51,279 nt of DNA, taken from the NCBI GenBank assembly GCA_019240755.1, contig JAFAXS010000113.1:1-51279 (forward strand), read 5' to 3'. This document shows positions 1-51,279 of this stretch, one piece after another. Within the stretch, counting starts at the first letter, position 1. Each line of letters begins with the position of its first letter. Below the pieces are notes generated by a model. The model saw only the letters and a list, made by a program, of their open reading frames with translations. It did not search any database and was not told the origin of the DNA. The translations under genes and the position numbers were made by a program. Source of the stretch: Vulcanimicrobiota bacterium. Its GTDB lineage: Bacteria; Vulcanimicrobiota; Vulcanimicrobiia; Vulcanimicrobiales; Vulcanimicrobiaceae.

Positions 1-98
1 AGATGCCGATGCAGGAAATGTTTTGGGGAGCAAAGTTCGGCATGCTCACCGACAAATACGGAATCGACTGGATGGTCAACTGCGAGCTGAAGAAATAA
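1..98 (+). CDS. VOC/PhnB-like protein, C-terminal fragment
   Basis: Only the last 31 codons are present; the frame is open from the window edge and ends in TAA at 96-98. The translation contains [20 protein letters not shown], which closely resembles the C-terminus of PhnB-like vicinal-oxygen-chelate (glyoxalase/bleomycin resistance fold) proteins, where a W-G-x-x-F-G-x-x-x-D-x-x-G-x-x-W-M signature closes the second VOC repeat. These are small cytosolic proteins, mostly of unknown substrate. The gene runs into a strong hairpin at 121-151 that it shares with the convergent neighbour. The family call rests on one motif, and nothing can be said about the N-terminal half. Confidence 0.75.
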
Positions 99-120
99 CG
101 AAAGACCGGCTCGTTACCAA

Positions 121-151
121 GAAAGGCGGCCGAGAAGCTCGGCCGCCTTTC
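121..151. terminator. bidirectional intrinsic terminator
   Basis: A perfect 14-bp stem (121-134 with 138-151) closes a 3-base AAG loop, with A-rich and T-rich stem ends. It lies between the stop of the VOC-like gene and the stop of the convergent gene at 159-593, so it can serve both. Confidence 0.8.
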
Positions 152-158
152 TCTTAAC

Positions 159-593
159 TCAGATGTCGCCGCAGGAAACGTAGTGGGCGAGGTTCGTGGC
201 GCTCTCGTGGACGTTGATCGCGTAGTGCGCCTTCTTGAGCTGCGCAACCGTCACACCCGGGAGAACGGTATCGGACGTGCCATGCACGACGTTATGCAAC
301 GCTTTCCACGGTGCCGGGTTGAGCTTCGCGCAGGTTCCTTGGTGGATGTGCGCCGGCTCCGACGCGTTGGCAGGCTCGTTCTTGAGCGAAATCGTGACCC
401 GCAATCCGCTGCGGGTGTCGCTGAGGACGGCCTTGCCATCTTGCTTGGAGCCGTTTTGCGCTCCCATCTTGATCGTGATCGAATGCGGCGTCACGGCATT
501 CATCATGTGGTTCATCGTATTGGACTGGGCAAAGGCTGACGCCGTCAGCGACGTGCTAAAGGCCGTCGTTACGAGTGCGATCCAAATTTTCAT
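159..593 (-). CDS. small secreted protein, CHRD/SOD-like
   Basis: The 144-residue product has a clear Sec signal peptide (MKIWIALVTTAFSTSLTASAFA, cleavage near AFA-QS), so it is exported. The mature part is polar, with a central E-P-A-H-I-H-Q-G-T-C motif and a later I-N-V-H-E-S segment, ending Y-V-S-C-G-D-I. The paired H-x-H and C...C pattern resembles secreted CHRD or Cu/Zn-superoxide-dismutase-like beta sandwiches, but I cannot place it firmly, and a metal site or disulfide is inference. A GGAGG ribosome binding site sits just upstream of the ATG on the minus strand. It is monocistronic. Confidence 0.7.
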   Translation of the reverse strand: MKIWIALVTTAFSTSLTASAFAQSNTMNHMMNAVTPHSITIKMGAQNGSKQDGKAVLSDTRSGLRVTISLKNEPANASEPAHIHQGTCAKLNPAPWKALHNVVHGTSDTVLPGVTVAQLKKAHYAINVHESATNLAHYVSCGDI

Positions 594-755
594 TACGTTG
601 TACCTCCGAAAAGCCGCGCTTGTCCCGCGGCGCGATAGCTGGCGTTGGCAAGGGTCTTTCCCAGGTCGGACAAGCTTCTAACGGCTCGCTTGGGAGAGGG
701 CCAAGCGCTCGGTGCGCGCGAATCGTTGTTGCCTCTTGCTTTCAAAGGAGACATC

Positions 756-1112
756 GTGCGCGTACTCCCCATCGCAGTTCTTGCGGGCTTTGCCGTCATC
801 ACCGCGCCGCTCGCAGCGACGGCCGGCGGCCCTGCCGCTCCCATCTATCCCGGCGCCGTCGCCGCCGCTCGTCCCGCGGGTGTCGGCCTCAAAGCGCCGC
901 CGTCCGGCTCGAAGACCTACGTTACCTCCGACGACTTCGCAAAAGTAAGGTCTTGGTACAAAGCGCACCTCAACGCCGCTTCGGAAATGGCGCAGCCCGG
1001 CATGGAGAAGACCGAAGACGCGTTCCTCGTCGGGCACGGTTCGTCCGCGATGGTCGTAATGGTTCAAAGGTACAACGGCAAGACCTGGATCGTCGTGGGG
1101 CGGCCGATGTAG
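756..1112 (+). CDS. small secreted protein of unknown function
   Basis: I chose the GTG at 756 because AAAGGAG (744-750) lies at correct spacing and translation from there begins with a signal peptide (MRVLPIAVLAGFAVITAPL, cleavage near ATA-GG). Earlier in-frame starts add a non-signal leader. The 118-residue product has a mature domain with a Y-P-G-A motif followed by Y-V-T-S-D-D-F-A-K-V-R-S-W-Y-K, a pattern seen in many small secreted proteins of uncharacterised phyla. No catalytic motif is visible. It is probably periplasmic and monocistronic. Confidence 0.65.
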   Translation: MRVLPIAVLAGFAVITAPLAATAGGPAAPIYPGAVAAARPAGVGLKAPPSGSKTYVTSDDFAKVRSWYKAHLNAASEMAQPGMEKTEDAFLVGHGSSAMVVMVQRYNGKTWIVVGRPM

Positions 1113-1240
1113 CGCACCGGCATCTCGGAAGGTAGCGCGGCTGCGCTCCTCATGAGCCTCCGATCCCGTTGATCCAACGCTTAGAGCAAGGCCATGGCAT
1201 TGCGAAAGGGCGATTATAGGATGGTTCTGAAACAGCGTTC

Positions 1241-3952
1241 GTGACGCGACCAAGCGGAACTGTAACGTTCCTCTTTTCGGATATCGAGGGAAGCACTCAG
1301 CGATGGGAACGGCATCCCGATGCAATGTCGAGAGCGCTTCTCCGGCACGATGAGTTGTTACGTGCGGCGATCGAAGCGCATGGAGGCTACGTATTCAAAG
1401 TACTAGGCGATGCATTTTGTTCGGCCTTTTCCAATCCCGCCGATGCGATCGCCGCCGCGTTGCGCGGTCAGCGCAGCCTCATTGCGGAAGATTTTTCGAG
1501 CGCGGACGGCATTCGCGTGCGCATGGCGCTGCACACGGGCAGTGCCGAAGAGCGGAACGGAGACTATCTCGGTTCCACTTTGAATCGCGCGGCGCGCCTG
1601 CTTTCTATCGGTCATGGCGGACAGGTTCTCATCTCGGGTTCGACCGCGGGTTTGTTGCCCGAGGGCGTGCACGGCAGCAGTTTGAGGGATTTAGGCTCGC
1701 ATCGGCTCAAAGATCTGATCGGTTCGCAACGCGTCTATCAGCTCGTTGCCCCGGATCTCATAGAAACTTTTCCGGCCCTACGCTCGCTCGAAAATTTTCC
1801 CAATAACCTGCCGTTTGCGCTGACGTCTTTCGTCGGCCGCGGGCAGGAGGTTTCGGATCTCAAGGCCCTCATAAAAAAGCATCGACTCCTGACGCTCGTT
1901 GGTCCCGGCGGAGCCGGCAAGACTCGATGCGCCATTCAGGTTGGCGCGGACGTACTGGAGGAGTTCGAGCAGGGCGTTTGGCTCGTCGATCTTGCGGCGC
2001 TCTCGAATCCATCCTTGGTAACGACCGAAATCGCGCAGGCCTTGGCCGTGCGTGAGGTCCCAAACCATTCTTTGCTTGAGACGCTGGCGGCATTTCTCGA
2101 ACGCCGCCGCCTGATGCTGATCGTGGATAACTGCGAGCACGTGATCGATGAGGCTCGAAAGGTTATTGCGGCGATCCTCCGTGGCTGCAAGAACGTACAT
2201 ATTGTGGCGACGAGCCGGGAAAGTCTGAATATAGGCGGCGAGCAGGTGTTCCGCTTGCCGTCGCTGCCGGCGCCGGACGCCATCGCGCTCTTCGTTGACC
2301 GCGCGCGGGGCGCCGACTCATCCTTTCATCTAACTGACGACAACGCGCCCTCCGTGGAGGAGCTCGCTGCGCGATTGGACGGCATACCGCTGGCGATCGA
2401 ACTTGCCGCCGCGCGTGTGAGAATGATGTCGCCGCAGCAGCTCGCCAAGAAGTTGGACGAACGGTTCCGCGTCTTGTCCGGCGGCGATCGCAGCACGTTA
2501 CCTCGTCACCGAACGATGCGGGCGTTGATCGACTGGAGCTACGATCTGCTGGATGAGCCCTATCGCGCGCTGTTTCGCCGTCTGGCCGTTTTTGCCGGTG
2601 GGTGGACGCTGCAGGCCGCGACGCAAGTTTGCGCCGGCGAACCGGAGGGAGATGGCTGGGAGACGTTCGATGCGCTTTCCTCACTCGTCGATAAGTCGCT
2701 CGTCGTGGTCGAGGCTGTGGGCGAGGAACGCCGTTATCGGATGCTGCAGTCGATTCGCGAATACGCGCTCGAGCGTTTACGACAAGCCGGTGAAATCAGC
2801 AGCATCGCAACAAGACACGCGCGCTACTATGCAGGATTCGTTAGGGCGCTTCGGCCGCTAGTGGAGGATTTAGAGGATGTTGCGTGGCGGCAACCGCTCG
2901 AACTGGAGCTCGATAATCTCCGCGCCGCCATCGAATGGACGATCTTCAAAGAGAACGATCCTGCGCTCGGACGGTCGTTGCTCGCAGATCTGGAATGGCC
3001 GGAGTTAATTACCACGCCGCAAGAGGCGCTGACGTGGTTTGAAGCCGCCGCGGCCGGTGGCGGAGCGGCCGAGAACGCGTTGTTATACTCGCGTCTGCTT
3101 CGGCACTGCGTGCTCTCGGGATGGCTGGTTGGCCGGCCCGTCCCGTCGCTGGAAGAAATAATACGGCGCGAACTCGACGCGGCAATTGCTGCCGGCGATG
3201 CAAACGAAACGGCGCGCGCTCTCGCGAATCTGGGGGCCTGTTACCGGTCCGATGGGCGCTTCGCCGAGGCGGAGAAGGCGTTTGCCGAGGCGTACGCGGC
3301 GCCCCAATCGCTCTCCCGAATAACCGCCAATGCGGTCTTGCGCCTTTGGGCCGTGACGGATCTTCAACGAGGCAACATCGAAGATGCGCGCACGCGATTT
3401 TCCCAGGTTGCGCAGCTGGAGCGCCACGGAAGCGAAGCCCACGCGAGCGCTCTGTTGAACCTGGGCGAGCTCGAGTTTGCAGCGGGAAACATCGAGGCTG
3501 CCCGCGACGCCGCACAACGAGCGAAGAGCGCGTACGTTTCCCTGAACTCGGTCTATCTCGTTCTTGTGCTTTCAAATCTCGGAGGGTACGCTCTGGCCGC
3601 CGGAGACCTCGCCGCTGCGCGAGAAGCGCTTCATGAGGCGCTGATGTTGCAACGAAAATCAGGCTCGGGCTGGGTTCTTTCGGTTCTCGAGCATCATGCG
3701 TTGCTCGCGGCGACGATCGAAGATTTCGAGGGCGCGTCGTTGCTTGCGGGGTTTACGGCGCGTCAGTATGACCTCCGCGGAGAGGTACGCCAATACACAG
3801 AACGGCGCTGTTACGAACGGCTCACCGCTCTTTTATCCGAATTCTATTCCAGTAGCGAACTGTCCGCCAGAACGAGCGACGGTGCCCGTTTAACGCCCGA
3901 GCAGGCGATGGAGCGAGCGGCGGCGATACATGAACGATATGCCAAATTCTAA
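1241..3952 (+). CDS. class III nucleotide cyclase fused to NB-ARC ATPase and TPR domain
   Basis: This 903-residue signalling protein starts at GTG. Residues 5-170 are a class III adenylate/guanylate cyclase domain with F-S-D-I-E-G-S-T (metal Asp14), K-V-L-G-D (Lys53, second metal Asp57) and N-R-A-A-R (Asn115, Arg119), so it looks catalytically intact; Lys53 favours ATP. Residues 195-500 form an NB-ARC/AfsR-like ATPase with Walker A G-P-G-G-A-G-K-T (221-228), Walker B L-I-V-D-N-C-E-H, and L-D-G-I-P-L-A-I-E-L-A-A-A-R. The rest is TPR-like helices. There is no C-terminal HTH, so cAMP output rather than DNA binding is likely. Its ATPase/TPR part closely resembles that of the regulator at 7003-9489. 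The inducing ligand is unknown. Confidence 0.93.
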   Translation: MTRPSGTVTFLFSDIEGSTQRWERHPDAMSRALLRHDELLRAAIEAHGGYVFKVLGDAFCSAFSNPADAIAAALRGQRSLIAEDFSSADGIRVRMALHTGSAEERNGDYLGSTLNRAARLLSIGHGGQVLISGSTAGLLPEGVHGSSLRDLGSHRLKDLIGSQRVYQLVAPDLIETFPALRSLENFPNNLPFALTSFVGRGQEVSDLKALIKKHRLLTLVGPGGAGKTRCAIQVGADVLEEFEQGVWLVDLAALSNPSLVTTEIAQALAVREVPNHSLLETLAAFLERRRLMLIVDNCEHVIDEARKVIAAILRGCKNVHIVATSRESLNIGGEQVFRLPSLPAPDAIALFVDRARGADSSFHLTDDNAPSVEELAARLDGIPLAIELAAARVRMMSPQQLAKKLDERFRVLSGGDRSTLPRHRTMRALIDWSYDLLDEPYRALFRRLAVFAGGWTLQAATQVCAGEPEGDGWETFDALSSLVDKSLVVVEAVGEERRYRMLQSIREYALERLRQAGEISSIATRHARYYAGFVRALRPLVEDLEDVAWRQPLELELDNLRAAIEWTIFKENDPALGRSLLADLEWPELITTPQEALTWFEAAAAGGGAAENALLYSRLLRHCVLSGWLVGRPVPSLEEIIRRELDAAIAAGDANETARALANLGACYRSDGRFAEAEKAFAEAYAAPQSLSRITANAVLRLWAVTDLQRGNIEDARTRFSQVAQLERHGSEAHASALLNLGELEFAAGNIEAARDAAQRAKSAYVSLNSVYLVLVLSNLGGYALAAGDLAAAREALHEALMLQRKSGSGWVLSVLEHHALLAATIEDFEGASLLAGFTARQYDLRGEVRQYTERRCYERLTALLSEFYSSSELSARTSDGARLTPEQAMERAAAIHERYAKF

Positions 3953-4124
3953 GTCCGAGGCCGAAGAAGCAATTGATGCGCATGGCCGGAAGATCGACGA
4001 ACTGCACGACAAAATCGCGGCGTTGCAGGGGTGCAACAGAGAACGCCTGGCGCAAGCCGTTAACAAATACAAGGAAGCGCATCAAGCTTTTCACGACGAT
4101 GCGCTGGGATGCGTCGGCTTTTAG
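3930..4124 (+). CDS. small coiled-coil protein
   Basis: This 64-residue ORF overlaps the last 23 bases of the cyclase gene in another frame, suggesting translational coupling. The product is charged and almost wholly helical, with heptad-like spacing through I-D-E-L-H-D-K-I-A-A-L-Q and a polar tail ending G-C-V-G-F. No family is recognised. The ATG at 3939 is an alternative start. No strong ribosome binding site is visible, so this could be a spurious ORF, although its composition is protein-like. Confidence 0.5.
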   Translation: MNDMPNSKSEAEEAIDAHGRKIDELHDKIAALQGCNRERLAQAVNKYKEAHQAFHDDALGCVGF

Positions 4125-4141
4125 AGCGCCGAGCGAGGGTT

Positions 4142-5650
4142 CTAGCGTAGCGCCGTTTCTATCGCGGATCCGATAGGAACGCCCAAGCCGGTGCAGGCAT
4201 TCCAACCAGCGCCGCTACTAAATTTGCCGTTACTGCCCGATGTGACGTCCCGAAAGCACGTGCCGCCAGGCGCGCGATAGAGCAGAGGCGCGAAGAATCC
4301 TATCTTCGCCCCGAGTCGCGCGTTGAGCCGCGCCGCCAAGGCCGACCACACCGGCGCAACCGCGCTCGTTCCGCCGGCGGCGAGCTGGGTGCCTTCAAAA
4401 ACGATCGGATAACCGGGCATCGCTTGCGCTGCGACGTCGGGCACCCCGCGACCCGGTTTGACCGCATAACCGGCGGCAACCGGATTCACGCTACTCTGCC
4501 ACGCGGGAACGCCGAAGCGATCGCTGAATCCCCCGCCCGTTCGGTCCCAGGCCATCTCGCCGGCGTCGCCGGCGTTGATTTGCGTACCGCCGCACGCCAT
4601 CGCAAACGGGCTCGATGCGGGGGCCAAAACGTGGGGTTGGCCGTCGTAATCCGTTTCCGCTCCGTTATCCCCCGAGGCACAGAAAACGCTCACGCCCAGC
4701 AATGCAGCGACGGTGAAGAGTTCATTCAGAATCGTCAGAGCAATCGGCGTCCAGAGATACTCGGGAAAGCCAAAACTGATCGAGAGGACCGACGCGGAGT
4801 GTTCCTCGTCAAAGAGCGCCTCGCGGATGGCATCGAGCGTACCGCGTTCGTCGTCGGGTGCCGCATAGACGACGATCTGGGAGCCGGGTGCAAGCGCTGC
4901 CGCGATCTGCGTGTCGATGGCGGATTCGACGTCTTTCATGGTGTCGGTGTCGTGCGCCAGTTCGGCGTTGTCGACCCGCTTGACGATCGGAGGTTGCGTC
5001 GTGATGCCCTGAACCCGCAGCGACGTGGAAAAATCGCCGCTGCGAAAGCTTCCCCGAAACTGTAGAACCGCAATTGTTTGGCCGGAGCCGTCGGAGTCCG
5101 GAAACGCATAGCGGCTCACGACGTCGCTCATCGAAAGCGGAGCGGTCTTTGGGTGCAGCGCGCCGACGGCATGCGAGCGGGGCCATTGGTGAATGCCGAA
5201 AACGGCACGCACGAGCGTCGCGATATCGGAAGGAAGGTGCAGCGAACCGGAGCGATGCCGGAAACGGCGTCGATCGTCCAGCTGATAGATGGCGGCCGTC
5301 GCGCCAAAAGCGGCGATCGAGTTTTCGATCGGGCCGCTCAAGATGACCGATCGCCAGCGCGTTTCCACGATCTCGATACCGAATGTTCCGCAATATTTTT
5401 GCAATCTGAGGACGTCGTCGGGATCGCACGCCGTGGCGCGCCGGAGATCGGCCCGCGACGTGTACTCACGCTGCGATGGGACGGTCGAGCCCAACGCCGT
5501 CGCGCGTGCGACGTCGAGTTCACCGCCGCGTCGCGGCCGTAGCCAAGCCGTGAGCAGCACATCGCCTTCGCCGGCTTCGCCCACAGGAGTGGCTCCCGGC
5601 CAAGCGATTCGGTGCGTACCCTCAAGCGGCACGCGGCTCTCAGCGGTCAT
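4142..5650 (-). CDS. sedolisin-family (S53) serine-carboxyl peptidase, kumamolisin-like
   Basis: The 502-residue protein has an N-terminal pro-kumamolisin domain (about 8-150) and a peptidase domain (about 170-500). The S53 triad is visible: Glu242 and Asp246 in E-S-A-I-D-T-Q, Ser429 in G-G-T-S-A-V-A-P, with oxyanion Asp328 in A-S-G-D-N-G. The C-terminal calcium-site Asp468 lies in C-F-R-D-V-T-S-G. Such enzymes are acid-active endopeptidases that autocleave their pro-domain. No classical signal peptide precedes the pro-domain, as in kumamolisin itself, so the export route is unclear. It lies downstream of the hairpin at 5694-5720 and is probably transcribed independently of the lipoprotein gene. 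Confidence 0.95.
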   Translation of the reverse strand: MTAESRVPLEGTHRIAWPGATPVGEAGEGDVLLTAWLRPRRGGELDVARATALGSTVPSQREYTSRADLRRATACDPDDVLRLQKYCGTFGIEIVETRWRSVILSGPIENSIAAFGATAAIYQLDDRRRFRHRSGSLHLPSDIATLVRAVFGIHQWPRSHAVGALHPKTAPLSMSDVVSRYAFPDSDGSGQTIAVLQFRGSFRSGDFSTSLRVQGITTQPPIVKRVDNAELAHDTDTMKDVESAIDTQIAAALAPGSQIVVYAAPDDERGTLDAIREALFDEEHSASVLSISFGFPEYLWTPIALTILNELFTVAALLGVSVFCASGDNGAETDYDGQPHVLAPASSPFAMACGGTQINAGDAGEMAWDRTGGGFSDRFGVPAWQSSVNPVAAGYAVKPGRGVPDVAAQAMPGYPIVFEGTQLAAGGTSAVAPVWSALAARLNARLGAKIGFFAPLLYRAPGGTCFRDVTSGSNGKFSSGAGWNACTGLGVPIGSAIETALR

Positions 5651-5693
5651 CCGCGGAAGAGTTCCTCGGAATCCCGCGCCTTACTCTTAAACG

Positions 5694-5720
5694 AGAAGGC
5701 CCCGCATGGTGCGAGGCCTT
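5694..5720 (-). terminator. terminator of the lipoprotein gene 5749-6822
   Basis: Read on the minus strand, GAAGGCC-TCGCA pairs with TGCGG-GGCCTTC around a CCA loop (12 pairs including one T-G), followed by TCGTTT. It sits 29 bases after the lipoprotein stop and before the sedolisin start. It shares its AAGGCC core with hairpins at 12458-12492 and 21826-21860. Confidence 0.7.
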
Positions 5721-5748
5721 CGTTCTTAGGGTCGTTGAACCGAGGCGT

Positions 5749-6822
5749 TTAGTGGGCGCTAACCGCGACTCCGCTCGGGTTGTCGAAGATGGCGCCGCCG
5801 CCGATGTTTCTAAAGGCGGAGCCGCCTGCCGGGTAATGCCAGGCATCGACGCTGCCGGGGCACTTGAAGTCGCAGATGCCTGCGCGCATGCGGGACGCGA
5901 CGACGGTATTACCATCGACCCACGTCTGCGTGATGCGCGTGGTCTTGTAGCCATTGCCATTGGAACGATCACCGAGTTCCGTATAGCCGGCGACAAAGCC
6001 GCCGATCGAACCGTTGCCGTTCGCCTTGATTTCGAAACGGTAAACGGCATCGGTGCCGATATCGGTGACGTCCAAGTATTCGCCGTCCCACTGGAGGCTG
6101 CCGAACGACTGGATCGTCCGATTTAGCGTGACCTCTTGGAACGACTTGGCGCCGCGAGCCAACTCGGCCAGTCCGCTCGGGCCGTCGACGAATGCGTTGC
6201 CGTTGTTGTCGTACGCGACGTTCGTGAGGGTCAAATGCGGATCGCTATACGCGATGCCGGCTCGTCCCGACGAAGCGTTCTTGTACACTAACAGCTTGTT
6301 TCCGCCCAGGTGGTCCGTCGTCACGACCGCGAGATCGCCGGTCGCAGGGTCGGACGAACACGAGAACGGATCGCCTTTGGAGTCGCTAAGCGCTGCCATC
6401 GGCTTCGTCGCGCCGTGCGCGAACTCGAGGATCTTTCCGGACGCGCCCGAGTACGTCACGAAGACGTGGCCGGCATTGTCGGCGCACTCCCCAGCAACGT
6501 GCGAGCGAACGTCGTTACCGTTGCCCCCGTCGATCCATCTGCCCCGATATCCGCCGTCCGGATACGTGAAGACGGAGACCATGGCGTGACAGATGCCGCT
6601 GCGAACGAATCCGCAGCCGGTTGAGGAGGCGACATAGATCAGATCTCCCGGCGCCGAGACGGCGTCCGGGCCGCTGATTTTGGCGATGGATTCGGGCGCA
6701 ATGGGCTGGCGCGCCGACGCAATCGGAGTGAAGGGAGTCTGGGCCCCGCTGCAGCCGGAGAACATCGCAGCCGATGCTCCGAGTGCCAGAGTCGCAGACG
6801 CTAGACGTACAGTGAACTTCAT
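5749..6822 (-). CDS. lipoprotein with beta-propeller (NHL/SMP-30-like) fold
   Basis: The 357-residue product starts at ATG with GAAGGAG just upstream. A lipoprotein signal peptide ends in the lipobox F-S-G-C (Cys24), so the protein is membrane anchored. The rest is glycine- and aspartate-rich with repeating blocks such as N-A-G-H-V-F-V-T-Y, T-G-D-L-A-V-V-T, N-G-N-A-F-V-D-G and G-E-Y-L-D-V-T-D, spaced as blades of an NHL or SMP-30-like propeller. Two C-x-(3 to 6)-C pairs may form disulfides. No catalytic residues can be assigned; binding of sugar, peptide or surface polymer is only a guess. It is transcribed divergently from the XRE-NB-ARC regulator. Confidence 0.75.
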   Translation of the reverse strand: MKFTVRLASATLALGASAAMFSGCSGAQTPFTPIASARQPIAPESIAKISGPDAVSAPGDLIYVASSTGCGFVRSGICHAMVSVFTYPDGGYRGRWIDGGNGNDVRSHVAGECADNAGHVFVTYSGASGKILEFAHGATKPMAALSDSKGDPFSCSSDPATGDLAVVTTDHLGGNKLLVYKNASSGRAGIAYSDPHLTLTNVAYDNNGNAFVDGPSGLAELARGAKSFQEVTLNRTIQSFGSLQWDGEYLDVTDIGTDAVYRFEIKANGNGSIGGFVAGYTELGDRSNGNGYKTTRITQTWVDGNTVVASRMRAGICDFKCPGSVDAWHYPAGGSAFRNIGGGAIFDNPSGVAVSAH

Positions 6823-6908
6823 GAGGGTTACTCCTTCGCAAGCTGGTCAGACAAATGTCTTCACCTGCTGCCACCGTAGCGCCGGACCGGCGCGACCGTA
6901 ACACACAG

Positions 6909-6940
6909 GTGCACGTGCGACCTGCACAGCCGACGTGCAC
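6909..6940. promoter_or_regulatory. three TGCAC repeats at 13-bp spacing, candidate operator
   Basis: TGCAC occurs at 6910-6914, 6923-6927 and 6936-6940, exactly 13 bp apart. The outer two also form an inverted pair GTGCACGT (6909-6916) / ACGTGCAC (6933-6940). They lie between the divergent lipoprotein gene and the XRE-type regulator, 60-95 bases before the latter's likely start. The binding protein is unknown; autoregulation by the XRE protein is an inference. Confidence 0.4.
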
Positions 6941-7002
6941 ACTTAGCGGCCTTGCGGACGGTGAGGGTGCGGTATTGGCCCGCGCGGAAAATCATACTTA
7001 CG

Positions 7003-9489
7003 GTGGAAGACGATCGGCCGGCTCCGGGCTCGCCGGAGTTTGGGACTCTCCTGCGGCACTATCGAGTGGCCGCCGGGCTCTCCCAAGAAGCACTCGCCGA
7101 GCGCGCCCACATGAGCGCCAACGGCATCGGCGCGCTCGAACGCGGATACCGGCGGACGCCTCAGCGCGAAACGCTCGAGCTGCTCGCGGGGGCACTGGCC
7201 CTCGACGCCCAGCAGCGCGCGAACCTGGAACAGGTGGCTGCACGGTCGCGACCGCAGCGCCGGCTGGGGGGGTCGATGCGCTTCCCTCCCCTGTTAAACG
7301 TAGGGACTTCCGCCTTACCGTTCGCGGTCACGAACTTTATCGGGCGTGAGTCGGAGCTCGAGGAGATCGCTCGGCTCGTCTCCGAGTGGCGCTTAGTCTC
7401 CCTGACGGGCACCGGCGGCATGGGGAAGACTCAAACGGCCCTGCAAATCGCGCGAACGCTGCGCAAAACGACCGAACAGGCGGTGCATTTCATAGGCCTC
7501 GCACCCGTGGCGGACCCGTCGCTCGTGGCGACGACGATCGCCTCGGCGCTGGGCCTCCACGACGTCCCAAAGCAGGGCACGCTCGACACGGTGTTGATGG
7601 AGTTACGCAACAAGCGATCCGTGCTGATCCTCGATAATTGCGAGCACGTCATAGACGAGGTAGCGTCGATCGCTCGCGCGCTGCTGTCCAACTGTGAAGG
7701 ACTTCGGATCCTCGCCACTAGCCGCGAGCCGCTTAAAATCGCCGGCGAGCACGTGTATCGCCTACCGTCGCTCGACACTTCGTCGGCGGTTGCGCTCTTT
7801 GCCGACCGCGCCGGCGCGGCGGATCGCGGCTTTCATTTAACCGCCGAAAACGAACCGATGGTCGCAGAAATCTGCCGGCGTTTGGACGGCATCCCGCTGG
7901 CGATCGAGCTCGCAGCCGCGCGGGCGGGGGCACTATCATTGCAGACGCTCGCGGAGAAACTCAACGACCGCTTCGCGTTACTGGACGGCGGTAGCCGTAC
8001 GGCGCTGCCCCGTCAGCAAACGATGCGCGCGACGATAGAGTGGAGTTACAACCTGCTCTCCGCGCCGGAACGACGATTATTCGAGCGCCTCGCGGTCTTC
8101 GCGGGAGGATGCACCCTCTCAATGGTGGCCGCCGTGTGTGGCGATGAAGGCCAAAGCGAAACGGAAATTCTCCATCTGCTATCGTCGCTCGTCGACAAGT
8201 CGCTCGTAAACGTCGACCCCGATGGGGAAGAACCACGCTACCGTTTGTTGGGAGCGACCCAACACTACGCGCGCGAATGGCTCGCGAACGGCGGCGAGTC
8301 CGACGCAATGCTGGACCGGCTGGCCCGCACGCTTCTACGATTGGCGCAGGATATTGCCGGGATCCAACCGATCTATAATGCTCGGCTGGACCGCTCGCCA
8401 AAAACCCTGCGCACAATGCGCGCAGAACGGGCAAACTTTGACGAAGCGATGCATTGGGCGCTGGCGCATCGTGGAAATACCCAGGTGGGCCAAGAATTGG
8501 CGTGGCGCGTCCCGTTTCTTCAGGCCAAGGATGCAGTGCATTGGCTGAAAGTCGCGCTTGCGTCCGTCACCAAAAGTACGCCGAGACCCCTGATTATCAA
8601 CCTCGAAATTCAACTCGCCTGGTGTTTCGTCGACCTGCGCGACCACGAGGAAGCGATCGCAGCCGCACGCCGCGCCGTCACGACAAGCCGGAAGTTCGGA
8701 GACGCGCGGCTCCTCGCCGCTGCCCGGAGGCTGCTCGGTCGAGCCCTCACCCATGCATGGAACCTCGATGAAGCGGAGTTCGAACTACAGCAGTCGCTGG
8801 CGAGTTGGCGTAAACTGGGCGATCGTCGCGCGACGGCGACGACGCTGAGTTACCTCGCCTTTGCTTCGGTTCGCCGCGGCGACTATCTGAGAGCACGCAA
8901 ACTCAACCAGGAGGCCCTCGACGTGCTTGGCGATACGGACGATCGTTCTGCGCGCTTCATCAAGATCGAGCTTGCGCGCGCGGAGTATGGGCTGGGACAC
9001 TACGAGACCGCGCTCGCATATTCGCGCGAGGTTCTGCCTGCGCTTGAGGCAGAGGCGGCCGAGGGCGGATCGACCTGCGTGATCCTGATGCTCAATCAGT
9101 GCACGTTCTTGCTCGCGCTCGATCAGTTCAGCGAAGCGATGAATGTGGCGCAGAGAGCACTGGCCGCTACGCTGGACGCGCAGAATCCGCGTCCCGATCT
9201 CGCCCCCTACGTGGCCGGTAGTTTGGCAAAGGTGGCGCTGCTTGCGCGCGGCGACGGAAGTGACGGCCATCGCGCAATTGACGTCGAAACGTGCGCGAAG
9301 CTCATTGGGTGGAACGAAGCCGTGTGCGCGTCTCGGGGAGAGTCGGATCCCGACGAGACGTCCGAGGAACTCTCGATATTGCGACGCGAGCTCGGTCAAA
9401 AACGAGTCGAGCTGCTGCTCGCCGCCGGCGCGGCCCTCGACTACGGTGCGGTAGCGGAACTCATGCAATCACTGCAGCGTCATAACTGA
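7003..9489 (+). CDS. XRE-type HTH regulator with NB-ARC ATPase and TPR domain
   Basis: The product is about 828 residues from the GTG at 7003; in-frame TTG 6952 and GTG 6961 are alternatives. The later start gives M-E-D-D-R-P just ahead of the helix-turn-helix, as expected. The N-terminus carries an XRE HTH (L-S-Q-E-A-L-A-E-R-A-H-M-S). An NB-ARC ATPase follows with G-T-G-G-M-G-K-T, Walker B V-L-I-L-D-N-C-E-H, and L-D-G-I-P-L-A-I-E-L-A-A-A-R. The C-terminal half is TPR-like. This is STAND-type signalling: ligand binding to the repeats should switch ATPase oligomerisation and DNA binding. It has the same ATPase core as the cyclase fusion at 1241-3952. It ends 10 bases inside the convergent gene 9480-11222. 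Confidence 0.93.
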   Translation: MEDDRPAPGSPEFGTLLRHYRVAAGLSQEALAERAHMSANGIGALERGYRRTPQRETLELLAGALALDAQQRANLEQVAARSRPQRRLGGSMRFPPLLNVGTSALPFAVTNFIGRESELEEIARLVSEWRLVSLTGTGGMGKTQTALQIARTLRKTTEQAVHFIGLAPVADPSLVATTIASALGLHDVPKQGTLDTVLMELRNKRSVLILDNCEHVIDEVASIARALLSNCEGLRILATSREPLKIAGEHVYRLPSLDTSSAVALFADRAGAADRGFHLTAENEPMVAEICRRLDGIPLAIELAAARAGALSLQTLAEKLNDRFALLDGGSRTALPRQQTMRATIEWSYNLLSAPERRLFERLAVFAGGCTLSMVAAVCGDEGQSETEILHLLSSLVDKSLVNVDPDGEEPRYRLLGATQHYAREWLANGGESDAMLDRLARTLLRLAQDIAGIQPIYNARLDRSPKTLRTMRAERANFDEAMHWALAHRGNTQVGQELAWRVPFLQAKDAVHWLKVALASVTKSTPRPLIINLEIQLAWCFVDLRDHEEAIAAARRAVTTSRKFGDARLLAAARRLLGRALTHAWNLDEAEFELQQSLASWRKLGDRRATATTLSYLAFASVRRGDYLRARKLNQEALDVLGDTDDRSARFIKIELARAEYGLGHYETALAYSREVLPALEAEAAEGGSTCVILMLNQCTFLLALDQFSEAMNVAQRALAATLDAQNPRPDLAPYVAGSLAKVALLARGDGSDGHRAIDVETCAKLIGWNEAVCASRGESDPDETSEELSILRRELGQKRVELLLAAGAALDYGAVAELMQSLQRHN

Positions 9490-11222
9490 GATAACCGCGC
9501 GAAGCCGTGCGATGCCGCTCGTGTTACTTCGCCGAGCAGCCGCTTTTCGGAGGGATCCAACTCGAGACCGTAGGGGTGGCCGGAAAAGAGGACAAACCGG
9601 CTGAGTCTCCCGCGAACGAAGATTGGAAATCCCACGACGGGCGACGCATCACCACTGGGAATGCGCCGGCTCACGAGTTCGACATCGGTAAACGGCAAAG
9701 GGCCGCGTCGCTTCTCGAATGCGTCGGCCAGCCGTTCCGCGTCGATATGTTCGAGTACCTCGTCATTGGTCCAACCTTCGGCCGCCTCCCGCGCAAACGC
9801 GCCATCGTTGCCGCGGGCGAAGACCGCGGCCGAGCCCACCTCGAGGCTGCCGACGATGCTTCGCACGAGATCTTGTCCCATCGTCTGCGCCGAATCGGCG
9901 GCAGCGAATCGCTGCGCTAGGTTCAGGAGCTTCTGGCGCGCGGCATATTCCCTGCGGAAAAACGTTCGATCGACGGCGTTTCTAGTAGCGCGGTAAAGCG
10001 CCGGCATGCAGATTGCGACCAGGACCGCTGCTGCCATGTCCGCCGCTACGAAAAGAACCGCGCCTCTGTTGGAAAACTGCACGTGAAAACCCCAAGCGAC
10101 GAGCCAGTCCAGCAGCGCGATGCTTCCGAGGGAGATCAGCGCGATCGCTGCGACGATGACCGCTTGATTTAGAAAGAAGCGAACCGAGATTATTCGCTGC
10201 TTGAGGATCGCATAGGCGATCGCGATGGGGACCAGCACCTTGAGCGTGAGGAGCAGCATCGTTACGTCTCGGGGCGGGGCGAATCCCATCGTTTCGACGA
10301 TCCGGACGATTATGATGCCGGCATAGCCCACGAGGAAACTCGCGATCACCCACGCCATGCGCGATCGTTCGTACAAGTGCTCGGTATAGTAACGTGCAAT
10401 GAAGATCGCCATCGCCACGGCGTAAAAGGCAATGCTGACGATTTTGAGGAAATACTCGATGCCGTCGCTATCCAGTCCACGATAAATTACCCCGACGTTC
10501 GCGACGATCACCGGTATGGCCAAGGCGCCTGCAAGCGGCATCGCCCAGCGGTCGACGACCCTCCCGATTCCCGCAACGCGATCCGATGGAAAGCGTAAGG
10601 CAAACACGACGAACGCCCCGCACGCCAGGTACCCTAAAATTCCATAATACATTGAGTACGCCGCGACCCAGGCCGGAGAAGCCAGCGGCACGAGAATCAA
10701 CGAGGCGATTTGCGACCCCACAGCGTCAACGAGAAAAGCCCACGTCATCCGCGAGGGAGCGCGAAACACGACCGCCACGGCGATGAGGGTCGTCGCAATG
10801 TCGATCAGCGCCAGCAGAGCGAAGCTGGCGAAGTAGCTGGTCGCTTCAAATCCCGCGGCGTACCTGCGCGCGACGAGCGTCACCGATCGCGCCGGACCTT
10901 TCGTGAACAGAAACTCGGATTTTTTGCCCGCGAGCGTGAGCGTCCAATGCGCGTACACGCGCTGCTGCGGTGTTAGAGCCGCGACGTCCAGCCGGTCTCC
11001 CGGCTTGATATTTGCCTCTGCGGCCGGCGACGACCGCTCGACGGACGTGACGGTGCCATCGCCTGCGGCCCGAAACCCAAAACGCCCATACGGGATAAAC
11101 GGCGTCGCAAGGTTGAAAAACGATGCGACGAGCGGAATCCCGGCGATCGCCAGAACCACGATCACGTGCCAACGGCTGGGCGCGCGCCCGCTTATACCTG
11201 TATCACGCGGTGCAGGCCTCAC
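9480..11222 (-). CDS. membrane sensor-like protein: PDZ, multiple TM helices, GAF
   Basis: A GTG start gives 580 residues. After one N-terminal TM helix (about 20-40) comes a PDZ-like segment (G-T-V-T-S-V-E-R-S-S-P-A-A-E-A-N-I-K-P-G-D), then eight or so hydrophobic helices (about 125-410). A cytosolic GAF-like domain (about 425-575) includes A-A-E-G-W-T-N-D-E-V and a G-F-P-I-F-V-R-G-R-L core. No histidine kinase, GGDEF or HTH domain follows, so the output partner must be separate. The architecture resembles membrane sensors that present a PDZ domain outside and a GAF inside. It overlaps the convergent regulator gene by 10 bases. Confidence 0.75.
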   Translation of the reverse strand: MRPAPRDTGISGRAPSRWHVIVVLAIAGIPLVASFFNLATPFIPYGRFGFRAAGDGTVTSVERSSPAAEANIKPGDRLDVAALTPQQRVYAHWTLTLAGKKSEFLFTKGPARSVTLVARRYAAGFEATSYFASFALLALIDIATTLIAVAVVFRAPSRMTWAFLVDAVGSQIASLILVPLASPAWVAAYSMYYGILGYLACGAFVVFALRFPSDRVAGIGRVVDRWAMPLAGALAIPVIVANVGVIYRGLDSDGIEYFLKIVSIAFYAVAMAIFIARYYTEHLYERSRMAWVIASFLVGYAGIIIVRIVETMGFAPPRDVTMLLLTLKVLVPIAIAYAILKQRIISVRFFLNQAVIVAAIALISLGSIALLDWLVAWGFHVQFSNRGAVLFVAADMAAAVLVAICMPALYRATRNAVDRTFFRREYAARQKLLNLAQRFAAADSAQTMGQDLVRSIVGSLEVGSAAVFARGNDGAFAREAAEGWTNDEVLEHIDAERLADAFEKRRGPLPFTDVELVSRRIPSGDASPVVGFPIFVRGRLSRFVLFSGHPYGLELDPSEKRLLGEVTRAASHGFARLSQL

Positions 11223-11434
11223 CGGCGCTGCTTTCGGCGGGGTATTTTGGTTTGCTTGCGAGCGGCAGGTTTGCTGATGCTTTTTGCCGGTCTCCGAGCG
11301 CCCCGCGTAGGCGCCGACTTTTGCACGCCGAGCGCTTAGCTGGAAGGTAAGGCAATATGGGCCTAAAGTACCAGCGGCGGTACATCGACATACCTACGGA
11401 GTTCGATCGCGTTACGCTTTACGGGAGGGTTAGC

Positions 11435-12445
11435 GTGAGGAATCCATCGAGAGTTGGGCGACTGGTTTGGCTTGCGGTCCCGGCCCTAGCGGCGTGTTCT
11501 GTCGCCTCAAACTCGCCCAGCCTGCCGTTTACTGCGAACGGCGGCACGGCGAGGACCGCCAGTATCGCTCGCATCCACCCATTGAGTTACTACGGATGTC
11601 CGGCGTTCGGCCCGGGCGCTTACAACGAAGTAGTAACCGGGACCGCAATCGACCGCAACAGCGCGTCGTACATCAAATCGGTGATTGGAGCCGGCGACGG
11701 CGGCGGCTTCTATGCCGCGACCGGGGCAGAGAAAGTGAATCTGGCCGATAGGCGCACGCCGCGCCGCACGGTCCATCCGCGCGTCAAGTATCACAAGTTT
11801 CCCGTGCCCTACCCATGGGGCACCAGTTTTTACATCGAACCGCTCCGCGACGAGCATGCAATGGTCGTATTGACCGGCACATGCCACCTCTACGAGTCGT
11901 ATGGTACGACTTTCCAACAATCTATTCTGAGCGGCTATAGCGGCGCCAACTGGGATCTCTCTAAATCGTTCGTTCCCTTGCCGCCGGGGTCCCCATCATC
12001 GATGGCGTCCGGTTTGTCGCTCTTCGCGGGAATGGTGCGGTGGGAGGACTATCAGTCAGGAACGATCGCCCACGCACTGAATTGGAGCGGGCTTGCAGGA
12101 TCGGCCGCGCAGTTTAAGTTCGTGCGTCCTGCCAGCGACACCGATTGGCTGCCGTACCAAGGCAAGAGTTCGTATCAAATGCCTTACGGAGCAAGGCTGC
12201 GGTTGAGAGCGTCGTTCGATACCACGGGATGGGGACCCGAGGCAACGATGGTTGCGACCGCGATGAAGGCGTACGGCGTCTATTTGAGCGACACCAATTC
12301 AATGGGCAACGAACTGTACTTCGCCAACGCCGCCGACGGCACGAATCCGTGGGACACGGAGGATTTGTCATCGCTTTCGCTGATTACGCTCCGCGATTTT
12401 GACGTTCTCAAACTCAAAAAGATCCAGACGGTACCAGGGCACTAA
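11435..12445 (+). CDS. lipoprotein, paralogue of the product of 19969-20979
   Basis: I chose the GTG at 11435 because GGGAGGG is at good spacing and translation starts with a lipoprotein signal ending L-A-A-C. The 336-residue product has G-C-P-A-F, F-Y-I-E-P-L-R-D-E-H, I-A-H-A-L-N-W, M-P-Y-G-A-R-L-R-L-R-A-S-F-D and A-M-K-A-Y-G-V-Y-L-S-D segments. The same segments occur in the same order at 19969-20979, and both coding regions are 1011 bases long. Similar secreted proteins with an HAL...MGxRxRLKASFD...LKxYGxxxxD pattern occur in actinobacteria and acidobacteria; their function is unknown to me. A surface or carbohydrate-related role is only a guess. Confidence 0.75.
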   Translation: MRNPSRVGRLVWLAVPALAACSVASNSPSLPFTANGGTARTASIARIHPLSYYGCPAFGPGAYNEVVTGTAIDRNSASYIKSVIGAGDGGGFYAATGAEKVNLADRRTPRRTVHPRVKYHKFPVPYPWGTSFYIEPLRDEHAMVVLTGTCHLYESYGTTFQQSILSGYSGANWDLSKSFVPLPPGSPSSMASGLSLFAGMVRWEDYQSGTIAHALNWSGLAGSAAQFKFVRPASDTDWLPYQGKSSYQMPYGARLRLRASFDTTGWGPEATMVATAMKAYGVYLSDTNSMGNELYFANAADGTNPWDTEDLSSLSLITLRDFDVLKLKKIQTVPGH

Positions 12446-12457
12446 CTAGGCCCTCGT

Positions 12458-12492
12458 GGGGCCTTCGTCACGTGACATGAAGCGAAGGCCCC
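12458..12492 (+). terminator. hairpin after the lipoprotein gene
   Basis: GGGGCCTTCG (12458-12467) pairs perfectly with CGAAGGCCCC (12483-12492) across a 15-base loop. It follows the lipoprotein stop at once. There is no clear U-tract. It abuts the first possible start (12494) of the next gene, which favours the later start at 12527. Confidence 0.6.
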
Positions 12493-12526
12493 TATGTCCT
12501 CAGAGGGCCGATTTCTAAGATTAAGC

Positions 12527-13258
12527 ATGGGCTCTACGCGTGCCCTCATTATGGCCGGCGGAAGGTCGGACCGAATGCGAGCCAGTGCCGGAGGGCTTCA
12601 CAAGGCACTCGCTCGCGTTGGGGGCATTACGTTACTCGAATGGAACGTGCGTCAATTGATGCGCTACGATTTCCACGATATCGTTGTGGCGGTCAGTTCC
12701 AGTGCGCCGGAGGTCTCAGATTTCGCGCGCACGTTCATTGCCTCCATCACCTGCCGGGCGAGCATCTCGCTGTACGAAGAGCGGAGCCCGCTGGGAAATG
12801 CGGGCGCGGCTCGTGAGGTCGTCGGCGACGCCGACGGAGTACTTATGGTGTACGTCGACAACCTCGCATCGATCGATCTGAAGCGACTCGTTGCATTCCA
12901 CGAGACGGGTAATTTTACAGCGACAATAGCCACTCACACGGAGCCGTTTCAAATACCGTTCGGACAACTTTCATTAACGGGGAATCGAGTGACGGGCTAT
13001 ACGGAGAAACCGGTCGTTCGGGTCCAGGTGTCGAGTGGCACTTGCGTCCTGTCCAAAGAGGCTTGCGGTCTTATACCGAGAGGTAAACCGATCGGCATGA
13101 GCGATCTGTTCGCCATCCTTACTGAACGCGGCGAAACGGTAGGCGCGTTTCAGCACAATCAAATTTGGATTGACATCAACGATGCTGCGGCATTAGATAA
13201 AGCGCGAGCCGTTTTTGAGCAGCGCTCGATCGACTTCCGTGGCGCTGTCGTCCCGTGA
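12527..13258 (+). CDS. sugar-1-phosphate nucleotidyltransferase (NTP transferase family)
   Basis: The 243-residue product begins M-G-S-T-R-A-L-I-M-A-G-G-R-S-D-R-M-R, the nucleotide-binding loop of GlmU/RmlA-type enzymes, and later has V-Y-V-D-N, with the expected metal-binding Asp. It should join an NTP to a sugar or cyclitol 1-phosphate. The in-frame ATG at 12494 adds 11 residues but touches the preceding hairpin; 12527 fits the family N-terminus better. The length is at the short end for the family, without a C-terminal hexapeptide domain. The stop overlaps the next gene's GTG by 4 bases. In the cyclitol setting it parallels ValB/AcbR, which activate a C7-cyclitol 1-phosphate; that assignment is inference. 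Local GC is lower than in the flanks. Confidence 0.85.
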   Translation: MGSTRALIMAGGRSDRMRASAGGLHKALARVGGITLLEWNVRQLMRYDFHDIVVAVSSSAPEVSDFARTFIASITCRASISLYEERSPLGNAGAAREVVGDADGVLMVYVDNLASIDLKRLVAFHETGNFTATIATHTEPFQIPFGQLSLTGNRVTGYTEKPVVRVQVSSGTCVLSKEACGLIPRGKPIGMSDLFAILTERGETVGAFQHNQIWIDINDAAALDKARAVFEQRSIDFRGAVVP

Positions 13259-14460
13259 AGCGGCTCCGTGTTCTCTCTGTCGTCAACACGCTATACTTCG
13301 GAGGAGCGGAATGCCGGTTGCTGAGCCTTGCAAAGGAAATGAACAGCGACCGTTTCGATCAGACGGTTTTGACACTGAAACGAGTTGACACCGAACGGGA
13401 GCGGCGGCTAGGGACTCTGCGGCCGCACTTCGCATCCGCCAACGTCGCTGTTGAAAGCCTTGATATAGATGCCCCGGAGGTCGGGAGCGCGCACGGTTCG
13501 GCCGCGAAGTGCGTTCGATCCGTCCCGCGATTGTCGCGGACGCTGATAAAGTTGGCAGCCTACATCCGCGCTAATCACATTGATCTTCTTGATACACATT
13601 GCGGAACGGCGAATAAGGTGGGAATCGCCGCCGCGATTCTGACGAGGCGACCAGTGATAGCTACGACGTACGGGCTAGAAATATTTCGTCCACTGTGGCT
13701 TTGGCGCCTTTCGGAGTCCGTTCTATTGACTTTGGCTACCGCAATCGTCACCGATTCGGATGCCGTCGCGGCGCAAATTCGACGTCAATTGCTGCGTCCA
13801 CGACGAATCGCGGTAATCCCTAACGGAATTGAGCCGCCGAAAGCCTACCGCAAGCGTGAAGAGATGCACGCACAGTTTGGAATTCCGTCGGATTCCCGGA
13901 TTCGAGTGGTCGGGCAAGTCGCTTCCCTGACGCCACGGAAGGGACAGCTGGTTCTACTCGACGCCGCCGAGCAGTTGGTCCGGACCGAACCACACGTTCA
14001 CTTTTTGATCTGCGGATACGCGCGGGACCCGCTCGCTTACGAGCGCGCCCTTCATGCCCGTACGGCCGATCTCGGCCTTACTTCACGCGTTCATTTCGTA
14101 GGCTACCCCGGACCGATTGGTGACGTCTATAACGCTATCGACATTCAAGTTCATCCCTCGATCGAAGAGTCACTTCCGCAGGCGATCATTGAAGGCATGG
14201 CGCTCGGGAAACCCGCCGTAGCGACCGCAGTCGCCGGCATCCCGACGATGGTGTCAGATGGTGCGACCGGTGTCATCGTCCGCCCCGGCGACGCCCAGGC
14301 ATTGGCCGCGGGAATCCGCCGCTTGCTACGCGACACATCACTCGCCGCCCGCCTAGGTCTGGCCGCACAACAACGGTACTGGGAGCGCTATACCGACGCG
14401 CGGATGGCGCGCAGTCTCGAGAAGTTGTTTGAGGATGTTGCACGCCCTAGTGCCGCGTAA
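13255..14460 (+). CDS. GT4-family (GT-B) glycosyltransferase
   Basis: A GTG start overlaps the upstream stop. The 401-residue GT-B enzyme has an N-terminal Rossmann half opening R-V-L-S-V-V-N-T-L-Y-F-G-G-A-E and the GT4 C-terminal donor-binding motifs: V-G-Q-V-A-S-L-T-P-R-K-G-Q, then H-P-S-I-E-E-S-L-P-Q-A-I-I-E-G-M-A-L-G-K-P (EX7E motif). It should transfer a nucleotide-activated sugar, or here possibly a nucleotide-activated cyclitol, with retention. No membrane segment is seen. Donor and acceptor are unknown; its place directly after the nucleotidyltransferase suggests it uses that product. It is not GT20, unlike the VldE/ValL pseudoglycosyltransferase. Confidence 0.9.
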   Translation: MKRLRVLSVVNTLYFGGAECRLLSLAKEMNSDRFDQTVLTLKRVDTERERRLGTLRPHFASANVAVESLDIDAPEVGSAHGSAAKCVRSVPRLSRTLIKLAAYIRANHIDLLDTHCGTANKVGIAAAILTRRPVIATTYGLEIFRPLWLWRLSESVLLTLATAIVTDSDAVAAQIRRQLLRPRRIAVIPNGIEPPKAYRKREEMHAQFGIPSDSRIRVVGQVASLTPRKGQLVLLDAAEQLVRTEPHVHFLICGYARDPLAYERALHARTADLGLTSRVHFVGYPGPIGDVYNAIDIQVHPSIEESLPQAIIEGMALGKPAVATAVAGIPTMVSDGATGVIVRPGDAQALAAGIRRLLRDTSLAARLGLAAQQRYWERYTDARMARSLEKLFEDVARPSAA

Positions 14461-15388
14461 CCTACTCCGGAAGAAGCGCCGCGTTCTTGTGACTGGCGGC
14501 GGCGGCTTTATCGGCGCGTCGCTCATCGAGCGGCTTGCGCTGCTCGGCGTTCCTTTGCACGTGATCACGGGCGCGCCGAACGATCCGATCCGCGAGCCCC
14601 CAGATGGAGTCGCGTCGTCACGGGCGGAAATTACTGATGTCGGTGCAGTCTTCGACGCCGCGCGCGATTGCGAAATTGTGGTTCATGTCGCCGGGCCGCC
14701 ATCGGTACGTTCCTCGTTCGATGTTCCCGAAAAATATGCCGTTGTCCACGTTGCAGGCACTGCCGCAGTACTCAATGCCTGCCGAAAGGCGCGCGTCAAG
14801 CGCTTCATTTATATCTCTTCGGCCGAGGTTTACGGAAGAACGGTGAATCAGCCGGTTTCCGAAACGATGACACCGAATCCCCGTTCACCCTATGCGGCTG
14901 CGAAACTCGGAGCTGAGAACATGGTTTGCGCTTTCGCAAACGCCTTCGGCATTGACGCTCGAATCGTACGACTGTTTTCCGTTTATGGGCCCGGGCAGCA
15001 GAAGTACGCGCTGATACCAACGATTATTCGCCAGGCCATGACCGCCGGCGCTGTCGAACTCGCCGACCTGCGCCCCGTGCGCGACTACTGCTACGTGGAC
15101 GACGTGGTCGACGCGACAGTTCTGGCGTGCGATGTGGACGTTCCGGAGACCGTGTTCAATATTGGAACCGGGATTGGGACCAGTGTGTTTCAGCTCGCAC
15201 GAACGATCCTTGCCCTGGTCGATCGGAAGGTCCCGATTCTTACGGCATCGGGAGAGGCACGTCCCCACGCATCTGAGATCTTCGAATTAGTTGCCGACAC
15301 TCGCCGTGCTAACGAGCTCCTAGGGTGGACGGCGCAAACGCCGTTGAGTGTCGGCTTGAAGGAAGTCATTACCGAAATGGCGGCCTAG
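14435..15388 (+). CDS. NAD-dependent epimerase/dehydratase (extended SDR)
   Basis: I prefer the ATG at 14435 over TTG 14429; either way the gene starts within the end of the glycosyltransferase gene. The product of about 317 residues has the extended-SDR cofactor loop V-T-G-G-G-G-F-I-G, the serine segment Y-I-S-S-A-E-V-Y-G, and the catalytic pair in S-P-Y-A-A-A-K. It ends with the substrate-domain features R-D-Y-C-Y-V-D-D-V and F-N-I-G-T-G. These enzymes epimerise, dehydrate or reduce nucleotide sugars in the cytosol. The exact reaction cannot be read from sequence. In this operon it could modify the sugar partner or act on a nucleotide-bound cyclitol. Confidence 0.88.
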   Translation: MLHALVPRNLLRKKRRVLVTGGGGFIGASLIERLALLGVPLHVITGAPNDPIREPPDGVASSRAEITDVGAVFDAARDCEIVVHVAGPPSVRSSFDVPEKYAVVHVAGTAAVLNACRKARVKRFIYISSAEVYGRTVNQPVSETMTPNPRSPYAAAKLGAENMVCAFANAFGIDARIVRLFSVYGPGQQKYALIPTIIRQAMTAGAVELADLRPVRDYCYVDDVVDATVLACDVDVPETVFNIGTGIGTSVFQLARTILALVDRKVPILTASGEARPHASEIFELVADTRRANELLGWTAQTPLSVGLKEVITEMAA

Positions 15389-15390
15389 TG

Positions 15391-16404
15391 ATGCGCGCGT
15401 TGATTACGGGCGCTCAAGGGTTCGTGGGACGCTATCTCATATCCGCGTTGCTCGCCACAGACCCAACTTCTCGAATAGTTGGGATCGGTCGCTCACCGGC
15501 TTGTAACACCTTCACGCACTCCGTGACGCTGCAATCTGCACGAGTACCGGCAAAGTTACCGGACGAATTGAGAAGCACAGTGCGGGACCGGCGATACGAA
15601 TATACACGCGCCGATATCCGAAATAGTTCCGCACTGCGCTCAATTCTGAAGGAACTTCGGCCTAACGTAATCTTTCATCTGGCATCAGGATTACGCGATG
15701 ACCGGCCGCACGACTTGTTTCAGACGAACGTGGAGGGAACGATCGACTTAATCACGGCGGTTTCTGATGCCGACTTCGACCTGCATGCGCTTATCATCGG
15801 CTCGAGCGGCTCGGTTTACGGAATGCCCGCACGTCTGCCGATTACTGAGGATTCGGCCTGCGAGCCTCGAGACTGTTACGCGGCAAGCAAACTGGCACAG
15901 GAAAACGTGTCCCGCATCTTGGCGCGGGAACGAGGGCTGCCCGTCGTAATAGCGCGCATCTTTAACATTGTCGGGCCTGGACAAGACGAACGTCACGTCG
16001 CGGGTCGTTTTGCTGCGCAGCTCGCCGCGATTGCCGGCGGCACGTCCGAGCCGCCTCTGAAGGTGGGTGACCTCTCCACGACGCGGGATTTCATCGACGT
16101 TCGCGATGTGGCACGGGCACTGATCGTCCTAGCGAAGGCGCAGCGCGGTCAAGGTTTCTACAACGTCGCCAGCGGCGTAGAGACGACCGTTTTTCGCGTT
16201 TTGGAAATTCTGATTCGTTCTGCGGGCATTGCTGACGGGGTGGACGTCGACACCGTATATACGCGGGTCTCCGATACGCCGCGTGTCGTCGCCGATATCG
16301 CGCGATTGCGCGCCGCAGGCTTCAAGAGCGCGATCCCCTTGGAGAAAAGCTTGGCCGATGTCTTCAAATACTACGGCCAAGTCATGCCCGCGGCTGTTTC
16401 TTAA
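15391..16404 (+). CDS. extended SDR, GDP-4-keto-6-deoxymannose reductase/epimerase-like
   Basis: The ATG at 15391 follows the previous stop by two bases and starts at the family N-terminus M-R-A-L-I-T-G-A-Q-G-F-V-G; upstream in-frame codons lie inside the previous gene. The 337 residues include S-S-G-S-V-Y-G, Y-A-A-S-K (catalytic Tyr and Lys), and G-D-L-S-T-T-R-D-F-I-D-V-R-D-V, common in GDP-mannose 4,6-dehydratase and 4-reductase (RMD) relatives. A reductase or epimerase acting on a nucleotide sugar is likely. It is the last gene of the plus arm, and its stop codon lies in the shared hairpin at 16389-16413. Confidence 0.88.
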   Translation: MRALITGAQGFVGRYLISALLATDPTSRIVGIGRSPACNTFTHSVTLQSARVPAKLPDELRSTVRDRRYEYTRADIRNSSALRSILKELRPNVIFHLASGLRDDRPHDLFQTNVEGTIDLITAVSDADFDLHALIIGSSGSVYGMPARLPITEDSACEPRDCYAASKLAQENVSRILARERGLPVVIARIFNIVGPGQDERHVAGRFAAQLAAIAGGTSEPPLKVGDLSTTRDFIDVRDVARALIVLAKAQRGQGFYNVASGVETTVFRVLEILIRSAGIADGVDVDTVYTRVSDTPRVVADIARLRAAGFKSAIPLEKSLADVFKYYGQVMPAAVS

Positions 16405-16413
16405 ACGGCCGCG
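16389..16413. terminator. hairpin containing the stop codons of both convergent operons
   Basis: Positions 16389-16399 pair with 16403-16413 (11 pairs, one T-G) around a 3-base CTT loop. The TTAA at 16401-16404 supplies the TAA of both the SDR and the GH4-like gene, so the two coding ends lie inside the stem-loop. No U-tract follows on either side, so a role as bidirectional terminator or 3'-end stabiliser is inferred. Confidence 0.6.
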
Positions 16414-17618
16414 ATGAGATCGGAGGCAAGCGCGTCCATATCACTGCAGTTTTTCGTCCAGGGATGTTTCGCAAGTACCGTCGCGCAGGCGCTCCGCCGA
16501 TTCGCCAAGACGGCTTGTGCCGCGGCGCGTTCGTAGTCGACGAACTGTCGCAACGTCTGGACGAGCCCTGGCGGACACTCGTCCCGCCGCGCTAATCGGC
16601 GGCAACTCCCGCCGTAGACGACGAAGGGTTGCTCCAGCGTGTCATCGGGCGCAAAGCACGGCAGGTAGCCATCATTCGGGCGTGACAAGAAGAACACCGT
16701 CGAGGTGTGCAGGCCGGCCGTTGCAGCGATGAAGGGACCGAGGGCGTCCGAATACCATGGAGTCGGCCGAGCGTGAAGCGCTGCGACGATTTGTTGCCTT
16801 CCTCCCGATAAGAAGGCTTGCATCGCGCGCTGCTGAATCGACCGCAGCTCCGCGCCGCGTGCCAGGCTAGTGCGTTGTCTGCGGAGCGTACCGATCCTTT
16901 CATAATGCAGAACCAGATACTTCAGTGGGATTGCCTTCAACGAGGTGATCAGCTCGAACGATGGAAACCGGGCCCCGCGCCTCGTCGAAGCGTATCGTGG
17001 AATGAGGTCCGCGGAGTCGCTGGAGAGGTGATCGAACCAGCCTAAGTGATTGATGCCCGCATACCCGAACTGCGCATCGGCGACGGGGAGACGTAACGCG
17101 TCGCAGGCGGAGAGGAGCGTTACCCAGGGCAGTTCGCAGATGCCGGCAACGTCGATTTCCCGAAACGCCAGGTTCGCGCACCGTACGAGCACGCTCAGCG
17201 GAGCCGTCATGAGCAGCACCTTTGCTCGCGGGCACCGCCGTCCGATCTTATCGAGCGTCTTAGATAGTTGTGGCCAGGACCTCCACGCCGCCGCCAATCC
17301 CCCCGGTCCTAGCCCCTCGTCACCACAAATGCCGTGTCGCAAGGGAAACGACTCGTCCCGCATGCGCGCCTCGTATCCGCCATAGCGAGCCTGCAGGACC
17401 ACCAGTGACGCGCCTTCGAGGCGGTCGAAATCGAGCGTAGTCTCTACGCGAATCGACGCGTCTGTAAGGATCTCAATGGCTCGCCGTACCGCGCGAAGGC
17501 GGCTTTCGGAGCGGCCGATCAAGGTTACTTCCAGTTTATCGGCAAGCGCGAGTAATTCGGGTGTAAGAAAGAGGGCGGGCGTGCTGCTCCCGCTTCCGCC
17601 AACGATCGCGATCTTCAC
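16401..17618 (-). CDS. GH4-like NAD-dependent enzyme (6-phospho-glycosidase fold)
   Basis: I chose the GTG at 17618, which overlaps the upstream kinase stop by 4 bases and opens with the Rossmann motif M-K-I-A-I-V-G-G-S-G-S-S-T-P. The 405 residues resemble glycoside hydrolase family 4: R-Y-G-G-Y-E-A-R...D-E-S-F-P-L (79-92), G-D-E-G-L-G-P-G-G (99-107), Cys161 in G-I-C-E-L-P and His191 in G-I-N-H-L-G-W (Cys and His being the family's metal ligands). The family's T-N-P motif reads T-A-P at 138-140, so a canonical Asn is missing. GH4 enzymes oxidise a sugar C3 hydroxyl via NAD before elimination. In a cyclitol operon it might act as a dehydrogenase or epimerase; that is inference. Confidence 0.8.
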   Translation of the reverse strand: MKIAIVGGSGSSTPALFLTPELLALADKLEVTLIGRSESRLRAVRRAIEILTDASIRVETTLDFDRLEGASLVVLQARYGGYEARMRDESFPLRHGICGDEGLGPGGLAAAWRSWPQLSKTLDKIGRRCPRAKVLLMTAPLSVLVRCANLAFREIDVAGICELPWVTLLSACDALRLPVADAQFGYAGINHLGWFDHLSSDSADLIPRYASTRRGARFPSFELITSLKAIPLKYLVLHYERIGTLRRQRTSLARGAELRSIQQRAMQAFLSGGRQQIVAALHARPTPWYSDALGPFIAATAGLHTSTVFFLSRPNDGYLPCFAPDDTLEQPFVVYGGSCRRLARRDECPPGLVQTLRQFVDYERAAAQAVLANRRSACATVLAKHPWTKNCSDMDALASDLIAAV

Positions 17619-18619
17619 TGTACGTTGTAGCGTGCGCGATAAAAAGCGACAGCTCCGGCCAAACATATTTCTTGGCCGTCGTCACAAACCACAATGCGGT
17701 TGCCTCCAAAGCGCGAGAAGGCCCGGGCGCTCAAATGTTTCGAAATAAGGCCGGACAGCATGTCTTTATACACCGCTCCCAGCCGTTGCGCGAAGCCACC
17801 AATCACAACGATCCGATCGACTCCGACGGAGGCAATAAGCGCGGACAATAGGTGCGCCAAAGGCTGCGCCGCTCGATCGATCACGGAAAGCGACCAGAGA
17901 TCGCCGTTGAGCGCAGCGGGGATCAAGTGTTCTTCATTTGTGATAGGGACGCGCGAATCGTTCAACATTCGCGCGACCGCGGAGCCTCGAAAATGCGCAT
18001 CCTCACGGCTCGCCAGGCGTTGTGCCAATCGTTCCGTGCCGCGCCCCGAGGATATCGCACCGAGGTGCCCGCGGCCGCCGCAGTCGCACGGTGCTGCGCC
18101 CGGTTTGGTATCGACGACGAGATGGCCAATTTCGCCCGCATAAGGTTCGTTGTCAAGAACGCGCAACGCATGGCGGCGGTCGAACATTTTTCCGCCGATT
18201 CCGCTGCTCACCGTTACGATGAAGAACCGATCGAAGTCGAGGTACTCGCCGAGGTGCCAAGCCGCGGCAGACACGTCGTTGACCAGATGGACGGGGCGTC
18301 CCGTACGCGCTTCTAAAGCGCCCGCTAGGTCGGGGATCGGTTCGTGTCCTGTGATCGTCGGCGCGGCCACGAGGCGGCGGCCGTCGGTGACTGGCCCCGG
18401 CACCGCCATTGAGACAGCATGTACGGTCTGCATCCGCCGCTCGACGTCCGCAACGTAGCGCGCGATTGAGTCAAGGACGAACTCCCAAATTTGCGAACCA
18501 TCGAAATGGGATTGTGATTTTGGCATACGGAGGCGCGCGTAGCGGTGCATTTGGCCTGTGTCATCAGCCACAGCCAAGCGAAGAAAGGTCCCTCCCATAT
18601 CCACGGCGATGACCGCCAT
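17615..18619 (-). CDS. ROK-family sugar/cyclitol kinase
   Basis: This 334-residue protein has the ROK features: phosphate loop V-D-M-G-G-T-F, catalytic Asp115 in L-V-N-D-V-S-A-A, second ATP loop S-S-G-I-G-G, and a zinc region with His166 (G-E-I-G-H), Cys178 and Cys180 (C-D-C-G-G-R-G-H). The third zinc cysteine of many ROK proteins is a His here. There is no N-terminal HTH, so it is a kinase and not a repressor. It lies 6 bases after the cyclase gene and overlaps the next by 4. ValC and AcbM, which phosphorylate C7-cyclitols, are sugar-kinase-type enzymes, so a valiolone-type substrate is plausible; glucose or N-acetylmannosamine are alternatives. Confidence 0.9.
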   Translation of the reverse strand: MAVIAVDMGGTFLRLAVADDTGQMHRYARLRMPKSQSHFDGSQIWEFVLDSIARYVADVERRMQTVHAVSMAVPGPVTDGRRLVAAPTITGHEPIPDLAGALEARTGRPVHLVNDVSAAAWHLGEYLDFDRFFIVTVSSGIGGKMFDRRHALRVLDNEPYAGEIGHLVVDTKPGAAPCDCGGRGHLGAISSGRGTERLAQRLASREDAHFRGSAVARMLNDSRVPITNEEHLIPAALNGDLWSLSVIDRAAQPLAHLLSALIASVGVDRIVVIGGFAQRLGAVYKDMLSGLISKHLSARAFSRFGGNRIVVCDDGQEICLAGAVAFYRARYNVQ

Positions 18620-18625
18620 TGCGGA

Positions 18626-19810
18626 CTACAATCTCTTTGAGAGAACGTTGCGCCGCGCCGAATGTGCTACGGCGTCAAGGGCCACGCGACAATCAGTGGC
18701 GTCGACGTGCTGCAAGAACGTGCACGTTCCAATTCCGTTGGGTACGGGGAAGTTCAAATTGCCACCGCGGTGGCCCTTTACATCGACGAGCGCTTCCATC
18801 AATAGGGGGAGAGTGCACAAGTCGTCCTCAATCGCTAACCCAGCCGCGTCATACAAAACGATTAACCGATCGAAAAGTGACGAGGCACAGATCCCACGAT
18901 GCGCCGCGATGGCGGTGGATAACAACATATCGATCGCGACGGCTTCGCCGTGCGCTAACCGATAGTCACTCCGCAACTCGATCGTGGGGCTGAATGAATG
19001 CCCAAAGTCAACCGCACGTTTGAGATCATCTTCATAAAGATTTGGCGCCAGTTCGGTCATCATGGTAAACTGCGACCGTTCCAATACCTCGCGTGCGATT
19101 TCCGAAGGTCTCTGAAAAGAGCTTTCCAAGAGAGGCTCGAGATAGCGCTCCAATAAGCCGAATAGCAGCGGATCGGCGACGAGACCTATTTTTATTATTT
19201 CTGCTACGCCGCACGCTAGATCGCGACGCGAGGATGTGCTCAGGAACGTTGGATCATTTAGCACGCCAATCGGTGGGTAGAAGGTTCCCAGGACGTTCTT
19301 CTTGTTGCCGAAATTTACGGCTTGTTTGATGCCGACCGCGACATCGACCATTCCGAGTAGCGTCGTCGGAATGCGTACGAAGGCCACGCCACGCCGATAG
19401 AGTGCGGCCGCCATGCCGACGATGTCGAGCACCACGCCACCGCCAACCGCAACCATCACTCCGTTGCGAGGAAGCCCCGACGCGATCGCAGCATCGCAAA
19501 CGCGCTCTACCTCATCGAACCGCTTATTCGATTCACCCCCTCGTAAGACAATAGTGCTAAAAGGGTTCAAATGTTGCTGCACGTAAGCGCGAATCGTTAT
19601 GCCGTACAGTGCATCAACCACTTCATCAAATGCGATCAAGAGCGGCCGTCGCCCAACGAGTTCCGCCAGCGCCGGCATTTCCAGATCGAAGACGTGCGAG
19701 GTCAGTTGCGTGACGCTGTACCGAACGTCGCGTCTGACGTGCATTGAAAACGTCGTCGATTCAGGCAAGACTGACGTCGAGACGCCGCGTGAATTCAGCG
19801 CCAACCCCAT
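18626..19810 (-). CDS. sedoheptulose 7-phosphate cyclase, 2-epi-5-epi-valiolone synthase class
   Basis: The 394-residue protein belongs to the dehydroquinate synthase (AroB) fold: NAD loop G-G-G-V-V-L-D-I-V-G (123-132), P-T-T-L-L-G-M-V-D (149-157), and zinc ligands Glu204, His271 and His287. It differs from true AroB in the way the C7-cyclitol synthases do: V-N-F-G-N-K-K-N-V-L-G-T-F-Y-P-P (165-180), D-F-G-H-S-F-S-P (268-275) with Pro where AroB has His, and a C-terminal G-H-R-G-G...P-V-P-N-G-I-G-T-C-T-F-L. It should cyclise sedoheptulose 7-phosphate to a C7-cyclitol. No O-methyltransferase or ATP-grasp gene is adjacent, which argues against the mycosporine (DDGS) branch. It is the first gene of the minus arm. 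Confidence 0.88.
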   Translation of the reverse strand: MGLALNSRGVSTSVLPESTTFSMHVRRDVRYSVTQLTSHVFDLEMPALAELVGRRPLLIAFDEVVDALYGITIRAYVQQHLNPFSTIVLRGGESNKRFDEVERVCDAAIASGLPRNGVMVAVGGGVVLDIVGMAAALYRRGVAFVRIPTTLLGMVDVAVGIKQAVNFGNKKNVLGTFYPPIGVLNDPTFLSTSSRRDLACGVAEIIKIGLVADPLLFGLLERYLEPLLESSFQRPSEIAREVLERSQFTMMTELAPNLYEDDLKRAVDFGHSFSPTIELRSDYRLAHGEAVAIDMLLSTAIAAHRGICASSLFDRLIVLYDAAGLAIEDDLCTLPLLMEALVDVKGHRGGNLNFPVPNGIGTCTFLQHVDATDCRVALDAVAHSARRNVLSKRL

Positions 19811-19968
19811 GCCTAACGATACATCGCCCGTGAGCCAACGCTCATGGTCTCTTAGGGCCGACTCCGTTGGGTCTTTCGACGCCTTCGTCGGGACCGATGC
19901 CCGGCCGCGACTTTAGGACGAATAGGCGCAGGCGATGCTGCGCCCGCGCTGTGAAGGACTGCATTGAT
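19811..19968. promoter_or_regulatory. divergent intergenic region with hairpin
   Basis: This region separates the cyclase gene (minus) from the second paralogous secreted protein (plus) and must hold both promoters. A compact hairpin at 19870-19895 is visible: CGACG (19877-19881) pairs with CGTCG (19886-19890) around CCTT, with outer GGTC/GACC pairs. I see no convincing -35/-10 pair. Confidence 0.4.
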
Positions 19969-20979
19969 ATGCAGGGCCTACGTTGGGCGGGGCGCGTTGC
20001 GAGCCTAGTTGCACTCGGGGTTGCTTGTACTTTGTTCTTATTGTTGGCCAACGCACGGAGTTTAAGACCGTCGACAACCGGAACGCCCTGTTGTTCAGGC
20101 CATTACGCGATCGATGACGGCAAACTTCTGGGTTGCCCGTATCCCAGCGGCGACGTGTGGCAAAGGAGCGTCGCGTCCGCGCCCCTCGATCCGCGTAGTT
20201 CGGCATGGCTTGCGGCCGTGATGGCCGGCGGCGGCGGCGGGGGGTTCGAGGCGAGCATCCCGACGAACGAACTTATCAACGTCGCGAACGACTCGACGCC
20301 GTTGGTTCCCGTCAAGCCAAAGGTGGCGTGGCACAAACCTTATTCGCCGATTCCGTGGGAGGCGCGTTTCTACATCGAGCCGCTATCGGATCATCATTCC
20401 CTCGTGTTGCAAGCGAAAAGTTGTCAGTACTACGAAGGTTACGAGACGACGTACTCTTCGGATGGTTTCTTGTCGATGTATAGCAATCTGCACGTCGATC
20501 TCACGCGGGCCTTCGTGCGGCCTGCGAAAGGCGCGTCGACGGCGACCGCCATACCAATCGGTCTCATCGCGATACGGCCTGAAGAGCTCGCCGCCGGCAA
20601 CATTCGCCATGCGCTCGGTTGGGACGCCGTAGCCGGCGCGCTTTCACAAACCGATTGCGTCTCGCCGGCCGCTATCACGGACTGCACGGACGGCGTGCCC
20701 TATAAGGGACCGCAGGGCGACGTGCCCATGCCGTACGGCGCGCACGCGCGCCTGAAAGCTTCCTTCGATATTTCAGGATTCAGCCGCGAAGCCAAGATCG
20801 TCGCCCAAGCAATGAAAACCTACGGATTGTTCGTTTACGATACCGGTTGCTGCAGCAACGAGGTCGTCTTAGTCGACGATCGCTACGGCGCGCCGGCGTG
20901 GACCGATGACGACGCGCGGGATCTACGGCGCATTTCGCCGCAAGATTTCGAGATCGTCCCGCCCCCTAGCGCCCCGTAA
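19969..20979 (+). CDS. membrane-anchored secreted protein, paralogue of 11435-12445
   Basis: I chose the ATG at 19969, preceded by GAAGGA; the longer frame from 19867 adds an arginine-rich leader with no family support. The 336 residues start with a basic-hydrophobic anchor or signal (R-V-A-S-L-V-A-L-G-V-A-C-T-L-F-L-L-L-A). Then come the same blocks as the 11435 protein: G-C-P-Y-P, F-Y-I-E-P-L-S-D-H-H, I-R-H-A-L-G-W, M-P-Y-G-A-H-A-R-L-K-A-S-F-D and A-M-K-T-Y-G-L-F-V-Y-D. The coding length (1011 bases) equals that of its paralogue. Cysteine pairs (C-C-S, G-C-C-S-N) suggest disulfides and an extracytoplasmic location. Function is unknown. Its end overlaps the convergent amj gene by 14 bases. 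Confidence 0.72.
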   Translation: MQGLRWAGRVASLVALGVACTLFLLLANARSLRPSTTGTPCCSGHYAIDDGKLLGCPYPSGDVWQRSVASAPLDPRSSAWLAAVMAGGGGGGFEASIPTNELINVANDSTPLVPVKPKVAWHKPYSPIPWEARFYIEPLSDHHSLVLQAKSCQYYEGYETTYSSDGFLSMYSNLHVDLTRAFVRPAKGASTATAIPIGLIAIRPEELAAGNIRHALGWDAVAGALSQTDCVSPAAITDCTDGVPYKGPQGDVPMPYGAHARLKASFDISGFSREAKIVAQAMKTYGLFVYDTGCCSNEVVLVDDRYGAPAWTDDDARDLRRISPQDFEIVPPPSAP

Positions 20980-21787
20980 TCAGTTTCGCGCCGACTTCGA
21001 TCAACTTTGCGCCGGGCAGCAAGAGCAGTTGGGAGAGCGCTAGGCCGACGATTGCCGTCAATGAGAGTCCCAGGACCAGCGCACGGACGTCGTCGATCGA
21101 ACGCTCGCCCCGCACGGCTCGATCGGTGATCAACGCCGACGCCGGATCGACGACGATATTGTAGGCAATGGCGGCGAAACCGTTGACCAAGCCGCTGGAC
21201 AAGACGGCGGTTCGCGCGGCTTGCGGATAGAGGACGCTGGCGTACGCGGCCGCCACGATGCCGATTCCGTAGACGGCGGTAACGAGTATATTGAGAATAA
21301 GAATGTCTTTCGGTACGTTGCGAAGGGGCAGATCGCGCAACCGCGTGGCTACTCCGAATTTTATTTCGGTGCTTACGGCTCGCAACGTCCTCATGCGCAA
21401 GAGGCCGAGTGCAGCTTTCGGAACGTTGCCGTTTCGTTCCAGCGAGCGGATCGCGCGCAGATACAGCATGACAAACGTCGGGATTGCCAATGTTCCGAGC
21501 ACCGCGCCGACGGTCCCCGCAACCACAATCGAGCGCAGCTGCCACTGATAGGCGAACAAGGTGGTGAACGACGCGCGGTCCGAGAGCGCGCCAAGCATCG
21601 GCGTGTAGAACATCTGCGCGAGGCGGCTGCTGGTTGCAAAGATGTTGAAGAGGGAGATCGCGGTGGCGACTCGCCCGGATCGCGCGCCTGCCAAGCGCGC
21701 GGCATACGCGGCGATCGCGAGGGCTTGAACGACGCAGTTAAGCGCCATTGCCAGGACCAGTTGCCAGGGCAAGAGATGATGGGTCAC
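20966..21787 (-). CDS. amj: Amj-family lipid II flippase (DUF2837)
   Basis: The 273-residue integral membrane protein has about six hydrophobic segments. Its A-A-Y-A-A-R-L-A-G-A-R-S-G-R and A-T-A-I-S-L-F-N-I-F-A-T-S-S-R-L-A-Q segments and overall length match Amj (YdaH), the Bacillus subtilis alternate lipid II flippase. Amj moves undecaprenyl-linked precursors across the inner membrane. Here it lies beside a Wzy/WaaL gene and an exopolysaccharide region in which no Wzx is visible, so it might flip the polysaccharide repeat unit; that is inference. It is transcribed away from the polymerase gene. Confidence 0.75.
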   Translation of the reverse strand: MTHHLLPWQLVLAMALNCVVQALAIAAYAARLAGARSGRVATAISLFNIFATSSRLAQMFYTPMLGALSDRASFTTLFAYQWQLRSIVVAGTVGAVLGTLAIPTFVMLYLRAIRSLERNGNVPKAALGLLRMRTLRAVSTEIKFGVATRLRDLPLRNVPKDILILNILVTAVYGIGIVAAAYASVLYPQAARTAVLSSGLVNGFAAIAYNIVVDPASALITDRAVRGERSIDDVRALVLGLSLTAIVGLALSQLLLLPGAKLIEVGAKLITGR

Positions 21788-21825
21788 GCGCTGGTAGCAT
21801 ACTATTGCGGAAGCTAGGAAAAGCA

Positions 21826-21860
21826 GGGGCGAAGGCCCCGGCCGCTGAGACCTTCGCTCC
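21826..21860. terminator. hairpin upstream of the polymerase gene
   Basis: GGGGCGAAGG (21826-21835) pairs with CCTTCGCTCC (21851-21860; one G-T) across a 15-base loop. It belongs to the same CGAAGG-type hairpins seen at 5694-5720 and 12458-12492. Here it lies in a divergent intergenic region, so it may be a leader element or an end for a transcript arriving from the left. Confidence 0.45.
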
Positions 21861-21899
21861 TCGACGCGGACGTCGCTTCACCCATAAAATTAGAGTTGG

Positions 21900-23363
21900 A
21901 TGGCGATGACCGCGCGCGTTGCATCAGGACCCCAACTATGGGTCATTATTTTTGTCGTGGCTGTCGCTGTTGTAGCGTCGGTTCTGTTGAGCTTTGGCGT
22001 AACGTTGCCCGCCGTGGCACTGGCAGCGCTCGTTGTGTCGCCGCTGGCGCTCTACGGCGTACTGAACCGGCCGCTCGACGTAGTCTTCGGCCTTTACGTG
22101 CTGCTCATACCCTTTGATAACTTGCTGAGCACCGGTTCGTTCGGAACCCTGACGAAGTTCGTGGGAATCGTTGCCGGGATCGCTTTGCTGCTCTTCGTTG
22201 CACGACGAGGACAAATCAAACTGACCGCGTCACCCGTATTCGTACTTTTCGCGCTCGTAGGCTGGATGCTCTTAAGCGTCCTTTGGGCGCTCAACCAAGG
22301 CGCCGCAGTGAAGATCCTTCCAACGTATGCCGGCTTGGTGCTGTTGTACGTCGCCGTGACGATGATGCCGATCTCGCGCAATCAATGGAGACGGCTGCTG
22401 TTTCTCGTCGTCATCGGCGGCGTGGCGTCGGCCGGCTACGGCATCCATCTCTTTTACGGTCAGTTGCCTAATATCCAAGATTCCGCCGCGATGCGTCTGA
22501 TCGTTCAAGCGGGCGACAATTTCATCGATCCCAATCACTTTTCCGACGCGCTTCTGTTTCCGGTGGCCGTTCTCGCGATGTGGGGACTGCGCTCCCGAAC
22601 GATCTTCGCCAAGGTTGCGAGCCTGGCGGGCGTCGGTATTATGGTCTCCGCGATCTTGCTGAGCGGCTCCCGCGAAGGCGTCGTCGCCCTCCTTCTGATC
22701 GTGGCGTACTATCTGTGGCGCACCCGGTATCGTCTACAGGTTGCCGTGATGCTGATCGCGACCCTCGCCGCGCTCATCTTAGGCCGCTTTCCGGTGATGG
22801 AGCGGTTCGCGTCGGTGTTGCAGACCGGCGGCTCGGGGCGAACCTCGATCTGGGCGGTTGCGATCGAGGCCGCGAAGCACCGTTTGCTGCAGGGCTTTGG
22901 GATCGGCAACTTCGTCGACGCCTTCAACCAGTTTTATCTAGGCGTGCATCAGCCGTATCCATACGGCTGGGATAGTCCCGCCCACAACCTCGTCATGCAC
23001 TACCTCGTCGAGCTCGGACTGGTTGGACTCGTGTTGATTGCAGGATTCTTCATTTCGCAATTCCGTTCGCTCAAGTACATCGGTAAAGACAGTCCGTTCT
23101 ACGACGACCGCATCGCGATGGAGGCGGCATTATTGGCGACGATAAGCGTGTCGCTCACCATCGATCTGTTTACCTATAAGTACGCGTGGCTGGTCTTCGC
23201 TATGGCGGCGCTGCTTCGCAATGCTGCGGCAACTGCTCAGCAGGCGGCGATCCGGGCGACGAGTTCGTCCATCACACCGGCCCGATCGGCGCGCTCAGCG
23301 AGCTTCGCTTTGCCGGCTTCGCCAATCGCGCGGAGCGCTACGCGGTCCAGCTGCGCCAGTTGA
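21900..23363 (+). CDS. O-antigen ligase/polymerase family membrane protein (Wzy/WaaL)
   Basis: This 487-residue multi-TM protein has about 10-12 hydrophobic helices and a large periplasmic loop. The Wzy_C signature S-P-A-H-N-L-V-M-H-Y-L-V-E-L-G-L and an S-G-S-R-E-G motif near the middle are typical of O-antigen ligases and polymerases. It should polymerise or ligate undecaprenyl-linked oligosaccharides on the outer face of the inner membrane. The last 42 residues (low-complexity A-R-S-A-S-S) are encoded antisense to the next gene: coding ends overlap by 127 bases, so the natural stop may have been lost. Confidence 0.88.
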   Translation: MAMTARVASGPQLWVIIFVVAVAVVASVLLSFGVTLPAVALAALVVSPLALYGVLNRPLDVVFGLYVLLIPFDNLLSTGSFGTLTKFVGIVAGIALLLFVARRGQIKLTASPVFVLFALVGWMLLSVLWALNQGAAVKILPTYAGLVLLYVAVTMMPISRNQWRRLLFLVVIGGVASAGYGIHLFYGQLPNIQDSAAMRLIVQAGDNFIDPNHFSDALLFPVAVLAMWGLRSRTIFAKVASLAGVGIMVSAILLSGSREGVVALLLIVAYYLWRTRYRLQVAVMLIATLAALILGRFPVMERFASVLQTGGSGRTSIWAVAIEAAKHRLLQGFGIGNFVDAFNQFYLGVHQPYPYGWDSPAHNLVMHYLVELGLVGLVLIAGFFISQFRSLKYIGKDSPFYDDRIAMEAALLATISVSLTIDLFTYKYAWLVFAMAALLRNAAATAQQAAIRATSSSITPARSARSASFALPASPIARSATRSSCAS

Positions 23364-24418
23364 CGTAGTGCGCGGGCGAGCGCATCGGCGTCGGCCGGCG
23401 CCGTGCAGACCGCGCCCAGCGTAGCGCCTTCGCGCTGCGCTTCTCCCTCGGCAGCCACTATGACCGGACAGCCGACGGAAAATGAGTCGTAAAGTTTGGT
23501 GGGCACGCTCTCTTGAATGCCTTTGCGCAACGGGATGATCGAAACGTCGGCGTTGGCGATCCGCTCCAGCGCCTCGTCGCGGGGCATGCTGCCCTGGAGC
23601 GCGAGATTGTGCACCTTTTCTTTGCGCACTCGTCCCTCGAGATGAGGCCTTTGTGCGCCGTCTCCGACGATTTCAATAGTAATGTTGTCTCCTGCCACTC
23701 GAGCTGCCGCATCCGCCAGGAGATCGACGTCGGTCGCAACGCCGAGATTGCCGGCGTAGATCGCCGTGAACGGCTTTGGGCGACCATTCGCCGAGCGCGC
23801 GACGGAAGTCGGTGCCGCCGCATTACGCGCCAAAAAAAGCCGCGATCGAGCGACGCCGCGGCGACCGATTTGTTCGATCGCGGTAGGAGTTACCGCAACG
23901 ACAAGATCGGCACGGCGGTAGAGCGCACACACGAACGACTCCACGGCGCGGGCTAGAAGGCTTTCTCGGCGCCAGGCGCCCATGGCGATGGCGATATCCG
24001 GAAAGACGTCGCGCACGTCGACGATCAGTCGCGCCCCGTGCCGCCACGCGGCAACGAGCGCCGGAATCGCCGTAGTGAGGGGCGGTGAGCTCACGATCAC
24101 GAGATCGTAGCGCGCTCGCGCCAGCAGCGCGTACAGCGAGGCGGAGAGGGCCGCACTCGCCCAATGGATCAATCGCTCGCCGCGCATGCCCGGAAGCAAC
24201 AACGAAAAAACTCGAACTATCCGTGTGGTTCCGGATCGCTCGACCCGCACAGGCGGCCGCCCCACCTCAAAGAAGCGGCCGCGCGGAAACGAAGGAAAGT
24301 TCGTCAAGACCGTAACGTCGTGGCCCGCGCGAGTCAACGCGTCGACGAATGAGGCGATCCTCGCCGAAGCGGCACCCGGTTCGGGGGGATAAAAGTGCGA
24401 TACGAAAAGCGCCTTCAC
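23237..24418 (-). CDS. GT4-family glycosyltransferase (WbuB-like)
   Basis: I chose the GTG at 24418, which overlaps the upstream TGA by 4 bases and opens V-K-A-L-F-V-S-H-F-Y-P-P-E-P-G-A, the WbuB-type N-terminus; upstream sequence in this frame is antisense-like. The 393 residues include D-V-R-D-V-F-P-D, A-I-Y-A-G-N-L-G, V-G-D-G-A-Q and P-T-K-L-Y-D-S-F-S-V-G-C-P. It should be a cytosolic or membrane-associated GT-B transferase adding a sugar to the lipid-linked repeat unit. It is the last gene of the minus exopolysaccharide operon and overlaps the polymerase gene end by 127 bases. Confidence 0.9.
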   Translation of the reverse strand: MKALFVSHFYPPEPGAASARIASFVDALTRAGHDVTVLTNFPSFPRGRFFEVGRPPVRVERSGTTRIVRVFSLLLPGMRGERLIHWASAALSASLYALLARARYDLVIVSSPPLTTAIPALVAAWRHGARLIVDVRDVFPDIAIAMGAWRRESLLARAVESFVCALYRRADLVVAVTPTAIEQIGRRGVARSRLFLARNAAAPTSVARSANGRPKPFTAIYAGNLGVATDVDLLADAAARVAGDNITIEIVGDGAQRPHLEGRVRKEKVHNLALQGSMPRDEALERIANADVSIIPLRKGIQESVPTKLYDSFSVGCPVIVAAEGEAQREGATLGAVCTAPADADALARALRQLAQLDRVALRAIGEAGKAKLAERADRAGVMDELVARIAAC

Positions 24419-25386
24419 GTATGCGCACCCCCCGCAATAGTATCTCGGCCGAGCGCCCGTTCGGGGATGCTGCGCAGTGCCGCGAGCAGAACTCGAATGC
24501 GGCAAGTGGGGCGCTCGATATAGTCGGCCCACCGCGCAGCAGCCTCTTCGAAACACGATTGGTCAAACATCCGAGCGAGCACGCGCATTTGCGCGATGTG
24601 GAATTGGTGGTACTTCAAGGTCGCGACATGCCGCTGATCCCCGCCGCTGTGCAACAGGCTATAGCACGTCCACCATCCTGTGTCGAATCGGGGAAGCCAT
24701 TTACGCAGCGTGTCGACGCAGTTCGATATGATACGTTCGAGGCGGTGATCCTCGCTGCGCCTCCAGAGTTCCCACACTCCCCACAGCGCAAAAATGCAGC
24801 CGTTGAGAATGTGGGGAGCGTGCTGGTTCGCAACCTCCTCGAAGAAAAGGTCGGGGCCGCTACGCCACGCAACTCCTCCACTGCCGCAATGGATGAAGAA
24901 CGGGCGAACGGCCCGCAAGGCGGCGTCGCCGTAGTTGTTCGCCGGCTCTAATGCGTGTGCGCGGAGTAATACCGAAATGGCCTCGCCTTGCGCCATGGCC
25001 GAAATCCAGCCGGCCTCCGCTCCGTACTTGGACCATGGAAACGGGAAGCGATAACGACCGAGGTGATCTTGATGGTCGCGCAGCCATTTCGCTTGTGCGA
25101 GAAAATCGCTCTTTGCCTCCGATTCGGCCGTGGCGTGCCACCGATTGAAGCGGTGCAAAGCAAACTGTGCAATGCGTATCGGATGATACAGTCGCGATCC
25201 GTAGAGGAGCACGCCATCCGCATCGCGCGCCGCACCAATAAAGTCTTCTCCGTAGACGCCGTTCCCGGGGAACCAATCCAGAAAGTACGGACCTTTACCT
25301 GGCGTCCCGACGGCCGGTAACGAGTAGGGCCGCCGATGCGACCATGAAACCGGAAAACCTAACGCGACCCGGCGAAGGGCGATCAT
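24415..25386 (-). CDS. D-glucuronyl C5-epimerase family protein
   Basis: The ATG at 25386 overlaps the dehydrogenase stop in an ATGA. The 323-residue protein matches the C-terminal catalytic domain of glucuronyl C5-epimerases: W-I-S-A-M-A-Q-G-E-A-I-S-V-L-L-R-A, H-I-L-N-G-C-I-F-A-L-W-G-V-W-E-L, D-T-G-W-W-T-C-Y-S-L, and Y-H-Q-F-H-I-A-Q. Eukaryotic homologues convert glucuronate to iduronate in heparan chains, and bacterial homologues occur in exopolysaccharide clusters. There is no signal peptide, so it would act in the cytosol, perhaps on lipid-linked oligosaccharide. Its position after a UDP-sugar dehydrogenase fits a uronate substrate. Confidence 0.85.
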   Translation of the reverse strand: MIALRRVALGFPVSWSHRRPYSLPAVGTPGKGPYFLDWFPGNGVYGEDFIGAARDADGVLLYGSRLYHPIRIAQFALHRFNRWHATAESEAKSDFLAQAKWLRDHQDHLGRYRFPFPWSKYGAEAGWISAMAQGEAISVLLRAHALEPANNYGDAALRAVRPFFIHCGSGGVAWRSGPDLFFEEVANQHAPHILNGCIFALWGVWELWRRSEDHRLERIISNCVDTLRKWLPRFDTGWWTCYSLLHSGGDQRHVATLKYHQFHIAQMRVLARMFDQSCFEEAAARWADYIERPTCRIRVLLAALRSIPERALGRDTIAGGAHT

Positions 25387-26660
25387 GCGACCGCGTCGAG
25401 CAGGCGTTTCGGCGCCGGCCGCCCGAGCGTGTAGCATTCGAAGCCTGCGCGCTTCCACTGGTCGGCGTCAAAGAAATTTCGCGTGTCCATCAAACGCGGG
25501 TGGCGCATTAGTGCGGCAACCTCGCCGGGGTCAATTTCGGCAAAGACCGTGTGCGGTGTAAGCAGTACCAGGGCGTCGGCGCCGGACACCGCATCGCGCA
25601 GCGAACCGCACAGCGGCCGGTGAAACCGTTCTACGAGGGGGTCGTAGATCGCGGTTCGGTAACCGCGCTCGCGTAACAACGTGTCGATGCGCGATGAGGG
25701 ACTCTCGCGCGCGTCCTCCACGTCGGCTTTATATGCGGCGCCGAGCAGGGCGATCGTGCTGCCCGTCGCTGGTTGCACCAGTTCGGTAATTCGGCGCGCA
25801 ATACGATAGGGCATACGATCGTTCACCCGTCGCGCGGCCTGAATCAGTTCCGTGACGATGGGATTGGCATCGGATAAGAAGTGTGGGTCCACGGGGATGC
25901 AGTGTCCGCCTACGCCCGGGCCGGGCTGCAGAATATTCACGCGGGGATGCTTGTTGGCAAGCGCAATCGTCGCCCAGACGTCGACCCCCAGCTCTTCGGC
26001 GAAGATTGCGAGTTCGTTGGCAAAGGCGATGTTGACGTCCCGGAACGTGTTCTCGACGATCTTGACGAATTCGGCCACGCACAACGACGTTCGCGCGATC
26101 TCTCCATTGCAGAAGGACGCGTAGAGGCGGCTAACCATCTCCGCATCCTGCGGCGTGCGACCACCCACGACGCGCGCGTTCTCTCGAAGTTCGCGCATGA
26201 TAGCGCCAGGAATGACGCGCTCGGGGCAATGCGCGATTCGAAACTCATCGATGGCTTTACCCTGCGCCGCCAACGCGTCCCCAAAGATGCGCTCGGTTGC
26301 CCCGGGCGGCACCGTCGATTCTAGGACGATCATCGAGCCCGGCTGCGCGACGCCGGCGACCGCGGCGGCGGCGGCTTCGACGTAGCGCAGGTCCGGTTTA
26401 CCCTCGACGGTCGGTGTCGGAAGACAAAGGATATACGCGTCCGTCGCGCCGATGCGTTCGACGACCGTTAGTCCCCTCGAATCGAGCGCGTCATGCACCG
26501 CCTGTCGCACCGCCGCTTCGCGGGTCGCGACTTCTTTGTTTTGCAGTTGACGGCGCAGCTGCGCGTTCACGTCGTACCCGTAGACGCGATGCCCACGCTG
26601 GGCGAGCAGCGCGGCGGTCGGGAGTCCGATATAGCCTAGACCGACGACGGTAACGTTCAT
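25383..26660 (-). CDS. wecC: UDP-N-acetyl-hexosamine 6-dehydrogenase (WecC/WbpA type)
   Basis: The 425-residue protein is a UDP-sugar dehydrogenase: NAD loop V-V-G-L-G-Y-I-G-L-P (5-14), T-V-P-P-G-A-T (116-122), Lys200 and Asn204 in E-F-V-K-I-V-E-N, and catalytic Cys254 in G-V-G-G-H-C-I-P-V-D-P. The H-C-P-E-R-V-I-P-G segment (144-152) is typical of the WecC/WbpA branch, which oxidises UDP-ManNAc or UDP-GlcNAc to the uronic acid, rather than of UDP-glucose dehydrogenases. With the aminotransferase, dehydrogenase and acetyltransferase at 33.7-36.6 kb it would provide the first step to a diacetamido-uronate. Which epimer is used cannot be read from sequence. Confidence 0.9.
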   Translation of the reverse strand: MNVTVVGLGYIGLPTAALLAQRGHRVYGYDVNAQLRRQLQNKEVATREAAVRQAVHDALDSRGLTVVERIGATDAYILCLPTPTVEGKPDLRYVEAAAAAVAGVAQPGSMIVLESTVPPGATERIFGDALAAQGKAIDEFRIAHCPERVIPGAIMRELRENARVVGGRTPQDAEMVSRLYASFCNGEIARTSLCVAEFVKIVENTFRDVNIAFANELAIFAEELGVDVWATIALANKHPRVNILQPGPGVGGHCIPVDPHFLSDANPIVTELIQAARRVNDRMPYRIARRITELVQPATGSTIALLGAAYKADVEDARESPSSRIDTLLRERGYRTAIYDPLVERFHRPLCGSLRDAVSGADALVLLTPHTVFAEIDPGEVAALMRHPRLMDTRNFFDADQWKRAGFECYTLGRPAPKRLLDAVA

Positions 26661-26661
26661 T

Positions 26662-27867
26662 TTACCCCTTACAGATGAGGCTCGCGAGTTTGTTCATTTG
26701 GTTACGAACGTCGTGTCCTGCAACGACTCGCTCGCGGGCAAGTTCGGCGCGCGTTCGCGCCCCGCGCGGATGGTAGTAGCAATCACGCAGCGCTCGAGCC
26801 AGCAAATTCCAGTCTCCAGGTGGAACCACTCGCGCGCAACCGTTGTCGACGAGCTCTCCGATGCTGCCCGATTTAGTCGCTACGACGGGCACGCCGAAGG
26901 CCATCGCCTCGAGTAAGGCGGATGGAATGCCCTCCATCATGCGTTCGCCGGCGTCTCGGCTAGGAAGCACAACCGCGGCGAACCGCCCTTCGCTATACCA
27001 CTGCAGGAGCCGTTGCTGTGCCACAAAGCCTGCGAACTCGACCGTTTGAGACAGGCCCAGCTCCGCGCAGAGCGCTTCGAGCCTTTTACGCAGCGGTCCG
27101 GTGCCGCAAAGCGTGCAATGCACCGGGATGCGCCACCAACGCAACTGCGCGAGTGCCGCGAATAGCACGTCGTGTCCCTTAACGGCGACCAATGCGGCCG
27201 GACAAACGATGTTGAAGGCGCCGTTGCCGTTCGGTAGCGCAGCCGGCACCTTAGGGAGTATCGTGCCTAACCCGATCTGAATGATGCGCCCGTTGAGCGA
27301 CGGCATACGGGCCGCAAGGTCGGTCGAGCCGCGAGCCGAGATAGTCCGCACGAACGCGACGCTGCGTTCCTTAATGTCGAAAGCGTTGCGCTCGTAAATG
27401 TCCCAGCGATGCGCCGTTACGCTCCACTTTGCGTTACTGAGACCGGCCGCCAGCATTGCCACGGTTGCCGGGGTCGAGATCCAATAGGCATGAATGTGGC
27501 TCACTCGATTCTTTTCCGCCCAATCCGCAAGCGCGAGCGCCTTTATGGCGACGGCAAAGTTCTTGAGGCGGCCCGGATCGCGCGATTTTGTCAGTCGCCG
27601 CAGCGCGTGCAAAGCGCTCTTGGGATGACGCACGACGGCGCTGATCGCGCCAACGAGCAGCCTCGGGCCGATCAGGGGCCACGCCAAAACTTGCACTCCG
27701 AAGGGAACCGGGTGCGCGGCGGAAGTGCGGGGCGGGTGAACCGGCAGGATGGTGAGACGGTCGAAATATCGCCGCAGTTCCGCCAATTCTGCGCTCAGGT
27801 AGCTCTCTTGCGTACCAAACGGGTATCGCGATGTAACGAGGACGAGGTGATCGATGCGATCGGTCAT
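26662..27867 (-). CDS. GT4-family glycosyltransferase
   Basis: This 401-residue GT-B enzyme opens with L-V-L-V-T-S-R-Y-P-F-G-T-Q-E-S-Y and has the GT4 donor domain: A-A-L-V-A-V-K-G-H-D-V-L, L-C-G-T-G-P-L-R-K-R-L, and the EX7E-like E-G-I-P-S-A-L-L-E-A-M-A-F-G-V-P-V. A segment H-A-Y-W-I-S-T-P-A-T recalls colanic acid-type transferases. Substrates are unknown. It overlaps the upstream gene by 4 bases and precedes the dehydrogenase by one, so it is tightly co-transcribed. Confidence 0.9.
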   Translation of the reverse strand: MTDRIDHLVLVTSRYPFGTQESYLSAELAELRRYFDRLTILPVHPPRTSAAHPVPFGVQVLAWPLIGPRLLVGAISAVVRHPKSALHALRRLTKSRDPGRLKNFAVAIKALALADWAEKNRVSHIHAYWISTPATVAMLAAGLSNAKWSVTAHRWDIYERNAFDIKERSVAFVRTISARGSTDLAARMPSLNGRIIQIGLGTILPKVPAALPNGNGAFNIVCPAALVAVKGHDVLFAALAQLRWWRIPVHCTLCGTGPLRKRLEALCAELGLSQTVEFAGFVAQQRLLQWYSEGRFAAVVLPSRDAGERMMEGIPSALLEAMAFGVPVVATKSGSIGELVDNGCARVVPPGDWNLLARALRDCYYHPRGARTRAELARERVVAGHDVRNQMNKLASLICKG

Positions 27868-28979
27868 GCCGCTTTGCCGCAGGCTTGTAAGTATAACTGC
27901 TGATGGGCATCGATCATTTTCGCCATGTCATAGGTTGCGTCAACATGCTGCTTCGCTCGCGCGGCAACGTTGGCTCGAATCTTCGGACGCGCGATCGCCC
28001 GCTCGATGGCGGCAGCGACCTCATCCGGCGCGAAGCCGGCAGTTATAAAACCCAAGCGCCCGTTGTCGAACATGTTGCGTGCTCCGATCCAGGGCGTTGT
28101 GACGATCGGCACGCCCGCAATCATCGCCTCGAGCAGCGCGAGTGGCATACCTTCGAACCAGGATGTCATCAACACTAGGTCCGCACCGTTGATAAGGGCG
28201 GCAAGGTCGCTGCGATATCCGAGAAACCTGACGCGATGCCCGATCGCAAGAGCGTGCGATAACCCGCGCAGCACCTCCTCATCCTTACCTGACCCCGCGA
28301 ACAGCAGCAACGCCCGATCGCGTAGGGTCGCCGGCAACGCCGCGAAGGCGCGCAACGCCAGGATGTGGTTCTTTTGGTACTCCATGCGGCCGATCACCAT
28401 GATGGCGAAGTCGTCGCGCTCGAGGCTGAGGACGTCACGGGCCGCTTGACAATCGTTGCGTTGCTCGCAGGGCCGAACGGCATTGGGGATGATTACCAGC
28501 TTGTGCGCGGGTAGATTCTCCCTGCGCACGATCGCATCGCCCTGTTCGGCAAAAAACGTCACGACGCGCGACGTGCCCCGGTGCAGGAGCCAGTCCGAAA
28601 CGCGTTCGAGGGGCGTGCGACGAAAATCGCAAGGGTTGTGTTCGGTATGGATAATCGTTCGCGCTCCCGCGACCATTGCCGCGAAGCGACCCCAGTACTT
28701 GCCTACGTGCGTATGCGTGTGAACCACATCCGGCTTGCAAGAACGAATCTCGCGAACGAGCCGATAAAAGAAGAGACGGTCGTGACGATGCTTCCGTCGG
28801 GCGCTGTGGATCGGAAACGGAAGCGCGGCGCGCGTTTCTTCCGGCGTCTCATAGATCGTGAGCAACGCGACGTTGATTTGCGGCGAAGCCAGGTTTTTGA
28901 GGAGTTCGACGACGAGCCGCTCGGCACCGTATCCGCTGACCGACGGAACGATGTGCAGGACGGTGATCTTATCGTTCAT
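27864..28979 (-). CDS. GT4-family glycosyltransferase
   Basis: The 371-residue enzyme begins I-T-V-L-H-I-V-P-S-V-S-G-Y-G-A-E-R. It carries V-V-H-T-H-T-H-V-G-K-Y, V-I-G-R-M-E-Y-Q-K-N-H, and S-W-F-E-G-M-P-L-A-L-L-E-A-M-I-A-G-V-P, all typical of GT4 retaining transferases. It is a second sugar-adding step on the lipid-linked intermediate begun by the phosphoglycosyltransferase upstream. Both neighbours overlap it by 4 bases. Donor specificity cannot be assigned. Confidence 0.9.
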   Translation of the reverse strand: MNDKITVLHIVPSVSGYGAERLVVELLKNLASPQINVALLTIYETPEETRAALPFPIHSARRKHRHDRLFFYRLVREIRSCKPDVVHTHTHVGKYWGRFAAMVAGARTIIHTEHNPCDFRRTPLERVSDWLLHRGTSRVVTFFAEQGDAIVRRENLPAHKLVIIPNAVRPCEQRNDCQAARDVLSLERDDFAIMVIGRMEYQKNHILALRAFAALPATLRDRALLLFAGSGKDEEVLRGLSHALAIGHRVRFLGYRSDLAALINGADLVLMTSWFEGMPLALLEAMIAGVPIVTTPWIGARNMFDNGRLGFITAGFAPDEVAAAIERAIARPKIRANVAARAKQHVDATYDMAKMIDAHQQLYLQACGKAA

Positions 28980-30412
28980 GCGGCCCGATGGAACAGAAAC
29001 TCGCAGAGCGTTTGAAACAGTACCGCGATGTCAAGGAACAGCGACCAGTTTTCGATGTATTGAAGATCGTAGTGCAGTTTTTCGCCGGCTGCGGAAGTCT
29101 CCAAGACGCGCTTCATGTGGACTTGCGACCAACCCGTGATTCCGGGTCGCACCAGGTGGCGCTCGTCGTAGCGCGGCAGCGAGGTCCGGAAGAGATCGAC
29201 GAAGATCGGCCGTTCCGGCCGGGGCCCCACGAGGGACATGTCGCCGCGCAGGACGTTAAAGAGTTGCGGTAATTCATCGAAACTGAAGCGCCGCAGAATA
29301 GCGCCGACGCGAGTCGTTCGTGCGTCGTTCTTGGAGGCCCAGCGTGCCTGTCCGTCCATTTCGGCGTCGTGACGCATCGAGCGAAATTTCAAGATTGAGA
29401 ACGGCAACCCACTGGCACCAATGCGCTGCTGTTTATAGAGAACGGGTCCTCCGGACTCGAGGTACACTGCCAGCGCGGCGAGCAACATTACCGGCGCGAA
29501 AATCAGTAAAGCGACTGAGGCCAGGGCGATGTCCATCATGCGCTTCACGAGTTGAACGCGCGGGGTACATGCTCGCAAGCGCGCCGGCACGATCAGGACT
29601 TGGCGCCCGTCGGTTCTTAGCGAAAGGTCGTACGCGTGCCGCGTCATTCGCGGTGCGAAGGAAAGGCGGATGTGTTGGCGAGCCGCGACCCCGAGAATGT
29701 GACAGAGGACGTGCGGCGGAATAATCTCGGTCAAGATGAGGGAGTCGCATCCCCAGGCGCGCGCGCGGTCGAACCACTCGACCGTCGCCAGGTCGGCATC
29801 CCGCATCAGGTCGATCCGTCCAAGGCTTTGCGCGAGCCCCTCAACGACGATCGCTTGCGTCTGCGAACCATCGCCGAGTTGAAGATTCTCCATGACCTCC
29901 GCGATGTGCGCGGCACTGCCGACGATACTGATGCGCCTGCGGCTGCGCAGCCATTGGCTCTGACGAATTCGATGCAAGATCGCCCTTGAAGATCCGACCA
30001 GCACTATGGAGTAGGCCAGCGCGTAGAGCAAGACGATGCGCGAGGTCGAGATGCCCGGGTAGATCGTAAAGAGTATTAGCTGCGGCACGGTCCCTATGAT
30101 CAGCGCCGCTACCGTATAGTAGAGCTCGTCTTTGATCGACAACGCGAAGGTTCGGCGGTACAGCCCCAGGCGGTCGAAGACGACCACCCACAGAGCGACG
30201 TAGAAAACGTCGGCGATCACGAGATGGCTTTCGATACGCGGCGAGTTCCAATGATGAAAACCGCTGAACGCGCCCAGGCACGAAGCGACGATGAAGAGCA
30301 GCACGTCGCTGATAAGCAGAACTAGCGTCCAGCTTACGGGATAGACGTTTGGAGCAGGGCGTAACGCCGGCGCTTTGAGGCGTACGGGCTGCTCGACGAT
30401 CTGCGTCGACAT
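28976..30412 (-). CDS. polyprenyl glycosylphosphotransferase (exopolysaccharide initiation)
   Basis: The 478-residue protein has four N-terminal TM helices, a degenerate Rossmann-like middle domain (about 150-270), and a C-terminal sugar transferase domain: [40 protein letters not shown], and [10 protein letters not shown]. This is the WbaP/WcaJ class, which moves a sugar 1-phosphate from a UDP-sugar to undecaprenyl phosphate and so starts repeat-unit assembly. It is the first gene of the six-gene minus operon. Confidence 0.95.
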
Positions 30413-30582
30413 CAGTCACTGTAATGATACGAGCGCGGCTGCGCTGTCCCGGAGAGCCGTTAGTCCCGGTTGGGATGACCGCGGTACGGCAGGAAACAAG
30501 TCCCTGCCTCGAAGGTCCCGCCCTCTGGGCATTGCTGTCCTTACGGTAAGAGCGGGCCGCAGCGTACGATGCTGCTAACAAT
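30413..30582. promoter_or_regulatory. divergent promoter region of the two exopolysaccharide operons
   Basis: This region separates the initiating transferase (minus) from the Wzc-like kinase (plus). It contains a 6-bp hairpin (GGCAGG 30488-30493 with CCTGCC 30503-30508) and a perfect 5-1-5 inverted repeat CTTACGGTAAG (30540-30550) 33 bases before the kinase start. TCCC recurs several times. No clear sigma-70 boxes were found, and the regulator is unknown. Confidence 0.45.
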
Positions 30583-32736
30583 ATGGGGCCAATCGAACCG
30601 TATACCGGCGGTGCGCCGTTAGCGCACACGCCATTAGCGTACAGTGACGCGCAGCAGGCCGAATCCGTGCCGTCCTACGATCTCACCGGGATCTTCCTGG
30701 CGGTGCGTAAACGGTGGCGCCTCTTTTTGGCGGTGTTTCTCGGAGTCGTCGGCCTCGTGGCGGTCGGGACGATCGCCGCTCCCAAGTCGTACACGACGAC
30801 CGTTCGCCTGTTGGTAGGGCGCCCGGGCAACGACGTTGCACCGAGCGGGAACGATACCGCATTGCCCGTGCTCAATGCGCTCGTCCTTCAAAGCGGCGCC
30901 CAGTCGGCCGAAACGCTCGCGACGCTGGCTCAGCAACGAGACATTGCGGCGGGCGTAACTCAGCAATTAAACTTACCGGACAGTCCCGAGGCGCTACTGA
31001 GCCACGTCAGCGTCAAACCCGTCGTTAACACGTCGTTGTTAAACCTGAGCGTCAAATGGCGGTCACCGGCCGAATCGGCCCAAATTGCCAACGCGTTCGC
31101 CACTTCTTTCGTGGACCAAGAGAGGGAGTTCGTCCGATCGCAAGCGGTGGCTGCGATCCGGTACCTTTCGCAAGAGTTGCCTCGTGCCGGCGCGGAGATG
31201 CGCGCTGCCGCGTCGCGTCTGGCGCAGTTCCAATCCAGCCATGGATATATCGACGCCGGTGCTCACGCGCAAAGCATCGTGGCGGCCGCCGATTCCATCG
31301 ATCAACGCATCGATCAACTTTCGGTCGATATTAAGGAAGCCTCCGCGCAATTGGCCAGCGTGAACTCGCAACTGTCGTCGATTTCGGCGACCATTGATAG
31401 TGCCAAGGACGTCGCTGCGAATCCCGTTACGACAGACCTGCGGACAAAGTTGGCCGCCGTGCAAACCGAGCTCGCCGCCGCCCAGCAGCGATACACTTCC
31501 CAGCATCCAACCGTGATCGCGCTGCAGCAGCAGCGGGACGCACTGATCAAACAACTTGCGTCGCAACCGGCCGCGGTCGTCAGTCAAACGACCGTAGCCC
31601 CAAACCCGCTCTATCAATCGCTGCAGCAACAGGCGGCATCCTTTCGCGGGCGGATTGAAGGAGATCAGGGCCAACTCGAGGCGTTGGAAGCACAGAAAAA
31701 AGCGTATCGTCCGGCCATTGCCGCCATGCCGTCGCAAGCCATCGCGTTCACGACGGTCCAAGAGGAGGCCAAGCGGGCCGCAAACGTTTACAACGCGTTA
31801 GAACAAAAATACAATGACGCGCTGGTCGCAAAGACGACTGCGATCAGCGATATCGTTGTCGTCCAATCGGCGAGCGCCGATTCCGCGGTTAAATCTCCGA
31901 GCCTGCGGGTCAATCTTGGAATCGCGCTGGTGATCGGCTTACTCTTGGGGCTCGCCGTCGTCGCCATCCTCGATCTGCTCGACCGCCGCGCATCGGACGC
32001 GGCTTTCACGCAGCGTCTGGGGCTGCCCGTCATAGCGCGTATCCCGGCATTCGATACGCCGAACGCGCGCCTGTTGCCGTGGCTGCAGTCCATGACGATG
32101 GAGGCCTTTTTCCACCTGTGCGTCACGCTGAAAGTACGCGCCAGCCGTCCCCCAAAGACGCTGGCGATTCTGAGTGCCCGCCGGGGCGAGGGCAAATCAA
32201 CCGTCGCGCTCAATCTGGCGAAGAGTTTCGCCTCGTTGCAAGCCGGCATTCTTCTGATCGATGCCGATCTGAGGAAACCTACTCTGCACGAAAAGGCCGG
32301 CTGCGGCAACGCGGTGACGATAAACGACGTCTTACGGGGCAGCGCCACTCTCGAGGACGCGGTACAGGCGCTCGCTCCGGGGCTGGATTTGCTGGCGGGC
32401 CAGAAGGACGAAAATCCCGTCGCGTTACTGCAATCGTCGTTTAAATCGCTGCTGGAACGCGCTGCGCAGAAATACAGCATGATAATCGTCGATGCGCCGG
32501 CACACGCGGTTTCCGATGCGCTGCTGATTGCGGCCGACACCGAGGCATCCCTGATCGTCGTAGGCGCGGATCGCGTGGCCGAGACGGAGACGCAGGCACT
32601 GCTGGCGCGCATCAACCTGATCGGTGCGGGTAACGGCGTTATTGGCCTGGTCGTCAATCGCGATCACCCCCCTGCCAACTACTACGACGACTATCTAACG
32701 CCGAAGGACCTGGCGTTGACGGCGGGCTCGGCGTGA
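30583..32736 (+). CDS. Wzc-like polysaccharide co-polymerase/tyrosine autokinase
   Basis: The 717-residue one-piece BY-kinase has a cytosolic N-terminus, TM1 (about 45-65), a long periplasmic Wzz/coiled-coil part (70-440), and TM2 (about 445-463). A kinase domain follows with Walker A S-A-R-R-G-E-G-K-S-T (near 530), Walker A' L-L-I-D-A-D-L-R-K-P (near 556) and Walker B I-I-V-D-A-P (near 633). The C-terminal tyrosine cluster N-Y-Y-D-D-Y is near 699. It should control chain length and export together with a Wza-like outer-membrane protein. The fused layout is that of diderm bacteria. It is the first gene of the plus operon. Confidence 0.95.
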   Translation: MGPIEPYTGGAPLAHTPLAYSDAQQAESVPSYDLTGIFLAVRKRWRLFLAVFLGVVGLVAVGTIAAPKSYTTTVRLLVGRPGNDVAPSGNDTALPVLNALVLQSGAQSAETLATLAQQRDIAAGVTQQLNLPDSPEALLSHVSVKPVVNTSLLNLSVKWRSPAESAQIANAFATSFVDQEREFVRSQAVAAIRYLSQELPRAGAEMRAAASRLAQFQSSHGYIDAGAHAQSIVAAADSIDQRIDQLSVDIKEASAQLASVNSQLSSISATIDSAKDVAANPVTTDLRTKLAAVQTELAAAQQRYTSQHPTVIALQQQRDALIKQLASQPAAVVSQTTVAPNPLYQSLQQQAASFRGRIEGDQGQLEALEAQKKAYRPAIAAMPSQAIAFTTVQEEAKRAANVYNALEQKYNDALVAKTTAISDIVVVQSASADSAVKSPSLRVNLGIALVIGLLLGLAVVAILDLLDRRASDAAFTQRLGLPVIARIPAFDTPNARLLPWLQSMTMEAFFHLCVTLKVRASRPPKTLAILSARRGEGKSTVALNLAKSFASLQAGILLIDADLRKPTLHEKAGCGNAVTINDVLRGSATLEDAVQALAPGLDLLAGQKDENPVALLQSSFKSLLERAAQKYSMIIVDAPAHAVSDALLIAADTEASLIVVGADRVAETETQALLARINLIGAGNGVIGLVVNRDHPPANYYDDYLTPKDLALTAGSA

Positions 32737-33704
32737 CGACGGTTACGGTCGTCATCCCCGCGTACAACGAAGGCCTCGCCTTCGCGGGTGCCTTGGCCGC
32801 CATCGCCGACGAGATCGCGTCCTATAAGGCGGCGCCCTATGACTTTCGCTACTTGATCGTCGATGACGGCAGCACGGACGAGACCTATGAACTCGCTTGC
32901 CGCTTCGCTCGCTGGCGCAACGGCGTGCGCGTGCTGCGTCACGAGAAAAATCGCGGGCTGGGTGGCGCGCTGCGAACGGCATTCGCGGAGATCGATACGG
33001 AGCTCGCCGTCGTGCTCGATGCCGACTTGAGTTACAGCACCGCGACCGCGCTGAGCCTCATCGAGCATCTCGAACGAGAGGGCGCCGACATCGCGCTTGC
33101 ATCGGCGTATGCCCATGGTGGTGCGGTTCGCAACGTCCCGTGGATTCGCCGAATTCTAAGTCGTGAAGCAAACCGTATTCTTTCTCTCGCCACCGGTGGG
33201 CGCTATGCCACGATCACTTGCATGGTTCGGGCTTACCGCACCGACGTGTTGCGGCGGTTGCCGTTCCGCAGCGACACGATGGACGCCGTGGCGGAACAGT
33301 TGCTATCGGCAATGCGCGCCGGCATGCGCGTAGTCGAGGTTCCCGCTACGCTGGAATGGACGCCAGAACGGCGCCAGGACACCGGTCGCTTACGGGCGTC
33401 CACCGTGGCGCGCCGGATCGGCATGACGCTGAGCATGGGGTTGCGCCATCGACCCGCGTTGTGGCTCGCGATGCCGGGACTCTTCCCGGGCCTGTTGCCC
33501 ATAGTGGTCGCGATCGCGTTGGCGCTTCGCGTCAACACGAAAACGCTGGCAATCGTGACGGCGGTGACCGTCGCAATTCAGTACGGTAGCCTCGCGCTGT
33601 TCGGCGGACAGCTCACCGCATTTTTCGCACGTAAATTTACCCAACGTCATCATCGAAACGGAGCACCCATCCATGGTTACAAACTCCCCAGCCGCTCGGC
33701 ATAG
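32733..33704 (+). CDS. GT2-family glycosyltransferase, DPM1/polyprenyl-phosphate type
   Basis: A GTG start overlaps the kinase stop. The 323 residues show the GT-A fold: V-V-I-P-A-Y-N-E, V-D-D-G-S-T-D-E-T, N-R-G-L-G-G-A-L-R-T-A-F, and the metal-binding V-L-D-A-D-L-S-Y. Two C-terminal hydrophobic helices (about 245-300) place it at the membrane. This resembles dolichol-phosphate mannose synthase relatives, which make polyprenyl-phosphate sugars used by GT-C enzymes; two GT-C-like proteins are encoded at 40.8-43.9 kb. A direct repeat-unit transferase is the alternative. Confidence 0.88.
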   Translation: MTTVTVVIPAYNEGLAFAGALAAIADEIASYKAAPYDFRYLIVDDGSTDETYELACRFARWRNGVRVLRHEKNRGLGGALRTAFAEIDTELAVVLDADLSYSTATALSLIEHLEREGADIALASAYAHGGAVRNVPWIRRILSREANRILSLATGGRYATITCMVRAYRTDVLRRLPFRSDTMDAVAEQLLSAMRAGMRVVEVPATLEWTPERRQDTGRLRASTVARRIGMTLSMGLRHRPALWLAMPGLFPGLLPIVVAIALALRVNTKTLAIVTAVTVAIQYGSLALFGGQLTAFFARKFTQRHHRNGAPIHGYKLPSRSA

Positions 33705-34914
33705 AATCTTGCCGTCCGACCAGGACGCTTCCGGCAGACGGCTCGGCGCCGAGGAGATCGCGGCGGTCACGGCCGCGCTGCGAAGCGGCGTTCTTACCAG
33801 CACTAAGGGCACGTTCGTGCGGCGGCTGGAGTCCGGCTTCGCGCAGATGCTCGGGGTGAAGCATGCCTATGCGTGTGCTTCAGGAACTGCGGCGATTCAC
33901 TGCGCGCTCGCGGCACTCGATCCGGAGCCTGGTGATGAAATCGTCACGAGCCCTATTACCGACATGGGAGCGCTCGCGCCCATTCTCTATCAGGGAGCGA
34001 TTCCGGTCTTTGCCGACGTCGATCCGCTAACGTGCAACATCACGGCCGCGACGATCGCGGAGCGCATCGGTCCGCGCACAAAAGCGATTATCGTGACGCA
34101 TCTCTTTGGTAATCCCTGCGACCTCCACGAGATTGTCTCATTAGCGAAAAAACACGGCGTCGCGCTCATCGAGGATTGCGCACAGGCGTTTCTAGCATCG
34201 TACGATGGTAGCTTCGTCGGAACGATCGGCAGAATTGGGTGCTTCAGCTTACAGCAAGGCAAGCACATAACGACCGGCGAGGGCGGGATAGTCGTAACCA
34301 ACGATGACGCCCTGGCGCGACGCATCTATCTGTTCATCAATAAGGCGTGGGGGTACGGTGAGCCTCATCCGGACCATTACTTCCTCGCGCCCAACTATAG
34401 GATGTCGGAACTTTGCGGTAGCGTCGGAGCCGCGCAGCTTGCGAAGCTGCCGACAGCGGTAGCCCGCCGCCGCATGCTCGCAGAATTGCTTGACGCAAAA
34501 CTGCGCGGTATTGAAGGATTGATGCCGCCGGTCGTCGCTGGACGCGCGGTGCATAGTTACTGGAAGTATGCGGTCCGGTTGACCGAACCGCTGGACGTTG
34601 ACGCGGTGTTCGACGTGGCCAAACTGTTGCGCGACCGGGGCATTATATGCGCGCCACGCTATATTCAGAAGCCCGCCTTCATGTGCGACGTTTTTCAAGA
34701 CCGAAAGACGTTCGGCACGAGCGGCTACCCGTTCACTTTGGCGCGCCCGCAAGCGCTCGATTACCGGCTGGAGGCCTATCCGGGTGTTAGAGACGGGCTT
34801 GAGCGGCTGCTCGTGGTTCCGTGGAATGATTGCTACGACGAAGCCGACGTGGAGTATATCGCAGATTCCCTGATCGACGCGGTGTGGCAGGTTCAGGAAA
34901 GGCTCGCGTCATGA
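33673..34914 (+). CDS. DegT/DnrJ/EryC1/StrS aminotransferase (WbpE-like)
   Basis: This 413-residue PLP enzyme has A-C-A-S-G-T-A-A-I-H (cofactor phosphate site), I-E-D-C-A-Q-A-F (Asp that pairs with the pyridine nitrogen), and Lys197 in Q-Q-G-K-H-I-T-T-G-E-G-G (Schiff base). Such enzymes transaminate keto nucleotide sugars in the cytosol. It starts 32 bases inside the GT2 gene and overlaps the next by 4 (ATGA). Beside a Gfo/Idh/MocA dehydrogenase and a hexapeptide acetyltransferase it fits WbpE, which aminates C3 of UDP-3-keto-GlcNAcA using glutamate. Confidence 0.92.
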   Translation: MVTNSPAARHRILPSDQDASGRRLGAEEIAAVTAALRSGVLTSTKGTFVRRLESGFAQMLGVKHAYACASGTAAIHCALAALDPEPGDEIVTSPITDMGALAPILYQGAIPVFADVDPLTCNITAATIAERIGPRTKAIIVTHLFGNPCDLHEIVSLAKKHGVALIEDCAQAFLASYDGSFVGTIGRIGCFSLQQGKHITTGEGGIVVTNDDALARRIYLFINKAWGYGEPHPDHYFLAPNYRMSELCGSVGAAQLAKLPTAVARRRMLAELLDAKLRGIEGLMPPVVAGRAVHSYWKYAVRLTEPLDVDAVFDVAKLLRDRGIICAPRYIQKPAFMCDVFQDRKTFGTSGYPFTLARPQALDYRLEAYPGVRDGLERLLVVPWNDCYDEADVEYIADSLIDAVWQVQERLAS

Positions 34915-35951
34915 GCGTCATTCGCTTTGCAATCGTGGGAACGGGCGGGATCGCCCGTGCCTACGAGACGGCATTCCAATCGCTGCGCAGCGCCCAAATC
35001 GTCGCCGGCTGTGACACGAATCCGGTGGCAGCGCAGGCCTTCGCCGAGCGCGTCGGCTGTGCGTCCTACTCGTCGCTCTCCGATCTGCTCAACGGCGTGC
35101 GATTCGATGCCGCCGTGATCTGCACTCCGCCCGCTTCGCATGAGGCGGTCGCTTGCGACCTCTTGCGATGCGGCAAACACGTTCTGTGCGAGAAGCCACT
35201 GGCGATCAACTCGGCTCAGGCTCGCCGCATGCTCCAGGTCGCCGAGTGCAGCGGCGCGCTGTTCACCATGGCATCGAAGTTTCGCTACGCCTGGGATGTT
35301 CGTAAAGCGCGCGATATCGTTCTCTGCGGCGCCATCGGCGATTTGGTGCTGGTTGAGAATGCGTTTACCTCGCGCGTGGATATGCGCAACCGTTGGAACG
35401 CCGATGCCGCGGTCAGTGGGGGTGGCGTCCTGATGGACAACGGTACGCACGCCGTGGATATCTTGCGCTACTTTCTCGGCAATCTTCGGGACATCCAAAT
35501 AGTCGAGGGGCGTCGCATGCAAGGTCTCTTGGTGGAAGACACGGTGCGGCTGTTCGTCCACAACGATCAAGACGTGATGGGCTCGTCGGACCTCTCGTGG
35601 AGCATCGACAAAGAACTGGAGACCTTCGTCCGACTCTACGGAAGCGACGGAACCATCTTGGTCGGCTGGAACGAATCGCGCTTCCGGCGCCGCGGCGAGT
35701 CGGAATGGCACCCCTTCGGGCGAGGCTACGACAAGATTCAAGCCTTCCGCGACCAGCTCGAGAATTTCTGCGACGCCGTCAACGGCACTGCCGACCTCAT
35801 TATCACGCCGCGTGACGCCCTAGCCTCCGTGGAGGTAATCGCGGCCGCGTACGCCGCGCTCGAGTACGCGCGCTGGGAGCGCATCGGCACGCGGTTGGAA
35901 GAACTCGAAGTCGTCCCACTGCGCGAAGTGGAGGAGGCCAAGGCGTCCTAA
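34911..35951 (+). CDS. Gfo/Idh/MocA-family dehydrogenase (WbpB/WlbA-like)
   Basis: The ATG at 34911 overlaps the aminotransferase TGA and starts at the family N-terminus (R-F-A-I-V-G-T-G-G-I-A). The 346-residue protein has the NAD Rossmann loop, C-E-K-P-L-A-I-N (catalytic Lys of the E-K-P motif), and G-G-G-V-L-M-D-N-G-T-H-A-V-D (active-site His). In the Wbp pathway WbpB oxidises C3 of UDP-GlcNAcA to give the substrate for WbpE. The adjacent gene order supports this, but the family has many other substrates. Confidence 0.9.
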   Translation: MSVIRFAIVGTGGIARAYETAFQSLRSAQIVAGCDTNPVAAQAFAERVGCASYSSLSDLLNGVRFDAAVICTPPASHEAVACDLLRCGKHVLCEKPLAINSAQARRMLQVAECSGALFTMASKFRYAWDVRKARDIVLCGAIGDLVLVENAFTSRVDMRNRWNADAAVSGGGVLMDNGTHAVDILRYFLGNLRDIQIVEGRRMQGLLVEDTVRLFVHNDQDVMGSSDLSWSIDKELETFVRLYGSDGTILVGWNESRFRRRGESEWHPFGRGYDKIQAFRDQLENFCDAVNGTADLIITPRDALASVEVIAAAYAALEYARWERIGTRLEELEVVPLREVEEAKAS

Positions 35952-35952
35952 C

Positions 35953-36567
35953 ATGGTCATCCATCCCTCGGCCACCATTGAATCGCGCGTTTCGATCGGC
36001 GAAGGCACGATAATATGGGATCACGTCCACGTTCGGCATTCCACGCGCATCGGCCGGGACTGCATCGTCGGGGGCAAGACCTACATCGCCTACGGCGTAG
36101 CGATCGGCGACCGCGTGAAAATAAACTCGTTCGTCTACATCTGCACGGGCGTGACCATCGAGACCGGTGTTATGGTCTCCGCCGGAGTCGTCTTCACGAA
36201 CGATCGTTTTCCACGCGCAACGACGCCCGACTTACGGCGCCTCCTGCCGTCGGACCCGGACGAAAAAACGCTCCCGACGCTCGTGCGTGCCGGTGCCACC
36301 ATCGGCGCGCAGGCGACGATTGGGCCGGGCTTGACGATCGGACGGTTTGCGATGGTTGGCATGGGAGCCGTCGTGACCCGCGACGTTGAGGACTTTGCAG
36401 TTGTCTGCGGCAATCCCGCCAGAACCGTTGGCTACGCGTGCGCCTGCGGCGCGACCCTCGCGCCCTCGATTGCGCCGCCGGAGAGCCCCGAGGAGCTCCA
36501 CTGCGGCATTTGCCACGCACAGTACTTGTTTAGCGCATCGGGCGTCGTCGAGCTCGCAGCCCGATAG
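35953..36567 (+). CDS. hexapeptide-repeat N-acetyltransferase (WbpD-like) with C-terminal Cys4 module
   Basis: The first 170 or so residues are a left-handed beta helix of hexapeptide repeats (I-G-E-G-T-I-I, I-G-R-D-C-I-V, I-G-D-R-V-K-I) with V-F-T-N-D-R-F-P-R, the region where WbpD/WlbB carries V-F-T-N. WbpD acetylates the 3-amino group of UDP-2-acetamido-3-amino-glucuronate using acetyl-CoA. The tail of about 35 residues has C-A-C-G...C-G-I-C, a zinc-ribbon-like pair of knuckles of unknown role. It follows the dehydrogenase by one base and shares a base with the next start. Confidence 0.88.
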   Translation: MVIHPSATIESRVSIGEGTIIWDHVHVRHSTRIGRDCIVGGKTYIAYGVAIGDRVKINSFVYICTGVTIETGVMVSAGVVFTNDRFPRATTPDLRRLLPSDPDEKTLPTLVRAGATIGAQATIGPGLTIGRFAMVGMGAVVTRDVEDFAVVCGNPARTVGYACACGATLAPSIAPPESPEELHCGICHAQYLFSASGVVELAAR

Positions 36568-37895
36568 TGAAATACGCCGTCGTCGGAGGCGGGCTGCTCG
36601 GCATGACGACGGCCTGGAACCTCTCTAAGGCCGGGCACGACGTTACGATCTTCGAGCGGGCTGAATCCTGCGGCGGTTTGGCTTCCGCTTGGGAGTTGGG
36701 GGGCGTGGTCTGGGATCGCCACTACCACGTCACCCTCGCGAGCGATCGCAACCTGCGCGCGATGCTGGCCGCACTCGATCTCGACACGGAACTGCGGTGG
36801 ATAAAGGCTCGCACGGGATTCTACGTGGATGGTGCGCTCCATCCGTTCTCCGGGATTCGAGACTACCTCCGTTTTCCGCCCCTTTCAGCGTGGCAGAAAT
36901 TGCGCTTGGGCCGAGCCATACAACGCGCAGCGAAAATAACGGACTGGCGCCCGTTGGAGCGCCTTACAGCCGTGCAATGGCTGACGCAGTTGTGCGGTCG
37001 CGACATCGTCGAACGGATCTGGCTCCCGCTGTTGCGCGCGAAGTTGGGATCCTCGGCCGAGCGCGCTTCGGCTGCATTCATTTGGGCGATCATCGCGCGC
37101 ATGTACGGCGCTCGTCGGACCGGTAATAAGCAAGAGCTTTTCGGCTATATGAGCGGCGGCGGTTACAATCGCACGGTACGGCGCTTCGAAGAGTGCCTGC
37201 GGATGGCCGGCGTCCGAATTCGAACCGGATGCAGCGTTACCAGCGTCGAGCCATACGACGGCCGCATTAGCGTCGCCGCCGCCGAGGGCACCGGCATATT
37301 CGATCGCGCGCTTGTGACGCTCGTGCCGCCGCTGGCGGCACGAATCTGCAGTAGCCTGAGCCCGCACGAACGCGCGCTGTGCGCGGGCGTGGAGTACCAG
37401 GGCATCATCTGCGCCTCGGTATTGTTGACACATGCGCTGACGCCGTACTATATCACGAACATCGCCGATCGAGACGTTCCGTTCACCGCCGTCATTGAAA
37501 TGACGGCGCTAGTCGACCGCAGCGAGTTGGGAGGCAAATCCCTCGTCTATTTGCCGAAGTACGTCGGTTCCGACGATCCGGCGTTGCATTGGGACGATCC
37601 AGACGTCGAGAAGACCTTTCTGGGCGCGCTGGAACGAATGCATTCGACATTCTCGCGGGACTCTGTCGCTGCGTTTCGCGTTTCACGGGTTCCTTACGTC
37701 TTTCCGATTCCAACGCTCGATTACTCGAAGCGGCTGCCGCCGATGCGAACCTCGACGCCGGGACTCTATATGGCCAGCAGTGCGCATATCGTCAACGGCA
37801 CGCTCAACGTCAATGAAACGGTGACGCTCGCGAACGCCGTGAGCGCTATGCTTGAGGCCGAGCCGGCCGAGCCACGATTGGAGGTTGTTGCATGA
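36567..37895 (+). CDS. FAD-dependent oxidoreductase, protoporphyrinogen oxidase/UDP-galactopyranose mutase-like
   Basis: A GTG start follows directly on the acetyltransferase. The 442 residues open with the dinucleotide fold A-V-V-G-G-G-L-L-G-M-T-T-A and the downstream F-E-R-A-E-S-C-G-G-L-A-S, then a Y-M-S-G-G-G-Y motif and a C-terminal L-Y-M-A-S-S-A-H-I flavin-binding segment. Proteins of this kind in polysaccharide clusters are often annotated as NAD(P)/FAD-dependent oxidoreductases with a UGM-like fold; a redox-neutral mutase-like role or sugar oxidation are both possible. The deacetylase gene overlaps its stop by 4 bases. Confidence 0.85.
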   Translation: MKYAVVGGGLLGMTTAWNLSKAGHDVTIFERAESCGGLASAWELGGVVWDRHYHVTLASDRNLRAMLAALDLDTELRWIKARTGFYVDGALHPFSGIRDYLRFPPLSAWQKLRLGRAIQRAAKITDWRPLERLTAVQWLTQLCGRDIVERIWLPLLRAKLGSSAERASAAFIWAIIARMYGARRTGNKQELFGYMSGGGYNRTVRRFEECLRMAGVRIRTGCSVTSVEPYDGRISVAAAEGTGIFDRALVTLVPPLAARICSSLSPHERALCAGVEYQGIICASVLLTHALTPYYITNIADRDVPFTAVIEMTALVDRSELGGKSLVYLPKYVGSDDPALHWDDPDVEKTFLGALERMHSTFSRDSVAAFRVSRVPYVFPIPTLDYSKRLPPMRTSTPGLYMASSAHIVNGTLNVNETVTLANAVSAMLEAEPAEPRLEVVA

Positions 37896-38863
37896 GAGCC
37901 GCACTATCGCTGGACCTCGATAACCAATGGTCGTATATGAAGACTCACGGAGACCCACAGTGGCGATCGATGAGTTCATATTTGAACCTGCTCGTGCCTA
38001 GAGTTCTCGACATTTTAGATGAATTAAACTTGCGAATCACCTTTTTCCTAGTAGGGCAAGATGCGGCGCTTCCGATGCACGCCGAGGTCCTATCGGAAAT
38101 AGCGCGCCGCGGTCACGAAATTGGCAATCATTCGCACTACCACGAGCCGTGGATGCATCGGCGTGGAATAACGGAAATCAACGACGAGATCGCGCGAGCC
38201 GAAGAACATATCGAACGAGCGACGGGATACCACCCACGCGGATTCCGGGGACCGGGCTTTACGCGCTCGAGCGACATCTTGGAAGTTCTAGTTCGTCGGA
38301 ATTATTTGTACGATGCCTCATCCCTGCCGACGTTCATCGGGCCCCTCGCACGAGCGTACTATTTTCGCAGCGCAAAACTCACTCCGCAAGAGCAAAGCGA
38401 CCGTGCGGATCTCTTTGGATCTTTTGCGGACGGTTTCCGGTCGAATCGGCCCCACGAAGTGAAGACGCCCTCCGGCTCGATCGCAGAGGTGCCCGTCACG
38501 ACGATGCCCTTCGCGCGCGTGCCGATTCATATCAGTTACGTTCTCTATCTTGCCGCTCTCTCGCCAACCGCTGCCCTGATGTATTTTCGCGCCGCCTTGT
38601 TGCTTTGCAAGCTAACGCGCACGGAACCGTCGATCTTGCTTCACCCGCTAGATTTTCTGGATGCTGCCGAATGTCCCGAGTTGGCCTTCTTTCCCGCGAT
38701 GAGCTTAGACGGGCAAGTCAAGCGCAGCGTTGTGGTTGAATCGCTTAAAGCGTTGGCCGCAGCATTCAGAGTGCATCCGCTGCGCGCTTTCGTACTGCCC
38801 GCTCTAGTAGAAAATGACTACGCGCGCGGCATTGCGCCTAGCATTAGCTGCACGTTAGAATAA
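37892..38863 (+). CDS. polysaccharide deacetylase (NodB/CE4 family)
   Basis: The 323-residue CE4 protein has the family motifs in order: S-L-D-L-D-N (Asp8, Asp10), H-S-H-Y-H (His80 and His84, metal ligands), and R-G-F-R-G-P-G (116-122). There is no signal peptide, so it probably acts on a cytosolic lipid-linked sugar or glycan rather than on exported polymer. Removal of an N-acetyl group from the repeat unit is the likely reaction. It is co-transcribed with the FAD protein (ATGA overlap) and closes the sugar-modifying part of the operon. Confidence 0.9.
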   Translation: MRAALSLDLDNQWSYMKTHGDPQWRSMSSYLNLLVPRVLDILDELNLRITFFLVGQDAALPMHAEVLSEIARRGHEIGNHSHYHEPWMHRRGITEINDEIARAEEHIERATGYHPRGFRGPGFTRSSDILEVLVRRNYLYDASSLPTFIGPLARAYYFRSAKLTPQEQSDRADLFGSFADGFRSNRPHEVKTPSGSIAEVPVTTMPFARVPIHISYVLYLAALSPTAALMYFRAALLLCKLTRTEPSILLHPLDFLDAAECPELAFFPAMSLDGQVKRSVVVESLKALAAAFRVHPLRAFVLPALVENDYARGIAPSISCTLE

Positions 38864-38877
38864 GAGTCCTCCTTATC

Positions 38878-39936
38878 GTGAACGCCAACCATTTAGAAAC
38901 AGAGCTGCCTGAATCGGATCTGCTCGATCGTTCAGGTGCTCCAAAGGCACGCGTCGAGTCGCATATCGTGCGTCTGATTAAAGGCGCCCGCAATAGCCCG
39001 TGGGTATTAGGAGTTTTTGATGCCGACGGTAACGTGCGGCACTTTGCACTTAGCGGCGAGGTGCTGAATCGCCGCCGCGCCTTGGGAATACTGTGCGCGG
39101 TGCCGTTGCCCGATGCGACCGGCACGGTTACGTTACGCGTTACGGGCGAGAACGGAAAACTCTCTTCCGTGTTGGGCGCGTCGACGATGCTCGACCACGG
39201 GCGAGCGCTGGTCTTTGCGGTTTCGCGTCCACCCGGGATATCGGATAAGGCGTGGTCACGTGTCGCATACAGCCTTCCGGGGGCCATGCGACGGATGGTG
39301 ACCGTCGTCCAGAGCGTTATGCGCGAACCTTTGCATCGGACGAAGCCCATCGTCGAGCCTACCGGTGAAGATTCCGGCTTCGTATTGCTGACCAAGGACT
39401 TCAAAGTCGCTTTTCATTGGCATCCGGTCGAGAACGTTTCAACGGAAATCGCTAAGTTGATCGCTCCTCAGGACGAACGCCTGCCGACCCTCTTGGAGCG
39501 AGCCGTGCGGCGGTTAACCGCAAGCTGGGACTTTGCACGTCTCGAGACGTGCACTGCCGGAGTTGTCGTTCCCATTCCAGGTCTCCGCCTGCGCGTCGTG
39601 CCGATGGTCGGAGACGGGATCTTCATCGGTGTTTCTCTGGAGTCGCAGTCGCGCGATCCGATCGACCAGTCCGAGCCGGGTTTTCGGATTTCACCCCGCG
39701 AACGCGAGGTGCTTCATGCACTGCTTGACGGCCACTCCGTCCGCGAAATTGCCGCGCGTTTGGACCTGGCGGAATCCACAGTTCAAGATCACATTGCACG
39801 CCTGATCGTCAAGACGAATTCCCATAACCGAATCGAAATGGCGGCCGCCTTCCTAGGATGGCGCAGGCACAGAACCGGGTCGGTGAAAGGCGATGCGACG
39901 CGCCGATTCGCCGAAAGCGCGTACGGCTACCCTTAA
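38878..39936 (+). CDS. LuxR-type transcriptional regulator with unknown sensor domain
   Basis: The GTG start lies 14 bases after the deacetylase gene. The 352-residue product has a C-terminal LuxR HTH (about 278-335): S-P-R-E-R-E-V-L-H-A-L-L-D-G-H-S-V-R-E-I-A and a recognition segment A-E-S-T-V-Q-D-H-I-A-R-L. The N-terminal 250 residues are not a receiver domain and show PAS- or GAF-like alternation (F-V-L-L-T-K-D-F-K-V-A-F-H-W near 190), but no family is certain. Its place at the end of the operon suggests it regulates exopolysaccharide genes. Confidence 0.85.
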   Translation: MNANHLETELPESDLLDRSGAPKARVESHIVRLIKGARNSPWVLGVFDADGNVRHFALSGEVLNRRRALGILCAVPLPDATGTVTLRVTGENGKLSSVLGASTMLDHGRALVFAVSRPPGISDKAWSRVAYSLPGAMRRMVTVVQSVMREPLHRTKPIVEPTGEDSGFVLLTKDFKVAFHWHPVENVSTEIAKLIAPQDERLPTLLERAVRRLTASWDFARLETCTAGVVVPIPGLRLRVVPMVGDGIFIGVSLESQSRDPIDQSEPGFRISPREREVLHALLDGHSVREIAARLDLAESTVQDHIARLIVKTNSHNRIEMAAAFLGWRRHRTGSVKGDATRRFAESAYGYP

Positions 39937-40236
39937 CATAGCTTAAGCTGAGACCCACGTAAGGCGAATCGCCCGTCGATACCGCGTCGACGGTGCTTCG
40001 GCGCTATCGGGCCACGTTGCGCACGCGGCACTGACAAATTCCTACTACGAAAAGCCGGTGTAGTCGGGGCCGAGTCAGGGACCAATGGCCCCTAATAACG
40101 CCCAAATTCACCCTTTCGACTCCCTAAGAATTCAGGTTGGCGGCGAGCGGCCCGTGCTGTCATCCTAATGTCCCAGGCCTAAAGTCTGCCGAGTTTTTCG
40201 GCGTAAGAGGGCCGATACTTCGTAGGAGACAGTTCG
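39937..40236. promoter_or_regulatory. 300-base leader between two LuxR-type regulators
   Basis: This stretch holds no convincing gene. A perfect palindrome AGCTTAAGCT (39940-39949) lies just after the upstream stop. A hairpin pairs GGGGCC (40066-40071) with GGCCCC (40087-40092) across 15 bases. TAGGAG (40223-40228) is the ribosome binding site for the next ATG. No clear sigma-70 promoter was found by eye. Confidence 0.4.
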
Positions 40237-40860
40237 ATGGATACCAACGCTCAAATCCGAGTTCTCATAGTAGAGAAGCAAGTTCTCTTTGCAAAAGCGG
40301 TGGCTCAGGTACTTTCTGCCGATCCGGAGATCAAGGTTGTCGGCATTAACGCGGGCGCCCAGACCGCGACGCTGCCCAAGGACATCGACATCGTCATCAT
40401 CGACATTGACAATGAAGAAATCGACGATGTGGTCGAGCATTTCAAGGCCCGCTCGCCCGGGGCGAAGATCTGCGCGCTTTCCGCACACACACAGGGCGAA
40501 CTGATGCAGCACTGTCTTTCGGCGGGCGCCGAAGCCTATATCGTCAAGGATTCGTCGCTTCAGGAACTCGTTGCGGCGATCAAGACGTTGGCCGAAGGTT
40601 CGAGTTACGTCGACCCTCGGGTTGCTGCGTCGCTGTTGCGCCGCCGGGCGCCGTCAAACCGGCCCACGAATGAGCTCTCGCCGCGCGAACGCGAGATCAT
40701 TCGGTTGATCGCTCAGGGGCTTTCGAATCGCGATATCGGCCGACGCCTCGTTCTATCTGAAAAGACGATCAAGAATCACGTCAGCCATATCTTTGCAAAG
40801 ATACACTGTACGGCGCGCTCTCAGGCGGCGGTTCACGCAATTCGGATCGGCTTGGCGTAA
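40237..40860 (+). CDS. NarL/FixJ-family response regulator with atypical acidic pocket
   Basis: The 207-residue protein has a receiver domain (7-125) and LuxR HTH (145-205; S-P-R-E-R-E-I-I-R-L-I-A-Q-G-L-S-N). The expected phospho-acceptor Asp56 (V-I-I-D-I-D), Ser82 and Lys104 (I-V-K-D) are present, but the acidic pair after the first strand reads Glu13-Lys14 instead of two acids, which may weaken magnesium binding and phosphorylation. TAGGAG precedes the ATG. No cognate histidine kinase lies in the window. Its 3' end overlaps the convergent GT87-like gene by 80 bases. Confidence 0.92.
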   Translation: MDTNAQIRVLIVEKQVLFAKAVAQVLSADPEIKVVGINAGAQTATLPKDIDIVIIDIDNEEIDDVVEHFKARSPGAKICALSAHTQGELMQHCLSAGAEAYIVKDSSLQELVAAIKTLAEGSSYVDPRVAASLLRRRAPSNRPTNELSPREREIIRLIAQGLSNRDIGRRLVLSEKTIKNHVSHIFAKIHCTARSQAAVHAIRIGLA

Positions 40861-42241
40861 GACCAAGGCGAACGATGCAGACGAGCGTCAGAAACAGGCC
40901 GAGCAAGGTCGGAACTTTCACGCCCGCGTTCGAATTCGTTAGCGCGGGCGTGGAACGAAGGTAGATGGCCCAGGCATTTGCGGCCCAATCGTTGGGAGCC
41001 ACATGAAACGGCGCCGTGATAATCTGCGATCCGGCAAGCGGCGTCAGGTAGCGTCCGAGCAGCAAAACCGCTGCAATTGTCACCGCCGCAGCCGCGATCG
41101 CGCGAGCGAGGCGGTTTCCGGCCGGGGAGAGCGCGCCGTAGACCGCACCAGCGACCCCCGCACCATCGAGGATGAGCGTCGCGCGCGCCGCCCGCTGCGT
41201 CCACACCGCGACGAGCAAGGCCAGCGCCGCGAGCGCCGTCGTCCGGAACGTGACGCCGCGGGTCCGCGCTGCCGCGGCAAGCGCGGCCGGAATCGCAAGC
41301 AGCATCTGAATGTCGTGCAAGTAGATGCCGAAAAACAGCGCGCCGAGCGGCGCGATCAGTGGGACGAGCGCTGTTTCGCGGCGCCGTATGGAAACCACGC
41401 CCGCAATGGCAATGCTTCCAACCGTAGCAATCACAAACCATGTTCTGCCCAGCAGAAGTGCCGAGTTCGGTGCCATGCCGGCCGCGTAGAGCAAGTGGCT
41501 CAAGCTATACTGATCGGAGGCGACGAGTTCTGCGCGCGCCATAAGCGGCAGCACCGTCGTGGCGTACTCGATGTTCCTGTGGACGCCTAATGCCAAGACG
41601 CTGAGGATTGCGAGGAGAGCGCCGAAGATGAGGATGACGATTCGCGTTCGGGGCGCGAAAAGGAACACCGCAACGACCGCCGCGACCCCGACGTTAGGCG
41701 CGATCAACGCGACGCAGACGGCCGCGCCGGCTTCCACCCAACGCTCACGCGCAATGCAGTATCCCGCGCAACAGATTCCCGCTAAGGCAAGCGGGACGAT
41801 TTCGCCGTACGCGATGTTCAACAAGGCAAGAGGTGCAAATGCGAGCAACACCGCCGCAGGGGGCGCCTGCAGCACTGCCGACAGACAGTAGGCCGCAAGA
41901 ATCGTCGCGATGGCCATCGCGAGTGCGAACACGACGGCGGCCGCTTTCGGCGACAACAAGGCGAGCGGCGCAAAAACGGCAAGAGCGTATCCGGGCAGCG
42001 GGGCGGGCTCGACGTAGCCTTCAGGCTCGTGATTAGAGAGCAGACGACGCTCGCACGAACGCAATGGCTCCACGCGGTATGGATCCTCACGGTGCCGTAC
42101 TGCGACGCCGGCGCAATAGAATGCCTTGAAACTTTGGTGCTCTATCGCGCCCCGTCCGGCGAGGAGGAGCGAGATCAATGCCACCACAAACGCGACTGCG
42201 GCGAAAGACGCGAGCGTTGCCCTTCCCATTACGCCCAGCAT
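40781..42241 (-). CDS. GT87/DUF2029-like polytopic glycosyltransferase
   Basis: The 486-residue protein has about 10-12 TM helices and a first periplasmic loop with F-K-A-F-Y-C-A-G...D-P-Y-R, as in DUF2029 (GT87, GT-C fold) mannosyltransferase-like proteins that use polyprenyl-phosphate sugars on the outer face of the membrane. The last 26 or so residues after the final helix are encoded opposite the response-regulator HTH end (80-base overlap) and may be dispensable. The donor could come from the GT2 enzyme at 32733-33704. Confidence 0.78.
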   Translation of the reverse strand: MLGVMGRATLASFAAVAFVVALISLLLAGRGAIEHQSFKAFYCAGVAVRHREDPYRVEPLRSCERRLLSNHEPEGYVEPAPLPGYALAVFAPLALLSPKAAAVVFALAMAIATILAAYCLSAVLQAPPAAVLLAFAPLALLNIAYGEIVPLALAGICCAGYCIARERWVEAGAAVCVALIAPNVGVAAVVAVFLFAPRTRIVILIFGALLAILSVLALGVHRNIEYATTVLPLMARAELVASDQYSLSHLLYAAGMAPNSALLLGRTWFVIATVGSIAIAGVVSIRRRETALVPLIAPLGALFFGIYLHDIQMLLAIPAALAAAARTRGVTFRTTALAALALLVAVWTQRAARATLILDGAGVAGAVYGALSPAGNRLARAIAAAAVTIAAVLLLGRYLTPLAGSQIITAPFHVAPNDWAANAWAIYLRSTPALTNSNAGVKVPTLLGLFLTLVCIVRLGLTPSRSELREPPPESAPYSVSLQRYG

Positions 42242-42356
42242 AGGGTTCGGTGGTCCGAGTGGCTAGAGCCGGCCGTCCTGGGACGGGGACCTTCGCATCA
42301 CCTCGTAATGGTGCGTAGCGCCATGGGCAAGCGCATTACGCCGGTGTTAGTCTCTG

Positions 42357-43934
42357 TTGGTGGCGATTGCGCAGGAGCTCTCCATCTCGAAAGTTCGTTC
42401 ACCGTCCGCAGCGCTCGTCGCGGTCGCTACGATCGTTGCGCTGACGGTACCGCTCGCCTATCTTCTCAATATTTGGCAGGACGAAGCCTACACTCTGCAC
42501 ACAACCGCCGGCGGCTTCGCTTACGCTTTCCATCAAGCTCTTGGATTCGAACAGAACGCGCCGCTCTATTTCCTGCTGTTGACGGCGTGGCGACACCTCG
42601 GGGACAGTGCCTTCTTCTTGCGATTGCCTTCGGTTTTTTGCATCGCAGGTGCGCTCGCGTTGGTTCCGGGCTTGGTGCGCCGATACGTTCCGAGCGCGGA
42701 TTCGGGACTGGTCACTTGGGTCGCGGCCTGGAACCCCTTCACCGTGTGGGCAGCCGTTGAGATGCGGGTCTACGCGCTGATCGTTCTACTGTCGGCCGTT
42801 CTGCTGCTTACCTTTTTTGATGCCTTTCTCGCAGAGCAACGATCGCGGCTATCGACCTTAGCTTACGCAGCCTTTTGCATCGTCGCGCTCTACACGCAAT
42901 ACTATTTCGCATTTCTTCTCTTCGCGCAGGGCGTCGCCGTAGTCGTTTACCGCAGACAGTCGGTTTGGCGCTTCCTGATTTGCGCGGCGGTCGCCGTTGC
43001 TGCGTTCACACCGATGCTGGCGATCGTCCCGAATCAGGTCGCGAATTTTAAAGGCGCGTTTACGCCGCCATCGCCGCTTCGGGCGAACGCGGTGCTGGCG
43101 GCAATATTGGCGCGTTTCCTGCTGCCGCTCTTTATCGCCCACGCGAAAGCCATCTATCTGGCGTTGGCCGTTTGCGCATTGGGCGTCGCCATAGCCGTCC
43201 GGAAGCAATTTGCGAAGGGAGGGGACGGCACGATCCTGGTTCTCACGGGATGCGCGTTTATCGCGTTCGCTTTCGGAACGTATGCGCTCGGCGTTCATTT
43301 GCTCGACCGCCACGCCGCCGCTCTGTACCTCCCGGCGCAGCTCGCGGTCTTCGCAGTCTTTTCGTTCCTGAGCCCACCACTTCGGCGAGCGGCGACGACC
43401 GCTTGGGCCGCTTTGGCCCTCACGGCTTCCACGGTCTTTCTCGCCCACGCATACGCGCCGTTGGCCAAGCAAGGCGATTGGGTTCGAGTCGCTTCGTATC
43501 TTCACGAACACGAAGGGCCCGGCCAACCGATAGCGGTTTTCGAAGCCGAGAACGCATTGCCGTTCTCTTACTACTACCACGGGGCGAACCGGGTTGTGGC
43601 CGTGCCGGCCGCCGTCGATTTTCGACGCTACGACGTCACGCGGTTCGTCCTGCATTCGGCCGGGGACGTGGCCCGAAGCCTCCCAGAGGGGAGCCGCTTT
43701 TGGCTGATTACCGCCGGTGAATGCGCCTCTGCCAACATCCGCTTCGGGTGCGACGTGCTCGAACGGTTTATTGGCCTCCATTACCGCGTCGAACGCGACG
43801 CGAAGTTCTATGGATCACGCGTCCGCCTGCTTCGACCCCTCGATAAAGCTGGCGGGCGCCTCTACGGTAGCACAGTTCCTCTCCAATTCATGGTTTTCCA
43901 GGCTGGCGTTGCTTCATTAAATGAGGTAGGCTAG
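42357..43934 (+). CDS. GT39/ArnT-like polytopic glycosyltransferase
   Basis: This protein of about 525 residues starts at TTG 42357 or GTG 42360. The first loop has W-Q-D-E-A-Y-T (Asp42-Glu43), the acidic motif of GT-C enzymes such as ArnT and PMT, followed by about ten TM helices and a soluble periplasmic C-terminal domain (about 380-525). It should transfer a sugar from a polyprenyl-phosphate donor to lipid, protein or polysaccharide outside the inner membrane. It diverges from the GT87-like gene across a 115-base intergenic region that probably holds both promoters. Confidence 0.85.
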   Translation: MVAIAQELSISKVRSPSAALVAVATIVALTVPLAYLLNIWQDEAYTLHTTAGGFAYAFHQALGFEQNAPLYFLLLTAWRHLGDSAFFLRLPSVFCIAGALALVPGLVRRYVPSADSGLVTWVAAWNPFTVWAAVEMRVYALIVLLSAVLLLTFFDAFLAEQRSRLSTLAYAAFCIVALYTQYYFAFLLFAQGVAVVVYRRQSVWRFLICAAVAVAAFTPMLAIVPNQVANFKGAFTPPSPLRANAVLAAILARFLLPLFIAHAKAIYLALAVCALGVAIAVRKQFAKGGDGTILVLTGCAFIAFAFGTYALGVHLLDRHAAALYLPAQLAVFAVFSFLSPPLRRAATTAWAALALTASTVFLAHAYAPLAKQGDWVRVASYLHEHEGPGQPIAVFEAENALPFSYYYHGANRVVAVPAAVDFRRYDVTRFVLHSAGDVARSLPEGSRFWLITAGECASANIRFGCDVLERFIGLHYRVERDAKFYGSRVRLLRPLDKAGGRLYGSTVPLQFMVFQAGVASLNEVG

Positions 43935-43941
43935 GCTCACG

Positions 43942-43957
43942 TAGTCAATTTTGACTA
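43942..43957. promoter_or_regulatory. 16-bp palindrome, candidate operator
   Basis: TAGTCAATTTTGACTA is a 7-2-7 inverted repeat in the 304-base gap after the GT39 gene, 40 bases before a possible short ORF and about 280 before the LuxR/TPR regulator. TTGACT inside it could double as a -35 box, but no well-spaced -10 was found. Confidence 0.45.
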
Positions 43958-43996
43958 TTGGGCGATCGCTAAACGTAAAAACAAGGATAGATAAAG

Positions 43997-44131
43997 ATGG
44001 GTTTGTTCCTCGCGCTGTTGCTGGGTTTTCTCCACCACATAGTCCCCGCCGACACACCGGGCGGTATCATGTCGGCGGTGATGCCGGCAGCACCGGTCGT
44101 CGCAATGACGACCCTGACGCGCCAATCCTAA
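43997..44131 (+). CDS. possible 44-residue hydrophobic peptide
   Basis: An ATG at 43997, preceded by AAGGATAG, opens a frame of 44 codons to TAA at 44129. The peptide begins M-G-L-F-L-A-L-L-L-G-F-L-H-H and is hydrophobic throughout, like a signal peptide or single TM helix. Nothing is recognised. It lies between an operator-like palindrome and the LuxR/TPR regulator and may be a leader peptide or small membrane protein; chance is not excluded. Confidence 0.35.
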   Translation: MGLFLALLLGFLHHIVPADTPGGIMSAVMPAAPVVAMTTLTRQS

Positions 44132-44187
44132 GTTACTGACCCCGGGGCGCAGCAGGAGAGCCCAGCCTCGAGCGTAAACGAGCGTCG

Positions 44188-44208
44188 GCAAGCGCAAAGC
44201 GTGCTTGC
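44188..44208 (+). other. 5' leader hairpin of the LuxR/TPR regulator
   Basis: GCAAGCGC (44188-44195) pairs with GTGCTTGC (44201-44208), eight pairs with one G-T, around an AAAGC loop. It ends 15 bases before the AGGAGG at 44224. It could influence translation of the TTG-initiated gene. Confidence 0.4.
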
Positions 44209-44238
44209 GCGCCCGTTAGCGTTAGGAGGCAGTTTCTC

Positions 44239-45747
44239 TTGGAGCCCTGTTCGGTAACGCTCCCGAAAGCCTCGTCCCTCGAACTGTATAACGAGGGTCG
44301 TCTTGATGGCTGCCTTCGGGTGCTCGCCGGAGCCTCGTCGACAGCGGATCAAATTTTGCGCGTGCGCGCGCTCATCCGGAAAAACGACCACCTAACCGCC
44401 CTCGATGCCATCGCCGCCATTCGTGTGAGCACGCCCGACGAGCGTGCTCTTTTGCTGGCGCTAAAGTCTTCGTGTCACTCCTACCGCGGCGAGCTGAGCC
44501 TCGCTCGAGAAGTCTTGTGCTCGGTGCACGATCCGCACGGCGTTGACGCACGATTTGAGGTCGCGTATGCGAAGACCCTCGTCGCATGGGTTAAAGGGGA
44601 TCCGGCCGGAATGGAGGCGGCGCTCCTCGCAGTTGACGTCCGCAGTCGCCCCGACCTTTACGCTCGGTGGCTTTACGCCCGCTCCTGGGTTTGCGCTTTG
44701 CGAGGGGAGTTTTGCGAACAGTTAGACTTCTTGCAGCGGACCGCGCGCGTGATCGACGAAACGGCGGGCGCTAAGGACCTGCTTTTGTTGGCTCGGACCA
44801 TCAGAGCAATCGTGCACCTCACGCGAGAAATCTACGCGAAGGAAACGTTTGCGTTTGCGGTGCGCATGGTCGAAGCTTTCCCTTGGAACGACGAGCTTGA
44901 AGTGGAACGTTTTCTCACCTTCCGCGGCCTGGCATGGGCGTTTGCTTTGCGCGGAATGCACGAGAAAGCGTTCGCGTATGCATATCTGGCGCGGGACGTC
45001 GCTCCATCGCGCATGTGGGTGACGGCATCCTATTGCGATCAGGCATATCTCGCCCGCATGGCCGTCGAAAACCAAACCGCGGACGCCTTGCTCCAGCATG
45101 CCGTTGGTCTCGCGAAAGCGACGGACTGGAGCTCTCGCGGCGAAGAGCGCGTTTCATTGCTCAACGTGGCAGAGTTGGCCGCCGATCGCGACCCGGCGAC
45201 GGCGCGCGAACTGCTTGCCATTTACGACGCGATTCCCACGAACGTGGACGCCGCGCTGGCGTTCGCGCACGACTCGCGCCTCGCAGCGATGGAGGACTAC
45301 GCCAGGGGCACGGTACTGGCGGCCGCCGGTGAGCGCGCCGGAGCCGTCGAGTTGCTCACGAGGGCGTACGAGACATTTTGTTCCATCGGTTATGCCTGGC
45401 GCGCCGCGGCCAGCGCGCTTCGCATTCACACGGTCACTGAAGAACGCGCTTGGCTGCGCTATGCCGCGGATGCCGTTCAAGACTTCCAGGAGAGTTCCGT
45501 TGCGCAGCAGATTCGCAAGCGGGCCGCGTCGGTGGACGTGGACCCGAGGGTCTCGGCCCTAACGCCCGCGCAGCGCCGGGTTTTCGGTTTGATGTGCGAA
45601 GGTCTCGGCGACAAAGAGATCGCCCAACGTCTGGGCATCTCCCCGGATACCGCAAAAAACCATGCGGCTCGCGTGCGTGCCGCCTTCGGCGTGCGCTCCC
45701 GCGCGGCCGTGATCGCGAGCAGCCGCGGGTTGGCGGCGGCCGTTTAG
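44239..45747 (+). CDS. LuxR-type regulator with TPR-like helical domain
   Basis: The TTG start is supported by AGGAGG (44224-44229) nine bases upstream. The 502-residue protein is mostly TPR-like alpha helices (1-420) with a C-terminal LuxR HTH: T-P-A-Q-R-R-V-F-G-L-M-C-E-G-L-G-D and I-A-Q-R-L-G-I-S-P-D-T-A-K-N-H. It resembles the C-terminal half of MalT-type regulators without the ATPase. The signal is unknown. It is separated from the Wza-like gene by 128 bases, so it may control that gene or the GT-C genes before it. Confidence 0.85.
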   Translation: MEPCSVTLPKASSLELYNEGRLDGCLRVLAGASSTADQILRVRALIRKNDHLTALDAIAAIRVSTPDERALLLALKSSCHSYRGELSLAREVLCSVHDPHGVDARFEVAYAKTLVAWVKGDPAGMEAALLAVDVRSRPDLYARWLYARSWVCALRGEFCEQLDFLQRTARVIDETAGAKDLLLLARTIRAIVHLTREIYAKETFAFAVRMVEAFPWNDELEVERFLTFRGLAWAFALRGMHEKAFAYAYLARDVAPSRMWVTASYCDQAYLARMAVENQTADALLQHAVGLAKATDWSSRGEERVSLLNVAELAADRDPATARELLAIYDAIPTNVDAALAFAHDSRLAAMEDYARGTVLAAAGERAGAVELLTRAYETFCSIGYAWRAAASALRIHTVTEERAWLRYAADAVQDFQESSVAQQIRKRAASVDVDPRVSALTPAQRRVFGLMCEGLGDKEIAQRLGISPDTAKNHAARVRAAFGVRSRAAVIASSRGLAAAV

Positions 45748-45875
45748 CCCACACTCGATAGCCGCAGCCCCGAGCATAGCCCAACCTTCCCGGCTCTAAG
45801 GGGTCCCGCGGCTCAGGGCGCTCCCGCCCAGGGGCCGTTCCGGGGCGGGCGACCTACCCCTTACAATTGAGCTCT

Positions 45876-46781
45876 ATGAAGCGCGTCGCAGCCCTTTGCG
45901 TCCTCGCGTTTGTCGGGTTTTTCTGGGCGGCGCCTGCAACCGGGACGGCAGACCCGACCACCGCGAAAACGCGCATTCACCCGGGCGACCAACTGAGCGT
46001 CGCCGTCTTTGGCGATGCGTCACTTTCGCAGAACGTCATCGTGCTCGCGGATGGCTCCGTCCAGTATCCCTTGGTAGGGCGGGTCGCTGTGGGAGGAAAG
46101 ACGCCCGACGAGGCAGCCTCTCTTTTTGCGGCGCGCCTCCGGCGATACGTTCGCAATCCCGTCGTCAACGTTTCGATCGCGCAGCTGGGACAGCCCAACG
46201 TACTGGTCTTGGGTGACGTGAAGACCCCCGGAAAATATCAACTCCGTTCGGATGCGAAACTGACCGATGCGATCGCTGCCGCCGGTGGCTTGGCGAACAC
46301 GAATGGGGCGTTTCCCGATGCGCGCATCGCCGACTCGAATGGCGCCGTACGCACGGTCTCGCTGGAATCGCTCTTGCAGCGTGGAGATACTGCCGCCGAC
46401 CTGCCGTTGGGCGAAGGCTCGGTCGTATACATCCCGGGCCCGGTTCAGTTCCTCGTGGAGGTCGCCGGCGCGGTGGATCACCCGGGTGAAATTGAAGTGC
46501 ACGAGGGCGACCATCTTTCGGTAGCCGTCGCAAAGGCCGGTAATAGCCAAAACGCCCAATCCGATCTCAATCACATTCGTGTCGTGCGAACGCAACCCAA
46601 CGGCGCGCGAACGGCGCTCGAAGTCAACCTCTACGAAGCGCTCAACAAAGGCAATGAATCGGCCGACGTTGCGCTGCAAAAGGGGGACGTGATTTACGTT
46701 CCGCAGGCGCAGAAGCATTCCGATATCTTCGGCGGCATCGGTTCGGGAATACTGTTCTTGCTGACCCATTTAATCCCATGA
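45876..46781 (+). CDS. Wza-like polysaccharide export protein (poly_export + SLBB)
   Basis: I chose the ATG at 45876 (M-K-R-V-A-A-L-C-V-L-A-F), which gives a clean signal peptide; the TTG at 45867 adds three residues. The 301 residues contain a poly_export domain (I-H-P-G-D-Q-L-S-V-A-V-F-G-D...D-G-S-V-Q-Y-P-L-V-G-R-V) and two SLBB-type segments (V-L-V-L-G-D-V-K-T-P-G-K-Y and V-E-V-A-G-A-V-D-H-P-G-E). A short hydrophobic C-terminus could insert in the outer membrane. It should form the export channel working with the Wzc-like kinase. It is shorter than E. coli Wza and has no obvious lipobox cysteine. Confidence 0.92.
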   Translation: MKRVAALCVLAFVGFFWAAPATGTADPTTAKTRIHPGDQLSVAVFGDASLSQNVIVLADGSVQYPLVGRVAVGGKTPDEAASLFAARLRRYVRNPVVNVSIAQLGQPNVLVLGDVKTPGKYQLRSDAKLTDAIAAAGGLANTNGAFPDARIADSNGAVRTVSLESLLQRGDTAADLPLGEGSVVYIPGPVQFLVEVAGAVDHPGEIEVHEGDHLSVAVAKAGNSQNAQSDLNHIRVVRTQPNGARTALEVNLYEALNKGNESADVALQKGDVIYVPQAQKHSDIFGGIGSGILFLLTHLIP

Positions 46782-47560
46782 GCGCCATACACGGAATGGT
46801 AAATGCTCGAAAAGAGCGTGAAAAGGCGCTGCAAGACGCGCGTTTCAAGGTCAACGACGGGTCCCGTGGTGTTGAGCACTTTTACGGAATTACCGGCGAA
46901 TCTCACGGTTACTTCCAAAATCGGGTTGCTCAACTTTCACGCGGTAAACGCCTCTTGGAATTCGGGTGCGGCAACGGGGCAAATGCTTTGCGGCTGTGCG
47001 GTCAGGCCATGCACGTTGCAGGCATCGACATCTCCGACGTAGCCGTAGAAATCGGCAAGTCCAGGGCTGCGGAGTCGGGAATCGACAACGTGGATTTTTT
47101 CGCAATGGATGCTGAGAAACTGCGCTTCGAAAACGACAGTTTCGATGTTATCTGCGGTGTCGGAATCTTGCATCATCTAGATCTGGTGCGAGCCTACGGA
47201 GAACTCGCGCGCACGCTGCGCCCAAGCGGTCACGCTATTTTTATCGAGCCTCTCGGGCATAACCCCGTCATCAATCTATTTCGCCGAGTGACGCCGAAAA
47301 TCCGCACGCCGGACGAGCATCCGCTGCGACAGGGGGAGCTCGAACTCGCCAGCGAGTTTTTTGGTGAAGTACGGCTGTCTTACTACCACCTGTGCGCGCT
47401 GGCCGCGGCTCCATTCGGCGCTAGCACGTTCGGCAATCGCTTATCGCGAATGTTAAACCGCCTCGATCGGAGGCTCTTCACCGCGGTTCCCTCAATGACT
47501 AAATATGCGTGGTTTGTCGTCATCGAGATGAGTCAGCCGATCAAGCGTCCCGGGATCTAA
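46778..47560 (+). CDS. class I SAM-dependent methyltransferase
   Basis: The ATG overlaps the export-gene stop (ATGA). The 260-residue protein has the SAM-binding motif L-L-E-F-G-C-G-N-G-A-N-A, the acidic loop G-I-D-I-S, and a post-motif I-C-G-V-G-I-L-H-H-L-D typical of Methyltransf_11 enzymes. Linkage to the Wza-like gene suggests methylation of the polysaccharide or its lipid carrier intermediate, but small-molecule or quinone substrates cannot be excluded. It shares the CTAA at its stop with convergent typA. Confidence 0.9.
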   Translation: MSAIHGMVNARKEREKALQDARFKVNDGSRGVEHFYGITGESHGYFQNRVAQLSRGKRLLEFGCGNGANALRLCGQAMHVAGIDISDVAVEIGKSRAAESGIDNVDFFAMDAEKLRFENDSFDVICGVGILHHLDLVRAYGELARTLRPSGHAIFIEPLGHNPVINLFRRVTPKIRTPDEHPLRQGELELASEFFGEVRLSYYHLCALAAAPFGASTFGNRLSRMLNRLDRRLFTAVPSMTKYAWFVVIEMSQPIKRPGI

Positions 47561-49410
47561 CTAGAGGACATCCGCGCCGCCTCGCGCTTGCGCATCCGAA
47601 GACGCTCGCCTTCGGTCAAAATGCGCTTGCGCAGACGAATGGAGTGCGGCGTTACTTCGACGAGCTCATCGTCGTCGATGAATTCAATTGCGCGTTCGAG
47701 CGACGGCACTTCGGGCGGGGCGAGTTTCACGTTGTCGTCGGAACCGGCAGCGCGCATATTGGTGAGCTTCTTTTCGCGCGCGACATTGAGTGCGACGTCG
47801 TGCTCGTCGTTGGCGCGGCCCACGATCATTCCTTCGTAAACGTCGACGCCGGGCCCGACGAAGAAACGTCCGCGCTGCTCGACGCCCATCAACGCGTAAC
47901 CGGTGGTGCGCCCCGTTTCACTGGCGACGAGTGCGCCGACGCCTCGGCCCGGCACGTCGCCCTGCCAGGGCTGGTGATCGTAGTACGTGTGCGACAGGAC
48001 CGCCGTGCCGCGCGATAGCGTGAGCAGTTCGCCGCGCAGTCCGAAGACGGCGCGAGTCGGCATCGTATATTCGAGCCGTCTCGTGTCCCCAACGCTCAAC
48101 AGGTTCGACATCGTGGCTCTGCGCCGGCCCAGCGCCTCGATCGCAGCGCCCGCGTAGCTTTCAGGAACGTCTATGACGACGTACTCGACCGGCTCGAAGC
48201 GTCGTCCGTCGCGCTCGATGACGATCACTTGCGGCTTGGAAACGGCGAGCTCGTAGCCCTCACGACGCATCGTTTCGATCAAGATCGCGAGATGCAGCTC
48301 ACCGCGGCCCCGCACTTCGAACGTGTCGGGCGAGGAGCTATCTGCGACGCGCAATGCGACGTTCGATTCCAGCTCGCGCATCAAGCGTTCGCGAATCTGG
48401 CGCGATGTTAGAAATTTTCCTTCGCGGCCCGCGAACGGCGAATTATTGACGCTAAAAAACATGGAAACCGTCGGCTCGTCCACCGCGACGGCGGCGATCG
48501 CTTCGGGCGTGCCCGCGTCGGCAATCGTGTCGCCGATGTTGAGGTCGTCGATGCCCGAGACGCAGACGATATCGCCGGCGGAAGCTTCCTCGATCTCGAG
48601 GCGCTCGAGGCCGGCGAATGCCAGCAGAGTGCCGAGGCGCAGACCTGTCGCCACTGCGCCGTCACGCGCGATCTTGACGATCGGCTCGTTACGGCGAGAG
48701 CTTCCGCGGAAGATTCGGCCGATGCCGATCCGGCCGACAAAACGATTATGGTCGATCGCCGAAATCAGCAGTTGCAAGGGCCCATCTTCTGCCGGCGCTT
48801 CGGGGATGTGTGCGACGATAGCCTCGAAGAGGGGCTCGAGCGAATCGCTCTCGTCGGAGAGCGATCGCTTCGCAATGCCCGCCTTGGCATTGGTGAACAG
48901 CACGGGAAAGTCGGCCTGCTGGTCGTCGGCGCCGAGTTCGACGAAGAGGTCGAACGTCTCGTTGACAACGTCTTGCGCGCGCGCCTCTTTGCGATCGATC
49001 TTATTGATGACGACGATGGCGCGCAGATCGAGTTCGAGCGCCTTGCGAAGCACGAAGCGAGTCTGCGGCATGACGCCCTCTGCTGCGTCTACGAGCAACA
49101 GCACGCCCTGCACCATCTGCAAGACGCGCTCGACTTCACCGCCGAAATCGGAGTGGCCGGGCGTGTCCACGATGTTGAACTTAACGCTCCCGTGGCGAAT
49201 CGCGGTGTTCTTAGCGAGAATGGTAATGCCGCGCTCGCGCTCGAGCGGATTGGAATCCATCACCCTCGATGCGACCTGCTGGCCTTCGCGGAAGACGCCG
49301 CTTTGCTTGAGCATCGCATCGACCAGCGTCGTTTTGCCGTGGTCGACGTGCGCAATGATGGCGACGTTACGAATGTCGGGCCGTGTTTTCACCGCGGTGA
49401 TGCTTAGCAA
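47557..49410 (-). CDS. typA: ribosome-associated GTPase TypA/BipA
   Basis: This translational GTPase of about 617 residues has G1 A-H-V-D-H-G-K-T-T, switch region R-G-I-T-I-L-A-K-N, G3 D-T-P-G-H, G4 N-K-I-D, and the TypA-specific C-terminal domain (E-P-V-E-Y-V-V-I-D-V-P-E-S-Y-A-G, and R-A-V-F-G-L-R-G-E). It assists ribosome assembly and stress responses. The annotated start is a TTG; GTG at 49392 is possible, as the family N-terminus begins near R-N-V-A-I-I-A-H. It is not SelB, despite the nearby selenocysteine tRNA. Confidence 0.97.
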   Translation of the reverse strand: MLSITAVKTRPDIRNVAIIAHVDHGKTTLVDAMLKQSGVFREGQQVASRVMDSNPLERERGITILAKNTAIRHGSVKFNIVDTPGHSDFGGEVERVLQMVQGVLLLVDAAEGVMPQTRFVLRKALELDLRAIVVINKIDRKEARAQDVVNETFDLFVELGADDQQADFPVLFTNAKAGIAKRSLSDESDSLEPLFEAIVAHIPEAPAEDGPLQLLISAIDHNRFVGRIGIGRIFRGSSRRNEPIVKIARDGAVATGLRLGTLLAFAGLERLEIEEASAGDIVCVSGIDDLNIGDTIADAGTPEAIAAVAVDEPTVSMFFSVNNSPFAGREGKFLTSRQIRERLMRELESNVALRVADSSSPDTFEVRGRGELHLAILIETMRREGYELAVSKPQVIVIERDGRRFEPVEYVVIDVPESYAGAAIEALGRRRATMSNLLSVGDTRRLEYTMPTRAVFGLRGELLTLSRGTAVLSHTYYDHQPWQGDVPGRGVGALVASETGRTTGYALMGVEQRGRFFVGPGVDVYEGMIVGRANDEHDVALNVAREKKLTNMRAAGSDDNVKLAPPEVPSLERAIEFIDDDELVEVTPHSIRLRKRILTEGERLRMRKREAARMSSS

Positions 49411-49477
49411 TGGCCGAAGGCGGCGCCTCCGTTACACGCTAAATGCGGCCTACCTCGGGAGCGGACGGGTCTGGCGG

Positions 49478-50821
49478 CTAGCGCGCCACCTTAAATACGG
49501 TGCCTTCACCATACTTGCCGCCGGCCGAGGCAGTGCCATAAAGAGCGCCTCTCCGATCGAAGATCAGAGCCGCGCGTGGTTCTGCCCCGTCGGCCCCCGC
49601 GAACCTATGGAGGATACTCTCCTTATAGCCCGATCCCGACGGCGTCAACTTAAAGACCGTACCGCAGTTGCAGGACGGACTACCGCCCCAGTACGTTGTG
49701 CCATAGAGCGCGCCTTCGTTATCGAGGACCAGAGTGTCCATCGGATACTGACCGTCGGAAGAGTAAGAGCCGGCGAAGCTATAGAGCACGGTCTCGATGT
49801 AGCCCGATCCCGACCGCGTCAACTTGAACACGGTGCCGCATCCAGTGGAGCCGGAGCACGTGCCGCTGCCGCCTTCCCCGGTTGTGCCGTAGAGCGCGCC
49901 TTTGTTATCGAAGATCACCCCGCCAAACGGCCCCTCGCCGTCGCTCTCGACGAAGTTATGGATGACGCTTTCCCTATAGCGTGATCTCCCTGACGGCGTC
50001 AACTTAAACACGGTGCCGCAACCGTCGTAGTAGAAGCCGCAAGCCTGAGTAGATCCGCCGGCACTCGTCGTACCATAGAGTGCACCATCGGTACCGAAGG
50101 TCAGGCCCGCGAATGGATTCAGGCCATTAAGGCCATGAAACCGCTGCAGAATGGTCTCGGTGTACGGGAATCCGGATGGCGTCAACCTGAAGGCAAGCCC
50201 TTCGCCGATGCGGTCGCCGACGAACGTCGTGCCGTACAGCGCGCCGTCTTTTCCGAAGATCAAACCGGCGTAAGGCCGCTCGCCACGATTGCAATCAGCC
50301 CACTCGAACTTGTAGACCGCGCTTTCCGAGTACCCCGATGCCGTCGGAGTCAACTTGAAGGCAGTGCCGCAGCCCTTTGCGCCTTCATCGCTTGTGGTAG
50401 TACCGTAGAGCGCTCCATTAGAATCGAAGGTAAGGCCGGCCCACGGCCAGGCGCCGTCGGAACGCAGTCCTCTGAAGCTGTGAACCACGCGCTCGGTGTA
50501 GGCTGATCGCGACGGTGAAAGCTTGAAGACGGTGCCGCATCCACTGTTGTGGTAAAAACCGCAAGAGTACGAGGACCCGCCGAACTCGGTCGTCCCATAA
50601 AGTGCGCCGTCCTTGCCTAAAATGAGAGGGCCTTGAGGCTGTGCTCCGTCTGAACCGCCCCGGAAGTTGTAGAGCACGACGAAGGGCTGGCGCAATCTCA
50701 AAGCCGCCGACCCGTCCTCGCGATTTCCGGGTGGTACGGCACCGACATTTGTGCTGCAGCCAGCGAGCATCGTCGAAGCGACACAAACGGTTACCATCTG
50801 CGTAAAAGCTGGATATTTCAT
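49478..50821 (-). CDS. GloVer tandem-repeat lipoprotein
   Basis: The 447-residue protein has a lipoprotein signal (lipobox L-A-G-C) and seven tandem repeats of about 50-60 residues. Each repeat has a G-A-L-Y-G-T-T (once G-A-L-Y-G-T-A) core followed by G-T-V-F-K-L-(T/S)-P-S. This is the choice-of-anchor GloVer repeat, which should form a beta-propeller. Such proteins are abundant in several environmental phyla; function is unknown. It lies 67 bases upstream of typA on the same strand and could be co-transcribed, but a functional link is unlikely. Confidence 0.88.
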   Translation of the reverse strand: MKYPAFTQMVTVCVASTMLAGCSTNVGAVPPGNREDGSAALRLRQPFVVLYNFRGGSDGAQPQGPLILGKDGALYGTTEFGGSSYSCGFYHNSGCGTVFKLSPSRSAYTERVVHSFRGLRSDGAWPWAGLTFDSNGALYGTTTSDEGAKGCGTAFKLTPTASGYSESAVYKFEWADCNRGERPYAGLIFGKDGALYGTTFVGDRIGEGLAFRLTPSGFPYTETILQRFHGLNGLNPFAGLTFGTDGALYGTTSAGGSTQACGFYYDGCGTVFKLTPSGRSRYRESVIHNFVESDGEGPFGGVIFDNKGALYGTTGEGGSGTCSGSTGCGTVFKLTRSGSGYIETVLYSFAGSYSSDGQYPMDTLVLDNEGALYGTTYWGGSPSCNCGTVFKLTPSGSGYKESILHRFAGADGAEPRAALIFDRRGALYGTASAGGKYGEGTVFKVAR

Positions 50822-51055
50822 CGGGGGCCTCCTCGTTCAATCAGTGCGCCGCCGGTGCCACCGAAATTTAGACTATCACGATCTGTGCGGCGCTCCTAGG
50901 CCCACGCCGGAGCTGATTCGATGTGCTCACGTCTGGATAGTGCAAAGGGTCTATAGCGACGCGTGCTCGCAGCCGCCGCTCTCTTTGACTCTGAAGGTCA
51001 CTTTCCAGGAGTACTTTGACAAAATCCCGTTAAAATAAAGGTTCTTCAACGTCAT
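50822..51055. other. intergenic region before the selenocysteine tRNA
   Basis: No convincing gene is present. An AT-rich patch just before the tRNA contains TTGACA (51016-51021) and TAAAAT (51031-51036), but their 9-base spacing is wrong for a standard sigma-70 promoter. The left part must hold the promoter of the GloVer lipoprotein (minus strand). Confidence 0.4.
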
Positions 51056-51149
51056 GGGAGCGTACGGGTCTGGTGGCTCGCACGGTCTTCAAAATCGCTG
51101 AGGTCGTCGCAAGGCGACTGGTAGGTTCGATTCCTACACGCTCCCGCCA
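51056..51149 (+). tRNA. selC: tRNA-Sec (UCA anticodon)
   Basis: The 94-base gene folds as bacterial tRNA-Sec. An 8-bp acceptor stem joins 51056-51063 to 51138-51145. A 6-bp D stem (51065-51070 with 51075-51080) closes a TGGT loop. The anticodon loop CTTCAAA (51087-51093) reads TCA, which decodes UGA. The long variable arm is GTCGTC-GCAA-GGCGAC, and a 5-bp T stem carries TTCGATT. GCCA is encoded. The 8+5 acceptor/T stack and long D stem distinguish it from tRNA-Ser or a suppressor. The anticodon stem needs an A-C pair or a bulged C (51098). No sel genes are in the window. Confidence 0.93.
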
Positions 51150-51265
51150 GAATCTATATTCTTAAGCCGCGTTTTGGAATACGAAAGCCACGCGAGCGCA
51201 AGAGCTCCGGCGCCAGACAAAGCCAGTACTCCGTGATCGTATGGTTGCCACTCTAGCTTGCTCAT
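51134..51265 (-). CDS. possible short membrane protein or C-terminus of an off-window gene
   Basis: On the minus strand an ATG at 51265 opens 43 codons ending in TAG at 51134. The peptide has one hydrophobic helix (G-V-L-A-L-S-G-A-G-A-L-A-L-A-W-L) between charged ends. The frame remains open to the window edge, so it may be the 3' end of a longer gene. Its last 16 bases overlap the tRNA 3' end on the opposite strand, which lowers confidence. No family is recognised. Confidence 0.3.
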   Translation of the reverse strand: MSKLEWQPYDHGVLALSGAGALALAWLSYSKTRLKNIDSGGSV

Positions 51266-51279
51266 CCGGATTGGTGATA

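Follow-up and report, generated by a model that had tools for sequence, protein, structure and literature searches.

The locus

The window analysed here comprises 51,279 nucleotides and comes from a soil bacterium in the Eremiobacterota, an uncultured phylum. Positions 12494-19810 hold seven genes in two convergent operons with overlapping genes. The plus-strand operon encodes a nucleotidyltransferase (NT), a GT4 glycosyltransferase and two extended SDRs (SDR1 and SDR2), and the minus-strand operon a GH4-like enzyme, a ROK kinase and a cyclase:

12494-13258, plus strand: NT, a nucleotidyltransferase of the sugar-1-phosphate type with a length of only 254 aa (Pfam NTP_transf_3, 47 bits; NTP_transferase, 42 bits; weak PDB matches to glucose-1-phosphate cytidylyltransferases and mannose-1-phosphate guanylyltransferases)
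13255-14460, plus strand: GT4 glycosyltransferase, MshA/BshA-like (Pfam Glycos_transf_1 and Glyco_transf_4)
14429-15388, plus strand: SDR1, an extended SDR, LegB/4,6-dehydratase- or epimerase-like (NCBIfam LegB, 184 bits, below the cut-off; PDB MoeE5, 126 bits)
15391-16404, plus strand: SDR2, an extended SDR, GDP-4-keto-6-deoxyhexose reductase (Rmd)-like (PDB 2pk3, 160 bits)
16401-17666, minus strand: GH4-like NAD/metal enzyme (Pfam Glyco_hydro_4, 59 bits, and 4C, 53 bits)
17615-18619, minus strand: ROK family kinase, a probable cyclitol 7-kinase (Pfam ROK, 114 bits)
18626-19810, minus strand: sedoheptulose-7-phosphate cyclase, EEVS type (best PDB match ValA, 4p53, 253 bits)

Between adjacent genes there is either an overlap of 4 to 52 nt or a gap of 2 to 6 nt, and the operons converge tail to tail in a 4-nt overlap between SDR2 and the GH4-like gene. 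The SDR2 frame is open from 15325, with an ATG at 15391; the start of NT is uncertain (12494, or an ATG at about 12527), as are those of SDR1 and the GH4-like gene. The coordinates and families of the original prediction, which had described two tightly coupled convergent operons, were confirmed.

An exopolysaccharide locus adjoins the cluster. The DegT and Gfo genes of the window, at 33673-35951, sit in that locus and were ruled out as pathway members: they are not orthologous to the DegT and Gfo of variant-A clusters (~126 vs 430-500 bits).

Distribution of the gene set

The seven genes form a real unit whose grouping is not due to chance, because orthologues of the cyclase and of the GH4-like enzyme occur in the identical 6 of 149 Eremiobacterota genomes and other phyla have the cluster too. 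The hypergeometric probability of this co-occurrence is approx. 7e-11 when genomes are assumed to be independent, which they are not fully. NT forms a dedicated orthologue group confined to exactly the same six genomes (at least about 160 bits, vs at most 79 bits for the rest), and the cluster orthologues of SDR2 reach at least 287 bits, compared with at most 157 bits for general relatives. Moreover, the pairwise identities of the cyclase, ROK kinase, GH4-like enzyme, SDR2 and NT correlate at 0.83-0.95.

A search for the same seven genes in other neighbourhoods, as had been proposed with the prediction, recovered the complete set in six of those examined (G029, G045, G123, L051, L102 and L104). 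NT and GT4 are linked to the cluster in these six as well as in the window, G007 and G053. SDR1 is absent from three relatives' clusters (L023, L025 and L050; by genome, G007, the second G053 copy and L050), in which NT and SDR2 are retained. No description of the seven-gene set was found in the listed titles and abstracts of open-licence papers.

Outside Eremiobacterota, clusters with the gene set in whole or in large part are found in Acidobacteriota and in Sphingobacteriaceae (Bacteroidota), with the addition of a DegT aminotransferase and a Gfo/Idh oxidoreductase; the nine-gene version is present in two long-contig Sphingobacteriaceae genomes. The statement that the cluster has no aminotransferase holds for the seven genes of the window (the DegT proteins of the host genome show at most 40% identity) but not for six relatives, in which one lies inside or beside the cluster (L050, L051, L062, L102, L104 and G053). 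The DegT and Gfo/Idh enzymes would oxidise and aminate the ring, and C7N aminocyclitols are therefore the probable products of these clusters; the window variant would yield a nitrogen-free cyclitol.

The gene set very probably makes a cyclic sugar mimic of the same type as acarbose and validamycin. We consider it fairly probable that the seven genes constitute a dedicated C7-cyclitol pathway, in which cyclisation, 7-phosphorylation and a GH4-derived step lead to a glycoconjugate.

Nucleotidyltransferase, SDRs and glycosyltransferase

In the last of the four proposed steps, NT, SDR2 (with SDR1 where present) and GT4 would form the glycoconjugate, perhaps linked to the neighbouring exopolysaccharide locus; family membership suggests these roles. 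The cluster had been predicted to make and couple an activated C7-cyclitol. A cyclitol pathway leading from a sedoheptulose 7-phosphate (SH7P) cyclase to a ROK kinase is upheld by the cyclase tree and by the ROK-like nature of AcbM and ValC. Nucleotide activation and transfer of the cyclitol itself are less certain: the cluster genes include no C1-kinase, phosphomutase or phosphatase and no enzyme that would move the phosphate from C7 to C1, the GT4 is MshA-like, and the SDRs are deoxysugar-like. In acarbose biosynthesis, AcbU and AcbJ are required before AcbR (PMC9200736).

An alternative to which we give slightly less than an even chance differs in this step only: NT, SDR1 and SDR2 would supply an NDP-6-deoxyhexose by a GDP-rhamnose-like logic, and GT4 would glycosylate the cyclitol phosphate, with the cyclitol never being nucleotide-activated. 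The best PDB matches of GT4 are 4xso (Alr3699, 80 bits) and 3c48 (71 bits), and the protein also resembles BshA; 3c48/3c4q we take to be MshA, which glycosylates inositol phosphate, with the cyclitol as acceptor. The Rmd-like SDR2 and LegB-like SDR1 look like a classical dehydratase-reductase pair of NDP-deoxysugar synthesis, and the missing C1 kinase, mutase and phosphatase also speak for an acceptor role. However, SDR1 is missing from the three clusters named above while NT and SDR2 persist, and NT and SDR2 form dedicated groups that occur within the phylum only in cluster genomes, unlike general sugar-nucleotide enzymes. Moreover, RmlB has a TDE triplet, the Asp of which is lacking in SDR1 (conserved motif SSA[ED]-[VI]YG). 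Mycothiol biosynthesis offers a possible logic, a GT4 enzyme with a cyclitol phosphate partner; the window cyclitol is nevertheless C7 and MshB and MshC are absent, and membership of that pathway is not claimed. As predicted, the cluster has no GT20 pseudoglycosyltransferase: among the seven genes, GT4 is the only glycosyltransferase, with no pseudoglycosyltransferase of the GT5 (AcbS) or GT20 (ValL) type.

The GH4-like enzyme

The AF2 model of the GH4-like protein (pLDDT 89, first 13 residues disordered) is closest in fold to the 6-phospho-beta-glucosidase BglT (TM 0.87). Like BglT (1up7) and Gan4C (5c3m), the protein keeps the NAD motif, the metal residues C177 and H207 and the base Y250. 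In contrast to these and other GH4 enzymes, it lacks the CN or CD found after the metal Cys of solved and non-cluster members: all cluster GH4s checked share a private C-E-[LV]-P motif (CELP in place of the CNVP of BglT and Gan4C) and have DE where others have QE. They are monophyletic (99/97), apart from 11 other GH4s. In most members, namely those of Eremiobacterota and Acidobacteriota, the Asn of the TNP motif is replaced by Ala or Ser (TAP/TSP), a change that may have altered or weakened the GH4 chemistry. The enzyme had been singled out as an unusual component; its confinement to the six cyclase-bearing genomes of the 149 and its own clade mark it as a fixed one as well. None of the comparable clusters examined contains a GH4-like enzyme, and no match was found in the plasmid records holding L040-L042.

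To our knowledge, the described members of the GH4 family are glycosidases. The GH4 mechanism on 6-phospho-hexosides has been described (PMC10628242), and AcbL of the acarbose pathway is an NADPH-preferring dehydratase acting on a 7-phospho ketone (PMC7081202). In step 3, the 7-phosphate would sit in the site that takes a sugar 6-phosphate in the ancestors of the GH4-derived enzyme. Hydride transfer and alpha-deprotonation on the ring would rely on bound NAD, Tyr250 and a divalent metal (C177, H207). The most likely outcome, judging from the residues, the predicted fold and co-conservation, would be C2 epimerisation and/or dehydration or ketone reduction, replacing AcbO, AcbL and AcbN of acarbose. 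A wider proposal, which we regard as evenly poised, is that this GH4 lineage left glycoside hydrolysis and is now biosynthetic, remodelling a C7-cyclitol 7-phosphate through epimerisation or elimination with the help of NAD, within a cross-phylum pseudo-sugar pathway family (Eremiobacterota, Acidobacteriota and Bacteroidota) with aminated and nitrogen-free branches and new products.

It is unlikely that the enzyme is instead a true 6-phospho-glycosidase or a salvage hydrolase that trims the product. The nearest solved relatives and the nearest fold are indeed 6-phospho-beta-glucosidases, with the catalytic Cys, His and Tyr retained; however, the altered motifs and separate clade of all cluster GH4s, the strict co-occurrence with the cyclase and the lack of other AcbO-, AcbL- or AcbN-type functions in the cluster, a biosynthetic operon, argue for a biosynthetic role.

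Cyclase and kinase

The cyclase matches ValA best in the PDB (4p53, 253 bits), followed by DDGS (5tpr, 186 bits), AroB (149 bits) and DOIS (108 bits). In a tree whose references exclude EVS, EboD and DOIS, it falls in the SH7P cyclase clade, split from AroB at 100/100, and its own clade is distinct from ValA. The metal ligands E204, H271 and H287 and the catalytic residues K162, K207 and D156 of the DHQS fold are conserved, and N257, R265, D268, P275 and H347 are of the SH7P type. In particular, D268 and H347 match ValA, whereas DDGS has Ala and Thr at these sites; D281 and H360 of ValA are presumably the two sites that tell EEVS from DDGS. The expected product of step 1 from SH7P is a valiolone-type cyclitol, 2-epi-5-epi-valiolone being the likeliest candidate.

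Eremiobacterota cyclases carry Gln (Q163) directly after the catalytic Lys, a position occupied by Thr in the EEVS references compared, and the exact product could differ. A different SH7P-derived or related product (2-epi-valiolone, a gadusol-type compound or an EboD-type cyclitol) is nonetheless improbable: this residue, the clade distinct from ValA and the absence of EVS and EboD references from the tree would allow it, but the two ValA-like residues are unlike DDGS, and the cluster lacks the O-methyltransferase and ATP-grasp ligase of the MAA pathway (L044) and the UbiA-type prenyltransferase of the ebo operon. A DDGS- or gadusol-type cyclase was ruled out by the discriminating residues and the neighbouring genes. 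A function as an additional 3-dehydroquinate or amino-DHQ synthase, in line with the AroB name given by automatic models (NCBIfam TIGR01357 (AroB), 230 bits, below the 305 cut-off), can be dismissed in view of the tree, the SH7P-type residues, a separate AroB elsewhere in the same genome (C139) and the lack of recognised shikimate genes beside the cyclase in the relatives' neighbourhoods examined. The original prediction of an SH7P cyclase rather than AroB is thereby sustained.

The cyclases of the Bacteroidota clusters fall outside the window clade. A single clade of all GH4-cluster cyclases was not recovered, though it was not rejected (AU p 0.053); because the Bacteroidota cyclases do not group with the window clade, the histories of cyclase and GH4 may differ.

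The 7-kinases of acarbose and validamycin, AcbM and ValC, are ROK-like (PMC9200736). The ROK kinase is the probable counterpart and would phosphorylate the 7-hydroxyl of the cyclitol in step 2; as for step 1, family membership, phylogeny and residues point to this. SH7P cyclase and ROK genes are linked in every examined neighbourhood of the window cyclase clade and in the Sphingobacteriaceae clusters, with one case of a cyclase-kinase fusion (L062, Mucilaginibacter). Elsewhere, the two genes are adjacent in S. clavuligerus, A. vitis and R. rhizogenes (L040, L042 and L043) and near each other in Streptomyces NBC_00467.

Comparison with known systems

The cluster shares with acarbose biosynthesis (acb, Actinoplanes) an SH7P cyclase (AcbC), a ROK-like 7-kinase (AcbM), nicotinamide-dependent 7-phosphate steps, a nucleotidyltransferase and a glycosyltransferase (PMC9200736, PMC7081202). 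It lacks counterparts of AcbO, AcbL, AcbN, AcbU and AcbJ, an AcbS-like GT5 and the maltose part, and has the GH4-like enzyme and GT4 instead. With validamycin (val/vld, Streptomyces) it has in common an EEVS (ValA) and a ROK-like kinase (ValC); in contrast, the window variant contains neither the GT20 pseudoglycosyltransferase ValL nor an aminotransferase, and has the GH4-like enzyme. The C7N-type plasmid clusters of Streptomyces clavuligerus (L040) and Agrobacterium vitis (L042) likewise join cyclase and ROK kinase, and the L040 DegT aminotransferase is related to those of variant-A clusters; however, zinc-type (MDR) dehydrogenases together with separate epimerases take the place that GH4 has in the window family. 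The ebo operon is a further uncharacterised cluster across phyla with an SH7P-type cyclase (PMC5133447), but its partner set differs, the window cluster having no UbiA, metallo-hydrolase, xylose-isomerase-like or phosphodiesterase genes.

Significance

In acarbose and validamycin, C7-cyclitols form the warhead, and most producers in the literature compared here belong to the actinobacteria. The conserved, compact cluster found in uncultured soil phyla offers new pseudo-sugar chemistry, for which the two nine-gene Sphingobacteriaceae genomes provide an accessible route to the product and the CELP motif a simple marker for further clusters. If the proposal is true, the GH4 family would gain a biosynthetic member beside its glycosidases, with oxidation-elimination chemistry that builds as well as breaks.

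Organization and genomic setting of the cluster

The original prediction described the gene set, families and coordinates correctly: gene calls and family matches recovered all seven genes. Its interpretation stands in its core, a C7-cyclitol cluster, with the product and enzyme activities being predicted from sequence. The source is a draft genome (2.59 Mb, 174 contigs). Those of its relatives that a name search retrieved are MAGs of Candidatus Eremiobacterota. The features in and around the cluster are as follows.

11357-12445 and 19867-20979: paralogous pair flanking the cluster, one on each side, neither with a Pfam or NCBIfam match
12458-12492: inverted repeat with perfect 10-bp arms (GGGGCCTTCG...CGAAGGCCCC) around a 15-nt loop, in the gap separating the upstream gene from the start of the nucleotidyltransferase (NT)
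12494-19810: two operons, tail to tail, NT-GT4-SDR1-SDR2 (+ strand; SDR1 and SDR2 are extended SDRs) and cyclase-ROK-GH4 (- strand)
20966-38863: adjoining exopolysaccharide locus (Amj flippase, Wzy_C, UDP-sugar dehydrogenase, GT4s, Bac_transf, Wzz/AAA, DegT, Gfo/Idh, hexapeptide transferase, amine-oxidase-like protein)
45867-46781: polysaccharide export protein (Poly_export)

Two homologues of the flanking paralogues lie near the cluster of a relative, G007 (L023, 11830-12828 and 17570-18610). The inverted repeat is not expected by shuffle comparison and may be a terminator or a sign that NT starts at ~12527. The cluster of the relative G045 likewise has a flippase gene and a GT in its vicinity, and the product is possibly a surface glycoconjugate. 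No exopolysaccharide-type neighbours were recognized in the stretches read beside the Sphingobacteriaceae clusters.

Conservation across phyla

Among 149 genomes of the phylum, a window-type cyclase (at least 46% identity) and the GH4-like gene (at least 42%) occur in the same six, and the others carry neither at those levels. Gene neighbourhoods were inspected in G007, G029, G045, G053 and G123. G053 has two copies of the cluster (L024, L025, L087), of which one lacks SDR1 in the stretch read. Beyond the phylum, group-wide searches, together with a scan of 84,980 species genomes, revealed similar clusters in three Sphingobacteriaceae genomes (L062, L102, L104) and in two MAGs of Acidobacteriota (L050, L051), and a cyclase-ROK-GH4 set in a third Acidobacteriota genome (L105). 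In L102, NT-GT4-SDR1-SDR2 converges on Gfo-GH4-DegT-ROK-cyclase, which is the window architecture plus two genes. In the Mucilaginibacter MAG (L062:1641-3803), the cyclase and ROK kinase, separate genes in the other two Sphingobacteriaceae, are fused into one 720-aa protein; this directly supports the two enzymes as consecutive steps. Pairwise identities of five cluster proteins correlate at 0.83-0.95. The gene set recurs, in whole or large part, across Eremiobacterota, Acidobacteriota and Sphingobacteriaceae. The rarity of carriers (6/149, 2/396, 3/301), together with this cross-phylum spread, suggests horizontal transfer of the cluster.

Cyclase and ROK genes also occur on two 12.2-kb contigs (L048, L049) that are almost identical but are binned to a Syntrophaceae and an Ignavibacteriales MAG, respectively; hence, the binning of one or both is probably wrong.

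The cyclase

In two trees, sedoheptulose 7-phosphate (SH7P) cyclases, including that of the window, split from AroB (support 100/100), in agreement with the predicted assignment; AroB is encoded separately in the same genome (contig C139). The window cyclase clade has its own support (100/99) and is separate from ValA and DDGS. In the alignment, D268 and H347 match the state of ValA D281 and H360, which we take to be the two positions separating ValA from DDGS; the DDGS of structure 5tpr and of Nostoc have Ala and Thr. N257, R265 and P275 are likewise of SH7P type. Residue 163, following catalytic Lys162, is Gln in Eremiobacterota cyclases, Thr in the EEVS references used and Val in DDGS, and Gln163 may affect the product.

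A further SH7P-type cyclase (L085 in G118; 35% identity) from the same bacterial family, with a methyltransferase and no GH4 beside it, possibly belongs to a different cyclitol pathway. In an unclassified MAG (L052:2-17425), a single open frame, 5808 aa or longer, spans the whole locus, with NUDIX, SDR, SH7P-cyclase-type and HATPase domains and a radical SAM match below cut-off.

The GH4-like protein

Pfam assigns this protein to GH4, and its nearest solved sequences are 6-phospho-beta-glucosidases. Its AF2 model (pLDDT 89) gives a TM score of 0.87 to T. maritima BglT versus 0.73 to AglA, which acts on maltose without phosphate. C177, H207 and Y250 are invariant across the GH4 alignment; from BglT, they are presumably the metal ligands (C177, H207) and the base (Y250). 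Cluster GH4s, Bacteroidota included, make up a single group to which none of 11 other GH4s belongs (99/97); they carry CE[LV]P in place of the CN or CD seen in the others, and DE in place of QE.

GH4 glycosidases act on 6-phospho-hexosides by oxidizing C3 with their bound NAD, removing a proton from C2 and eliminating the substituent at C1 (PMC10628242). The carbocyclic equivalent of this substrate is a 7-phospho-cyclitol. In the acarbose pathway, the cyclitol undergoes 2-epimerization (AcbO), dehydration (AcbL, NADPH-preferring) and reduction (AcbN) (PMC7081202). In the window cluster, a counterpart was found for none of the three, and apart from the SDRs its sole redox enzyme is the GH4-like protein; from these two observations we infer that this protein would replace at least one such step.

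Two variants of the cluster

The claim that the cluster has no aminotransferase holds for variant B (window, G007, G029, G045, G123) but not for variant A (L050, L051, L062, L102, L104, G053). In variant A, genes for a Gfo/Idh oxidoreductase and an aminotransferase of the DegT family lie within the cluster or next to it; in variant B, neither is present there. Each variant-A DegT has its nearest relatives among the other variant-A DegTs, followed by the DegT from the SH7P-cyclase cluster of S. clavuligerus, and the DegT in the exopolysaccharide locus of the window is not of this type. In the genomes of the window, G007, G029 and G045, no DegT exceeds 44% identity to the cluster type. On this distribution, the window product is probably nitrogen-free, and variant-A products are probably C7N aminocyclitols.

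Activation and transfer

NT is a nucleotidyltransferase of short length whose closer assignment is weak. SDR1 resembles LegB and has the conserved motif SSA[ED]-[VI]YG, SDR2 resembles Rmd, and GT4 resembles MshA and BshA. NT scores ~160 bits or more in the six cluster genomes of the phylum and at most 79 bits elsewhere in the phylum; SDR2 orthologues score at least 287 versus at most 157 for general relatives. Two models remain. The cyclitol itself may be activated and transferred, in the manner of acarbose, for which AcbR produces GDP-valienol; that three clusters have lost SDR1 and that NT and SDR2 are dedicated to cluster genomes favours this, although C1-phosphate enzymes are missing from the cluster. 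That gap, and the likeness of GT4 to MshA, favour instead the transfer of an NDP-deoxysugar onto a cyclitol phosphate, against which the SDR1 losses and the dedicated NT and SDR2 count. The finding is, as read from sequence, a rare cross-phylum family of putative C7-cyclitol clusters that share a GH4 clade of their own.
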